Below are positions 1-64,000 of a stretch of DNA of 64,000 nt, in pieces (the first letter of the stretch is position 1; every line of letters starts with the position of its first letter). The notes beneath the pieces were generated by a model. It worked only from the letters and a program-made list of their open reading frames with translations. It did not search any database and was not told the origin of the DNA. The stretch is taken from assembly GCA_951640195.1 (NCBI GenBank), contig OX621171.1, positions 744,001-808,000 on the forward strand, written 5' to 3'. Source of the stretch: Porpolomopsis calyptriformis. Lineage: Eukaryota; Basidiomycota; Agaricomycetes; Agaricales; Hygrophoraceae. Position numbers and translations under genes: made by a program.

Positions 1-2566
1 TGTGTCCGCGATACCTAGTAGAGAAGTCAAAAATATTAGCTCTTGGCATATCCTGCGATTGCATAACACACACTCAAAATGGACACTCAGATGCTAAAAA
101 ACACCAGGATGATATCAAGCATGTCTGATGATGGATTTATCAGAATGGTAAAAGCCTTACAAGTGTGCATATTGACAAAGTATTGGGCTGATCCCAACAT
201 GGGTGAGTACTGATTGTGATCAGTTGTATTTGTAGTTTACTTATGGGTTTCATTCAGAGTGCATTTTCTATATGCCTCTCATCATTTGGTTTCAATTTTT
301 ACCAAATGTTCATCCCTGATCTCCTTCATGAGTTTGAACTAGGCATATGGAAAGGAACATTTACCCACCTTATGTGCATATTATATGCAAATGGTAGTGA
401 TCTGATTCAAACTCTGAATCAAAGGTAAGTTTTTATGCAATACTATTTCTCATTCTAATTGACCTTGCATTAGATACTGACAAGTTCCAACTTTTGGGTG
501 TGACACAATTCAAAAGTTCCACCGCAATCCATCCAGTATGAAAAAACTTGCAGCCAGGGACTTTGAAGATCTCCTTCAGGTGAGATGTTGTCCTGTGCTA
601 TTCTGTCTAGTAGCTCATTGCCATTCTAATAGTGTGCACTTCCTGTTTTCGAAAACCTTTTGCCAGAACTCCACAATACCATTGTCATGGATCTTCTCTT
701 TGAACTCACAACTTGGCATGGACTTGCAAAACTCTGGCTCTATATAGAGGCAACAATAAACAACTTTGATAACTCAACAACAAGGCTCAGAAAGCTACTC
801 CGCCAGTTTTCTTCTACCACATGTGAGGTGTATGATACCCAAGAACTCCCTTCTGAGGAAGCTGCACGCAGATGCTGGAAAGCTGCCCTCACAGAAAAAG
901 GTATAACCACCAAACAGAAAAGCAAGGAAACCCCTCATACAGATGAGCCATCAAGCAAGTTCAAATGATTCAACATAAGCACATACAGTACAAGACTCAT
1001 GCGGTAGGCAGATATGTCAAGGCGATCTGCTTGTATAGCACAACTGACAACTATATAACTCAAACAGTAACTACATCTCTCCCTATCTTTACCAGATATA
1101 ATACTTATTATTACTTAGGGAGAACTTGAGCACCAGCGTGTGAAACAGTTTTACCCCCAGGCACACAAAGGCCAAATTGCTTATAGCATTAGCAGACAGC
1201 AACACCGAGAACACATCCTGCACAGGATGAGACAGTTGGAGCAGAGCAATGGGACTACAACACACAAGAGGAAGCACAGACAAGCTGTACTATCAACAGT
1301 TGGGAACCCTGCAGTCTGTTTCGATGAACAGGAATCCCTCCCATATAGCACACCTGATGCTCATCACCACATATCAGCAGATGTTTAACACAAAGTCAAT
1401 CTGTCTGAATAGCTTGGTGAACATCAACACGATCTGGCCCTTCAGGTGTGTTGTTTCTCTAATGCGTGTGTGTGGATTTACCTATCTTATCAAGGACTTC
1501 CTACCACGCTTGAAAAACCACCTCCTTGGATGAATCTTTGAACTAGATTATGATGGTGATGAGACTGATTTCACATCCACAGAATGGAATGCAATTGTAT
1601 TTGTCAACAACTGTATCTACTGACACAAGGTTCTTTGAGTGAATCATACTACATATGATCTTTGACATGAACAAGACTCTTTAAATCCACATACCCATGC
1701 CAACATTATGCTTCTGTCTCAGGAAGACAGGGACTCAGCACATCCATACTGGTATGCGTGAGTCATTGGTGTCTTTCATGCAGTAGTGCAGTTCAAAGGC
1801 CTCCCATCTCACCCCAGCATCAAACCTGGAGTGTGGCAAATAGAATTTCTGTGGGTCAGATGGTTTGGCCAGGATCCAACTCACCGATCTGGATGGAAAG
1901 CAAAGCTTTTGCATTGAGTTAGTTTTATCAATAATGAGGACCCCACCTTGTTTGGATTTCTTGACCCAAAATATGTCATACGTGGTGTACATTTAATACT
2001 GGCTTTCACTTTTGACTATACAAATGACTTATTACTGCCATCTATCACTTGACTACCCTCACAAAATGATGAAGACTGGATGTATTATTATGTTGCTATG
2101 TACATAGTAACATCATTTTTAAATTATAGTTGCACTCACCTTTTGCATGCAGGTTTGTTGATCGCGATATGGTTATGCATTTCCATGGTGGCAGCATTGG
2201 CCACACAGCTGTATGAGAGGCACCAAACAAGTTCCTGAATGATTGCGATCGCTTAGACCTGATGCAGTACAAAAGCTAGGATACCAAGTTAGAATAAGAT
2301 ATGTTGGACAAGAATGTGGGGGATAGCAATGACAAGGAACTGGCAGGCATTAGTCAAGCTAATGTGGATACCAGTGAGGCTGTGAATGATGGTGTCAGTA
2401 AGGATGAAGAAGATTTTGGGTACATGGGCCTGGAGATCTAAGAGGTTGATGACAATTCAGATGAAGGCGAGGATGATAATAATGGGAGCAATGATGATGT
2501 ACTCAGTGCAGAGGATGGGGAGGGTGAAGAGGGCGAGGTTGGGCTGCCAGGCTTTGCGGAGATGTA
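1..2566 (+). pseudogene. Plavaka-type DNA transposase, copy A, 3' part
   Basis: The window opens inside the catalytic part of a Plavaka-type transposase, a cut-and-paste DNA transposon protein expanded in Agaricomycetes. The stretch from base 1 resembles the family's Cys-containing CPRC-like block. At 216-428 a segment reads PDLLHEFELGIWKGTFTHL, typical of the family core, followed at 538-968 by MKKLAARDFEDLLQ and LLFELTTWHGLAKLWL. The acidic C-terminal tail (about 2150-2566) contains FVDRDMVMHF and ends GFAEM-stop. Exons are separated by short introns with GTAAGT-like donors (for example near 424). Frameshifts and stops interrupt the frame, so I call it a pseudogene, though some breaks are introns I could not place. 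Copy B (6641-11254) has the same order of motifs and a matching end, GFAEL. Recognition is from memory of the family. Confidence 0.75.
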
Positions 2567-2615
2567 AGTTGACACTATTCCAGTGCCAAGCCTTTTACAA
2601 TAATATATGCCATAG

Positions 2616-2740
2616 CCAGCCTTGCAAATACCTTATATGTTGCCCCAAAGCCTGTTGGCCCCCCAAAAGGCATCTGGAAGCCTTTAAGCAACCACATATG
2701 TACATTTCATGGCCCCCAGCCTTGTAAATGCTTTACATGT
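2616..2740. repeat. Direct repeat 3' of Plavaka copy A (100-bp spacing)
   Basis: A 25-bp motif beginning CCAGCCTTG and ending ATGT occurs at 2616-2640 and again, diverged, at 2716-2740, exactly 100 bp apart. A weaker relative starts near 2587. The position just after the transposase stop suggests subterminal repeats of the element. That role is inference. Confidence 0.45.
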
Positions 2741-4877
2741 GGTGATGGAAGTCTGTGATATATCCTAAAAGGTACCTGTAAGTCTCTTACCAACCTTGTA
2801 TGTGCCATTCAATTTTGCCAGTTATGGTTTACCTTGCTTGGAAGATGAGTAGTCTGTCATCCAGATAGGATGATCCCTACCAGACTGCTTTACTATTGGA
2901 TAATTGTCTGCTAGACTAGTGAGACTAAGCATGAGCTATATCAGATTCGCTTAGGCTCGGCCAACTTGCAGGAAGGATACGAGTATGAAAATATAATTAT
3001 ATTCACATTACATAGCCTTTTTCCACTAACTGGTTATGCATGACTTTGGCACTTTTGCTGATGAAGGTGAGTTATTCTGCAAGGAGGGGGCTGCAGCCTT
3101 GTTACTTCCTTATTACTTCCTGTTACACTTGTTACACTTTGTTACTGCTTGTATATTCCAATAGTTTCTGAAAGCTCCCCAAATTTGGAAGGCCCCAAAA
3201 TATTGTTTTATGTTTATTTAATGTCTATTAATTTGGCTACAGTCTGCAACCTTGAGGATGGAATATAATTTGTACTCTGACTGTCAAAATCTTTCAATGT
3301 ATCTAGGCCAATAAATGTCTGCAGAATAGCATCCAATGTCTGCATTTCTCCATGCTTGGAGACAAAGATTTTCAAGTTCAAGTATGGCTATTGTTGCCCA
3401 AACTATGAGCTGCAGTGGCAAGGTATCTTCGAGGGATAGGACATCCATCATGTCTCATCTTTGACAGTCTGGTAGAGGCCAATACTCAGGATCAAGACAA
3501 TCAAAACATCACATATTGTGCACAATGGTTTGTGAAGGTTTTGAGTGGTGTAAACTTTCTGCCCCCAGATAATAGATAATTTTTCATCAGTTGACACCTT
3601 TACAGACATGAAGTGATGCTAATTCTGCTATTCTCAGATCCATGTTTAGTACAACATCACTGATGAAGCACTATGCTATGGATCCTACAACATCAGCAAA
3701 AGGGTGAGGGGCTTATATTGGTATATAAACCTAAAAAGACAAACAAGCACATATAAGTCTCACAAGGCTGGCAGATACTATACATTGTTCAGCTTTTTTA
3801 AAAGGCATAAAAGTATGGTAGACATTGTATTTAGTTTTATAGTCCGCAAACTCTGGTAGACCTTTTATCCAACTTTAGCCCTGACAATTAGTAAAGTCTT
3901 ATAAAAGGTGATACATCTCCCAACACAATTTCTTGACTTTTATGGACTCTTAACCAGATACAAGGGATGCCAGAGCATAAATTCCCTACCAGATGTGATA
4001 TCAGAATCTTTGGCTTGCTTGTGCTGGTAATTCACAACAAATTATTGTTCAAATGATAATTTATTTGCAATGTAACATGATGCAGCAGTGGTAACAAAAA
4101 AAGACAACAGAACATGCGAGTGATGTGAGATAAGAATACAGTGAAAATGAGTGATATGAGATGAGGATACACTGAGCCCAGGATGAGAAGCCAGCAGGAT
4201 GGGAATACAGTGAGATGAGAAAGCAGTGAGATGAGAAGCAGGACAAGAAGGCTAGATGAGAAGGCAGCAAAGGTGAACATATCTGGGATGAAAACACATA
4301 AGTCTGGAGAAACAAAGTGTTAGAGAGCAGAAACATCATGGAGTTAGTCTATCAAATGAGGATGCCATGTTAATGGCATGGTATGCAGGTTGCATGGGTT
4401 AATTTCTTTGAGCACCACAGACATTAATCCCTCCGAAAATCACTAAAGCAATGGAGAGGGAACTTACCTCTTCCTCTGACTCTTTGCCTGGGATGCCAAT
4501 GTGGTCTTGTAGGCACCACCTTTCTTTCATTCCCCCCAGGTTTTAGCAACAGTTGAACCATCAACCTGTTTATGTCCACCAAGGGAGTGGGACTACTCAA
4601 CCTGGATGAGCAGTCACTATCATTGGGGGGCAGGGGGGGTGAGACATATTGATGGATAGCGTTTCTTTGTATACCCCTAACTTATTTGTTGCCCAGGCTT
4701 TCATCTTGGTCCTTCCATTCCCTGAGCACCACGATGACCATCTTACTCTTGATTATGGTTGCGTGCATTCTCTTGATTGGAATCTTGAGGGTGTTGATTA
4801 GCTAGTGTGTCATCCTCCTGATACAACTGTTCTATGTCATCCTCAGGCTCACCCTCCATCCCTTTCCCTTCAGTGTA
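2741..4877. other. Gene-poor interval with a GA-rich repeat tract
   Basis: I recognise no protein here. The stretch lies between the 3' ends of the convergent Plavaka copy A and the DUF6698-type gene. It holds an imperfect inverted copy of the CCAGCCTTG motif near 3751-3773. A purine-rich degenerate repeat lies at about 4105-4280, where GATGAGA-like and CAGTGAGATGAGA-like units recur. The long open frames reading minus through that tract are low-complexity Leu/Ser strings and are not believable genes. Confidence 0.4.
4105..4280. repeat. Purine-rich degenerate minisatellite
   Basis: Units such as GATGAGAAG and CAGTGAGATGAGA recur irregularly over about 170 bp, giving a strongly GA-biased plus strand. 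A similar purine-rich tract lies at about 61405-61560, also downstream of a DUF6698-type gene. Confidence 0.5.
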
Positions 4878-6407
4878 TCAATGGTGGGCTATGCACTGCA
4901 TTACTTCAAGATCATCACATTCTGGGTCAGATTCTAAGGTCTGGCAATTGTCTCCACTATAACCATTGCCAAAGGCAGGCACAGCTCTATAGACATGTCA
5001 GTAGGTACAAAACTGGTTGGATTGACTTACTGATTCCACCATCTGAGCATTTCCTTGACCCAATGACCACCAAGCCCCCTATCCAGATCAAAAGCTTTCA
5101 AGATGGTGTTGTAGAATATTTCTAAGTCAAATTTGCCATCTAATTTGTTCCAGGTTTCAACCAAGCTGAGTATAAACTGAGTCTAATAACAGGATCACTA
5201 GTAGTAGCCACACAGCAAGACTATCAGTGTATGAATGCGCTATTACACAAGTATATGCAATAGTGCATGGAGTCAGCGCTATTAGCCGATGGATCTTTGC
5301 CTTGTATCCCTTGGTAGATTTGGTAGCCCTACTAGTTGCTGCAGTGCTAGGCCCCATAAATATGTGTCAATAAACCTTTCCAGTGAGAAATTTCATTAGT
5401 GGAATATTATCTGAAGCTAGAATCAAGTAGTACATACATGGACAAGAACATGGCCATGAAAAAGGCCAACTTCTCATTTATCCAGATCATATGTGATAGT
5501 ATCATTGTAAAGAAAGTGAGGGAACTCCTTAGAACCTATGAAAATCATAGTATCATTGATTGCTGCCATAAATCCCCTGTAAAATTTGAGTGTATCAATC
5601 CAATAACCTATCTTTGAGATGTACTTACTCTGGATCAATATCAAACTCATGAAGGCGATGTTGTGGATATAGCAGACATGCTGTCTGCTTGTGATTGAAC
5701 CCATGTTGCACTTTTGGGCCATAAGGGGCAAGCACTAGCTCAAAAGCAGCAGTGTCAAAGTCTCCTGCAAGGATGTACCGGATTCTGTGAGTCTGGAGTA
5801 AGTAGATATCTCCGCTCCAAGTATTACTTGCAGCCTAGGACATCTGCATGGACATTAGCATGGATATGAAAAGTTCAGCAAATACATAACTTACCATGTC
5901 CACAAAATGATCCATCATATCCAGATCCTTCTCAAAGGTGAAAGCAATATTGAAGAAGTTGGGAATAAGGCTTAAAAAATACTAGTAGAGTCGGACATGA
6001 TGTTCTTGGGTGGTCCGCATCTGTACAGTCTTGTTTGGCTGGGGCCTGTCATAGCTGCATACAAATTATAAGTAATGGATATAAAATAACAACCTTACTG
6101 TGGTTCAACCCCTTCCTCCTCCCAGGCCTTTGTCACATACTCATCCTCCATACCATCAAGCAAGACAAGCCTCAGGTCCACAAACAGGTGAATCCCAAGT
6201 GGAAACCATCAGGCTGTTTTCAGATATGGTGCTATCGGATTCGAGTGACTGTGAAGAAATTTGCAAGTGTAAAAAACTAGGTGTGGGAGCTACATACTCA
6301 GGTTTTTTGCATTTGCCATTGGGCCAGGATTCTCCAAGGATGTGAGTTAGAGCAGCAGAGTGGGCATATTCACATGGTTCCAGAGGGGGAGGTGAGTGTG
6401 AAGACAT
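4878..6407 (-). pseudogene. DUF6698-type fungal protein, copy 1
   Basis: Read on the minus strand, the segment matches my memory of the Agaricomycete family of unknown function DUF6698. In order it shows an acidic N-terminal region (6407-6156); a helical part; YGPKVQHGFNHKQTACLLYP (about 5740-5680); the core EFPHFLYNDTITYD (about 5500-5470); GPSTAATSRATKSTKGYKAK (5354-5300); and the C-terminal block FDLEIFYNTILKAF ending in a WWN motif near 5035. The bases after WWN form a GTAAGTC intron donor, the same junction as in copy 2 (61721-63499), and an acidic last exon would end at 4878. Stops interrupt the frame in several places. Function is unknown. The gene is divergent from Plavaka copy B with about 230 bp between them, the same arrangement as at the right end of the window. 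Confidence 0.65.
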
Positions 6408-6640
6408 GATGGGAGGGAATGGGGGTGAAAATTTTGGGGAAGAGGTTTTTATATGAAGTCCAAATTCAGATCAATGATGTAATTGTGCATATGATTGTAT
6501 TACATTATTTGTACATGCATACATTTACTTCTCAGTGTTTAATGTGAGTCTCTCATTGCTCTACATACCATCTCATCTCACATTCCTTCCTGTAGCATAT
6601 ATCAATATAATCTCATGCCAAGCATAGTATGACCTACCTC
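6408..6640. promoter_or_regulatory. Intergenic region between divergent DUF6698 and Plavaka genes
   Basis: This A+T-rich gap separates two genes that start in opposite directions. It contains TTTTTATATG near 6447 and CATACATTTACTTCT near 6518-6532. The second motif occurs identically in the corresponding gap at the right end (about 63532-63546), after a TTTATATAA stretch. A shared bidirectional promoter is inference. Confidence 0.4.
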
Positions 6641-9600
6641 TGCCCTGGTTGTAGGACACCCTTTAAGTCTGCAAAGGCAACCGCAACTCACTAGCGATTT
6701 TGCAAACAATACAAATCAGTTCCCACCATAGTCCTGCAAAAGAGGCAGAGTGATCTTGATAATATACAAGCCCAAAAATTACAGTGGTATGCTGAGAATG
6801 AGCCTCACTATCAGGATGATCTTGGAGGACTTAGTGAGGCTGAGATTACAATGATTGCAGTGTGTTCACTTCATTGAAAGATCCTCTAATAATACTGAAA
6901 GCAATTCAGCCTAACATACCTCTGGAATATAGACCATCAGGTCTTCTAATCCATCGACATTGGCTACCTAAATGGTATCAGGATGACTTACCGCCAGTCG
7001 CCCTACCACCAGTCCCTACCATTGACCTAATCGCAGCTGCCCATCCTGCCTCTTCCCCCACTACCCAAAAGTTGGTTGAAACACTACCTGATGACTATAG
7101 CATATACCATATTTATTTTGGCTCCCTCCCTACTTACACCCCTGATGAAATAGCCACCCTAGAGGATCTCTGTGATGCTCTAGAGCTTGTGGAACATAAA
7201 CCCTCATCTGGATCCCATCCTTGGTGGTCTGGGGTTGCATCTTCCTTCTTTGCCCCATTCGCAAATCCTACAATATTCCAACTGATGAACTGGGTTTATA
7301 CTAGTTCAAAATTGAAGTCTCTTGGTAAGGTTGACTGCCTGGTCAACGAGGTTATCCTCACTGAAGATTTCAATAAGAATCACCTTGCAGATTTTTCTGC
7401 ATCTTGTGAGGTGGCTTGCTTAGATGTACACTGCAATAAGACCTCACCGGTTTTCTCTGCTGATGATAGATGGATCAAGCAATCTGTACCTATCAGTTTA
7501 CCTGCAGAAAAGGTTAAACATTGGTCAGAGGATGAGGCTCCCATCTTTCAAGTTGAAGGACTCTATTACCACAGGATCACTGAAGTTGTCAAGACCGCAT
7601 TTCAGGAACTGGCAGCAGTCAAGTTTCACATATCCCCATTTCAAGAATATTAGAAACTATTAGAAAACACACCCGCGGTGATACGACCCCTCCATCCCCT
7701 GAGCACCGTATATTCAACTATACGAATACTAGATGCCTATCAAGTCCTTCGAACACAAACCCGAACCCTCCGAATGCTCTCAATAGCTCCCGAACATCCC
7801 GAATGAGTTTGAGATTCATCGAACGCTCCGAACGCAATTGAAGCTTTCTGAACGTGAATGAAAGTTTGTATATCAAAGGGAAGACACTATTCAAAGGCAT
7901 CTGTTCTCTTCTATTTCTCCCTTTTCATTCGATTCCTTCATTCCCATTCACTACTTTCCCCTTAGATCATTAGAGAGGCTCCCCTTTTATCATATACACT
8001 CAAAGGGATCCTTGTACTAGAAGATATATATACTGTATGTTGTAGCTAGTGATCCAACAAGTTAGATATTTGCTTCTCTCTCGCTCTCAAGTCTAGATCC
8101 TCTCTAGATCTTCTAAGACTTCTTCATTCGATCTTCCAATTCTTCCAATTCTTCCAATTCCCTGATCGATCACGAACGATCGAAGACTCTCTTTCCATGA
8201 TTATCAATCATAGGCTGTGTCGAGACTCTTTATAGTCATCCTCGCACCTTGTTCCGTGTTCGGTTCTCATACACGAAGCAGACATATTAGCGGAACAGAT
8301 TTATTCCAAAATATTTTCATTGGATGCAATGATTGAGGAACACAAATGAATCCGTGTGCAACCTCAAGACTGTAATCTCGAGACCATCATTGCTGCCATC
8401 ATGCTATGGTCCGATTCCACACATCTCGCCTCTTTTGGCAATGCTTCTCTCTAGCCCATTTATTTCTTTCTTGGTAACCTCTCAAAATATGTTCGCAGCA
8501 TGCCAACATCATTTTCAGCCCACCATATCGCATATATTCCAAAGGTGTGTTCATGCAAATACAGCTGGAGCATACTAACATCTACTCAAAGCTTAGCAAC
8601 ACCATTCAAGACTTCTACAAACAAGTGTTTGGGATACCAGCAACAGCAGCTGTACTTACCCATTGGAAGCGGGAATTGATGCATGCCATTTGGCTTATCC
8701 TCCTGGACAACAACTTGATGCAAGCTTATATGTATGGCATTATACTTGAGTTTCTAGATGGGATCTGGCACTGCATTTTGTTTCGGTTCCTTACACACTC
8801 AGTGGATTACCCAGAAAAGTATGTCTTTCTTCTCATACCTATATATTTTGCTAACATATTTATTGTCAGAGTCCTACTCGCTTGCATCCAGTACCTTGCT
8901 AATTTCCCATGTCCACACTGTCTTGTTCCAAAGGCTGAGATCTTCAGGCTTGGGGGCAAATTGGATCAACATCGGTGGAATATACTCATTCAGAAAGACA
9001 ACGTCACCTGAAGAAGTAATATTGACCAAGTCTGGAGGTGGGTGTATGAGAGTGGTAAGAGCCTCAAGAGCTTGTGGATAGAGGTGCTCCTTGGCCTGCA
9101 GTCTTTGGTTCCAACATGAGTGAGTACATCTGTCATCTTGAATATACCACTCACATTAGTTGTAGAATGCCTTTTCCATCCGACTCTCTCCATATGATTT
9201 TGACTTCCACACAATGTTCATTCCAGACTTATTACATGAGTTCAAACTTGGCATGTGGAAGGCTACCTTTACGCACTTGATCCAGATTCTGTATGTGTAT
9301 GGTGGAGATGCAATCCAGACTCTGAATAAGAGGTAAGTAATTAATATGCATTCTCAGATTTTATACTGATTAAATTCTCTCAATTAGGTTTCACCTGGTT
9401 CCTACATTCGGGAGAAGTACCATCCAAAGATTCAGTAGTAATGCCTCCAGAATGAAGAAACTAGCAGGGAGGGACTTTTAAGACTTGCTCCAGGTCTGTT
9501 TTTCTGTTTTATTTTACATCCATGCTAATACAAATTGATGTACAGTGCGCAGTACCCATATTCGACCATCTTTTACTGTCGCCCTACAATGAGCTCATAG

Positions 9601-11254
9601 TGACACTTCTTTTTGAGCTTGCTACATGGCATGGACTTGCCAAACTACGACTCCACACAGATATGATACTTGGATTCCTTGAGACATCAACAACACAACT
9701 TGGCAAGAACTTACAACAATTTACAAAAGAAACTTCTGAATCTTTCCACACCACCAAGCTCCCGCAGGAAGAGACAGCACGACAATGATGAATAGCAGTC
9801 AATCCCAAAGGAAAAAGCAAGGCAGATGTGGGAAGTGAGTGGGAAAAGAAAATACTCAACCTGTCAACCTACAAGCTACATGCCCTCAGAGACTATGCAA
9901 ATACAATCCAGCGATATGGAACAACAGATAATTATACGACACAAACTGTATGTATTAATAAGTCAATGCATCTTTAGTTCTGATCATTTTTCAGGGTGAG
10001 CTGGAGCATTGCTGTGTCAAACAGTTTTATCCAACAACCAATAAGATCAAATATGCTGGTGGTATTGCACAATAACAATGGTGGGAATGACTACTCCATC
10101 GGATGAACCAACATGTGCAAGGTCTCAGGGTATCATGCTTGCGATCCAATGAGGAGAACCTCCCTTTTACCCCTCCCAATGTTCACCACCATATGTCAGT
10201 GTCTATGAAACAGCACTATGACATTTACAAGTGGATTGGTGATCATTCCAATGATCCTGCATATACAGTATATTGTCTCTTTTCATTCACCCTGGAGATA
10301 TCTTATTCTGACCACTAAAAAAACAGAATTTTATAGTTAACCTCAAGAATCATCTCCTCACATGTTTGCTGGAGATTTCTAATAATGGGAATGAAGTTGA
10401 GTTCACTCCTGCTCAACAACAGACCCTTCATTTTGTCAACAACCAGATCTACCATCACGCATCAACTATACTACATACAACCGCCGATGAGATCAAGACT
10501 CCATCAACCCTTCAAGTCATGCTGACATCATACTCTTGTCCCATGAAGATGACCTAGTCAACCCTCACCCATATTGGTATGCACAAGTCATCAGTATATT
10601 TCATGTATTTGTCCAACATATTACTGATTCACCCACGAGCACTGCAATGAAACCCCACTGAATAGAGGTTCTGTGGGTGCAGTGGTTTGGGCGCAACCTA
10701 GATGCCCCCTCTGGCTAGGCTGCAAAATGACTCCATCAAGTAGGCTTTCTTGCAGCCTCTGATCCAGGCGCCATTGGTTTTGTAGACCCACAAGATGTAA
10801 TCCATGGTGTACACCTGATACTCTGCTTTGCAAGCAGGCAGGCTTCATGGTATCTGGGACCCTCAGACGTTCATCAAACTGGGGAAGGAGATGAAGATTG
10901 GGTGTATTATTATGTGAACTGGTAAGTATTAATGTTATTACACTACAATTTTGCTGATAATGCTGTAGTTTCATTGATAGGGATATGCTGATGCATTACT
11001 GAGGTCACAGGATTGGGTATAAGGCCACATAAGAGGCCACGCGATGCGTTTTTGATGATTGGGACCCTTTGGATGTGGAAAAGGTAGGCTCAGGAGATGT
11101 AGGTGCAGAGAATGAAGCCAATGTGGATTGCGAGGAACTTACTAGTGATGTTGCTGGAGAAGACCCAGATGTTGAGTCAGTGGTTAGTGTTAGCCAATCG
11201 GATGATGAATCATCCAGAGATTTGGATGAAATAGAAGGGTTTGCAGAATTGTAG
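6641..11254 (+). pseudogene. Plavaka-type DNA transposase, copy B, interrupted by a solo LTR
   Basis: The gene begins with a zinc-finger-like exon, CPGCRTPFKSAKATATH-x3-C (C-x2-C-x12-H-x3-C, with one stop in it). The N-terminal domain follows as an open stretch at 6862-7653, ending in VEGLYYHRITEVVKTAFQ and HISPFQEY. Coding resumes after a 611-bp solo LTR (7679-8289), continuing through segments resembling a conserved FGNASLWPIYFFLGN block and VDYPEKY, then LGGKLDQHRWN, a second VWKATFTHL-like block (9240-9335) and LLFELATWHGLAKLRLHTD (9600-9660). The acidic tail ends GFAEL-stop at 11252-11254. Introns, frameshifts and stops are mixed. The element should move DNA by cut and paste, but this copy is plainly dead. 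Copy A at the left edge is a second member in the same orientation. Confidence 0.75.
7679..8289 (+). mobile_element. Solo LTR of the E1 gypsy family
   Basis: This 611-bp repeat begins TGATACGACC and ends GACATATTA, where other copies end GACGTATCA. It is flanked by a perfect 4-bp target duplication GCGG (7675-7678 and 8290-8293). Five further copies lie in the window (16347, 33272 and 38439 on plus; 45328 and 53979 on minus). It carries the common GATATATATACTG stretch, a likely TATA box. It splits the coding frame of Plavaka copy B; removing it and one GCGG rejoins the frame. No internal sequence remains, so it arose by recombination between two LTRs. Confidence 0.93.
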
Positions 11255-11306
11255 GAACAGAATTTTGCTAAGTACATTGATCTTGCAATACATACTTATT
11301 GCTCTT

Positions 11307-11469
11307 AGTCTAGTGCCTTGCATGTAAGTACATGTAAAGTGATTGAAATTCTGGCACATATGGTACCAGTATCACCAGGATGGTCTCTAGTTTAAAATAG
11401 TAAACTCAGTCTAGTGCCTTGCATATAAGTACATGTAAAGTGATCAAAATTCTGGCACACATAGTGCCA
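11307..11469. repeat. Tandem direct repeat 3' of Plavaka copy B (101-bp period)
   Basis: A 62-bp block beginning AGTCTAGTGCCTTGCAT at 11307-11368 recurs at 11408-11469 with a few transitions. Both include GCCTTG and ACATGT, like the repeat after copy A (100-bp spacing). Subterminal repeats of the transposon are a reasonable but unproven reading. Confidence 0.65.
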
Positions 11470-11615
11470 GGTTGATCAGTCTGATATTCCACTTAAAAGG
11501 TAATATAATTGTACTACATTTCTGGTAGTCAGAATACATTGTGTGCCAAAACTGGTGCTTGGTTTGAATTCATAATATATTCCCTTTTAGCATTTACCAG
11601 GGCTAAAACTGCATA

Positions 11616-11894
11616 ATGGTTTTTTGCCCTTTTGCTGATAAATGTGTGTACCCTACTTTGATGCATAGGATGGACTCTGACAATCGCTTTCAGCATACTG
11701 AAGATCTCATCCTGCCAATGCCACATGCATGCACCTACACACTTGATGTGTGGATGAACAATGTATTGATATGGGCCCTTGACCAGCCCTTGCCTTTTGA
11801 TCCCAGCAGAGTAACTGGCATTGATTGTATGCTCCATTTTGTATTTGTGAAGATTGGGGAAGATGATTTTAATGCTCAGCTTGAGGTTGACTAG
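11616..11894 (+). CDS. Short open frame, unrecognised, possible terminal exon
   Basis: A 92-residue frame with a natural-looking composition reads MVFCPFADKCVYP, then FQHTEDLILPMPHACTY, DVWMNNVLIWALDQPLPF and LHFVFVKIGEDDFNAQ. It contains no low-complexity runs and looks like real protein, perhaps one exon of a larger gene. I do not recognise it. It lies between Plavaka copy B and the minus-strand orphan gene, in the orientation of the former. The opposite frame (11529-11837, minus) is the weaker candidate. Confidence 0.35.
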   Translation: MVFCPFADKCVYPTLMHRMDSDNRFQHTEDLILPMPHACTYTLDVWMNNVLIWALDQPLPFDPSRVTGIDCMLHFVFVKIGEDDFNAQLEVD

Positions 11895-12030
11895 TGCCCC
11901 ACTCTCTCATCACTTCACTCCTTTAAAATCCAGTCCTTACTGTACCATTGCACCTGCTGAAAAATAATATACATTCGCATTGCATATGTACCTACATATG
12001 TGCCATATTAGAACTGCAGGTCTCAGCTGC

Positions 12031-15000
12031 CTACAAAGCAGCATTTGACCTAATCCAAGGGACACAGTTATCTTCAGTTTGGCCAGTATTGGGGCCAGAA
12101 TGTTTCTCACAGCCTTTGTACAAGGCAACTTCTCCACTGCACAAATTGAAGAATGACTTGTTCCATATATTGATGAGATCGGTGGTAAGAGTAGCACACT
12201 TTGGCACACAACCATCAATGAGCTCAGCGATAGGAAGGGTTCCCATCCATGCATGAGTAAGGTCCTGCATTTGTTATGGTGAATCCTGGGGAGGGGAAAA
12301 ATCAAGACACACCTGTACAAATTGGATCCAATCATTGTGATAAACATCATGAGGGGGGAGAACTAATAACATCCTGGGTAGATTGTTGATGAAGTCATCC
12401 ATGTCCTGGATCTTTATGGTCTCAAATGGTGTATAAGATAGAGCAGCGTTGACAGGCCTGGAAAAGTCCTTGGGGGTGGCAAGCTGTAGTTGTTGCAGTT
12501 GCAGTTCGATGGGGATATTCCTCGGCAGGGTGTAGGGGGATCCACTAGACATGGGAATGCTAGTCTGAGGGAAACTGGTCACACCACTGCCAGCCATAGT
12601 CCCAGGCACAGGCATGGTAGATCTAGGCATATCCATGGCCAAACATTGGGTGAGGGAGCATGGGAAGGTGGTCTATAGGGGACTCCTTGGGCAGTATAGG
12701 TGGTTGGGCAAATGGGAGTAGGATATACAGTTGCATTTGATAAATAGGCCAGGCAAACATGTGCGCTGCTGCCTGTTGCATTGCATTCAGTAAGGAAATG
12801 TCTACTGAGACCTTACAAACACATGTTGCTTGTCTTCATTATGAAAACCTAAGTCCCCGAAATGACAGTTGAGGTCGGCGGTACCAGTAGCTGGGCTATA
12901 GTTACCATACCCAGAGTACAGATTGAGATAACCTGGGTCAACACTGGGTGGAACAGACCCAGCATTGACACTCTTTCTGCATTCATAAGTGAGCGCATCC
13001 ATTTTGCGTGCCCTGTGAAGCTCGGGGTCTTCACAATCTTTATCCCAAAGACATTTAGATGCTTCCTTTTCCTCATTCTGCCTATAGTGGATGTGAAGAT
13101 CAGATCTGGAATCAGGAACGAGTGGATGACGGCTCACCATCCCTTGATAGCCTTTTGGTCTTTGCTACTGATAGGACCACAGCTCCAAGAGGCAGTGAGT
13201 GAGAAGTCAAAGGGAGGTTAACACAGACCGCATTTGCAGGCTGAGTGCCAACTGGTAGGATATTTGTAGCCTCTGTTGGAACCCACTGGATGCCAGTTAC
13301 CACACCACTAGGGGTCTGATAACTAGTGAAATCAGGATGTCATTGATTACAAGATAAAATGAAGACCTACCTGGTGTCAGAAATCTCAAACCCGATACCT
13401 TGCGCCATCTGAACACACTCGTTTCGCGCACCTTTGGATGATGTCATATCACCTTGCACGATCCGAGCGTACTCGTTCTGCGCACCTTTGGATGATGTCA
13501 TATCATCTTGCGCGATCTAAGTGTACTCGTCCTGCGCACTAAACCAAAGATAACTCAAGATCTACTGATCGGATTCATTCCGAAATTGGTTCGTTGGAAT
13601 CCCTAAAAGCTGTGCGCCATCCGAGCGCACTCGACTGGCGCACTCTGAGCCACTCCACCATTCGGACCATCCATAATGGTCCCTTTCTTCCCTTTCTACT
13701 TTTCATCCCATACATTCTGTTAGAGTCCCCTTTGAAGGCTATATTGTAGATGACTTCCCCTTACATACAAGGTCCTTACAACCCTTAGATGTTCGTTCTT
13801 CTTAGTCCTTCATAAAAATCCCTTTATTTACTATGCATATATAACATACGCATTTTATAGTAGACTACTCTAGTTTTGACTTACTTGTCTACATACTGTG
13901 GTTCCGCCTCGAATCCAATAGCTTCTTTGGAACGCTTTTCAACCCTGATTGTGTCGTGTTAGGCCCAGAGAACCCCCTTGGAACCTCAGTCCTGACACCT
14001 GGGGGGTATATCCCTGAGCAGGATTGAAGACCATCGGTGAGCAGAATGCAGTTTAGGAAGGGGTGAGTTGAAGGACATACTTAAAAGAATGGTAGAGCAA
14101 TCTGCCATCAGGGCTAGTTGAGGTGGTGTAAGTTATTGAACCAGGGGCAACCTGGTTGCCACTGGGTGTGCTGAAGGGTTGAGGCAGAGAGCTGTAAGGT
14201 GAAGGTTGGCACTGTACAAGATCAGGTGCATAGGGGTAGGACATGATGGAAGGGTGGAGAGAACACACCAAGAGGTCCATACCGATGAAGCATGGCCTGA
14301 TCTCCCACCGATACTTCTCCCACTCAGTAGCTGGTGCTTATGTGGCAGTGCAGGTTTATCCAGTGGGACCTATCATAGGACTAGCCTATATCCGAGCTAC
14401 AACGCTGGCTAGTTGAAACCAGAAAAGGAATGTTCTGACATTTTCATGATGCGTACCACTAGTTCTGGCTGAACCAAACTCCTTGGGATCTGCTCACTCA
14501 GGCTTTGTGCAATGGATCCACTTTCATCTGCAAGGTCCAGCTCTGTAAGTACAGCAGTCACAACACTTCATCATGGCAACAGAATACACTAAAACATCCA
14601 CTATTCAGAGTAGGAACTAGTGGCACTACTGGAGTCATTGGGGGAACTATCAGAGTGATAGCCTGCCAGTGAGAGTACGGCATCTGGACTATCAATGAAA
14701 CCCACATCCTCCCCCTGCAATAAATGATCTCGCAGAGTGGTAATACAATCCTTAACCTCTTGAAGGTCCCTGTCCACATCCAATAGGTCCTGATGTAAAG
14801 CTTGCAAGTGTGCCTCACATAGATGTACTTGATGTTCAGCAACGTGCTTCCGAGCAGACTGTTCTGCTCTTCTGCTACTTGCAAGATCTATGATGCACTG
14901 GACATTCAGATTGTTGCATATGTGGTCAGGTAATCGCATCCAATTATCTGGGACAGAAAACTGGGATGAATATATCAACACACTGAAGCTATGCTCATAG

Positions 15001-15075
15001 TCTTCACTCACCCTGAAAGTTTCATTCAGATGGGTCTCATCTGACCCAAGGTAACTTCCTGTGGAAGAGATGGGT
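12031..15075 (-). pseudogene. Agaricomycete orphan-family gene, main part (split by E3)
   Basis: On the minus strand the pieces follow the order of an Agaricomycete protein family I know only as hypothetical. An acidic and coiled-coil segment (15075-14601) ends in a Ser-rich acidic stretch. A Pro/Tyr-rich part with SITYTTSTSPDGRLLYHSFK lies at 14280-14053. Then come GVVTGIQWVPTEATNILP (about 13310-13250), a charged Arg/Lys segment (13140-12802), HDVYHNDWIQFVQ (about 12345-12307), an intron, and DLTHAWMGTLPI through KHSGPNTGQ, ending at 12031. The gene is cut at its 5' side by retrotransposon E3, whose 5-bp target duplication is TGGGT/TAGGT. Its first exon piece lies at 42915-43096. A solo LTR sits at a splice donor. 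The function is unknown; the proline-rich and coiled-coil make-up suggests a binding protein. Confidence 0.6.
13375..13997. mobile_element. Solo LTR, second family, in a splice donor
   Basis: This 623-bp insertion begins TGTCAGAAAT and ends CAGTCCTGACA, giving TGTCAG/CTGACA inverted ends. It is flanked by a perfect 5-bp duplication CCTGG (13370-13374 and 13998-14002). Read on the gene's minus strand, the target is CCAGGTAGG, the exon-intron junction of the orphan gene. The 5' part holds a 54-bp tandem repeat (starts at 13400, 13454, 13508), with a diverged unit near 13610. No other copy exists in the window. Confidence 0.88.
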
Positions 15076-15269
15076 TGTAACAGATATGTTACATACAGCC
15101 ACCACACTGTGTTTGTATGTATTTGTACCGGATACCTTAAGTACCGGTTATGCTTAGGTAAACAATAAGTTTACATCCCACTCCTGCTTATACCAGATTG
15201 CCCCAATACATTGGTTCTATGCATATCCTGGTATTGAGCAAAGTGTGATAACTTACCCCAACCCTTACA
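15076..15269 (+). repeat. E3 5' LTR
   Basis: The 194-bp repeat runs from TGTAACAGATATGTTACA to ACCCTTACA. Its first 18 bases are themselves palindromic (TGTAAC...GTTACA). The primer-binding site should follow at 15270, but I could not assign a tRNA. Confidence 0.92.
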
Positions 15270-15357
15270 CTTTTTTGCACATCCACAAGAAATTGTGGAA
15301 TATCTGTGTGGATCAACTTTGATTGAAAAAGCTTCCCTGTCAATGACACAGCCTCCG

Positions 15358-16346
15358 TCAATGATGAAGACCCACATGAAGACTCGAATCACATGGGCCT
15401 CAACGGCGCGCAACTCGCAAGGCAAACTGCCTAACGATGATGACCAGGGAATGGCGCAGACGAGCGCCATCACTGATTCAGGTGTGCCATGTCACGACCT
15501 TAGCAACACCCAACGATGGCCAGCAATGGCTGTAAATTCACCCCAGAGTGAACGAAGACATCGTGCCAACTTAGATGATAGCAGTTCCCAACTCACAGAA
15601 AGAGAGGAGTCATCACCGACCACAAGTCAGCGTATAAGTATGACAATCGACCCTACACTTGATACATTAATGCACACCCTCACTGAGGGTCAAACAAGGA
15701 CAGGAGTCCCTTCCTCATCATGAAACCTGAATGAACAAGTATACATTCATCAGATGTTAAATCTATTACAGCGTAATGAAATAGATGATCAATATGAGTG
15801 ATGAGAACCATTGCCCACACCCAGTCAGATGTCGACAGTCACCCGTAATAAGAGACAACAAGAAAAGCACCTGCAGAATTGCGAGGCATCGAGCAAGATG
15901 CTCTCCGATGTAGTTGACAGGGTCAATGTACTTGTTCAGATGAGAATGGGTGGAATTAGTGGTGAGGAATTCATGAAGCTTGCCAATGACCTTAATAAGG
16001 TCATGGTGTGTAAGAATAGTGACAACACCCATTGAAATAAGATGGATACAACCATTTGTCCAGATAGGGATGAAGAAGACAAACTTCTGCAACAAGCAGA
16101 AGCTGAGCTTCGCCGTCCTTGACAAGAAGATGAGACGAGCTCCGTCTATCAGAGATGGCAAGCCGCAGCTGATCAAGTCGATAAACATCGACATGGAAGT
16201 AAGAAGAGGAACAACCAGAACAGGTCATTCGAACAAGAAAATGAAGCAGCCTTGAGACTGGGCACATTCACACTCAAGGACAGAGTGGCCATCCAAAGGT
16301 TGAGAAATGGCGATATCCGTGAAACCAGAAGATCTGGCCTGGATAA
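15358..16346 (+). pseudogene. E3 gag, N-terminal part
   Basis: One reading frame (phase 1) runs from the ATG at 15358 to the E1 insertion with a few stops (15721, 15799, 16036, 16120). The product is polar and Ser/Thr/Asp-rich at first. A helical part follows (VDRVNVLVQMRMGGISGEEF at about 15911-15970), then a charged region ending GDIRETRRSGLDND at the insertion point. The frame resumes on the far side of E1 with DQGITFDASGE at 33884, so the two halves were one gene. There is no start signal I can judge; 15358 is the first in-frame ATG after the LTR. Confidence 0.6.
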
Positions 16347-16954
16347 TGATACAACCCCTCCATCCCCTGAGCACCGTATATTTAACTATACAAATATTAG
16401 ATGCCTATCAAGTCCTCCGAACATGACCTCGAACCTTCCGAATGCCCCTGATAGCCCCCGAACACCCTGAATGAGTTCAAGATTCACCGAACTCTCCGAA
16501 TGCAATCGACGCTTTCTGAACGCAAATAAAAGTTTGTATATCAAAGGGAAGACACTATTCAAAGGCATCGATTCTCTTCTATTTCTCCCTTTTCATTTGA
16601 CTTCTTCATTTCCATTCACTACTTTCCCCTTAGATCATTAGAGAGGCTTCCCTTTTATTATATACACTCAAAGGGATCCTTGTACTAGAAGATATATATA
16701 CTGTATGTTGTAGCTAGTGATCCAACAAGTTAGATATTCGCTTCTCTCTCACTCTCAAGTCTAGATCCTTTCTAGATCTTCTAAGACTTCCTCTTTCAAT
16801 CTTCCGATTCTTCCGATTCCCCGATCAATTACATTTGCAAACAATTGAAGACTCCCTTTCCACAATTATCAATTATACACTGTGTCGAGACTCTTTATAG
16901 TCATCCTCACACCTTGTTCTGTGTTCGGTTCTCATACACGAAGCAGACGTATCA
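16347..16954 (+). repeat. E1 5' LTR
   Basis: The repeat starts TGATACAACCCCTCC and ends GCAGACGTATCA. A GATATATATACTGTATG stretch at about 16699 is a likely TATA box and is kept in all six copies. The divergence from the 3' LTR is heavy and mostly transitions. Confidence 0.93.
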
Positions 16955-17212
16955 TTTTGGAGCCCACTGTGAGGGCCCACTATTAAATCTTAAAAGATTC
17001 CTTCAACTCAGTCCTTCAAACCGCCATTCCCAACGCACAATTGAGTCACTCGAAGCACAACCTTATGAGATAGACTCACTCGAAACATCAATCCGACCCA
17101 AACAACACTTCCCAACTCTCCAATAAATCAAAATTCAACTTCGATCAATAATCCCAATTCACCCGACGAACCCTCCTCTACTATATCACTTTCGTCTTTA
17201 CCCTCAATTTCT
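16955..17212 (+). other. E1 leader with putative primer-binding site
   Basis: The leader begins TTTTGGAGCCCACTGTGAGG directly after the LTR. E2 has ATTGGAGCCCACCGCGAGG at the same place, so TGGAGCCCAC is the likely primer-binding core. I could not match it confidently to a tRNA. The rest, to the gag ATG at 17213, is untranslated or weakly coding. Confidence 0.55.
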
Positions 17213-18706
17213 ATGACAACTATAATGACTCCACCAACTCTAGTTATACCCACTCGCAGTCACTTGACCACCCCGAAGTTCAACCCTAAACAACCACATG
17301 AACTTCCAAGATACTTCCAAGACCTCAGAGGTCTCTTCGCTAACTGTAGCATCAATAACGACAATGCTAAGAAGACTTACGCTTGCAAATATGTCGACAT
17401 CGATACCTCCGAACTCTGGGAATACCAAACGGAGTTCCAAGCTGGACACACATTCAATGAATTTGTCACAGCCATCTATAAACTCTACCCAGGATCAGAA
17501 GATGATCGAAAATGGTCTATTGCCGACATGGACAAGATAGTCGGAGAACAGCTTTGACTAGGAATCATGAACACGAATGAACTTGGAGCATATTTCTGAT
17601 CGTTCCTTGCAATCACCAAATTCCTGCTATCAAAGAATAGAATCTCCGAAGTGGAACAAAGTCGCGCCTTCATCTGAGGATTCCAACCCGAACTCTGGTC
17701 TAGAATCATCTGACGACTGGAAATCAAGTTCCCTGATCACTTCCCTGATGATCCTTACGGGGTAAATGATATCAATGAGGTGGCCCATTTCGTTCTCTAT
17801 AGAACATCTCTGAACACTTTCCTACCGCATGAAACTACAACTTCGATGACAACTACTACCCCCGCCACTAAATAAGAAGACCTCAGCGTCTTCATGGAGA
17901 AACTAATGACTATGCTCATCAAAACCCTGGACAATAGAGGTCCCCCGAAACGAACCCTACCCCCTCGATCACCACAATCATTAGAACGACAACCCAACAC
18001 TCCTGACCCATTCGAGCCAAAAACTTGCATCTTCTGTGGAAGTCCCGATCACTTCATTGGAAGCTGCCTGACCTGCCGAGAATATATTCAAAATGGTCGA
18101 TGCAAGAAGAACTTCGAAGGAAGGATTGTACCCCCGAACGACAGGTTTAACCCCCAGCAAATGCTGGGAAAAACCTTGAAAGAACAAATGGACAAATAGT
18201 ATAAGCAAAACCCGACTCCGACCGCTGGAATGATGTATGGAATTTCAGTAGGAATCCAATGCGATCCAGCAACCGAGACTTACCAACTATCCACCAATGA
18301 ACAGATCGCCGCTCTCGAAAAAGAGATTTTCATGTTAAGGAGCAAGAAGATGTTTGATGGAGTAGAGATCGTTCAGCCTTGACGACAGGAACCTGACAAA
18401 GAGAAAGCGGCCAACAAAACATTGAGTGCTCTGATCGCAACCACCCCAACCCAACCTGCTACGATGGAACATCCGTTCGCGAAAGCAAAAGAGTCCAACT
18501 ACGTACTGCCCCACATCTGGAACTTTGGCTCTCCAATGGCGAAAAGAGACAAAGACCCCTCATACCATACCCAAGCACTGATTCAAGATTCGAAAATTGC
18601 CCCCAATGTCTATACCCGTTCGATGAAAACCCCTTGCATCATGCTTTCCCCCGAAGAGTTGCTATCCTCTCACCCAAAGTCCGATCAAAGGTTCGAGAGG
18701 CAGTAA
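17213..18706 (+). pseudogene. E1 Gag
   Basis: A single frame (phase 2) runs from the ATG at 17213, interrupted by TGA/TAG/TAA stops at the ends of the pieces visible at 17557, 17873 and 18199. The capsid-like region reads FNPKQPHELPRYFQDLRGLF, KKTYACKYVDIDTSELWEYQ and FVTAIYKLYPGSEDD, typical of basidiomycete gypsy Gag. A CCHC zinc knuckle, CIFCGSPDHFIGSC (C-x2-C-x4-H-x4-C), lies at 18026-18067. Gag would form the virus-like particle and bind the element RNA. E1-prime encodes the same protein on minus at 52551-53747. Clustered stops make it a pseudogene. Confidence 0.85.
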
Positions 18707-19300
18707 TGCCTAGACGGACTCAGCCTCCTAGTCAACTGATCGCGGTCAAAACCATCGAAGTAGAAGCGATTCTGAATGATGCTCTTCCCTATTGCGATGA
18801 CAACGATTGTTCCATCACCATTCCTGACCCCTACGAATCGTATCTGAACACCCTCTCATCCAACAAAACCCCTCACACCATTACTGTCACAAAGGAATTG
18901 CATGCTCTCCAATCGATCGTCATGTTGATCGATTATAAAGAAATGATCAAATGTATCGTCAATCCCGGATCTCAGATAATCGCTATGTCCGAAGCTGTTT
19001 TCCATGACCTAGGACTAATCTATAACCCAACCATTCAACTCAATATGCAATCGGCCAACGGCAAAATAGACTAATCATTAGGTCTCGCAAGGAATGTCCC
19101 CTGTCAGATCGGCAACATAACCCTCTACCTTCAAATCCACGTTATTTGCGCTCCCGCCTATGATATCTTGCTTGGAAGACCGTTCAACATTTTAGCTCAA
19201 AGCCTCGTCAAGAATTTTGCTGATGAAAACCAGACAATCACTATTTGCGATCCGAACAGCGGAAGGACTGTCACGATTCTGATGGTTCCATGAGGTCTAC
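18634..19300 (+). pseudogene. E1 aspartic protease-like region
   Basis: Coding moves to phase 1 and contains CIVNPGSQIIAMSEAVFHDL (about 18955-19014), NMQSANGKID and a later ILLGRPFNIL. That layout is a retropepsin fold: an active-site loop, then LLGRPF. Here the loop reads N-P-G-S where the catalytic Asp is expected; E1-prime reads the same NPGSQ. From memory the intact family reads D-P-G, so a G-to-A change would explain it. Stops at 19072 and 19291 break the frame. Confidence 0.7.
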
Positions 19301-19659
19301 CAAAGCATCATTCGGATTTTCGCTCATCGAGGATTTGATTCCTGATCAAGGAGAGATCGCGATAATTCTAGATTACAACCACGCTACGTCTATGCTATCT
19401 ATCAATTCCTGTGTGCCTCTATGCGCATCAAATAAAGTTTCAACAGTTTCCCATCCCTATTTATCCACTTGTGATCTCCCCGACCTTATCTATAAATCTT
19501 GATTGACTAGCGATTGACCTTCTGATTCTGACCGTCTTGATTGATCAATGGAAATTGCAACCTTCCTTGCATCGAAAAAGAAATACAAACCTGTGTCAAA
19601 GAAAGTTCACTCCGTAGTAGCTGAACTCCCCAACAAGTTCCGAATCATTTGAAAAATCC

Positions 19660-21215
19660 TTGGCGATCCACTCGCAGACATGCCAAACACTCGACCCAAA
19701 CCCCCCGATGTTTACTCCAACCGAACGATATATGATCAAATGGATGGAGCTTTTCGATAAAGCTCACCCCAGAGATTTCCTTTGGCCTCAGGAAAGGGCT
19801 CTCCTTCACAATTTCATGAGAAAGCAAGATCTCGCCTTCACCTGGAACGACTCCAAATGAGGATGTTTCAGATCCGACTTTTTCCCTCCCATCGATCTCC
19901 CAGTAGTACCACATACGCCCTGGGTACAAAAGAATATTCCAATTCCCCCAGGTATCTACCATGAAGCCTGTAAAGTTATCCAGTGAAAAATCGATGCTGG
20001 CATCTACGAACCCTCAAACTCCTCCTACTGATTGCAATGGTTCACTGTTCTAAAGAAAGGAGGGAAAGAACTTAGAATGGTTCATAGTCTCGAACCACTT
20101 AATCAAGTCACGATTCGACATTCGGGAGTGATGCCAATTCCCGAACACTTGGCTGAACAGTTCGGAGGTCGATCCTGCAGCACTATGTTTGATCTTTACA
20201 TTGGATATGGCGAACGAGTAATCGCGCCTTCATCTCGCGATCTAACCACATTCCAAACACCCTATGGGGCTCATCGACTAGTTACCCTACCCATGGGATG
20301 GACCAATTCCGTGCCCGTTTTTCACGACGATGTCACCTATATCCTCTAACTGGAGATTCCTGAGTTCACGATCCCCTATATCAACAATATCCCTGTAAAG
20401 GGTCCCACAACTCAATACGTACTCCCCAACGGATCCTATGAAATGATTCTAGAGAACAACGGAATTCGATGATTCATATGGGAACACTTTGGGAATCTCA
20501 ATTGAATAGTTCAGCGAATGAAATATTGCGGTGGAACCATGTCAGGCTATAAATCATTCTTGTGCGCAGAAGAAACCACCGTTCTCAGACATCGATGTAC
20601 TCACTTAGGATGACTACCCGATGAATCATGTGTCTCAGTGATCCAAAACTAGGGTCCCTGTAAAGACCTCTCCAAAGTTCGAGCCTTCCTTGGCACTATC
20701 AGAATCGTTCGAATATTCATTCGCAACTTCGCGCATCAAGCGAACCACCTAGTCAAGCTCACTAGGAAGGATATGCCCTTTGAATTCAGTCCCGATCAAC
20801 TTGCCACTCAAGAGGACTTGAAACAAGCTCTTCTAGAATCGCCCACTCTGCGAGTCCTCGATTATACTTCTGACGCCCCTGTCATACTCACCGTCAACAC
20901 CTCCTATATTGCGGTTGGCTTTCATCTCTGCCAATGTGATCCTGATGACCCAAAGAAACAGTACTATAATCATTTCAGTTTGATCACATTGAACGATCGA
21001 GAAAGAAGGTTCTCTCAACCGAAACTTGAGATCTACAGTCTCTATCGAGCCTTGCGATCACCCTAACTATACCTCATTGGCATTCAGAACCTCATTATAG
21101 AAGTTGACGCTCGGTATATCAAAGGAATACTAGCAAACCCAGACATCGCACTGCAAGCTAGTATTAACAGATGGATTGTAGTGATCCTCACGTTCCATTT
21201 TACTTTGGTACACGT
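19660..21215 (+). pseudogene. E1 reverse transcriptase and RNase H, 5' part of pol
   Basis: Phase 1 carries HPRDFLWPQERALLHNFMRK, NIPIPPGIY, LQWFTVLKKGGKELRMVHSL, TTFQTPYGAHRLVTLPMGWT and the catalytic loop IPYINNIPVKGP (about 20375-20403). The YxDD motif has become Y-I-N-N, so both metal-binding aspartates are lost. RNase H follows: VILTVNTSYIAVGFHL at about 20882-20929, where the first Asp is Asn, and LEIYSLYRALR. Coding stops at the E2 insertion, inside RWIVVILTFHFTLVHV, and resumes at 29756. Many stops (TGA, TAA, TAG) are present. Confidence 0.85.
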
Positions 21216-21758
21216 TGTAGGAGATCCACTCTCCCTACAAACAGAAAACCTCTCCATCACACATGAGCTCAACCTCACCAAATCCATATACACATATCCC
21301 AAAAGCCCGACCCCTCCGACCTTCCAATAAACGTTCCGATAATGTCCGCCTCTAACCGGAGGACTTCCGAAACCACGAACTCCTTCGGAAACACCTCAAA
21401 CCGATCGGAAAGTCTCTTTTCTTTGTTTTCCTTATCTTATCTACCTTTTCCTATCTTCCTTTCACCTATCTACCTAATTTCCACTCACATATTCTTACAA
21501 AGGAACTATCCTTTGTACACATACCTACAAAGAAGTTCCTTTATTCACCTCCTCTATATATATCAAGTAGATAATCACTAAAGAAGACAGACACATCTTC
21601 CCCAATACATACCTTCCCTTCCTACCCAATATATCAAGCTTTCATAAGCTTGAAACCCCTGTCCATCATCATCTGATTACTGAATCAGTTCCTACTTGTT
21701 CCGATACCCCTTGGACGAACGAGAGGAATCTCCCCCAAGATCCCTCACGCCTTCTACA
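21216..21758 (+). repeat. E2 5' LTR
   Basis: The repeat starts TGTAGGAGATCCACTCTCC and ends CACGCCTTCTACA. It contains CTATATATATCAAG near 21553, a possible TATA element. A putative primer-binding site, ATTGGAGCCCACCGCGAGG, begins at 21761. Confidence 0.94.
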
Positions 21759-22056
21759 TAATTGGAGCCCACCGCGAGGGGTTCTAACACGTCTGCTTTT
21801 CAGTATTCTACCACTCCGCCGCTCCGCATGCCTCAACCGCTCTTCACAATCCTTACCTGTCCTCCCAACATCTACACCCACCTCTGACTCCTCGGACAAG
21901 CTCATTATCGAAGCCCTTATCAACCCCTCGACCTCAGCTTCCCTTCTCAACACCCCTTCGGAAGGAAACGTAGACCTTCCACCTGCAAGTAAAACACCCC
22001 TCACCACACGCCCCAACACCATACCTATTCCCACTCCTTCGACATCTTCCCCCGCC

Positions 22057-23979
22057 ATGGCCAACCCAGCCCGAATACCTTTCCGACACTCTTCCGGTGC
22101 CCCCGTCTTCGACGGAAACCCCACACACCTCAACCGATACTTCTCCGACATTGACATGATGTACACAACCCTCGGGATGAACCCTACTGATGAAGAACGA
22201 ATCACTCACACTCTGTATTTCCTAGACAACGATGTTGCTCTCCTTTGGGAAATGCTCTGCCCTGGAGTAACTAACCCCTGGACATGGAACTCCTTCAGAG
22301 ACGACATCCAAACACTCTACCCTGGTTCCAACACCAACAACACCCTGCACAACGTCGCAGACCTCGAACGATTCACTCAGGAAACTGCTTCCAAAGGGGT
22401 GTACACCTGAGGCGATCTAGGAGAGTACTTCCGAGAGTTCACCCAGATCTCATCCCACCTTTTACGGACCAACCGGATCGATCAACGGACCATCGACAGA
22501 TTATTTGCCCAAGGCTTCGGAATATCTACCCTGTACCGGATCGAACACAGACTATCCATCACCATGCCGAATCATCACCCCGACGAGCCATATCCCATGA
22601 AAGACATCAACAATGCCACCCAGTTCCTCCTTTGTTCCACTTCCCCAATCACTTCACTGCCACCCATCACCCCCACCACATCCTGCACAACCCCCAAAAC
22701 AGAGTCAAGTGATACCATCACCATGGCAAATCTCATGACCACCATGATGAAAAACCAAACCGATTGACCCCGGAATTACCCGACTCCAACGGAAACCCAC
22801 CCCCAACAGCAGATTAACCCGTGCATCTTTTGCGGATCTCTGAATTGTCGGATCCGGACATGTGTTATGGCCGAAGAGTTTATAAGAGCTGGGAAGTGCA
22901 TCCGGAACGATCGAAGACAAATGGTTCTCCCAAACGGCAACTACCTCCCTTGGGACATCACTGGCAACACCCTCTCAGAGAAATTCAACAATTGGCATGG
23001 TGCCAATCCTGGAAACCTCGCCTCACTGGCCCCCGTCGTCACTGCTGCCATCATTGAGATGATTCCCCCCTCAGATCCACATTCTATGTATGATACAACC
23101 ACCTCCCCACTCCCCTTCTTCCCGGAAGATATCCTGTCTTCATCCGAAGACGACAACACACTCACGGTCCTCCATACTATGCTCGGAAACGAGATCGCCA
23201 AAAAGGCAGAATGAAACAAGAACCAGAAAACCCCTCCTCCCAAACCTGGACCAACATCAAAACCCATCATCGAAATCCCGCCTTCTAACATACACAACCT
23301 GATCAAATCCGTTCCGACCCCACAACCCAAAGAACCCCAATTCCGGTTCCACTCTCCTGCCGAAGATCCAGTTCTGACGGACCAACTTTACAACAATGTC
23401 CTTGGAGCCACTGTCACCACCACAGTCGGACACCTCCTGGCATCACATTTGGATGTCCGGAAAAGGATCAAAGATCACACCACCAGCAAACGTATCCCCG
23501 TCAACCTATCGGACAACTCAGACGACCCTGTTTCTAGCTTCTATACCATGCCAAACTCACCCGACGAAGACACTATTGTAGCCGACGACGCCTCCGCCAT
23601 CTGAGTAATCGACGTCCTCCTAGACGGAAGACAGAAAGAGGAAGCACTCCTTGACACCGGAAGCGCGATAACCGTCATTCAGAAAGACGTCTGGGAACGA
23701 CTTGGTATCCCGATCCGATCTGATCTTATCATGCACATGGAGTCATCACACTCCACCATCGCCCCCACCCTAGGAGTTCTTAAAAACCTCCCGGTCGTCA
23801 TCAGACCCTGTACCTTCTACATGCAGGTGCAGGTAGCGGAAAAACTACCTTGTGATATGATTCTCGGACAACCTTTCTATCTCCTCACGAACCTAGATAG
23901 CAGGATCGATCCGGACAGCTCACAACACATCAACATCATGGATCCAAACACCGGAAAGAGGATTAAAGTATCTACATGA
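22057..23979 (+). pseudogene. E2 Gag-protease
   Basis: One frame (phase 1) runs through Gag and protease with four TGA stops (22408, 22765, 23211, 23604), each readable as a mutated CGA or TGG. The frame is open upstream to about 21880, so the true start may precede the ATG at 22057. Gag reads FDGNPTHLNRYFSDIDMM, LWEMLCPGVTNPWTWNSF and DDIQTLYPGS; a degenerate zinc knuckle starts PCIFCGS near 22819. The protease keeps its active site, ALLDTGSAITVIQKDVWERL (about 23648-23707), and LGQPFYLL. The stop TGA at 23977-23979 overlaps the ATG of the pol frame as ATGA. Confidence 0.85.
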
Positions 23980-26900
23980 CCACAAGCCCGGAAGCCCAAC
24001 AAGAAACTCGTCCCCACGGGTTTTTAAATGTTGAGAGTACGGATTATACCCAAACCCCTGTTCCGGTTCCCACACCTTCGCCATCTGTACTCTCGGGTCC
24101 TATTTCTTACCAAACTTTGATTCCACCGACGCCCTCCACACCCAACAACGTATCTGTTTCCCCACACATGACCTCTGTTTCCCCAACTCCCCTGAACAAC
24201 ATCATCCGCTCCCACATATCGGAACAATCCCAGAACAACCTAAACGACGATCACCCCTGCGGACAGGCAGCAACCTTCGACATCCCTCTCTCTGACATCC
24301 CAGACTCCCTTCTCACTCCCGTATCTGTACACGAGTCCTCCTTAGCTGATTATGTTGCAGATATCAATGAATATGATTACACTCATGCCACCTATGCCAG
24401 AAAGAAATATAAGAAAGTGGCGGACCGTGTCTTGCCTATCAAGGGAACGCTACCCGAAGAATTCTGCATCGTCTGACGTCAACACCATGATCTATTGGCT
24501 GACCTTCCATCACTTCCCTTCCATCCACCGCCATTTATGCCAGGCTCCGTTTACACCCAAGAACGGAAAGACAAGCACAATGTCAATCCCGACGGATTCC
24601 TATGGCCTGAAGAAGAAACCCTTGCCCACCACGTAATCAAAACCCAGGAACAAGCATTCGCCTGGGAGGAGACTGAGAAAGGTCGTTTTCTGGAAGAATT
24701 CTTCGACCTGATCCTCCTCCCCACTATAGAACACGTCCCTTGGGTTCTTAAAAACATTCCGATCCCACCCGGAATCTTTGACGCGGTCCTTAAAGTCATC
24801 CGCAAAAAGATTTCCGCTGGTGTGTACGAAGAGTCTAACTCATCCTATCGCTCCCAATGGTTCTGCGTGCTCAAGAAAGATGGGAAATCTCTCTGACTTG
24901 TCCACGATCTCAAACCCCTTAACAAAGTCTCAATCCGCGACTCCGCAGTTGCTCCACTCACAGAACAATTCGCGGAATCCTTCGCCGGAAGAGCCTGCCT
25001 GCTACGGGTCCCTCAACCTATTTGTATCCTTTGACCAATGCGACCTTGACCTCCGATCCCAAGACCTCACCACCTTCCAAACACCACTCGGGGCCAAACG
25101 TCTAACCTCTATTCCTATGGGATATACCAACTCAACACAAATTATGCATGGAGATGTCACCCACATCCTCCAAGCAGAAATCCCTCATGTTGCGAGCCCC
25201 TTCATAGACGACATACCTGTTAAAGGCCCGGAAACCCGTTACGAACTCCCGGGAGGACTCTTCGAGACTATTCCACAAAACCCGCACATCCGAAGGTTCG
25301 TAAGGGAACATCTCAACAACCTCAACCGAGTCCTTCACTAGATGAAAATCCTTGGCGGAACCTTCAACGGAAAGAAGACCACAGTATGTGCCCCCGCTGT
25401 TGTAGTCGTCAGACACATATGCTGTTATGAAGGAAGAATTCCGGATGAATCCCAAGTACAGAAGATCCGAGACTGGCCCATCTGCCAAGAGCTTACCCAC
25501 ATCCGATCTTTCTTAGGGACCTGCGGAGTCCTCCGAATCTTCATCAAAGACTTCGCGCATCACGCCCGACCCCTCGTAAATCTCACCAAAAAGGACGTCC
25601 CCTTCCGCTTCGAAGAAGAAGAAATCTGATCCATGGAAACCCTTAAAAACGCCATCATCAACTCCCCCGCTCTCAAACCTATCGATTACCACTCCGGATG
25701 ACCTGTCATTCTAGCTGTCGACTCATCCATGTATGCCGCCGGATTCATATTGCAACAACAGGGAGAAGATGGCAAGCGCTACCCATCCCAATTCAGATCA
25801 ATTACCTGGAACGAACGTGAGTCCCGATACTCACAAGCTAAGCTCGAACTATACGGACTATTCCACGCCCTCCAGGCATATCGAATATGGCTCATTGGTC
25901 TTCCGAAATTCACAGTAGAAGTCGATGCCAAATACATTAAAGGCATGCTCAACAATCCGGACATCCAGCCCAATGCAGCCATCAACTGATGGATAGCTGG
26001 AATCCTCCTATTCGACTTCGACCTTGTCCACATTCCTGCCCATCTACACTCCGGTCCCGATGGACTATCCCGAAGACCTCCCGCTCCTGAAGACGATCCC
26101 TCTGATGATGATCATGAGGAATGGATCGACTGATCCTATGCCTTTGCGGTAGAGCTTATCAACTGGAATCGACTTGAAATCGTCCCGAACCGTTCACACA
26201 TTGCATCACCTTACCTTTCTTCACTAAACAACCTCTCGGAACCTCCCACCTTCTCTGTCCTCACTGCTACAGACAGCCCACTACCCCTTCCTCGATCGGA
26301 AAAAGCCCTTTCACAAGACGCATACCTTCGGACCATTCATAACTTTCTTATCACCCGAAGATGCCCACCCGACACCTCGGACGAACAATATAAATGACTC
26401 CTACGCACCGCCTCCAACTTCTTTGATTCGATGACCGTCTCTGGCGCAAACGACCCAACAGAAGGCACCAGCTCATTATCCCGGAACCTCACAGACTGGA
26501 TATCATCCAGTAGGCTCATGACGGACTAGGCCATAAAGGCCCCTTTATCACCCAAAACCAATTACTTGACCGCTTCTAGTGGCCCTACATTGATCACAAC
26601 ATCCAATGGTTCATCCGAACTTGTCATCAATGTCAGATCCACCAAACCAAACGGATCTTCATCCCTCCGATGGTTCCCACACCTGCTCACCTATTCCGAC
26701 GTGCCCACATCGACACCATGTTCCTACCCAAGTCCAACGGCTATAAACTCCTTCTGCATGCCCGCTGTTCCCTCTCCGCTTATCCGGAATGGCGCCCGCT
26801 GAGAACAGAATCAGCTAGGGCTATCGGATCCTTCATTTCCGAAGAACTTCTATGTCGATGGGGTGCTCTTGAAGAGATAATCACAGACAATGGAGCCCCA

Positions 26901-27662
26901 TTCATCAAAGCACTTGAATACCTCACCGTGCAATACGGAATCAATCACATCCGAATCTCCCCATACAACTCCCAAGCGAATGGACTCATTGAGAGACCTC
27001 ATAGATCCGTCCGGGAAGCGCTCATGAAAGCTGCCGATGGTGTCGAATCCAAGTGGTACAACGTTCATCATTCCGTCCTATGGGCAGAACACGTATCTAT
27101 TCAAAGATCCACCGGATTCTCTCCTTACCGGATAGTCCACGGAACCGATCCTCTCTTTCCCTTCGATCTCACCCACGCTACCTTCCTAGTCCCACCGATG
27201 GATGCTCCGATCTCCCCAGCCAACCTACTGGCTATCCGAGCCCGTCAGCTTCAAAAACGAGAGGAAGACCTAGCCCAGATCAAGCAACGATTACTGGATT
27301 CACAATTTAAATCAATTCAGGATTTCGAGAAATGCCATGGAAAGCAAATCCGGGACTACAACTTTAAACCCGGAGCTCTCGTCCTCATCTGCAACTCTTC
27401 AACTGAACTGGAACTCAATCGAAAATCGAAGCCGCGATATCTAGGACCAATGCTCATCGTAAGACGAACCTCCCATAGCACCTACATCATTTCGGAACTT
27501 GACGGAGCAGTTTCCAAACTCCCGATCGCTGCCTTCTGCATTCTCCCGTACTTCCCCCGCTCGCATGCATCACTCCCGATCACACGGATCATCTCACAGA
27601 ATAACTCCTTGCCAGATGGACACGTCTCGGATGACTCCAATTCATCCTCGGAAACTGACTGA
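23976..27662 (+). pseudogene. E2 Pol (RT, RNase H, integrase)
   Basis: Pol starts at the ATG overlapping the protease stop. A Pro-rich spacer precedes RT, which reads FLWPEEETLAHHVIKTQEQ, SQWFCVLKKDGKSL, TTFQTPLGAKRLTSIPMGYT and FIDDIPVKGP (about 25201-25230), with both catalytic aspartates kept. RNase H shows VILAVDSSMYAAGFILQQQG and ELYGLFHALQAYRIWL. Integrase shows an H2C2 zinc region (GLGHKGPF...CHQCQIHQ), IDTMFLP, ITDNGAPF and NGLIERPHRS, then a GPY/F-like end (PRYLGPMLIVRR, CILPYFPR). The frame shifts near 24990 and 26450-26560. Integrase from 26670 to the stop at 27662 is uninterrupted, the longest intact frame in the window (330 codons). Confidence 0.9.
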
Positions 27663-27749
27663 CACATACTGGGACTTGTCCTTACTTACTCTCACTTAGC
27701 ACTCACCCTCTCGCTCATTTTCATCTAACTCCTTCACTATTCTGCTATT

Positions 27750-29080
27750 CTAAACAGGACTATTACATAGCCCATTTCTTCCCTTCCCCTTCTTTTCCAA
27801 CCCCTTTTCCATCCATACCATCAATCCATCCGTCTCGGCCCGCGCTCTCCTCCAACCCTCCAACGCCTCGGCTTCCCTCATAACGGCCTTTCGGACCGCG
27901 TTCCGCTTCTCCTCCAACCCCACTGCCCAATCCTCTACTGCCTTCTCCATCTTTCCCCCAATCTCCCGAAGCTCCGAGAGCCTCCGGTGCCCTTCCCGCA
28001 CCATCCCGCTGTCCACACTCGCCTGCCGTGCCCTCTTCCAGACACAGGTGTCCATCTCCTCCTCGCTCTCGCCCTTGTCTCCGCTCCGGTCCTCCTCACC
28101 CTCTGAATCCACAACCGTTACCTCCCTCACGTTCCCCTTCGTCTCCCCAGACCCCCGGACTCACCTTACTGGCCTCGGAACCGGCCTCGGAATCGCCTTC
28201 GGAGGCTGCTTCTGCCTTGGCTTTACCTCCATGCTCGCCTTCCGCTTCGACCCGCTGGACTTCGAACACAACGCGTGGTCCCGCGCACACAGACCACACG
28301 CCCCACCTCCTGGATACTTGATGCACAGGACCAGCGGCTTGGCACAGTGGTCGCATGCCGGCTCATGACACTAAAAATGTATATTAGATTATACACGCTA
28401 ATAAAAATAAAATAAAAAAAAACGACACTTACTTGCACGACGGATTTGACCTGTCTGCCCTTCTTCGACAATTCCTCCCCCGCCCCGACCTCATCCTCAC
28501 CATTCCCGACCCACTCCAACGTCTCCGTCGCTGTTCCCCCCCTCTCTGTCGTTATGACTGAAGGCTCCTCCGATGCCTTCAATCCGGCCCCCAACATCCT
28601 CTCCTGGCAGGCCCTCGCTCGTTCAACCCGCTCCCGCCTCTCCTTCTCCTCCTCCATCTTTTCCACCATCCTCTCCGCTGCCTCCTCGATCTCCCGCCTC
28701 TCCTCTGCGATTGCCTCGGCCTGCGCCTCTTCCTCTATCGCCCTTTCTTTCTCCTCCATCGCCTTCCTTTCTGCCTTCCACTGCTCCCCATGCTTCTCGT
28801 ACGCCTCGCTTATCTCCTCTGCAAGATCTTCCACCACTCAGGGAATCTCTTCCCCACCCTCTATCATCTCTGGGAGTCTCACTAAGAAGTTTGTCTGCAC
28901 AGTCTGATTAGTCCAGCGTCAAGACATATCAAATAAAAGACTTACCGCACGATCCGCGTTCTCCAGCACCCAGGTGTCGTACCCGGAGCTCTCTGGCCCC
29001 CCAGGACAGAGGACCGAGGCATCTTGAAGCTCGATAATCAGACTCTTGAAGTCTGTCAGTTCGTTGTCATTGGACATCAT
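27750..29080 (-). pseudogene. E2 antisense gene: coiled coil plus Zn2Cys6-like cluster
   Basis: Three exons can be read on minus: 29080-28946, 28903-28433 and 28370-27750, with GT-AG introns of 42 and 62 bp (GTAAGTCTTT...TAATCAG and GTAAGTGTCG...TTTTTAG) that keep the frame. The joined frame is 408 codons with two TGA codons (28840-28838 and 28163-28161). Exon 1 starts MMSNDNELTDFKSLIIELQD. Exon 2 is a long Glu/Lys/Arg coiled coil (QWKAERKAMEEKERAIEEE). Exon 3 opens with CDHCAKPLVLC and CGLCARDHALC, giving C-x2-C-x6-C-x8-C-x2-C-x6-C, then a basic stretch (SGSKRKA) and a second charged helix. The spacing fits Zn(II)2Cys6 DNA-binding clusters. Its stop lies 87 bp from the pol stop, tail to tail. 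Function unknown; a chromatin or element regulator is a guess. Confidence 0.8.
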
Positions 29081-29149
29081 TGAGGTAGTTGTTCAAGAGA
29101 AAAATGGTGACATGTCACATACAATCGCATGTAAAAACAGTCAACAAAA

Positions 29150-29157
29150 TCACGTGA
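29150..29157. promoter_or_regulatory. TCACGTGA palindrome upstream of the E2 antisense gene
   Basis: TCACGTGA (an E-box of the Cbf1/Pho4/USF type) lies 70 bp upstream of the antisense ATG and 55 bp before the 3' LTR, next to CAGTCAAC. E1 and E1-prime have the same palindrome and a nearby CAGTCAAC in the equivalent position. Regulatory use is inferred. Confidence 0.5.
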
Positions 29158-29212
29158 CTCGATTCTATTCCCGCACCAACCAGGGATGGCTGGTATCTAA
29201 CTGCCCCGGATA

Positions 29213-29755
29213 TGTAGGAGATCCACTCTCCCTACAAATGGAAAACCTCTCCATCACACACAAGCTCAACCTCACCAAATCCGTATACACATATCCCAAA
29301 AGCCCGACCCCTCTGACCTTCCGATAAACATTCCGATAATGTCCACCTCTAACCGGAGGACTTCCGAAACCACGAACTCCTTCAGAAACACCTCAAACCG
29401 ATCGGAAAGTCTCTTTTCTTTGTTTTCCTTATCTTATCTACCTTTTCCTATCTTCCTTTCACCTATCTACCTAATTTCTACTCACATATTCTTACAAAGG
29501 AACTATCCTTTGTACACATACCTACAAAGAAGTTCCTTTATTCACCTCCTCTATATATATCAAGTAGATAATCACTAAAGAAGACAGACACATCTTCCCC
29601 AATACATACCTTCCCTTCCTACCCAATATATCAAGCTTTCATAAGCTTGAAACCCCTGTCCATCATCATCTGATTACTGAATCAGTTCCTACGTGTTCCA
29701 ATACCCCTTGGACGAATGAGAGGAATCTCCCCCAAGATCCCTCACGCCTTCTACA
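29213..29755 (+). repeat. E2 3' LTR
   Basis: The 543-bp repeat is nearly identical to the 5' copy, with differences such as CCGACC/CTGACC and ACGTT/ACATT. It is followed by the target duplication ACGT and then resumed E1 coding. Confidence 0.94.
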
Positions 29756-31404
29756 ACGTTGCTGGTTCGAACCATGGTCCCAATGGTCTCTCTCAATGTC
29801 CCCGACAGCCCAATGACCAAGATGATGAAGAGCCGACTGATAAAGACTTCGACGATTGGATTGATCGCATCCATGGGTTAATGCACCATATCAATGATTC
29901 GCCTGCGCCCCGAATGAAAACCCTCCGAATGCCCACCTTAGTTTACTCGCAGAGTAAACATTTCAGTGAGGAGGAGGAGGACCCTATCTATCCATGTACC
30001 GATTCATACAACATCGTTCCATGATCAGAAGCAGCTCAGCAAAACGATCGACAACTTATCCTTGTTCAAAAATGGCTCTCAGATCTCGAACAACCGAGCA
30101 CCATGTCCGACAATGACTACGCAAGCTTTATACGATACTGCGAAGAGTTCTTCATCGACAACCACCAACTATGGTGAAAGGATAGACAAGGTGCTCATAA
30201 ATTAGTCATCGATCCGGATCGCCGATTAGCAATCATGACAGAACTTCACAATCGAACAGGCCACAAGGCTATCTTTGCTACCTGATCAATCGTTTCCGAA
30301 CATTTCTGGTAGCCTTATATAGCCCCCAACATAGTCTGGTTTGTTCAGATGTGTCATACCTGTCAGGTTCGCCAAACCACACAAGCCCTTGTCCCTCCGA
30401 CCATTTCCATGCCAGCTCCCCTATTTGCTAAAATCTACATCGACACTATGCACATGCCCTGATCTGGTCCATTTCGATATATAGTCCAAGGACGATGTTC
30501 CCTCACCCACTATCCCGAATTTCGAATGCTTCGATTGGAACCAGCGAAATCGATTGGCGAATGGATCTTCGAGGATATAATCTGCCACTGGGGCTCTCTT
30601 CAAGAAATTGTCATGGACAATGGAACAGCCTTCTTAGGAGCCATAGATTACCTCGCCAAGCACTATCGGATCAACCACATTCGCATCAGTGGATACAACT
30701 CTCATGCAAATGGAATAGTTGAATGATCTCACTTCGACATATGACAATTGCTATTCAAAGCTGTCGATGGCAATCAAAAGCAATGGTCGATTGGAGCCTA
30801 CTCTGTATTCTGGGCTGAACACGTTACTACCCGAAAGCAATTGGGATGCTCACCCTACTTTGCTGTCACTGGATCTCAGCTATTGCTTCCTCTAGATATT
30901 TCTGAAGCAACATATCTCCTTCCCACTCCAGATTCAGTTCTGTCAATGACTGATCTAATTTCGCAACGCGCAATTGCTCTACAGAAACGAGATGCTGATT
31001 TAGAGCAACTTTGATCGAAGGTTCTCACTGCTTGCCTACGATCTGCCATTCGATTCAAGAAAAGACACGAGAAGACCATTCGCGACTATGACTTCAAGAC
31101 TGGTGACCTTGTACTCATTCGGAACACAAAAATCGAGAAGTCCCTCAATCGGAAGATGCATCCTTGATACCTAGGACCCCTGGTCATGATATCTCGAAAC
31201 CTAGGGAAAGCTTATATCATCGCAGAGCTCGATGGATCCGTCTTACATTGCCTGATCACTGCATTTAGAGTCATCCCATACTTCGCCAGAAGATTGATCG
31301 CAATTCCCGAACGATTCCTCAACATATCAACTTCACGACTTAGAGACATGGAACGTTCGCTAGCTAGCGAACCACTCAATAGCATTGCGATCAAGGACTT
31401 GTAA
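29756..31404 (+). pseudogene. E1 integrase, 3' part of pol
   Basis: Coding resumes after E2 with SNHGPNGLSQCPRQPNDQDD (end of RNase H), an acidic linker HFSEEEEDPIYP, then the integrase zinc region (H-x-H around LHNRTGHKAIF, and CHTCQVRQ near 30354). The catalytic core reads IYIDTMHMP, VMDNGTAFLGAIDYLAKHY and NSHANGIVE. The C-terminal GPY/F-like module (YLGPLVMISRNLGKAYIIAEL, FRVIPYFARR) precedes the TAA at 31402-31404. Stops interrupt the frame at 30022, 30724, 31012 and elsewhere. The purine-rich bases coding SEEEEDP repeat the element's polypurine tract. Confidence 0.88.
29957..29976 (+). promoter_or_regulatory. Internal copy of the E1 polypurine tract
   Basis: Twenty bases, AACATTTCAGTGAGGAGGAG, are identical to 33251-33270, which abuts the 3' LTR. 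E1-prime keeps the pair (49321-49340 and 45929-45948, one mismatch). A central second plus-strand primer is a possible role. Confidence 0.45.
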
Positions 31405-31531
31405 CCTGCCATAATGAAACTCTATGCAATCTCTTTCATTTCAAGACTTTCTTTCATTTTTTAGAAACAAAAATACAAATTTTAGTGAAGAAAGACTAGA
31501 GGCTACAAAAATTATACAAGAACAAGTAAAT

Positions 31532-33103
31532 CTACAATTGGTCCAAGACCATTTCCTCTTCCTTCTCTTCTAAACCCCTTAGAATCTCTTCGAGAACAAT
31601 GATTCGCACTTTTATGTGCGCTTTCTCCTCCACGATCGCCGCCAACACCTCTCATGATTTCTCTTCATTGACTGCCTTCGCCTTCACCTTCCCTTTCCAA
31701 CCTGTAATTGGCCAAGTCATTTCCTTCGAGCCTTCACCCCCGTCTCCTCTTCAAAGGGCAGGGTCTCATCGATGTAGACTACTGGACCTATAGAAAAGAA
31801 GAGATTAGAAAAAGAAAAACGATAGAAAAAGAATTACTTATGAGATACGGCCCTCGCCGATTTCTGAACCCCCTTCTTTGACTCTTCCGCCGTCGCTGAC
31901 TTATTCGCACCCTTCAACTCCCCCTTGGGCCGTGGCTTGAATTTCTTCCCCAACTGCGTTTCCCCCTTCCAATAGCACCTGCGCTTGTCTGTTATGCACT
32001 TGGCACATAACGGATTGGCAGGGTCGATCTCGCATTCTGCCCTAACCTTTTTGCAAAAATCACACTATGAAATAAAGAAATCCATTAGTGAAACAAAAAT
32101 AAGATAAGAGAAAGAAACTTACTTTGCCCTTGACCAGGCGCAAAGTCTCCTCTACTGCCTTTTACTTGTGGTACTCCCACGTCATCATCACCAGAAGGGA
32201 TCATCCCTTCTCCACCATTCTCTCCTGATACGCCGCCTTCGACTTCTCCACCTTGTCTTCTGCAGTCAGCGATTACCCTGCTGCCACCAATTTGTCTTCA
32301 CCATCCAGGGGCTCGTGCCCATCCTCCGTCGTCTCCGTTGTCGCCCCCATTGTGTCTGGCATGTCTGCCGACACCTCCGCTGCCTTCGTTCCACTCTCAC
32401 CCACTGCCTTTTCTGTCTCTCGATGGAACTCCTCCTCATCGATTTTACTGTCCAGAAGCAACTGGAGGAGCCTTTCATAGGTCTCCTCCACCCGCTTCCG
32501 GCCCTCTGTGTCCTGTTCCTCCCATTCTCGTTCCTCCCGTACCTCTCGTTCCTGCTTCTCTCGCACCTCCCATTCTGCCCTCTCGACCCACTCGCACTCC
32601 TCTTGTTTCTCCTGTTCTTTGCACTCCACTCACTCTCATTCCTTGCGCTCGACCCTCTCTTGTTCCTCCCACACAGACATCTCCGCCCTCTCCCTCACCT
32701 TGCGTTCCTCTTCCGCCCTTCATTCCTGCTCGACTCTCTCCACCTCCACTTTCTCCTCAGCCTCGCGACATACCACCTCTGCCAATCTTGGCATCAGTAG
32801 CTCCCCAGCCTACCCCAACCATTCCTGTTCTTCGAAAACGTCAAAAGTCTCACAGGCCTCCTTTTGCCATGCAACGACCTCATCGTCCGTCAATGTTTGC
32901 TTCAGGGCCTTCACGACCTGATTATATGCAATCTAAGAGATGGATTAGTGAAGAAAAACAATTAAAATCATGAGACTTACCAGCAATTTGCAAAATTGTT
33001 GCCCCCAGACTTTATAGTCTTCAGGTTCAGCAACCCCATCTGGAAGCGACCTCATTTGGTCACAAATCTTCTGCTTCGCAATGGTAATAACATTTGTCAA
33101 CAT
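31532..33103 (-). pseudogene. E1 antisense gene: coiled coil plus Zn2Cys6-like cluster
   Basis: Minus-strand coding begins at the ATG at 33103 with ITIAKQKICDQMRSLPDG and CKLL at an intron donor. It passes through a very long Glu/Arg coiled coil (about 32900-32270: EREWEEQDTEGRKRVEETYE) and reaches an exon (about 32070-31850) with CDFCKKVRAECEIDP...CAKCITDKRRC. That is C-x2-C-x6-C-x8-C-x2-C-x6-C, as in E2. A last exon reads GPVVYIDETLPFEEE and ends EEKEEEMVLDQL at 31534-31532. Introns have GTAAGT- or GTAATT-type donors and pyrimidine-rich acceptors. Stops break several exons. The stop lies 127 bp from the pol stop on the other strand. E1-prime encodes the same protein at 46234-47763. Confidence 0.75.
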
Positions 33104-33194
33104 ATTTTGAATGGCTTGATGCAGATTCTTGACATCATGGTATGCAATTTCAAGACAGTTGTGTCTGAAGAAGAATGTTAACACAGTTGTCACA

Positions 33195-33234
33195 CTTATA
33201 AATGCGCCTCAGCAATTACTGGCAAATCACGTGA
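33195..33234 (-). promoter_or_regulatory. Putative promoter of the E1 antisense gene
   Basis: On minus, TCACGTGA (33234-33227) is followed by TTTATAAG (33202-33195), about 90 bp before the ATG at 33103. E1-prime has both motifs with a 134-bp insertion between them. This reads as an E-box plus TATA element. Confidence 0.5.
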
Positions 33235-33261
33235 TTGACTGAGGACAGTCAACATTTCAGT

Positions 33262-33271
33262 GAGGAGGAGA
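33262..33271 (+). promoter_or_regulatory. E1 polypurine tract
   Basis: GAGGAGGAGA directly precedes the 3' LTR and is the expected primer for plus-strand DNA synthesis. E1-prime has the same bases on minus at 45937-45928. Confidence 0.75.
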
Positions 33272-33879
33272 TGATACAACCCCTCCATCCCCTGAGCACC
33301 GTATATTCAACTATACAAATATTAGACACCTATCAAGTCCTTCAAACACGACCTTGAACCTTCTGAACGCCCCCAATAGCTCCTGAATGTCCCAAATGAG
33401 TTCGAGATTCATCGAACTCTCTGAACGCAATCGACGCTTTCCGAATGCGAATGAAAGTTTGTATATCAAAGGGAAGACACTATTCAAAGGCATTGATTCT
33501 CTGCTATTTCTCCCTTTTCATTTGACTTCTTCATTTCCATTCACTACTTTCCCCTTAGATTATTAGAGAGGCTCCCCTTTTATCATATACACTTAAAGGG
33601 ATCCTTGTACTAGAAGATATATATACTGTATATTGTAGCTAGTGACCCAATAAGTTAGATATTCGCTTCTCTTTCACCCTTGAGCCTAGACCCTTCCTAG
33701 ACCTCCTAAGACTCCCCCTTCCAACCTCCCGATCCACCTGATCCCCCAACCGACCACATTCGCAAATGACCGAAGACCCCCTTCCCACAATTATTGATCA
33801 TACACTGTATCGAGACTCTTTATAGTCATTCTCACACCTTGTTCTGTGTTCGGTTCTCATACACGAAGCAGACGTATCA
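33272..33879 (+). repeat. E1 3' LTR
   Basis: This 608-bp copy starts TGATACAACCCC and ends GACGTATCA. Between about 33670 and 33790 it carries many C where all five other copies have T. The target duplication copy ATGA follows. Confidence 0.93.
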
Positions 33880-33883
33880 ATGA

Positions 33884-35690
33884 TCAAGGCATCACCTTCG
33901 ATGCTTCTGGAGAAACCATAGATTTATAGGCAGAAGGACAAAATGAGTAGTCCAAACGAGACCACAGGCCACCCTCAGATAGAAGGTGGTATCACCAGTC
34001 AGACGACAGTGATTCAGACGACCCAGATCAAGGATTGTCTTCTGATGATGAGTCTGATCGTAGCAAAATGACAGACACTGGAAGTGACCAGTTGAGAAAT
34101 CAACCATCTGATGCTACTGGACATGGTAGTAAGAGAATGTCTAAACAGACGTCAAAAACAACAATATGACACAGAAGTCGTAGCCGTAAACCTCATAAAT
34201 ATGAGGGGAAAGATCGATGCTCTGATTACCTCAGAGACATTCATCGTAAATATTATAAATTAATTGATGAACAAGTGGGCAAACCACTGAAAGGAAACCT
34301 ATCTGGTTTCTGAACCTCATCACCTAAACTGCTTACTCCAAAAGAGTATAGCGGTGAGGAGGACATTGAGAAATTTGTTGGGTGGCTTCAATCATTCTTG
34401 AGATGGTTGAAATTGTCCAACTATGCTGGACCTAATGCTGAGCCAGAGCTTATTGCTTTAACAGCTATTTATCTTGCAGACAAAGCAAGACAGTGGTTTA
34501 ATGACAATGTCGACAGCGTGTCTAGGCAGAAACGCCGATGGACATTTAAAGAGGTTATAACTGGACTGTATGATCAGTTTATTCATGAAGCATCCATACA
34601 GGATGCTACGACAAAATTCTATTTGAGAAAGTACACCATGGAAGGTGGTGTCTCAGGATGTTTCTATGACCTCGAGAGGTACGCAGGACATATGATACAT
34701 GAGCCTGACTCGTATACGTTTAAAACCCAATTATTATTGGGTCTACCTGCAAGGATAACTGACGCAGTTGTCCAGAAAGGCGTTACTGCTAAAACCTCGT
34801 CACTTGAGATGACCCTCAAAGTTGCTCGATGTGTCGAAGAGAGCATTTGAATAAAGCATCGCTACGATGAGCGACGCAAGGCAACATCTGGAGTAACCAG
34901 TCAGCTGAGAGCAACTGCGAATATGCGGCTGCCAACAAATCAGACAACGAATAAGAGACGCCGTTGTATTCGAAGCCAGTGTACAATAAGTACGCTAACA
35001 AACGAGGTCCATACCAACTGTATAGACTGACTGACAACCGTCAGCCTTACAGACCACCGCCAAATAGACCTAGCGGTTCTGGAAGTAAACCGACGCTGCA
35101 GGCGCCAGCACATAAGAGGAACCAGACAGGATCGTCTGGTGTGAAATGCTACATGCGTGTGGCAAAGTTGGCCATTATGCAACCAATCCAAAATGTCCCA
35201 ATTTTGGGAAGCCCCAAATGGCAGTGATCCAAGAGGGGGAGGATGCACTTAAAATGGTAGCAGAAGACGCTATCGACGAGAATGACCAAGAGGCAGACGA
35301 GCCTCAAAACAACTACAGAATCATAGTTGAGGAAGAGGAGGATGATCCTTTACAAGGATCGCAGTATACATCACAAGGTGAAGAGTATCACCTCCAAGAA
35401 TATGATGAGTATGAAGAGTACTCACAAGAGGAAGATAACAATAACATCATCAATGAACAGATATGTTCAATCAGAGAAACGAGTAACTCTGCTCATGAAT
35501 TTATAGTGTCTATAAATGACGAACAAGTGTTCAAAGAGGACACTCAACCCAAATCATGTGTTCATAAGTCCAGCAGACAGCAGGACTGCCCAGCGAAGCT
35601 GAGCACGAAAGTAAGGCCTTTAGTGGCTCACATGGAATTAAATGGCCTCATAGCCATTGTAATGTTCAATAACAGGCAGCACCTCTGATG
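33884..35690 (+). pseudogene. E3 Gag, C-terminal part, into protease
   Basis: The gag frame resumes with DQGITFDASGE and a Ser/Asp-rich acidic stretch. The capsid domain follows at 34398-34850 (FVGWLQSFLRWLKLSNYAG, IYLADKARQWFNDNV, FYLRKYTMEGGVSGCFYDLE), the typical fold of chromovirus Gag. A zinc knuckle lies at about 35148-35200: ACGKVGHYATNPKCP, whose first cysteine is lost. An acidic region (EEEDDPLQGSQYTSQGEEYH) leads to the protease at about 35630. A stop at 34848 and frame changes near 35140 and 35690 make it a pseudogene. Confidence 0.8.
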
Positions 35691-36022
35691 CCATTAGCCC
35701 AGAATTTGCGAGAGTGACAAATTTGAAAATATATCAGTTGAAGGACCCTGTTCCGATCCAACTAGGATGCCGCAGTAGCAGATCGCGGATTAACTATGGT
35801 ACTTACTGCCCTGTGCGATATGAAAGTATTGCAAAGAAATACTGCTTCGATATCGTAAATATCGACAGATTCAATGCTATAATTGGCATTGGTTTCATGC
35901 ATGAATTTGAAATTACACTAGAGCCTAGCGCAAACCAGATAATGGTCTGCAGGGTAGCCGCTCCTGCTCTAACTGAAGGGGAGGAAAATGACGAAATCAT
36001 GTGCAGACAATCACTACGATGA
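35650..36022 (+). pseudogene. E3 aspartic protease
   Basis: After a frame break near 35670 the bases read TGSTSDAISPEFARVTNLKI, the retropepsin active-site loop whose Asp codon is damaged (AATA in place of a GAT/GAC-type codon). YCFDIVNIDRFNAIIGIGFM follows at about 35840-35900, matching the second half of the fold. The family cuts Gag-Pol; this copy cannot. Confidence 0.6.
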
Positions 36023-36345
36023 ACTGAACAAAGGTCTGCTGAATAACTAGCAGACGCAGAACTGAAAGGTTCTGCAGGGAAGACGTCTGGACAGGACCTC
36101 ATAGAAACTGACAAACCAAAAGAGTTTGTCAAGGAGTTTTCAAGAAAAAGGTGTTCAGATGCAAAACAAAGAAAATAAAAGAGAGTACCCCTACCGGGTC
36201 TAATGAAAAGATGCTACTGAGTGTAGCTCAAATTGTTCAACCGAATGAAAGGACTGAAACATCCCTAACACATGAGGACAGACCTTGCCTTCAAGCCAAA
36301 TGGATCGAAGCATGCTAAGATATTATACACAGAGTACCCGAGGAA

Positions 36346-37797
36346 TTGCATCTGGTATGTGGTGTCAATCACCACATACCTCTTATCGATGAAGATAAGA
36401 AGTACAATTACCTTCCGAGATGTCCAGACTCACTAAAGCCTCAGCTTATGGTGAAGATTGCGTGGTATATGCGCGCCAGATGGTGGGAATCAGTGCAAAC
36501 CAATCAAGCTGCTCTGATGCTGTGCATCCCAAAGAAGAATGGCACTCTATGGATGCCAATTGATTGTTGCAAATGCAATGACAATACCTTGAAGGATGTT
36601 ACACCCTTTCCAGACCAAGACCAGATCAGATATGATGTGGCCGGCGGAACAATAAGGTCAAAAATCGACCTATCAGATGCTTATGAGCAGGTACAGACAG
36701 TGCCTGAAGACGTGCATAAAAGTGCATTTGCAACAATATATGGCACCTACGTGAGCCATACAATGCGGATAGGAGACTGCAACACACCCGCTACGTTCCA
36801 GCAGGTAATGACAATGATCTTTCGAGACTTTATTGGCATATTCATGCATGCCTATCTCGACGATCTATTTGTCTATAGTGCATCCGTCTCGGAGCACAAA
36901 AAACACTTGGGTCTTGTGTTTGGTAAACTATGAGAATACAAGTTCTACCTCCAAGAGGAGAAGTGCGAACTGTATGCTGATGTAATCGACTGTCTAGGTC
37001 ATAAGATAGATGACAAAGGGCTACACGTAGATGCCAATCAAATGGTGAGAATACACAATTGGCGACAACTGCACAATTACAACGATGTCCAGAAATTTAT
37101 AGGACTCATACAATATCTGGCACATTTCCTGCCAGATATCTCAAGTTATACAGGGCTGTTAGCAGCCATGACAGCGAACAGGCAACCGTTCATGTGGAGA
37201 CCAATCCATGATAAATGCTTTGAAATGATAAAGCAGATATGCTGCTTGACACCTATACTAGTGCCAATATGTCACAAGAAAGATGAACCCATATGGGTCA
37301 TCTGCAATGCCTCAATACATGGCATCAGCGCAATGTACGGACAAGGTCCTACCTGGCAAACCTGCAGACTAGCAGGATTTATGTTGCAAAAGTTTACGGA
37401 TGCTTAACAGAATTATCGTACATTCGAGCATGAAACGATTGCGATACTCAAAGCCCTCCTTAAATGGGAGGACAAACTGATAGGATATCGGGTTCACGTT
37501 GTGACCGACCATCAAGCTCTTGAGTTCTTCAAGATGCAAAGACACCTGTCTAGCCGACAAGCTCATTGGATGGAGTACCTGTCAAGATTTGACTTTGACA
37601 TAACATACATCAAAGGGCAACTGAATAAAGTTGCCGATGCATTATCACGTTATTATGAGAGTGATACATGGTATGACGCTCATCCTATGAGCGAATATGT
37701 AGACATAGATATACATCTAGACCCAGAAAAGGATGATCTCCCTTGGGATTATCTAAATGAAATTAATACTGGAGCCATCGAAATGAAGGCTATCTAG
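36346..37797 (+). pseudogene. E3 reverse transcriptase and RNase H
   Basis: RT reads MLCIPKKNGTLWMPIDCCKC, SKIDLSDAYEQVQ, HTMRIGDCNTPATFQQVMT and MHAYLDDLFVYS (catalytic YLDD near 36850-36864, intact). The connection domain is at 37042-37407 and RNase H follows: IWVICNASIHGISAMYGQG, where the first catalytic Asp is Asn, and VVTDHQALEFFKMQRHLSSR. The end reads KGQLNKVADALSRYYES, a hallmark of the RNase H to integrase junction. Stops lie at 36931 and 37405. This is the best preserved part of E3. Confidence 0.9.
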
Positions 37798-37859
37798 GTC
37801 ATCGAAGATATTCAATGATGCTGAAGCAATCGTCTTCTCGAAACAGAAGAAGATAGAGA

Positions 37860-40110
37860 TGCGCAAGTGGCAGTGCTCACACTAGTTCTGATTCCAGAAA
37901 TGGAACCAATGAAAAGACTAAGATCATCCCTAGACAATTCAATGATATTCCAATCCCATAAATGGGGAGAGAACTTGCGTGCTTGTATAGAGTGTGATGA
38001 ATCGCTGACAGTAGTGATTCGCAGAGGATACATATCTGACGCATTATTCAGCAAGGTTCTCAAGAACCCTGATCACCATAAGGTGTTCACTGTCCGTGAA
38101 GGCCTGATTTGGTCCAAGAATTTGGGGGGAGAGGAAGTACTATGTATCCCATCTGCAAAGATGGGACAAGAATCAATTTTTGGCCTGATCATTGGTCAAG
38201 CACACTCAATAGTGGGCCATTTTGGTCCACAACATACTGCCGACTATGTAAGACGATGGTACTAGTAGCCAAAGATATTTAGCCACATTAAACAATTCTG
38301 CAAGTCATGTCAGACTTGTCAAACATCAAAAGACGATATGCAGTGCCCAACAGGACTGTTGGATTCATTACCCATACCCACAAAACCGTGGCAATCAATC
38401 GGAATGGACTTTATTGGTCCGTTTCCTGAAATTGACGGTGATATGACCCCTCCATCCCCTGAGCACCGTATATTCAACTATACAAATACTAGATGCCTAC
38501 CAAGTCCTTCGAACATGAACTCGAACCCTCCAAACACTCCCGATAGCTCCTGAACATCCCGAACGACTTCGAGAATCATCAAACACTCTGAACGCGATCG
38601 AAGCTTTCCGAACGCGAATGAAAGTTTGTATATCAAAGGGAAGACACTATTCAAAGGCATCTGTTCTCTTCTATTTCTCCCTTTTCATTCAATTCCTTCA
38701 TTCCCATTCACTACTTTCCCCTTAGATCATTAGAGAGGCTCCCCTTTTATCATATACACTCAAAGGGATCCTTGTACTAGAAGATATATATACTATATGT
38801 TGTAGCTAGTGATCCAACAAGTTAGATATTCACTTCTCTCTCGCTCTCGAGTCTAGATCCTCTTTAGATCTTCTAAGACTTCCTCTTTCAACTTTCCGAT
38901 CCTTCCAATTCCCGGATCGATCACATTCGCGAATGATCGAAGACTCCCTTTTCATGATTATCGATCATAGGCTGTGTCGAGACTCTTTATAGTTGTCCTC
39001 GCACCTTGTTCTGTGTTTGGTTCTCATACACGAAGCAGACGTATCAACAGGTACAATTACCTATGGGTAGTCATTTGTCGAATGACATCAATGATCCACC
39101 TAATTCCGGTGAATACCAAAACAAAAGCGTCAGAGCTTTCGTGGATCTACTTAAAAGAAGTAGTAAGGCTTCACAGCCTTCCTGAAAGTATAGTCTCGGA
39201 CAGAGACTCGAAATTTACCTCCAAATGGTGGAGCAAACTTCATAGGCTCTTAGGAGCTAAACTATTGATGTCTACATCTTTCTATCCTCAGATGGATGGC
39301 ACAACTGAATGAGCTAATCATTCAATAGGTCAAATCCTCCGAGCAACCGTAAGCTCGGACCAATGAGACTGGATTGCAAAGATCCTGATGACCGAATTCG
39401 CGATTAATGCAAGTATCAGTGAAGCTACAGGCTTCACCCTGTTCGAGCTGAACAGAGCATATATGCCTGCTATGATTAAGCAGGTAGAAAATACTGCTGA
39501 GACACCGCCAGGTGTCCAAGCTTTTGCTCAACAAGCACTGTAGAATCTGGCAGCTGCTCATGGCACAATCATTGCGCATCGCGTATTTCAAAGACACTAC
39601 ACTAATCTGCGTAGAAGGGAAGAACCATCGATAAAAGTAAACAACTTTGTGTACCTATCGACCAAGAACCTTAAACTACCGCAAGGTAGAGCAGGGAAAC
39701 TACTGCCAAGGTTCATTGGGCTGTACAAAGTCATACGGGCCTTTCCTAATGAATCCAACTATAAGTTGGAACTCCCCGACGAGCTCGCGAAGCAACAGAT
39801 TCACCCACGCTTTCACATAAATTTGCTGCATCCACACCATCCGAACAATGATGCGTTATTCCCTAACCGAGCATCAGTAGATGCTTATGACTTTGGTGAA
39901 CCACTTCAAACCGAATGGTTAGTTGACGAAATAGTCGGCTATAGGTGGGACAACTGAAAACTCAAGCTGGAGGTTCATTGGAACCTCAGAGACACGACAT
40001 GGGAGCCCATCTCATCATGTAAAGAGCTTAGTGCTCTAGATAAATATCTAACCCTAATGGGTGTAGATACCCCTCATCAACTGCTGAGACGGCCAGTTAA
40101 GAGGCACTGA
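37860..40110 (+). pseudogene. E3 integrase with chromodomain-like end, split by solo LTR
   Basis: The zinc region reads IIGQAHSIVGHFGPQHTADY (38188-38247) and FCKSCQTCQT; the core starts QSIGMDFIGPFPEIDG and is cut by a 608-bp LTR (38439-39046). Coding resumes NYLWVVICRMTSMIHLIPVN with VSDRDSKFTSKWW (second Asp) and MDGTTE (catalytic Glu). Then come a GPY/F-like module (LLPRFIGLYKVI, HPRFHINLLHPHHPNND) and a chromodomain-like stretch (EWLVDEIVGYRWDN, stop, LKLEVHWNLRDTTWEPIS) ending near 40110. A few stops break the frame. Chromodomains of this position guide insertion into silent chromatin in related chromoviruses. Confidence 0.88.
38439..39046 (+). mobile_element. Solo E1-family LTR inside E3 integrase
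   Basis: This 608-bp copy starts TGATATGACCCC and ends GACGTATCA. Flanks are ACGG (38435-38438) and ACAG (39047-39050), a 4-bp target duplication with one transition. It lies between the first catalytic Asp and the rest of the integrase core. No internal sequence is left. Confidence 0.92.
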
Positions 40111-40349
40111 ATGCTGACCGCACTCAGAGCCTTGAGGCATGCTGACAAGCACACCTTGTATGCGCACTAAACTGAGTGCAACTGATAATTGCCTTAATCA
40201 GCAATCAATGGACTGGACATACCCAGTCCGGTGGCGGACTCACCCCAATTGGGGTAATTAGAGGCACCATAATGATGCTACAAGTCTAAGTGTGACTTGT
40301 ATAAAAGCATGATAAACAAAAAACAACAGTAGAAATTTTTCTACCCTGT

Positions 40350-42289
40350 ATGACAATGTCGAATGAAAACAACACGCCCACAAGCATAAGAACAAACCCC
40401 CACCCCGTAGACCTGAGACCACTGGAAATGGTGGAAGACAATGGGGATCAGCTGATGGCTGGTCCCGACGAAGTTATCAGATCCCCACGCCAGACACAGC
40501 GTGGGCCCTCTTCTGAAGGGGAGAGAGAGCACCGCTCTTGACAAAACACAAGTAACTTGTCAGAGTTACCCCGAAAACATGGGTGTGTAACAGCACCATC
40601 AATGTCGCGATACACTCCAGTCACCGGAGGTGTAAAGTCTGCAAAGACTATGTAATGCATGTCATCGAAGACAGCGTATATGAAGACGCCTTATTGAAAG
40701 AGGCATTTGAGGACTGCTGTAAGGCACACCAAGAGGAACTTGTAACAGAGATCCGAAACCTAACTGTCTCACTTGAGAAGGCTCAAGATGATGGTCACTA
40801 CGATCACGCTCATTATGAATAAACTCAAGATGAGCTCTATCAAGCCAATCAGCTCATAGCGAAGGTGAACAAGTCTAATGACACTAGTGAAGCTGAATCG
40901 CTAGGAAAGCACAAGCGCTCCCATACCGAGGGATCGCATTCGCGATCATCAGAATACACAAGGGCTGCCAGCCCTGTAACCAAGACCCCCTCTGCCCAAG
41001 ACAAGGGCAAGGGAAAAGAAACTGACAAGGAGGCTCGACGAAGAGCCAATATGGAACATTTCGATCCATACTCGGACAACGAGTTAGCAGGCTGTGGTCC
41101 GATGTTCGAAAACCTTGACAAAGAGGATAATGTGTACATCAAGAGACGCTTCCCTCAACTCATTCGAGAGAATGAGGAACTGAAGGCTCACCTTCAACCC
41201 ACCTTGTATGTCGAGTTCCCAAACCTCCCAGATCTGGGAGTGAATAATCAATCTGGCCCTAGTGGCAAGATAATCAAACAGCGCAAGAAGCGCTCGACCA
41301 TTACTGCTTGGCCCAGCATCCCTGCTGGGGCCCATTACTCACCTGTTGACTAGACTGTCTGGGTTGGCGCAAGCGCTGAAGCAGCGCGATGAAATGAAGT
41401 GATGGGATTGCCCCCTCCATGTGGAACTCGATCTGCAGATGACCGCAGATACCCGGTCAATGCATGCCAATGGCATGCTCTGTTCATTCAAGCCCAAGAA
41501 TCAGGCAATAATGAGGCTCTCGAACTTGCGCGATTGTTCGTCATGACAGCACAGGTGACTCCTCGAGAGAGCAGAATGGATGCTCAACGCATTGCGTTAA
41601 TCAATTGGAGAGTTCCCACCTGGGCTTCAGGTGATTCCACTGATGCACCTGTACAGGTGCTGACTTCTTCTGTGCCTGGACGGATTAACCCATCTCAGCC
41701 AACCGCCACGAGCTCCCCGGAAGAGTAGGCTTGTTGGTTCTACATAAACCGCAATGCCGTGCACCCTAGAGTGCACTTAGAATGAGATGGCAGCATTTTG
41801 CTGCAAAGCCTCTGTGGGATGCTTTTGGTAAGTTGACACAAACCAAAGTCACCTAAGACCTGTGCTCCCACTGGATCATTGACAGACGCCGACCAGATAT
41901 GGTCGCAATACATCAGAGCGGCAGCCCTCTTGTTTGGAATGCCCGGCCGCTATCACTCACTTGTGATGGGATTGAACCTGTCCATTGTGGAACCCCCCAG
42001 AGAACCAGCTCAGTACTCTGGATCATCCAATGTCACAGAACAATCCCTCATTCCATTCTTCGCTGGACAAGGTGTGACGTTTGAACAGGCAGATGATGCC
42101 TTTGTCTATGCCTTTCAATAGCTTGAGGACACCCTCCAGGGTAATGTCTCGGACTTATCCTCCCTCGAGACATACAGAGAGTCTGTGTGTAATACATTGG
42201 CAAGGAATGGCATTCCTTCATCACTTCGTGATGGAAATGACACATGGTTCCCAGACAGATGTCCTCGCTGACATCCCCAGTCTCGTATC
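40350..42289 (+). pseudogene. E3 extra sense-strand frame after pol
   Basis: Between integrase and the 3' LTR, E3 has about 2.4 kb beyond the usual gypsy set. A short frame starts MTMSNENNTPTSIRTNPHPV (40350). From 40583 one phase runs to about 42289 with stops at 40820, 41351, 41726 and 42119. It holds a helical segment (EAFEDCCKAHQEELVTEI), a Lys/Glu-rich hydrophilic region (KGKGKETDKEARRRANMEHF), an acidic YSDNELAG, and a C-terminal part (PPPCGTRSADDRRYPVNA; LEDTLQGNVSDLSSLETYRE). I recognise no domain. It is on the same strand as pol, unlike the antisense genes of E1, E2 and E4. It may be a Gag- or envelope-like accessory protein, or captured sequence. Confidence 0.55.
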
Positions 42290-42708
42290 TCATCTAATGA
42301 CGAGTCTGTCGCCCCATCCACAGGCCTTATCACCCAAGACACGTTTGATGCATCTAACTCATTCACTCGGCGTGGACAAATCACATACACGCTTGCCGAG
42401 CGTGGACCACCCCATGGCTAGGACTCATCCCGCACTTCATGATGCCATTCACGGCGTGATTCACAAGACAGGGCTGCGCCACTAGGCAGCGATAGCGAGC
42501 AAGTATCACTTGGCTTGCAGGAATGTATTGATAGTATGTCAGAGATACCTGACGTCCCAATGGACTACGGACGAATGTAGTCGTCACTGCAGTTGTATTA
42601 CTACAGCGTTTATTTTCTGTTTCTCTTAGTTCTTTCTATGTAGTATATAGATTGTTTTATGTGTATTCTGCCTGGCTATCAGGCTTAACTTACCCCAGCA
42701 GTTAAGCC

Positions 42709-42720
42709 AAAGGGGGAGGA
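42709..42720 (+). promoter_or_regulatory. E3 polypurine tract
   Basis: AAAGGGGGAGGA directly abuts the 3' LTR start at 42721, as expected for plus-strand priming. Confidence 0.8.
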
Positions 42721-42914
42721 TGTAACAGATATGTTACATACAGCCACTGCACTGTGTTTGTACATATTTGTACTGGATACCTTAAGTACTGGTTATGCTT
42801 AGGTAAACAATAAGTTTACATCCCACTCCCACTTATACCAGATTGCCCCAATACATTGGTTCTGTGCATATCCTGGTATTGAGCAAAGTGTGATAACTTA
42901 CCCCAACCCTTACA
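42721..42914 (+). repeat. E3 3' LTR
   Basis: The 194-bp repeat TGTAACAG...CCCTTACA differs from the 5' copy at about nine positions, all transitions by eye. The target duplication copy TAGGT follows. Confidence 0.92.
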
Positions 42915-43096
42915 TAGGTTTTGACTCTGGGGGGATGAGCAATTGTGGCTGAGACTTGGAGTGGTGAGGTTCAGCATCCTAAGCAACCGCCACTGTTGAC
43001 TTGGGTGTTTCTGAAAGGATTGGACCTGTTTCCATATCCCACGGTCAAATGAAAGGTGTCCTCATTGGGGGATCATGATGAGATAGGCTTGGTGGG
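42915..43096 (-). pseudogene. 5' fragment of the E3-split orphan gene
   Basis: Read on minus, this 182-bp piece can be joined across E3 to 15075 in one frame. It reads GIWKQVQSFQKHPSQQW, LLRMLNLTTPSLSHNCSS and PQSQNLPISSTGS, where PISSTGS is coded on the far side. The frame is open except for one TGA. The other side is bounded by what looks like the end of the copia LTR near 43097. It is thus a fragment separated by 27.8 kb from the rest of the gene. Confidence 0.5.
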
Positions 43097-43614
43097 TGTC
43101 TGACTATTGCGTTTCAGGTTAACACAAGGAAAGAATGCAGTTTTGCTCTTGTAGACATATAGGTAATAACACTTCTGAAGGATATACAACTTGGCTTGGG
43201 ATGTATGGGAAGCTTGAGTCTAGCAACTTCCGAACTGTAAACCATATCTTACTCTAACCCCTCCACTACATGTCCCTCAGATTGTGCTGGAGTCTTCCAA
43301 CACAAGAGAACTGCATGCTAATCTGATGACACTTTGACAGTGTGAGGGATCTTCCGTGATCAATATCAAGGCTGGAAGCTACTGCCTTAAGAACCACACC
43401 TGGTGTCAAGCTTCACTGTCAATACTATGGTAACATAAGTACAGGGAGTGACTAACCTGGTGTCAAGCTTCACTGTCAATACTAAGGAGCAGTGAGCTTG
43501 ACACCAGAGACTTTGGACGCATTTTGACCAAATAAGAACAAACAAATCAGCCACAACTTCGGACTAGTACAAACCAGTACTGCTCTATGCAGAGGAGATC
43601 ATCACATCCTAACA
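43097..43614 (-). repeat. Copia 3' LTR (outer end uncertain)
   Basis: On minus, GGGGGAG then TGTTAGGATGTGATG at 43614 is a standard copia polypurine tract and LTR start, just after the pol stop. The outer end near 43097 (reads ...AGTCAGACA on minus) is my best guess and lacks a verified target duplication. A 30-bp exact direct repeat (43398-43427 and 43455-43484) lies inside, with an inverted partial copy at about 43494. Confidence 0.55.
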
Positions 43615-45290
43615 CTCCCCCTTGATGAGACAACTCTGCTACTTCTTCAATCCCAACCTTTCTAATATCTCCAACACCTTCACTTTACTCAAGGCCTTGG
43701 TCAAGATATCTGCAGGCATAGCATCTGTCCTTAGGTGGATCAACTTGATGGTTCCCTTCTCCACTTCATTCCTCAACCAGTAAAAGCGCAAGTCCAGATG
43801 CTTCATACGTCCATGGTGTTCTAGATTTTTGGCAACAGACAAGGCAGATTAGTTATCAATGAACAGAGTAGAAGGGGATGTGAATTGGTAGCCAAGTTCA
43901 GTGAACAGATTTCTCAACCATAGGATTTCTTGACTAGCTGCAGTAGCTGCAACATACTCTGCTTCAGTGGTGGATAGTGCAACTATAGCCTGGAGTCGAC
44001 TAGACCAACTGATAGCACCAGTACCCATCTTGACTATATAGCCTCCAGTGGAATGTCCATTATCAGGATTGCCAGCATAGTCAGTATCAGTATAAGTGGT
44101 GAATATTTCAGATGGGTTGGAAAGTGGTGAGTAGGTTAATTTGAAGTCAAGAGAGCCTTTGAGGTAACGGAAGAGATGTTTGATAGCTTTCCAATGCTGC
44201 ATGCCAGGGTTCTTACTGAAGCAGGCTAAGACACCAACAGTATAAGAGATATCTGGTCGAGTAGCTGTGGCCAAGTACATTAATGAACCAACAGCTTGGA
44301 GGTATGGGATGGACTGCATTTCTTCAATCTCTTTAGAGGAAGTGGGAGACATGGATGTGCTGAGTTTGATGCTAGGATCAAGAGGAGTGCCAACTGGGTT
44401 GCAATCAGAGAGGTTAAAGTGTTTAAGCAAGTCAAGGATATATTGGCGCTGAGACAATGATAAGGAGTGTGCAGAACGATTCCGAGTGATTTCAACACCC
44501 AGCAGCCATGAAGTAGTTCCAAGGTCACATAGTTGGAAGTACTTCCTAAGTTCATCCTTAACATGAGCAATCTCTGCAGTAGACTTTGCAGCAATAGTCA
44601 TATCATCAATAAAGACTGGCACTATGATGTGCACATCATCCCTCTTGTAGATCCAGATACTATGTTCACAGGTAATTCTCGTGAAGCCCATCTTCTCAAA
44701 GACCTCATTGAGTTTCTTGTGCCAACACCTGCCAGCCTACTTTAAGCCATAGATAGATTTGAGCAAGTGCCAGACCCAGTGATTGCCCTTCTCAACAAAG
44801 CCTTCTTGCTGGCACATATAGACCTCTTCTTCAAGTTCACCATTGAGGTAAGCTGAAGAGATATCAAGACTTTCTAATTCAAGGTCTTCAAGTGCAGCCA
44901 GTGCTAGGATAGCTTGGAGTGAAGCCCACTTTGGAGTAGGAGCAAAGGTCTCAGTATAGTCAAATCCAGGTCTCTAGGCAAATCCTTGGGCCACCACTCT
45001 GCCTCTATAGCGCTCAATGGATCCATCAGCTTTCCTTTTGACCTTGAACACCCATTGGCTGCTAATAGCTTTGCGGCCAGGTGGGAGTTGTACAAGTTCA
45101 AAGGTGCCATTTTCAATAAGTTTTTGGATCTCATATAAAGCAGCCTTGTGCCATTCTTCCTTCTCTTCAGGGGAGCGCTGCATTGCCTTATGGTATGTGT
45201 TAGGTTCACCATCATGAGTACCTGGCAATCTGAGTCCAATGTCAAACATGCTTAAGAACTAGTCGATGAGTTTCACACTCTCAACCTGAA
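43615..45290 (-). pseudogene. Ty1/copia pol fragment (RT and RNase H)
   Basis: Minus-strand coding reads MFDIGLRLPGTHDGEPNTYH, AISSQWVFKVKRKADGSIER (start of copia RT), ESLDISSAYLNGELEEEVYM, FIDDMTIAAKS (where copia RT has its D-D pair), LGTTSWLLGVEITRNRSAHS and IPYLQAVGSLMYLATATRPD. RNase H follows with TDTDYAGNPDNGHSTGGYIV, ALSTTEAEYVAATAASQEIL, and the end LRTDAMPADILTKAL. Stops sit near 44975, 44740 and 43848. The gag, protease and integrase half is missing: the sequence upstream of about 45290 is not copia, and E1-prime follows. It is a 5'-truncated copy. Confidence 0.9.
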
Positions 45291-45327
45291 ATAACTAGCT
45301 TCTTAACTTCAAATTCGAGTGATCCGA

Positions 45328-45927
45328 TGATATGTCCACTTTGTGTATGAGAACCAAACACAGAACAAGGTGTGAGGATGACTATAAAGAGTCTCGGCAC
45401 AGTCCATAATCGATGATTGTAGAAAGGAAGTCTTCAATCATTCACGAATGTGATTGATTGGGGGATCAGGAGAATCAAAAGAGGAAGTTGAGAAGAAGTC
45501 TTAGAGGATCTAGACTCGAGAGTGAGAGAGAAACAAATATCTAACTTGTTAGATCACTAGCTACAATATACAGTATATATATCTTCTAGTACAAGGATCC
45601 CTTTGAGTGTATATGATAAAAGGGGAGCCCCTCTAATGATCTAAGGGGAAAGTAGTGAATGGGAATGAAGAAGTCAAATAAAAAGGGAGAAATAGAAGAG
45701 AAATAATGCCTTTGAATAGTATCTTCCCTTTGATATACAAACTTTCATTTGCGTTTAGAAAGCTTCAATTGCGTTCAGAGAGTTCAATGATTCTTGAACT
45801 CATTCGGGACATTCGGGAGCTTTCAGGGGCATTCAGAGGGTTTGGGTTTGTGTTCAAAGGACTTGATAGGCGTCTAGTATTTGTATAGTTGAATATATGG
45901 TGCTCAGGGGATAGAGGGGTTATATTA
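45328..45927 (-). repeat. E1-prime 3' LTR
   Basis: On plus it runs TGATATGTCC...GGTTATATTA, so the outer base pairs include two C-to-T changes against the GTATCA consensus. It abuts the polypurine tract (TCTCCTCCTC on plus) at 45928. Confidence 0.92.
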
Positions 45928-45964
45928 TCTCCTCCTCACTGAAATGTTGACTGTCCTCAGTCAA

Positions 45965-46143
45965 TCACGTGATTTGCTGGTAATTGCCAAGGTGCATTTA
46001 TTGTTGGAGAAATGGTTTGTACCTTGTTGAGCTCGTGAGGCAAACACATGAAGAAGTACAAGGTAATGACGAGTATTTATGTACAAGTGCATAGACCAGT
46101 ATCTACAGAGCACTGACGCTCATCCAAAACCAACATTTATAAG
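45965..46143 (+). promoter_or_regulatory. Putative promoter of the E1-prime antisense gene
   Basis: TCACGTGA at 45965-45972 and TTTATAAG at 46136-46143 precede the ATG at 46234. In E1 they lie about 25 bp apart; here a 134-bp insertion separates them. Confidence 0.5.
46002..46135. mobile_element. 134-bp solo mini-LTR-like insertion
   Basis: The insert begins TGTTGGAGAA and ends CCAACA, with inverted TGTTGG/CCAACA ends, and is flanked by a perfect 5-bp duplication TTTAT (45997-46001 and 46136-46140). E1 lacks it: there the bases read GCATTTATAAGTGTG straight through. Size and ends suggest a miniature LTR retroelement (TRIM) solo LTR. Confidence 0.8.
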
Positions 46144-46233
46144 TGTGACAACTGTGTCACATTCCTCTTCAGACACAACTGTCTTCCAAATTGTATACCA
46201 CAATGCCAAGAAAACCACATCAAGTCTTTCAAG

Positions 46234-47763
46234 ATGTCAAAGAATGTAATAACTATTGCAAAACAGAAGATCAGTGACCAGATGAAGTTGCTTCCAGATG
46301 GGGTTGCTGAGCCTGAAGATTACAAAATCTGGGGGCAACAGTTCTGCAAGTTACTAGTAAGTCTCATGTTTTTAATCATTTTTCTTCACTAATCCATCTC
46401 TTTAGATCGCATATAATTAGGTCGTGAAGGCCCTGAAAGAGACATCAATGGACAACGAGGTTATCACATGGCAAAAGGAGGCCCGCAAGACCTTCAATGC
46501 TTTTGAAGAATGAGGGTGGATGGAGTGGGTGGGGGAGATGTTGATGCCAAGACTGGCAGAGGTGGTGCATCGGGAGGTCGAAGAGAAAGCGGAGGCAGAG
46601 AGGGTAGAGTGAGAGCGAGCAGAGCGCGAAGAATGGGAGAAACGAGAGGAATGCAAGCAGGTCGGGAGGGCGGAATGGGAGGTGCAAGAGAAGCGCGAGT
46701 GGGTCAAGAGGGTGGAACAGGAGGTGCGAGAGAAGTGGGAGTGAGAAGAATGGGAGGAATGGGAGTAGGAGGTACAAGACATGGAGGACCAGAAGCAGGT
46801 GGAGGAAGCCTATGAGAGGCTCCTCCAGCTGCTTCTGGACCAAAAGATCGATGAGGAGGAGTTCCATTGAGAAATGGAAAAGGTGGCAGGCAAAGGTGGA
46901 CTGAAGGCAGTGGAGGTGTTGGCAGACATGCCAGACACAACGGGGGCAACAACAGAGATGACGGAGGATAGGCACCAGCTCTTGGACGGTGAAGAAGAGT
47001 CGGCAGCAGCAGCGCAATTGCTGACTGCCAAGGAAACCATAGAAAGGTCGAAGGCAGCCTATCGGGAGAGGATGGCAGAGAAGGGTTGGTCCCTTCCAGT
47101 GATGATAATGCAGGAGTACCACAAGCAAAAAGCAATGGAGGAAACCCTGCACCCAGTCGAGGGCAAGGTAAGTTCTTTTCTCTTTTCTCTTATTTTTGTT
47201 TTACTAATGGACTCTTTTATTTCATAGTGTGATTTTTGCGAAAAGGTCAGCACTGAGTGCAAGATCAACCCTGCCAATCCATTATGTGTCAAGTGTGTAA
47301 TGGATAAGTGTGGATGCTATTGGAAGGGGGAAATGCAGCTAGGCAAGAAGTTCAAGCTGCAGCCCAAGGCAGAATTGAAGAGTGCAAACAAGTCAGTGAT
47401 GGTGGGAGGATTGTCAAAGGGGGTTCGGAAATTAGCGAGGGCTGTGTCTCATAAGTTTTTCTTTTTCTATTGTTTTCTTTATTCTTTCTAACTAATTCTT
47501 TTCCAGGTCCTGTGGTTTATATCGATGAGACCCTGCCCTTGGAGGAGGAGAAGGTGGGTGAGAGTTCAAAGGGAATGACATGGTCGATCGCAGGTTAGAA
47601 AGGAAAGGCAAAGGCAGTGGCTGCTGATGAAGACAAGTTGCGAGAGGTTTTAGCAGCAATCATGGAGGAGAAAGCATGTGTAAAGGTATAGATCGTCATT
47701 CTCCAAGAGATTTTAAGGGGTTTAGAAGAGAAGGAAGAGGAAATGGTCTTGGACCAATTGTAG
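46234..47763 (+). pseudogene. E1-prime antisense gene: coiled coil plus Zn2Cys6-like cluster
   Basis: The frame starts MSKNVITIAKQKISDQMK and runs to CKLL at a GTAAGT donor. The next exon (about 46430-47168) is a coiled coil (EWEKREECKQVGRAEWEVQE; AYERLLQLLLDQKIDEEEFH) followed by DMPDTTGATTEMTEDRHQLL and an intron (GTAAGTTC...TTTCATAG). The third exon opens CDFCEKVSTEC and CVKCVMDKCGC, again C-x2-C-x6-C-x8-C-x2-C-x6-C, with basic residues after it. The last exon reads PVVYIDETLPLEEE and ends EEMVLDQL-stop at 47763. The pol stop on minus is at 47893-47895, 129 bp away. Stops are few (TAG, TGA) and the cysteines are all kept. Confidence 0.78.
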
Positions 47764-47892
47764 ATTTTTATTTGTCTTGTATAATTTTGTAGCCTCTAGT
47801 CTTCTCCTCTTTAAAATTGTATTTTTGTTTCTAAAAAAAATAAAAGAAAGACTTGAAATGAAAAAGATTGCATAGAGATTTATTACAGCAGG

Positions 47893-49626
47893 TTACAAGT
47901 CCTCGATCACAACGCTATCAAGTGGTTCGCTAGTTAGCAAATGTTCCATGTCTCTAAGTCGTGAAGTCGATATGTCAAGGAATCATTCGGGAATTGCAAT
48001 CAATCTTCAAGTGAAGTATGGGATAACTCTAAACACAGTGATCAGACGATGTAAGATGGATCTATCAAGCTCTGTGATGATATAAGCTTTTCCTAGGTTT
48101 CAGGATATCACGACTAGGGGTCCTAGGTATCGAGGATGCATCTTTCAATTGAGAGACTTCTTGATCTTCATGTTCTGAATGAGTATGAGATTGCCAGTTT
48201 TGAAGTTGTAGTCACGAATGGTCTTTTTGTGTCTCTTCTCAAATCGTATGGTGGATCATAGGTGAGCAGCGAGCACCTTTAATCGAAGTTGCTCTAAGTT
48301 AGTGTCTCATTTTTGTAGAGCAATCATGCGTTGCGATATTAGATCAGTCATTGAGAGAACTGAATCTGGAGCAGGAAGGAGATATATTGCTTCAGAAATA
48401 TTTAAAGGAAGCAATGGCTGTAATCCAGTGACAGCAAAATAGGGTGAGCATCCCAATTGCTTTCGGGTAGTGACATGCTCAGCCCAGAATACAGAGTAGG
48501 CTCTGATCAACCATTGTTTCTGATCGCCATTGACAGCTTTGAATACTGATTGTCGTACATCAAAGAGAGATCATTCAACTATTCTGTTCACTTGAGAGTT
48601 GTATCCACTGATGTGAATGTGGTTGATTCGATAGCACTTGGTGAGGTGATCTACAGCTCGTAAGAAGGCTGTTCCATTGTCTGTGATGATTTCTTGAAGA
48701 GAGCCCCAGTGACAGATTATATCCTTGAAGATCCATTTGCCAATTGATTTCACTGTTTCTGAATGAAGCATTCGGAATTTGGGATAGTGGGTGAGGGAGC
48801 ATCATCCTTGGACTATATATTAAAAAGGACTAGATCAGGGCATATGCATAGTGTCGATGTAGATTTTGGTGAATAGGGGAGCTGGCATGGAGATGGTTGG
48901 AGGAATGAGGGCTTGCGTGGTTTGGCGGACCTGACAGGTATAACATGTCCGAATGAACCAGACTATGTCGGGGGCTATATAAGGCCACCAGAAATGTTCA
49001 GAAACAATCGATTGAGTAGTGAAAATGGCCTTGTAGCCTGTTCGATCGTGAAGTTCTATCATGATCACTAATTGGCGATCCAGATCAATGACTAATTTAT
49101 GAGCGCCTTGTCTATCTTTTTGCCATAGTTGGTCATTGTTGATAAAGAACTCTTCGCAGTATCGTATAAAGCTCACGTAGTCATTGTCAGACATGTTGCT
49201 TGGTCGTTTGAGATCTGAGAGCCATTTTCAAATGAGGATAAGTCATTGATTGACTTGTTGAGCTGCTTCCGATTGTGGAATGATGTTGTAGGAATCAGTA
49301 TGTGGATGGATAGGGTCCTCCTCCTCCTCACTGGAATGTTTACTCTGCGAGTAAACTGAGGTTGGCGATTGGAGGGTTTTCGTTCGGGGTGTGGGCAAAT
49401 TGTTGATATGGTGCATTAATCTGTGGACACAATTGATCCAATTGTTGAAGTCTTTATCAATCAGCTCTTCGTCGTTTTGGTCATCAGGCTGTTGGGGGCA
49501 TCGAGAGAGACCATTGGGACCATGGTTCAATCCAGTAATGTGTACCAAGGTAAAATGGAATGTTAGGATCACTACAATCCATCTGTTAATACTAGCCTGG
49601 GGTGTGATGTCTGGGTTCACTAGCAT
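47893..49626 (-). pseudogene. E1-prime integrase region of pol
   Basis: The minus strand carries ASINRWIVVILTFHFTLVHI, NHGPNGLSRCPQQPDDQND, an acidic HSSEEEEDPIHP, the zinc region ending CYTCQVRQ, IYIDTMHMP, ITDNGTAFLRAVDHLTKCY and NSQVNRIVE. The end matches the E1 GPY/F-like module. Several stops interrupt. Read through here, the site that E2 occupies in E1 is intact (LVHITGLNHGPNG, about 49560-49520). Confidence 0.87.
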
Positions 49627-51260
49627 TCCTTTGATATAGTGAGCGTCAACTTCTATAATCAGGTTCCGAACGCCAATGAGGTAGAGTCGAAGCGATCGTA
49701 AGGCTCAATAGAGACTGTAGATTTCAAGTTTCGGCTGAGAGAACCTTCTTTCTTGATCATTCAACATTGATACAACTGGGCTGGGCCTGAGCCCTCCAGA
49801 AGTGCAAGTTCAGAGGGAATGTGGTGGTTACATACAAAGGCTTCTTCTCTCGTTACATGTCACATACTACTGTAACTAGTCAAATCATGAATCAACACAT
49901 ACAAATCAAGAATTGGAGCCTAAAGGACCAATGGGTTGTATCAATGTGATCAAACCGAATTGATTATAGTACCTTTTCTTCAGGTTGTCAGGATCGCATT
50001 GGCATAGGTGAAAGCCAATAGCAATATAGGAGGTGTCGATGGTGAGTATTACAGGAGCGTCAGAAGTATAATTGAGGACTCATAGAGTGGGCAATTCTAG
50101 AAGGGCTTGTTTTAGGTCTTCTTGAGTAGTGAGCTGATCGGGACTGAATTCGAAGGGCATATCTTTCCTAGTGAGCTTGACTAGGTAGTGTACTCGATGT
50201 GCAAAGTTGCGAATAAAAATTCAAATAATGCCAATAGTGCTAAGGAAGGCTCAAACTTTGGAGAGGTCTTTACAAGGACCCCAGTTTCGGATTGCAGATA
50301 CATGCGATTCGTCAGGTAGTTATCCTAAGTGAGTACATCAATGTCCAAGAATGGTGGTTTCTTCTGCACACAAGAACAATTTATAGCCTGACATGGTTCC
50401 ACTACAATACTTCATTTGCTAGACTATTCAATTGAGATTCCCAAAGTGTTCCCATACAAATCATCGAATTCCATTGTTCTCTCAAATCATTTCATAGGAT
50501 CCATCAGGTAATATGTATTAAGTTGCAGGTCCCTTCACAGGGATATCATTGATATAGGGGATTGTAAACTTAGGAATCTCTGGTTGGAGGATATAGGTGA
50601 TGTTGTTGTGAAAAACTGGCACAGAATTTGTCTATCCCATGGGTAGGGTTACTAGTTGATGAGCCCCATAGGGTGTTTGGAACGTGGTTAGATTGCGAGA
50701 TGAAGGTGCGATCACTCGTTCATCATATCTGATGTAAAGATTGAATATAGCGCCACAGGATCATTAGCCGAACTGTTTAGCCAAGTGTTTGGGAATTGGC
50801 GTGACTCCCAAGTGTCAAATTGTAACTTGATTGAGTGGTTTGAGACTATGAACAATTCTAAGTTCTTTCCCTCCTTTCTTTAGAATGGTGAACCATTGCG
50901 ATCAGTAGGAGGAGTTTGAAGGTTTGTAGACACCAGCGTCAATTTTTTGCTGGATAACTTTGCAGACTTTATGATAGATACCTGGGGGAATTGGAATATT
51001 CTTCTGCACCCAAGGTGTATGTGGTACGACTGGAAGGTCAACAGGAGGGAAAAAGTTGGATCCAAAATGTCCTCATTCGGAGTCGTTCCAGGCGAAGGCG
51101 GGATCTTGCTTTCTCATGAAATCATGAAGGAGGGCCCTTTCCTGAGGCCAAAGGAAATCTCCAGGGTGAGCTTTATCGAAAAGCTCCTTTTGTTCAATCA
51201 TATATCATTCAGTTGGAGTAAATGTTAGGGGGTTCAGGTCAAGTATTGGCATATCCGCGA
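49627..51260 (-). pseudogene. E1-prime reverse transcriptase and RNase H
   Basis: The minus frame follows E1 closely: FLWPQERALLHDFMRK near 51130, YINDIPVKGP near 50555-50530 (one of two catalytic aspartates lost), and RNase H from about 50060. A 176-bp insertion (49768-49943) cuts RNase H between TLND-like coding and the ERRFSQPKLEIYSL block. Stops are frequent between 50200 and 50850. Confidence 0.83.
49768..49943. mobile_element. 176-bp insertion with E1-LTR-like inverted ends
   Basis: The insert begins TGATACAACTGGG and ends GGGTTGTATCA, so its two ends are inverted copies of each other and resemble the start of the E1 LTR. The flanks ACAT and ATGT are a plausible 4-bp duplication with two transitions. 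E1 reads through this site without it. ATTGGAGCCTAAAGG inside (about 49911) resembles the E1/E2 primer-binding region, so a miniature non-autonomous element is possible. Confidence 0.6.
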
Positions 51261-51279
51261 GTGGATTGCCAAGGATTTT

Positions 51280-52010
51280 TCAGATTATTCGGAATTTATT
51301 AGGGAGTTCAGCTACTACGGAGTGAACTTTCTTTAACACAGGTTTGTATTTCTTTTTTGATGCAAGGAAGGTTGCAATTTCCATCAATTGATGGAGACAG
51401 TCGGAATCGGAAGGTCGATCACTAGTCAATTGAGATTTAGAGATAAGGTTGGGAAGGTCACAAGTAGATAAATAAGCATGGGAAACTGTTGAAACTTTAT
51501 TTGATATGTGTAAAGATGCACAGGAATTGACAGATAGCATAGATGTAGCGTGGTCGTAATCTAGAATTATTGTGATCTCTCCTTGATCGGGAATCAAATC
51601 CTCAATGAGAGAAAATCTGAACAATGTTTTGGTAGACCTTGTGGAACTGTCAGAATCGTGACAGTCCTTCTGCTATTCGGATCGCAAATAGTGATCATCT
51701 GGTTTTCATCAGTGAAATTCTTGACAAGGCTTTGTGCTAACATGTCAAACAGTCTTCCAAGCAATATATTGTAGGTGGGAGCATAAATAACATGGATCTG
51801 AAGGTAGAGGGTTATGTTGCTGATCTGACAGGGGATGTTCCTCGTGAGACCTAAAGATTGGTCTATTTTGCCATTGGCCGATTGCATGTTGAGTTGAATA
51901 GTTAGGTCATAGATTAGCCCTAGATCATGGCAAATGGCTTTGGACATAGCAATTATCTGAGATCCAGGATTGATGATACATTCAATTGTTTCTTTATGAT
52001 TGATCAACAT
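51280..52010 (-). pseudogene. E1-prime aspartic protease-like region
   Basis: The minus frame reads IECIINPGSQIIAMSKAICH, NMQSANGKIDQSLGLTRNIP and ILLGRLFDMLAQSLV, then FSLIEDLIPDQGEITIILDY. As in E1, the expected active-site Asp is Asn (NPGS). The following segment to 51280 (KKYKPVLKKVHSVVAELPNK) links to RT. Confidence 0.75.
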
Positions 52011-52550
52011 GATGATCGATTGGAGAGTGTGCGATTCTTTTGCGATAGTAACAGTGTGAGGAGTTTCATCAGATGAGAGAGTATTTAGGTAAGACTTGTA
52101 GGGGTTAGGAACAGTGATTGAACAATCATTGTCATTGTAATAGGGGAGAGCATTGTTTAGAATTGCTTCTACTTTGATGGTTTTGACCGTAATCAGTTGA
52201 CTAGTAGGTTGAGTCCATTTAGGGGTTACTACCTCTCGAACCTTTAATCAAACTTTAGGTGAGAGGGATAGTAACTCTTCAGGGGAAAGTGTGATGCAAG
52301 GGGTTTTCATTGAACAGGTATAGATGTTGGAAGCAATTTTCGAGTCTTGAATCAGCACTTGGGTATGGTATGAGGGGTCTTTGTCTCTCTTCCCCATTGG
52401 AGAGCCAAAGTTTCGGACATGGGGTGGTACATAGTTGGACTCTTTTGCTTTCGAGAATAGATGTTCCTATGTAGCTAGTTGAGTCAGGGTGGTTGCAATT
52501 GGAGCGCTTGATGGTTTGTCAGCCCCTTTCTCTTTTTCCAGTTCCTGTCA

Positions 52551-53747
52551 TCAAGGCCAAACAATCTCTACTCCATTGAATGTCTTTTTGCTCCTTAACA
52601 TGAAAATCTCTTTTTTGAGAGCAGCGATCCATTCGTCGGTGGATAGTTGGTAAGTTTCGGTTGCTAGATTGCGATTAATACTAGCTGAAATTCTGTACAT
52701 CATTCCAGCAGTCGGAGTTGGGTTTTGCTTATACCATTCATCCATTCGTTCTTTCAAGGTTTTTCCCAGCATTTTCTGGGGGACAAACCTGTCATTTGGG
52801 AGTATGATCCTTCCTTTGAAGTTTTTCTTGCATCGACTGTTTTGAATATATTTGTGATAGGTCAGGCAGCTTCCAATGAAATGATCAGGACTTCCACAGA
52901 AGATGCAAGTTTTTAGCTCAAATGGGTTGGGAGCATTGGGTCATTGTTCTGAAGATTGTGGCAATCGAGGGAGTGGGTTTTGTTTTAGGGGACCTCTATT
53001 GTCCAGGGTTTTGATGAGTGTTGTCATAAGTTTTTCCATGAAGACACTGAGGTCTTCTTGCTTAGTGGCAGGGGCAGTAGTTATTATAGAGGGTATAGTT
53101 TCACACGGTAGGAAAGTGTTCAGAGATATTCTGTAGAGAATAAAATGAGCTGCCTCATTAATATCATTTACCCTGTAAGGATCGTCAGGGAAGTGATTGG
53201 GGAACTTGATTTCCAGTTGTTGAATGATTCTAGACCAGAGTTCAGGTTGGAATCCTCGGATGAAAGCACGACTTTGTTCTGCTTCAGAGATTCTGTTCTT
53301 TGATTGCAGGAATTTGGTAGTCGCAAGGAATGATTGGAAATATGCTCTGAGTTTGTTCGTATTCATGATTCCTAGTCGAAGCTGTTCTCCAACTATCTTG
53401 TCCATATCAGCGATGGACCACTTTCAATTATCTTCTGATCCTGGGTAGAGCTTATAGATGGCGGCAACAAATTCATCAAACGTGTGTCCAGCTTGGAACT
53501 CTGTTTGGTATTCCCACAGTTCGGAGGTATCAATATCAATGTATTTGCAGGCATAAGTCTTCTTAGCATTGTCGTCATTGATGCTACAGTTAGTGAAAAG
53601 ACCTCTGAGGTCTTGAAAGTATCTTTGAAGTTCTCGAGGTTGTTCAGGATTGAACTTTGGGGTGGTTGAGTGACTGTGAGTGGGCATAACTAGAGTTAGT
53701 GGAGTTGTCATATTTGTCATAGAAATAGAAGATAATGACAAAAGCAA
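52551..53747 (-). pseudogene. E1-prime Gag
   Basis: From the ATG near 53729 the minus frame reads FNPEQPRELQRYFQDLRGLF, ACKYIDIDTSELWEYQTEFQ and DKIVGEQLRLGIMNTNKLRA, with fewer stops than the E1 copy (TGA at about 53429, one near 52943). The CCHC knuckle CIFCGSPDHFIGSC is kept at about 52909-52868. The C-terminal part reads MLGKTLKERMDEWYKQ. E1 and E1-prime together show which stops are private to each copy. Confidence 0.87.
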
Positions 53748-53978
53748 TAAGGTAGAGGATAGTTCATCGGGTGAATTGGGATAATTGATTGAAATTGGGT
53801 TTCAATTTATTGGAGAGTTGGGAAGTGTTAGTTGGGTCAGATTGATGTTCCAAGTGAATCTATCTCATAGGGTTGTACTTTGAGTGACTCAATTGTGTGT
53901 CAGGAATGGCAGTTCAAAGGACTGTGTCGAAGGAATCTTTTAAGATTTATTAGTGGACCCTTGTGGTAGGCTCCAAAA

Positions 53979-54576
53979 TGATATGTCTGCTTCATGTATG
54001 AGAACCAAACACAGAACAAGGTGTGAGGATGACTATAAAGAGTCTTGACACAGTCTATGATCGATGATCGTAGAAAGGAAGCCTTTGATCATTCACGAAT
54101 GTGATTAATCAGGGGATTGGGAGAATCAGAGAATTGAAAGAGGAAGTTGAGAAGAAGTCTTAGAGGATCTAGACTTGAGAGTGAGAGAGAAACAAATATC
54201 TAACTTGTTGGATCACTAGCTACAACATACAGTATATATATCTTCTAGTACAATGAACCCTTTGAGTGTATATGATAAAAGGGGAGCCTCTCTAATAATC
54301 TAAGGGGAAAGTAGTGAATGGGAATGAAGAAGTTGAATGAAAAGGGAGAAATAGAAGAGAAATGATGCCTTTGAATAGTGTCTTCCCATTGATATACAAA
54401 CTTTCATTTGTGTTCAGAAAGCTTCGATCATGTTCAGAGAGTTTGATGATTCTCAAACTCATTCAGGACTTTCGGGAGCTTTCAGGGGCATTCAGAGGGT
54501 TCAGGTTCGTGTTCGAAGGACTTGATAGGCATCTAGTATTCATATATGGTGCTCAGGGGACAGAGGGGTTGTATCA
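53979..54576 (-). repeat. E1-prime 5' LTR
   Basis: On plus it runs TGATATGTCTGC...GGTTGTATCA (598 bp). The leader before it on plus (TGGTAGGCTCCAAAA) is the reverse of the TTTTGGAGCC primer-binding region, with changes. The target duplication CCAA follows. Confidence 0.92.
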
Positions 54577-55021
54577 CCAAATGGATGACTTTTTCAGCAT
54601 CGATGAACATCTCTATAATCCTATTACTAATTCTAATAGCGAAGGTTATAAACTGCTAACAATCACTGATAACATTGACACCATTGTCCCCCTTACTCCA
54701 ATCGAAGTTGATCAACTCCTAGACTCTGATTTCGATGCTTCTATTCTCCTCCCTCACCTTCCTTCCAACATATGTCAAGTATAGATCTATAAAAAAACCC
54801 TGGTCAATGCTATCACCATCATCTTACAACTTAATAACCAAGGTCAAGCACTCTGTACTTGCCAATTAGTCCACCCTCTCTCTGCTCTGGAAATCCAACA
54901 ATGATACAATCATTACCTCCCTGCCATTCCTTGTTGCACACCATGATAGCTCCTATGAGACTGCTCGAGGCATCTCCAATACCTATGCTAACCTCACGCA
55001 GATGTGATTCTAAAGGGAGAG
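54577..55021 (+). pseudogene. Unrecognised coding remnant, possibly retroelement Gag or Pol
   Basis: The plus strand reads MDDFFSIDEHLYNPITNSNS, TIVPLTPIEVDQLLDSDFDA and later ALCTCQLVHPLSALEIQQ, then SYETARGISNTYANLTQM just before AAAGGGAGAG. It looks like the tail of an element's coding region next to a polypurine tract. The coding probably began left of E1-prime, since the frame reads IRVI up to 45327. I do not recognise the family. Confidence 0.4.
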
Positions 55022-55375
55022 TGATATTATGATGTATCCTTTTTTATCTTATCATGGACTCTTCTAATCTTATCTTATCCTTCCACCACTTTCCTTTTTC
55101 ATCCCATTCTATATTTATCTTTATAGATTAGAGGGGTATCCACTATTAGTTGATGATGCTGTGCTCCACATTCCACAGCAACACACAGTAGCTGAGTCAG
55201 TATTAGTCAGCCATTCCATGGATTGAAGTTGAGTCATCACAATTCAGACTCAGACTAGGTATATAAGTAGTGTAGTCAAAGTTTGTACTCTAGTTTCAAT
55301 CTCAACAAAGATACCCCCCTTTGGTTATTCAGCCAAGATCTCTGTTCTTTCTGTTGAGCCCCTTAAGCATGACTG
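55022..55375 (+). repeat. LTR-like sequence after a polypurine tract
   Basis: After AAAGGGAGAG the sequence starts TGATATTATGATG. It contains AGGTATATAAGTAG at about 55257 (TATA-like), TCTCAACAAAGATA, and ends near TTGAGCCCCTTAAGCA. Layout matches a gypsy LTR, but there is no second copy and the right boundary is uncertain. Confidence 0.45.
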
Positions 55376-55389
55376 GGAGACCCTGTGCC

Positions 55390-55625
55390 TTAACATGAAC
55401 TGGAATTCAAGATCTCTAAAATCCTAGACTTGAAAATTGATAATAGGTGTTGTTTATGCAAACTATTATATTTGGTTCATTGGGAAGGCTATGAAGGTAC
55501 TAATAAAGAAACCTCTTGGATCCTTGCAACTGAGCTAGGACATGCTTCATAACTCATCTTGGAGTTCCACTCCACTTATCCAGACAAACCTGGACCCCTC
55601 TATTGATTTCTTTCACTCTCATTTA
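55390..55625 (+). pseudogene. E4 gypsy integrase end: chromodomain
   Basis: The plus frame reads ILDLKIDNRCCLCKLLYLVH, WEGYEGTNKETSWILATELG and EFHSTYPDKPGP. This fits a retroelement chromodomain: Y-L-V-x-W-x-G-Y, a conserved Trp after a short spacer and a helix ending HSTYPDKPGP. Such domains read histone marks and end the integrase of chromoviruses. Only this 3' end of pol is left; the LTR-like sequence just upstream may be an insertion that cut it. Confidence 0.7.
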
Positions 55626-55654
55626 ATTCTTTTTCTTCAATTCAAAAAATCTAT

Positions 55655-56383
55655 TTATTCCATTAAAGAGGCTAGCTCTGAGTCTCTAATAGTTTCCTCC
55701 TCTGACATCTCTGACACCTCTGAACTTTCTCTGCTTTCTCCATTATCCCTATAGTCTCTATCCAACAACTCCTCAGTCCTTTCCATAGACTCCCTTATCC
55801 TCTTTATTTCTATCCTCATCTTCCTCATCTCCCCCCAAACTCCCTGTAACTCCGCTCTCAAATTCTCCACCTCTATCAATTCCACATTCCCTCATTTTCT
55901 CTTCCCTCCATGCTCTGGTTCCTCCATGGTGGTCCAGGTGCATTTTCTTTTTGCTGGTTCTTCCCCAACCTAGCACTTGCCCTTCACAAGCTAGTAAGCT
56001 GTGCAGCTCTAGGCCTTCCCTGCTCTGGTTGGCTATACATACTCCTCTGCACTCCCTTTCCTGATGCAAGGCTTGCATGGAGCCCTCCTAGACAACTCCA
56101 GTCAGCTCTGGAATAAAAAATAAATAATTTACGGTCTTCTGATCTTGGCCTCTTAGCCTAGTCTATCCTCCTCTTCCATCTCTGCCTGCTCTGCTGCTCA
56201 AGCTGCCTCCTTTGCCCTCCTTGCTGCCTCCTTTTTTGCAGCCTTGGCTGCCTTTCTAGCCACTCATCATTCTTCACCTAACTGCTGCTCTTCCTCCACT
56301 TATTTCTCCACTTCCTTATACTCTCATCATTCTTCATCTTCAAGCTGCGTGAGTTGGGCTTGGATCTCTTGATGAGTGGGCAT
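55655..56383 (-). pseudogene. E4 antisense gene: coiled coils flanking a decayed Cys cluster
   Basis: From the ATG at 56383 the minus frame reads MPTHQEIQAQLTQLEDEE, then an Ala/Lys/Glu helix (AAKAAKKEAARRAKEAA) with several stops. An intron follows (GTAAATTATT...TTATTCCAG, about 56123-56099), then APCKPCIRKG, PTRAGKA, SCTAY and KGKC, a C-x2-C ... C-x2-[C to Y]-x6-C array. A second coiled coil (NLRAELQGVWGEMRKMRIEI) and an acidic Ser-rich tail end at 55655. This is the same plan, position and orientation as the antisense genes of E1 and E2, in a different element family. From memory, similar Cys-cluster plus coiled-coil proteins are common hypothetical proteins in Agaricomycetes. Confidence 0.6.
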
Positions 56384-56553
56384 TGTTAATGAAGAAGGGT
56401 AGTCAACCAGATGCACTTATATATATTCCAATTTCAAACTCCAATGATTCTCTGAAATTCTACTACATTCCTAAACTCCAATTTCTTGGCTATTACCAAA
56501 TATGGTCAAGTCCAGTATGTGGTCTTGAGGGCTTGCCATTAAGAGGGAGATAC

Positions 56554-56778
56554 TGTTACATCCCAGTTCTGATGAACTCCAATAACTCCAAACACTCTGG
56601 ACTTTTCACCTGTCTCTTACTTATAACATACTCTGTTATCACTATATCTTAGATATAATTATCTAGCAGGTATATAAGTACTGCATTTTTTCCTGTATCT
56701 GTAGACAGAATATCAACAAAGTCCTACATTTATGCAACTCTGATCTCCAATATCAACTCTGAAACTTCAGACCCAACA
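56554..56778 (+). repeat. E4 3' LTR
   Basis: After TAAGAGGGAGATAC, a possible polypurine tract, the sequence starts TGTTACATCCCAG. It has a TATATAAG box (about 56672) and ends GACCCAACA, about 225 bp in all. No partner copy is present in the window, so the right end is a best reading. Confidence 0.5.
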
Positions 56779-57539
56779 GTTTCATCTACATGTTATTCTG
56801 GATAGTTAATAGATTGTGCCTGATGTGTTGCTCATACAAGCACCAAATTCTATTGTACAGATCAAAATTCACAACATACACTATGTCAGACAGGTACTCA
56901 ATGTGATCACACACAAGCAACCAAGGGTTGAGGGTGCAATCAAGATTCTTGAAGTTTGATAGTTCCACTACCTAAAGGATTTTAGTATAGCATGTTGGGA
57001 TCTATAGTGAGTTGTAATTCTTTTTTCCTTGCTTCCATTTGTTTAATTGCATAAGTTCTGAGCTTGAGGTATATTTCTAGCACCACCATGCATTCCTTGA
57101 TCCAGAAAATAGTGGGCCACCATGTCTGATCCCTATCTCATCTATTCAGTTACAAGCTTGCCAAATATCACTTTTGAAACTAAGCACAGATGCAAGCTTG
57201 AGTTCCCACTGGGTCTAGGCAACTATAGGGTTAACACATGTATGTTTTCACCTTTTTCTTTCACTCAAATCACTCTGACATCAACCTTAGGATGTTGTAG
57301 TTATTTAATTATATAAAATGCATCCATTCAATCTAATCTAACAGTGATGGGACATACAGAGTGGTCCATTCCAGCTAAAAATATAATGTGCACTATGAAA
57401 ACATGGCAAGAGAAGGATGCACAGGAAAACCAGAGAGTGCAGAGTGCATGGCAGTAAAATGTGAGTCTATACTAGCATTTTTGGTTACAGAATCAGCAGG
57501 AAAGTCCAAGTGAAGACATCTTGAAGCATATTGGAAATC
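56779..57539. other. Interval with no recognised gene
   Basis: Short open frames occur on both strands but none resembles a protein I know. The sequence is A+T-rich. The downstream end of the minus-strand stretch that follows may reach into it. Confidence 0.3.
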
Positions 57540-59161
57540 TATAAGTCTCTATCAGTTGGGGGTATTATCCTGTCCCTCCTGATTGTTCCATCCTTCAGAG
57601 TCTTCAGCTTGTGTGAAAATGCACTCATTAGTGTGCCCTCCAAGATATTGCTTGTACTATTCCATGTTGAGTATGATGGGGTACATGCAAGGGAATAGGG
57701 TTGTATTACTCTCACAGCCTGGGTCTACTCACTTAGTGAGTATGTATTTCTTTGCTTTCTTGTTTTTGTTCTGTTCTTTAGCATGGATCTTATCTAGGTC
57801 TTCATAAACCTTTGAAATCTATAGAAAAACAAGTAGTAACTTAGTCAAATAAAATCTGTGGGTGAAAACTATACTATTGGAGTCTGCCAGATAGGCTTAA
57901 CAACCTCCTAGACAATTTCATTTTCCATCCAAGCAGGATCCATACTGATTACCTAGGCAAGATGTATATAGCATACATCTTTCTTGATTTCATTGGCTGT
58001 ATCTAACTCACTGATTTCAGAGGATATCCACTCTGTCTCCTCTAAAAAGGAAGAAGGGTTAAGTTTGTACTAGTCTTGGTACTCTTGTACAGCTTTGAAG
58101 TGGTCCTCTTTCTGCTTGACAAATCTCTAGTAAGTGTTGGATTATCATGGAATTTATTATTTACTTACATGCTTTTTCCTTTGGTTGTGCTTATTTTTGG
58201 TGTTTGCAACACCCTTCTTTTGCACCTTTGACTCATTTTTTGTGTATTCGACTACTGTCTTCTACAAGTGGAACTTGAGTTTTGCAAAGTATAAGACATC
58301 TTTATAGGTAAACTTGACTATTTTATAGGTTAATTCAGTTGTTTCTTCATTCTGTGGGATGTCTGGTAAGTTCCATGTCCATCTCTTTGTAATTACCTAC
58401 CATTTGCTCTTTGTAGATGAGCTTTGCAACCTTCTCAAGAATCTGAAGGTTGTTGATTGAATCTACATGCTCATTGAACTTGAAGCATTCAGCAGGAAGG
58501 ACCACATCATCTTGTGGAGATGTGTAAGTTATCACATTACCCACACAGGCTACTATTTCCTTTATAACAAAGTACTAACATGATTTTAGCTTTAGAATAG
58601 ATAATGCATTATGACATACACCTGAAGCTGGACGTGGGTCTCCTTCTGTTGATCCATCAATCTGCCAGCCTCAATGCTGAGTAGCTTCTTAGGTTCATAT
58701 ATCTTTTTCTGCTTCTTTTTCTTTCTTCTGCTGACTTGTATCTCACTTTCATCATCAGCAGCATCACCTTCCTCATCTGTCCCCTGCTCTGTTGCATGTC
58801 ATTTGTTTCTGATATCCTCCTCTAGGTTTCAAAGTCACATGCCAATCCCTTGGACAACAGCTGCTAGTTCAAGATTCAGCTGGATAACAGGTGCAGGCAC
58901 AGGTGCCAAGTGATTCCCTAGCTGTGCCAGGAAAGCTGTGATAACCTCTGGAGGGAATTGGGGGTAGGCACACTGCTGGGTTGGCTTGGGTTGAAGCCAT
59001 AACTTGTGGGGTACTGGAGAATGTGTTTGATTGAGAGTAGCTATGATTCCACATGGGTGCAGGGGGGGGAGTGGGTGGGGATATTGTATTGACACATCAC
59101 TTTTTTGTATATACTTAATTTGTCTTTCAAAGCTCATTATAACTAAAAACAATGACATCAT
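57540..59161 (-). pseudogene. Unrecognised minus-strand gene-like stretch
   Basis: Natural-looking protein pieces occur in order on minus: a Pro-rich N-terminal part (59161-58835: HPCGIIATLNQTHSPVPHKL; PEVITAFLAQLGNHLAPVPA); an acidic-then-basic segment (DEEGDAADDESEIQVSRRKK, about 58790-58730); ECFKFNEHVDSINNLQILEK (58480-58420); then QKEDHFKAVQEYQD and SFLEETEWISSEISELDTAN near 58100-58000; and TLMSAFSHKLKTLKDG near 57600. Intron-like GTAAGT donors separate pieces. The plan (Pro-rich start, nuclear-localisation-like Lys run, helical body) fits a nuclear protein, perhaps transposon-borne. I do not know the family, and stops suggest decay. Confidence 0.4.
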
Positions 59162-59631
59162 GTTCTATTGAGCTTGAATGAGCTAGTATAAGTCCACCCC
59201 AAAAGATCAGGATACCCCAAATGTTGTAGGGCATCCTGAGGTATGATAAGTTGGTCTTGAAAAATGTACCCAACATGCGTAGTAGCTGTTGTATTCTATT
59301 GAATTGCTACATACACTCATTTGAACTATGTATAGATATCTACAAAATAAGTAAGTTAGTCTAATACCTCTTACCTACCTCTGGGCATTCAAACACCTCT
59401 GAATCTCACTCCACCTCATTGAGGTAATCTCATTTTCCATGAAGTTACTTGTTGGTAACTACCCTATTTGGAAGTAGATGATGCTTATCTACTCAGCTCC
59501 GAAACACAGTGTATTATACTATTTTTGAGTTTCCGCATTGAATGTAGTCTAGTTTAAAAGTGTATAGTGCGCAAGGGACTCTTTAATCAAGTTACCTGTT
59601 TTAATCATTGTTCAGTTTGGCAGTACAGGGA

Positions 59632-60960
59632 TTAGGCCAGGCAAAAAAGAAAACACACAGTTGTCCTCCATTGCTTAACTTTCACTTGGCTAGCCTCCTG
59701 CTCATGCAACTGTTCCTGCTCCTCTTGCTTCTGTCTCTCCACAGCCATTGCTTTAGGAGTAGGTCTCCTGACTAACCTGGAGAGCAGAAGGACAGCGTCC
59801 ATTGCATCAAGCATTTCATCTGACATGTCACAGTGAGCTCTCATTATGGTTCTTTTTCTACCAAAGATTTTACCAGGTTCATAGTCACCATTGTGGGGGT
59901 TGTCAGTTTCACTGCTTTGATTGTCATCGTCATTGTTGCAAGGCTCAGGAGGCAGACAGGGAATGGATTCATAGTGGTCCACAAAATGGGCTTCTATTAG
60001 TAGGGAAATTTCTGGCCCAGCCTTCCAGTGCCTATAGACAGCAACACTATACATGAAATTGAGGATGATGCTAGGTAGTGAAGTACCAATATGAGCATCC
60101 TGATCTCGAACTGGATCATAGCTAAGGTCTGGTTCCAAGTGTTACAATGTGAGGTGACTGGGGAGCATTGCATCTTACTCAACCCTGGGGATATCGCCAG
60201 GATCCAAAGCAAAGTTAGGGGTCTAGAAATTACACACTTCAGAAAATGTCTGAATTTCTATCTACAGCTCACATACGTTTAGGAAACCTGGGCTTAAAAA
60301 TATCCTATTCTTAATGGAGTTGATACTAATCTCAAGGTCTAGGATGGGGTGGTACAAGTGGCACCAATCTTGAATCACTATGGTGATGTACTAGAGGGGT
60401 TTTTTTTAGTCAGAGGGTGACATGCAATAATCTTAAGCAATACCTCATCACCCTTGCTTCTGGAGATGATATGTGCTGCATCACACTCACTCCCATCCAT
60501 CCTAGTAAAAACACATTGCCCGCCATCGCAGGCTATGACATCCCAATGAAAATTGCTGCAGCACGCTGTTTGCTGAGAAGAGGTTATTTAGTCATTTAAT
60601 GCCTGGTAGTTGATGAAATGGTAATCCCCTATCGCAACACAAAAACCAACTGTCAGCAGTGAATAACAAGCTTGAGAAACATGATGCATCACCTTAAGGA
60701 GTATAGTAATATGCTTTGGCAATGGGATCGCTGGATATAGTCTTATAGTCAACAACAAGGCCACCTGGCATTAGAGAAAGGTCTCCCCGGGACCCACAAA
60801 CAGTAAATGTGATATATCGAAGCCATTTGAGATAGTTTATGGAGAGCCTCTTAATGTCAGTAGTGGGGATGGAGAGCACGTGAACATGACCTTGGCCTTG
60901 GCCCTAGATAGACAAATGAATGTTGACCATGTTTTAGTAGTTGGCACTGAATGAGGTCAG
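59632..60960 (-). pseudogene. HNH-nuclease-type Agaricomycete protein
   Basis: On minus the gene reads GQGHVHVLSIPTTDIKRLSI and YLKWLRYITFTVCGSRGDLS (60900-60790), GGLVVDYKTISSDPIAKAYY, an intron, then a Cys/His core: DGGQCVFTRMDGSECDAAH and IISRSKGDE (about 60510-60444), which carries the HNH-like His and Cys residues. The C-terminal half has TPNFALDPGDIPRVE (near 60210), SLPSIILNFMYSVAVYRHWK, an acidic stretch (NNDDDNQSSETDNPHNGDYE) and a charged helix ending QEEQEQLHEQEASQVKVKQW. The layout matches, from memory, a large Agaricomycete family with an HNH_2-type nuclease domain and unknown role. The middle part near 60300-60400 is damaged. It lies between the unrecognised stretch and DUF6698 copy 2, same strand. 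Confidence 0.65.
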
Positions 60961-61720
60961 TGGAGAGAGCTATTTGAGAGAAATCATCAAAGGAAAAAAA
61001 GAAAACTGAGTTTGACCACTTTTCTACTGACTCACTTGAGCTTTCCCAGGTGAGTGGTCTTGACTTTGGCCAGTTCTACAGCATCAGCAAAAGTGAAAAA
61101 TAAATATAATGATATATAAGATATTATAATGCCTAGCTATATTGGAATGGTGACCAGACTTGGGTTGGTCCTGCAAGTTCTTGTCTATTGACCTCCTTCA
61201 TATTGCAAGATCTCATCTTCCTTGATAAGCCTGACCATTAGGGCAGGATCTTCTAACATGTCCCTATTCCAGTGGGACTGTTAGCTAGAATGGTGAAGTC
61301 TTGCAATCCCATACACCAGACAATATGTAATGTTTCATCTTCCAATCCATTATACTTCTTCCAACTGATTCAAATATAAACCATGATTGACATTCTACTA
61401 CAACAGGTACAGTGCAAGTAAGTGTGATGGAGAGCAAGTAAAGCATGAGAGAGAATGCGTAAGAGCAACGAGAACAAGTGAAACTAGTGGGAACATGTGA
61501 ACCTGAGGAGAACAAGTGAGACAAGTGAAAGCGAGAAGCCCCAGTGAGTGCACAGAGGATTAGTGATGCACCAAGCTGATGTATAAGGATACGAGAGTGT
61601 TGATGAAATGATGGGCTGATGGGCAGAAGAAAAAAGGGGATGAGTAAAAGTGGATGATGTATAGGACTTAATCTTGATCTGTCAGATTCCTTTGCGCATG
61701 TTGGGCAGCACACTGAGTGG
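60961..61720. other. Interval with GA-rich repeats, no recognised gene
   Basis: From about 61405 to 61560 the plus strand repeats AGTGAGA/AACAAGTG-like units. The minus-strand frame through it (61285-61713) is a His/Leu/Ser-rich low-complexity shadow. Nothing else is recognisable. Confidence 0.4.
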
Positions 61721-63499
61721 CTAGTTTTGCAACTCCAGATTCACCATTTTCATTCTGGGTGCCTTGAGAAGCTCAGCTGCACTGAGTCTTTGATCTGAGA
61801 ACCTGGCTGATGAAAATGGCCTCATGATTCCTGGATACAATGAAGAATATAAGCTGGACTTACTGATTCCACCACTCCAGCATATCCTTGGTCTAGTTGG
61901 GATTGCTGTCAGTTTCATGGAAAAGGTCCACGATGTGTTTGTAAAATTCAGCTGCATTGAAAGTACTATCCTTAATGCCCCATTCTTCTTAGGCATTGAG
62001 GATAAATCGGGCCTAAAAAATAGTTAGTCAATGCTCATGTATTGGTAGTTACTTATAATAACAGTGATGTATGCGATGTTTCGAGGGGTAATATAAGTGA
62101 TGTTGTAGATTTCAGTGGTCAACTTCTTTCCAGCAGCAGGTCCAGGCAGAAGCACTGAAAAAAATTGGATTAGTAGTGAACAGGAGTATATGTTTGGCTC
62201 ACCGATAAGAGGAAGGGTCCTTTTAACAGCCCATTGTTGATCACGTCAGCCTAGTAACTGTCCTCAGGGTACAAAAATGAGGGCCAGTCATTGGATGAAA
62301 TTGTAATCTCACCCTCTCATACCATCTGGCAAAATCTGTATTGTTCACAGAAGTAGTAATAATCACAATAATAATTATAGAACAAACCCTTTTTGATCTT
62401 AATTGAATTTATCTCACATACTGCAAGGGCATAGCAAGCAGGCTGAAGCAATATGTGCAAACCCGCGTTTGCTCTTATTCCAATTCATGGGGAAAATCAT
62501 CAGCTGTTCCTTATGAGCTGGGATGTAGGACATAGCTGTGTACCATAGAGACCTAATATCATCTGTGCAAGCAAAACAAGCATGTTCTTTGATCTACAGA
62601 AGAGTATCAAATACTTAACCTTTCAAATAGAATGAGGACTTACGAAATTAAGGAAAGTGTGGAGGGTCTCCACCTCCTGAACAGATTTGAAGTAGAGGAT
62701 TTCTTCAGGGAGGAGGGGGAGTTGCTCAAGAACTGCGCAGTATATGAATTCAAATTTGAACTGTTCATCTGCATCCCTAACTAGCGTAGTCAATATATGG
62801 ATGATAAAAGTGTTAATGACTTACATAGCATCATCTAATATTTCATCTGGATTCCTACCATGCTCTGCCATCAAGCTGATCTGGAATGCTTGAATTAAAT
62901 TACAAAATGGACTTATTCCATAAGGTATGTATCATGCAGCTCTCTTATATGGAACTAAAAAGCTATCTTCCCTGTGGGGAAGATAAGCTGCATGTGTGTA
63001 TGGATTAGACAGTAGTGATTGATATGTACTTCCCTCTCTTCTGAGTTGAAGCATGCTCAATGGTAGTTTTAAGTCTCTTGATGTGGTATTTGCGTTTGCA
63101 ACTCAGATGTGATTCCGGGACACAGTTTATGGAATCAGCGTCAGAGTGGGAATCTGTCTTATTGTAATTTTCCTTGATGTTCCTAGAGCTAATACAGATG
63201 TAATGCAAACAGCTAATCAAGTTGAGGTAGTGTAAAAACACTTACTTGTCATCACTTTCATTACTTTTATCATTAGATGATTGATCAGAGGAATCTGGAT
63301 CCATTGTAGTTTGCTGACATTTAGATCCGCAACTCTTTTTACTGACATGACAGTGAAGGGAAGCATGGGATTTTGGGGCAGCTTTGGCTTTATGAGGTAT
63401 GGGATAAGGTTGAAGTGGGAGGGGGTTGAAGTGGGGGGAAGGGGAGGGAAGCGTTTGCCTTGGGGATACATTTCCATTGGGGATAGCATCTGCATGTGA
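61721..63499 (-). pseudogene. DUF6698-type fungal protein, copy 2
   Basis: Exons read on minus: an N-terminal Pro- and Ser/Asp-rich part ending DPDSSDQSSNDKSNESDDK at a GTAAGT donor (about 63244); a basic segment (SCKRKYHIKRLKTTIEHAST); AEHGRNPDEILDDAM; DADEQFKFEFIYCAVLEQLP; EHACFACTDDIRSLWYTAMS; KRGFAHIASACYALAV; NDWPSFLYPEDSY; NGLLKGPFLL; PRNIAYITVI; ARFILNA; EEWGIKDSTFNAAEFYKHIV and LEWWN at a GTAAGTC donor. The last exon ends at 61721 (KMVNLELQN). The order and the WWN-intron junction match copy 1. Several TAA/TAG codons fall inside exons, so it is probably decayed. No start codon stands out. The gene is divergent from the Plavaka-like exon at 63620. Confidence 0.65.
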
Positions 63500-63619
63500 T
63501 TATGATTACTATATATGTATCTTTATATAATCATACATTTACTTCTTGCTAAGTCCAATAATGGTCTGGTTGCAGTGACCATGCAAATCCTTAGACTTGT
63601 TTTTTTTGGAATGCTCCTT
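63500..63619. promoter_or_regulatory. Intergenic region between divergent DUF6698 and Plavaka-like genes, copy 2
   Basis: A TTTATATAA stretch near 63520 and CATACATTTACTTCT near 63532-63546 lie between the two divergent starts. The second motif is shared exactly with the left pair (about 6518-6532). Confidence 0.4.
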
Positions 63620-64000
63620 TGTCTTGCTTGCAAGAAATCATTCAATGATAAGCACTGCCTTAGTATCCATCTTAAGTGCTGCTAGAAAACCTGTGATTTT
63701 ACAGCTGTGTCACTTGCAAGAAATTGTGAGAAAATCAAAAATGCAAAAAAAGCAAAGATCCCATGACTAGGATATGAGGCAGATATGGTACAGCAGTGTG
63801 AAGTGTTACAGGATCAACTAAACCAGGTAAGTAAGCTCCAACTTTCAAGGATTGTATTTATTTACCAAGCGGATTCTATTAGGACTATGACTTACCACAT
63901 GCCGCGCCAGACTACGAACAGGAATCTGCCATGCCCCCACCAAATGATAACCCAGTGCCATACTCTGTAAGCCATTCAGGGCAGAAGCAGAGAGCCCCTT
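63620..64000 (+). pseudogene. N-terminal zinc-finger exon of a Plavaka-like gene (runs off the window)
   Basis: The plus frame reads CLACKKSFNDKHCLSIHLKC, then a Lys-rich helix (NCEKIKNAKKAKIP) and GYEADMVQQCEVLQDQLNQ at a GTAAGT donor (63824). C-x2-C-x12-H-x3-C is the same spacing as the first exon of Plavaka copy B (CPGCRTPFKSAKATATH...C). Two stops break it. After the intron, coding may resume near 63865 (SIRTMTYHMPRQTTNRN). The transposase core lies beyond the window, so the family call rests on this exon and on the divergent neighbour. Confidence 0.5.

What the first reader, a model, noticed from the sequence alone, without database searches (positions are those of the whole stretch)
27750..33103. 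An antisense, intron-containing Zn2Cys6-like coiled-coil gene is built into several gypsy families
E1 (31532-33103), E1-prime (46234-47763) and E2 (27750-29080) each carry, between pol and the 3' LTR, a gene on the opposite strand. Its Cys array spacing is identical in all three, C-x2-C-x6-C-x8-C-x2-C-x6-C, although the residues between differ widely (CDHCAKPLVLC in E2, CDFCKKVRAEC in E1). Long charged coiled coils flank the array, short GT-AG introns keep the frame, and the gene ends tail to tail with pol. E1 and E2 are clearly distinct families, with different LTRs and diverged Gag and Pol, so position, orientation and cysteines have been kept over long divergence. Zn(II)2Cys6 clusters are fungal DNA-binding domains; a retroelement carrying one with a coiled-coil dimerisation region could be a regulator, a targeting factor or an anti-silencing protein. 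Presence of introns means the gene is transcribed from its own promoter: spliced copies would be lost if it passed through the sense genomic RNA only as an antisense sequence, and that explains how introns survive retrotransposition.
Basis: partly seen in the sequence, partly recalled or inferred. Interest (0 to 1): 0.88.

Follow-up and report, generated by a model that had tools for sequence, protein, structure and literature searches.

The report
Spliced antisense zinc-cluster gene in retrotransposons
Two families of fungal gypsy retrotransposons carry, on the strand opposite their replication genes, an intron-containing gene for a six-cysteine zinc-cluster-like protein kept by natural selection, and a single-copy relative of it sits among ordinary genes of the same fungus, so the gene appears to have passed between element and host.

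Summary
Gene coordinates are right to the base for E1 and E1-prime and within 13 bases for E2. In 22 E1 copies the antisense gene has four exons and three short introns: 58 of 66 donors are GT, the other 8 AT, all 66 acceptors AG; 84 of 88 exons keep frame. E2 has three exons and two introns, 16 of 16 GT-AG. Transversion-only dN/dS is 0.30 in both families, against 0.12 for E1 pol. The gene is a regular part of the element: 74 of 82 E1-type array loci have a convergent E1 pol tail within 3 kb.
Two corrections. The array has Gal4-type cysteine spacing but no Zn_clus-level score and lacks the strongly basic patch of true clusters. The long helix before it is ER/K-charged; only the C-terminal helix looks like a coiled coil.
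New: an intact single-copy paralogue among ordinary genes, sharing two intron positions, the array and the C-terminal helix with E1.
Antisense accessory genes are known in plant gypsy elements and in Botrytis Boty. Introns, zinc cluster and host paralogue make this a new variant. Splicing and function are inferred.

The parts
32981..33103 (-). E1 antisense gene, exon 1 (start codon at 33103)
32933..32980 (-). E1 intron 1, GTAAGT..TTAG, 48 nt
32123..32932 (-). E1 exon 2: ER/K-rich charged helix; ends in a basic stretch just before the array
32065..32122 (-). E1 intron 2, GT-AG, phase 0, immediately before the first Cys
31842..32064 (-). E1 exon 3: array C-x2-C-x6-C-x8-C-x2-C-x6-C (31975-32064) and basic tail
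   Evidence: lowest transversion dN/dS of the four exons, 0.18
31788..31841 (-). E1 intron 3, phase 1; donor reads AT in this copy
31532..31787 (-). E1 exon 4: C-terminal coiled-coil-like helix, stop at 31532; frameshifted in this copy
46234..46356 (+). E1-prime antisense gene exon 1
46406..47167 (+). E1-prime exon 2
47228..47450 (+). E1-prime exon 3 with the array (47228-47317)
47507..47763 (+). E1-prime exon 4
28946..29077 (-). E2 antisense gene exon 1
28895..28945 (-). E2 intron 1, GT-AG, phase 0
28433..28894 (-). E2 exon 2 (charged helix)
28371..28432 (-). E2 intron 2, GT-AG, phase 0
27763..28370 (-). E2 exon 3: array (28266-28355), basic tail, C-terminal helix; stop TAA at 27763
26580..27662 (+). 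E2 pol C-terminal part (integrase), convergent with the antisense gene
   Evidence: Pfam integrase matches below cut-off in this copy
33104..33270 (-). E1 putative antisense promoter region: TTATAAG at -108 and CACGTG at -140 from the ATG; polypurine tract GAGGAGGAG just before the 3' LTR
   Evidence: sequence; inference
33271..33879 (+). E1 3' LTR
16346..16952 (+). E1 5' LTR (E2 is nested in E1 at about 21216-29755)

Best explanation
E1 and E2 are two related Ty3/gypsy families of a fungus (inferred agaricomycete) that carry a regular accessory gene between pol and the 3' LTR, on the opposite strand. SHOWN: its exon-intron anatomy, fixed position, coding frame under purifying selection, and an intact single-copy paralogue among host genes with two matching introns. 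INFERRED: it is transcribed as a separate antisense mRNA from a short promoter between its start codon and the polypurine tract (TATA-like and CACGTG motifs), spliced and translated. Introns persist because the RNA that is reverse-transcribed is the complementary strand, in which they are not read as introns. The protein has a charged helix, a basic stretch, a six-Cys cluster with binuclear spacing, a Lys-rich tail and a C-terminal coiled coil; most likely it is a nuclear dimeric regulator acting on the element's own chromatin or transcription (activation or relief of silencing), as proposed for plant antisense accessory proteins and as HBZ regulates HTLV-1. The gene passed between host and element with its introns, so as DNA or as unspliced antisense RNA; the direction is not settled.
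For: Gene structure in 22 E1 and 8 E2 copies: 84 of 88 E1 exons in frame while introns vary (48-51, 57-85 and 43-60 nt); 58 of 66 donors GT, 8 AT, 66 of 66 acceptors AG; E2 16 of 16 GT-AG. Transversion dN/dS 0.30 in E1 (21 copies), 0.18 in the Cys exon; the two other same-strand frames 1.7 and 1.0. By exon and in six frames, the coding frame has the lowest dN/dS in exons 2, 3 and 4 (0.33, 0.18, 0.33; next lowest frame 0.80, 0.79, 0.76). E2 0.30, with control frames 1.8 and 2.0; E1 pol 0.12. Association: 74 of 82 and 16 of 21 loci; 3 of 84 E1 pol-tail pieces lack the array. Host paralogue: intact; no second copy found besides the element arrays; no E1, E2 or E3 trace in the 11.5 kb read around it; between Dus and CUE-like genes and a Peptidase_M20 gene; introns 2 (phase 0, at the first Cys) and 3 (phase 1) as in E1; C-terminal helix similarity z = 9.6, 0 of 1000 shuffles. 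A profile of the arrays matches PUT3 and GAL4 over the whole array, though only at E 0.39-3.
Against: No expression, splicing, localisation or binding data. Pfam Zn_clus not reached. In the PDB search a designed protein (E 0.031) and ribosomal protein L34 (from 0.28) scored better than PUT3 and GAL4, and the E1 exon alone found only a proteinase inhibitor at E 2.6. Profile comparison with this genome's own Zn_clus arrays gave only 73% probability for E1 and E2 together, 50% for E1, 17% for E2. Basic patch absent. AlphaFold models poor (mean pLDDT 60 and 55) and no fold match for the one searched. Only 1 of 22 E1 and 0 of 8 E2 copies read through after splicing. No relative of the protein found in other species, although pol relatives are abundant. 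In exon 1 dN/dS does not single out the coding frame (0.36; a reverse frame gives 0.29), only stops do; in exon 2 the reverse frames have fewer stops than the coding frame, and in exon 4 two tie with it. E2 exon 2 gives 1.33 on very few transversions. N-terminal halves of E1, E2 and the host gene show no similarity beyond chance. Related family E3 lacks the gene in the two copies read.
Confidence: 0.6

Rival explanations
1. The gene is real and selected, but the cysteine cluster is a structural zinc module of a non-regulatory accessory protein (for example helping particle assembly, nuclear import of the preintegration complex, or integration targeting).
For: Basic patch absent; ER/K-rich helix resembles a structural rod more than a classic coiled coil; a plant review names nuclear import and a role in retrotransposition as options (PMC7264820).
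Against: Binuclear spacing is exact in both families; Lys-rich tail and coiled coil fit a nuclear dimer; a host paralogue without gag or pol implies a function outside the particle.
Confidence: 0.25
2. Domestication: the host gene is a former E1-lineage accessory gene now serving the host, possibly restraining the elements.
For: E1 and E2 share position, orientation and two phase-0 introns (after 41 and 44 codons, and at the array), suggesting the gene predates their split, while the host gene is closer to E1 (43%) than to E2 (30%) over 47 residues. It is intact and sits among ordinary genes.
Against: Three sequences cannot be rooted; the short array carries little signal; the host gene has C-x2-C-x8-C and a different first intron (phase 1); no element remains within the 11.5 kb read.
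Confidence: 0.35
3. Capture: an ancestral gypsy element picked up the host gene in antisense orientation, introns included, by read-through or recombination.
For: Introns 2 and 3 shared in position and phase, as expected if the gene was copied unspliced; E3, of the same wider group, lacks it in the two copies read.
Against: Unrooted, as for domestication; E1 and E2 share intron 1 while the host has another, so at least one intron was gained, lost or moved.
Confidence: 0.4
4. Artefact: an open antisense frame produced by codon bias or decay, without a gene.
For: GC-rich, Glu/Arg-rich sequence opens several frames in exon 2; reverse frames carry fewer stops there.
Against: Low dN/dS confined to the coding frame in exons 2-4, in-frame indels, conserved splice sites, an intact paralogue with two matching introns.
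Confidence: 0.02

Closest known systems
[quoted passage not shown]
   Same: Position, orientation, presence in most copies, conservation, proposed nuclear or DNA-related role; own promoter reported for Grande (as told in PMC7264820; Retand from passages of PMC11963269).
   Different: Here three or two introns and a six-Cys cluster; the word 'intron' has 0 occurrences in the main text of the Retand paper. No homology was tested.
brtn of Boty-like retrotransposons in Botrytis cinerea (Zhao et al. 2011)
   Same: Fungal gypsy element with an additional antisense gene.
   Different: Seen only as a citation and short mention in PMC7264820 and PMC8365987; no sequence compared; whether it has introns or a zinc cluster I do not know.
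HBZ of HTLV-1
   Same: Antisense, near the 3' LTR, spliced and unspliced forms, nuclear bZIP-type regulator (passages in PMC10186651).
   Different: bZIP rather than zinc cluster; promoter in the 3' LTR. Analogy only; homology not tested.
Fungal Zn(II)2Cys6 (Gal4/PUT3-type) transcription factors
   Same: Cysteine spacing; weak profile match to PUT3 and GAL4.
   Different: Below the Pfam cut-off; basic patch missing; host paralogue departs from the canonical spacing.

Membership tests
Zn(II)2Cys6 (PF00172) | C-x2-C-x6-C-x5-12-C-x2-C-x6-8-C (pattern recalled; agrees with 9 clusters of this genome) | tested here: met
   E1, E1-prime, E2 in the window; 19 of 20 fetched E1 loci L009-L028; 8 of 8 E2 loci L029-L036 (the first is the window copy), one with a stop inside. 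Host paralogue: not met, x8 between Cys2 and Cys3.
Zn(II)2Cys6 (PF00172) | Pfam gathering score of 21 bits | tested here: not met
   E2 exon (L030) 16.2 bits, E1 exon (L013) no match; none of the 21 Zn_clus matches listed for the genome falls on an E1 or E2 array.
Zn(II)2Cys6 (PF00172) | Basic residues between Cys2 and Cys3 | tested here: not met
   3-5 Lys/Arg in 9 clusters with a full array in the fetched frame (20 of 21 genome matches fetched; one of ten parsed was mis-parsed, ten had no full array in frame). In the element arrays 1 in 20 and 2 in 7 of 27 loci; exception: 3 in the window's E1 copy.
Zn(II)2Cys6 (PF00172) | Binuclear cluster fold | tested here: inconclusive
   Mean pLDDT 60 and 55; no fold match for the one model searched.
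Zn(II)2Cys6 (PF00172) | Zinc and DNA binding | not testable with these tools
   Needs bench work.
[quoted passage not shown]
   Pol side. LTR side: window copies.
Antisense accessory gene of LTR retrotransposons | Conserved as a protein | tested here: met
Antisense accessory gene of LTR retrotransposons | Own antisense promoter and transcript | not testable with these tools
   Only TATA-like and CACGTG motifs seen.
Ty3/gypsy element | Integrase homology, paired LTRs, polypurine tract | tested here: met
   LTR pairs; 1116 integrase relatives at E up to 1e-10, 106 of the 120 listed with PF17921; polypurine tract before the E1 3' LTR. No reverse-transcriptase tree was made.
brtn (Boty) | Sequence homology | not tested
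   brtn sequence not available here.

The most novel reading that the evidence does not exclude
A clade of fungal gypsy elements carries its own spliced, antisense-encoded zinc-cluster regulator, exchanged with a single-copy host gene, so that host and element copies form an interacting pair: the element uses its version for expression or anti-silencing, and the host version regulates or restrains the elements. The antisense strand would serve as an intron-tolerant compartment through which LTR elements can carry intron-containing host genes.
Probability: 0.25. Interest if true: 0.85.

Novelty: new variant of a known kind. Interest (0 to 1): 0.68.

Why it matters
LTR elements are expected to lose introns of their sense genes on each cycle. 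A multi-intron gene kept in frame and under selection inside two element families fits the idea that the antisense strand escapes this, and gives a route for intron-containing genes between host and element. The host paralogue makes the origin and function of antisense accessory genes, called unknown in PMC7264820 and PMC11963269, testable by synteny and gene deletion.

Tried and rejected
Searches for relatives of the protein in other species gave nothing: E1 array region (102 candidates), host paralogue (3249 candidates), viral contigs with the array. A pol control found 1116 relatives, among them Armillaria ostoyae and Mycena citricolor at 66% identity, so fungi are in the database. The negative is still weak: candidates must share exact words, and admitted only proteins of 0.55-1.75 times 468 residues, so single-exon predictions were excluded. 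The direction of gene transfer and the age of the accessory gene could not be settled.

Structure prediction of the array from the three window sequences was too poor to use; one fold search gave one match at E 9.5, no evidence. Viral contigs with an Armillaria integrase: nothing.

Considered and rejected: the eight E1-type array loci without nearby pol as free host genes. Five were read: three carry E1 LTR sequence and gene copies with stops (L040-L042), one is a decayed relic (L043), and one is the host paralogue (L039). Three were not read; two of these have an E1 pol tail 7.5-8.2 kb away.

Limits of counts. The E1-type and E2-type pol tails were picked by me from the 125 and 121 matches (84 E1-type pieces, which merge to 77 places; 23 E2-type pieces). 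The 82 E1-type array loci include the host paralogue and one match at E 0.14. Promoter motifs were looked at in only 6 of 21 E1 copies, because my start-codon filter was too strict: TTATAAG in 6 of 6, CACGTG in 4 of 6. A blastn comparison of LTRs returned nothing, probably for its scoring settings; one search replaced it. Pol dN/dS used the 19 copies with a match over 900 bases; L019 was dropped from the gene dN/dS because of an insertion. The 20 fetched E1 copies are the best-scoring ones, not a random sample.

Literature: searches showed no title or abstract start on an intron-containing antisense gene or a Zn2Cys6 gene in fungal LTR elements. Only open-licence PubMed Central papers are held. 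I saw listings except for PMC7264820 (parts 1 and 2 of 3) and passages of PMC11963269, PMC8365987 and PMC10186651.


Full report
What is there. The window lies in a 33.5 Mb genome of 17 contigs, a fungus by its pol relatives (Armillaria, Mycena). E1 (LTRs near 16346-16952 and 33271-33879) is interrupted by E2 (about 21216-29755); E1-prime lies reversed near 45327-54546. In each, a gene on the strand opposite pol lies between pol and the 3' LTR.

It is a gene. I aligned 22 E1 copies (20 fetched, plus E1 and E1-prime) and derived one model: exons of 123, 762-834, 220-223 and 256-263 nt (bar one truncated match), introns after codon 41 (phase 0), immediately before the first cysteine (phase 0), and after the basic tail (phase 1). 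Exon lengths keep frame in 84 of 88 cases (one of the four failures is the truncated match). 58 of 66 donors are GT and the other 8 are AT; all 66 acceptors are AG. One copy reads through without a premature stop (468 aa); the other 21 carry stops. Diversity by transversions, which ignore the strong transition decay, is 0.016, 0.018 and 0.038 at codon positions 1, 2, 3 and 0.076 in introns; dN/dS is 0.30 (Cys exon 0.18), against 1.7 and 1.0 in the two other same-strand frames (21 copies). By exon and in six frames, the coding frame has the lowest dN/dS in exons 2, 3 and 4 (0.33, 0.18, 0.33; next 0.80, 0.79, 0.76). Exon 1 is not decided by dN/dS (0.36; a reverse frame 0.29) but by stops (0.12 against at least 2.5 per 100 codons). 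In exon 2 the reverse frames have fewer stops than the coding frame (0.8-1.2 against 1.5), and in exon 4 two tie with it. E2: 8 copies, three exons, two introns, 16 of 16 GT-AG, dN/dS 0.30; its exon 2 gives 1.33 on few events. E1 pol gives 0.12 (19 copies).

It belongs to the elements. 87 array matches of E1 type merge to 82 loci; 74 have an E1 pol tail converging within 3 kb, and of 84 E1 pol-tail pieces 3 lack the array. For E2, 16 of 21 loci; 15 of the 16 are spaced 513-548 nt and one 748. Counts are lower bounds, as the tool states. A third family with a 1425-aa open frame around its pol tail (E3; tail 37% and 46% identical to E1 and E2) carries sense ORFs there and no array in the two copies read.

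What the protein looks like. E1 residues 99-196 are 71-86% D, E, K or R by 28-residue window, with only 1-2 of 8 a/d positions I, L, M, V or F, so a charged single helix rather than a clear coiled coil; the last helix has 6 of 8. Between them: a basic stretch, the six-Cys array and a Lys-rich tail. Spacing matches Gal4-type clusters. A profile of the arrays finds PUT3 and GAL4 in the PDB at E 0.39-3 among 14 matches, behind a designed protein and ribosomal L34. Zn_clus is not reached, the profile match to this genome's Zn_clus arrays is weak (17-73% probability), and the basic patch is missing. Structure models were uninformative. I therefore call it zinc-cluster-like.

A host paralogue. One array match (L039, contig C3) is not in an element: no similarity to the E1 or E2 LTRs, to internal parts of E1-prime or E2, to the E3 end or to E1 pol in the 11.5 kb read around it. 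It is an intact 327-aa gene with four exons, all three introns GT-AG. A search of the genome with its second half found itself and the element arrays only. It lies between a Dus gene and a CUE-like gene (just under the Pfam cut-off) on one side and a Peptidase_M20 gene on the other. It shares with E1 the intron at the first Cys (phase 0), the intron after the tail (phase 1), 43% identity over 47 residues (E1-E2 28%, E2-host 30%), and the C-terminal helix (z = 9.6, 0 of 1000 shuffles). N-terminal halves do not match, and its array has eight residues between Cys2 and Cys3. E1 and E2 in turn share a first intron in phase 0 after 41 and 44 codons. Three sequences cannot be rooted, so capture and domestication both remain.

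How it likely works (inference). A transcript running from the 3' side towards pol, started in the stretch with a TATA-like box and CACGTG (seen in 6 and 4 of the 6 E1 copies examined; E2 has CACGTG or a one-transition variant near -80 in 7 of 8), is spliced and translated. The RNA copied by reverse transcriptase is the complementary strand, so the introns stay. The protein is most likely a nuclear regulator of the element. Regulatory roles have been proposed for plant antisense genes (PMC7264820, PMC11963269), and HBZ is a studied viral analogue (PMC10186651 passages).

Known or new. Antisense accessory genes are known, including brtn in the fungal Boty element (seen only as cited). The searches named under Tried and rejected showed no report of introns, a zinc cluster or a host paralogue for such a gene in fungi. 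Hence a new variant of a known kind.

Noticed in passing
E1 LTR pair 16346-16952 / 33269-33878; E1 gene copies: E1 LTRs are 88.3% identical over 607 aligned sites with only 2 transversions; in the gene alignment differences are mostly CpG to TpG/CpA transitions by eye, pointing to cytosine methylation decay or a CpG-directed mutation process. CpG o/e is 1.38 in the L013 locus and 0.43 in the E1-prime gene.
   Followed up: partly
L037, L038 (C7:403300, C13:855300): A third gypsy family with a 1425-aa open frame around its pol tail; two copies are 99.6% identical over 3182 nt. Downstream of pol it has sense ORFs at L037 640-1224 and 1369-2088 with no Pfam match.
   Followed up: partly
L019, roughly 4080-5140: An E1 copy with about 1 kb inserted near the start of the antisense gene; the insert's beginning resembles a stretch near the E3 end in L037, perhaps an E3 LTR (by eye).
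   Followed up: no
window 43849-44736: Minus-strand ORF resembling Ty1/copia reverse transcriptase and RNase H (recognised from memory).
   Followed up: no
L016:310-1782: 490-aa ORF beside an E1 copy resembling PIF1-like helicases (recognised from memory; no search run).
   Followed up: no
upstream of E1 and E2 antisense genes: Both window copies have a TCACGTGATT motif, 140 and 79 nt before the start codon (positions of CACGTG).
   Followed up: partly
contig C10 1028184-1031037: Three Zn_clus matches within 3 kb on one strand, perhaps a small cluster of true Zn2Cys6 genes.
   Followed up: no
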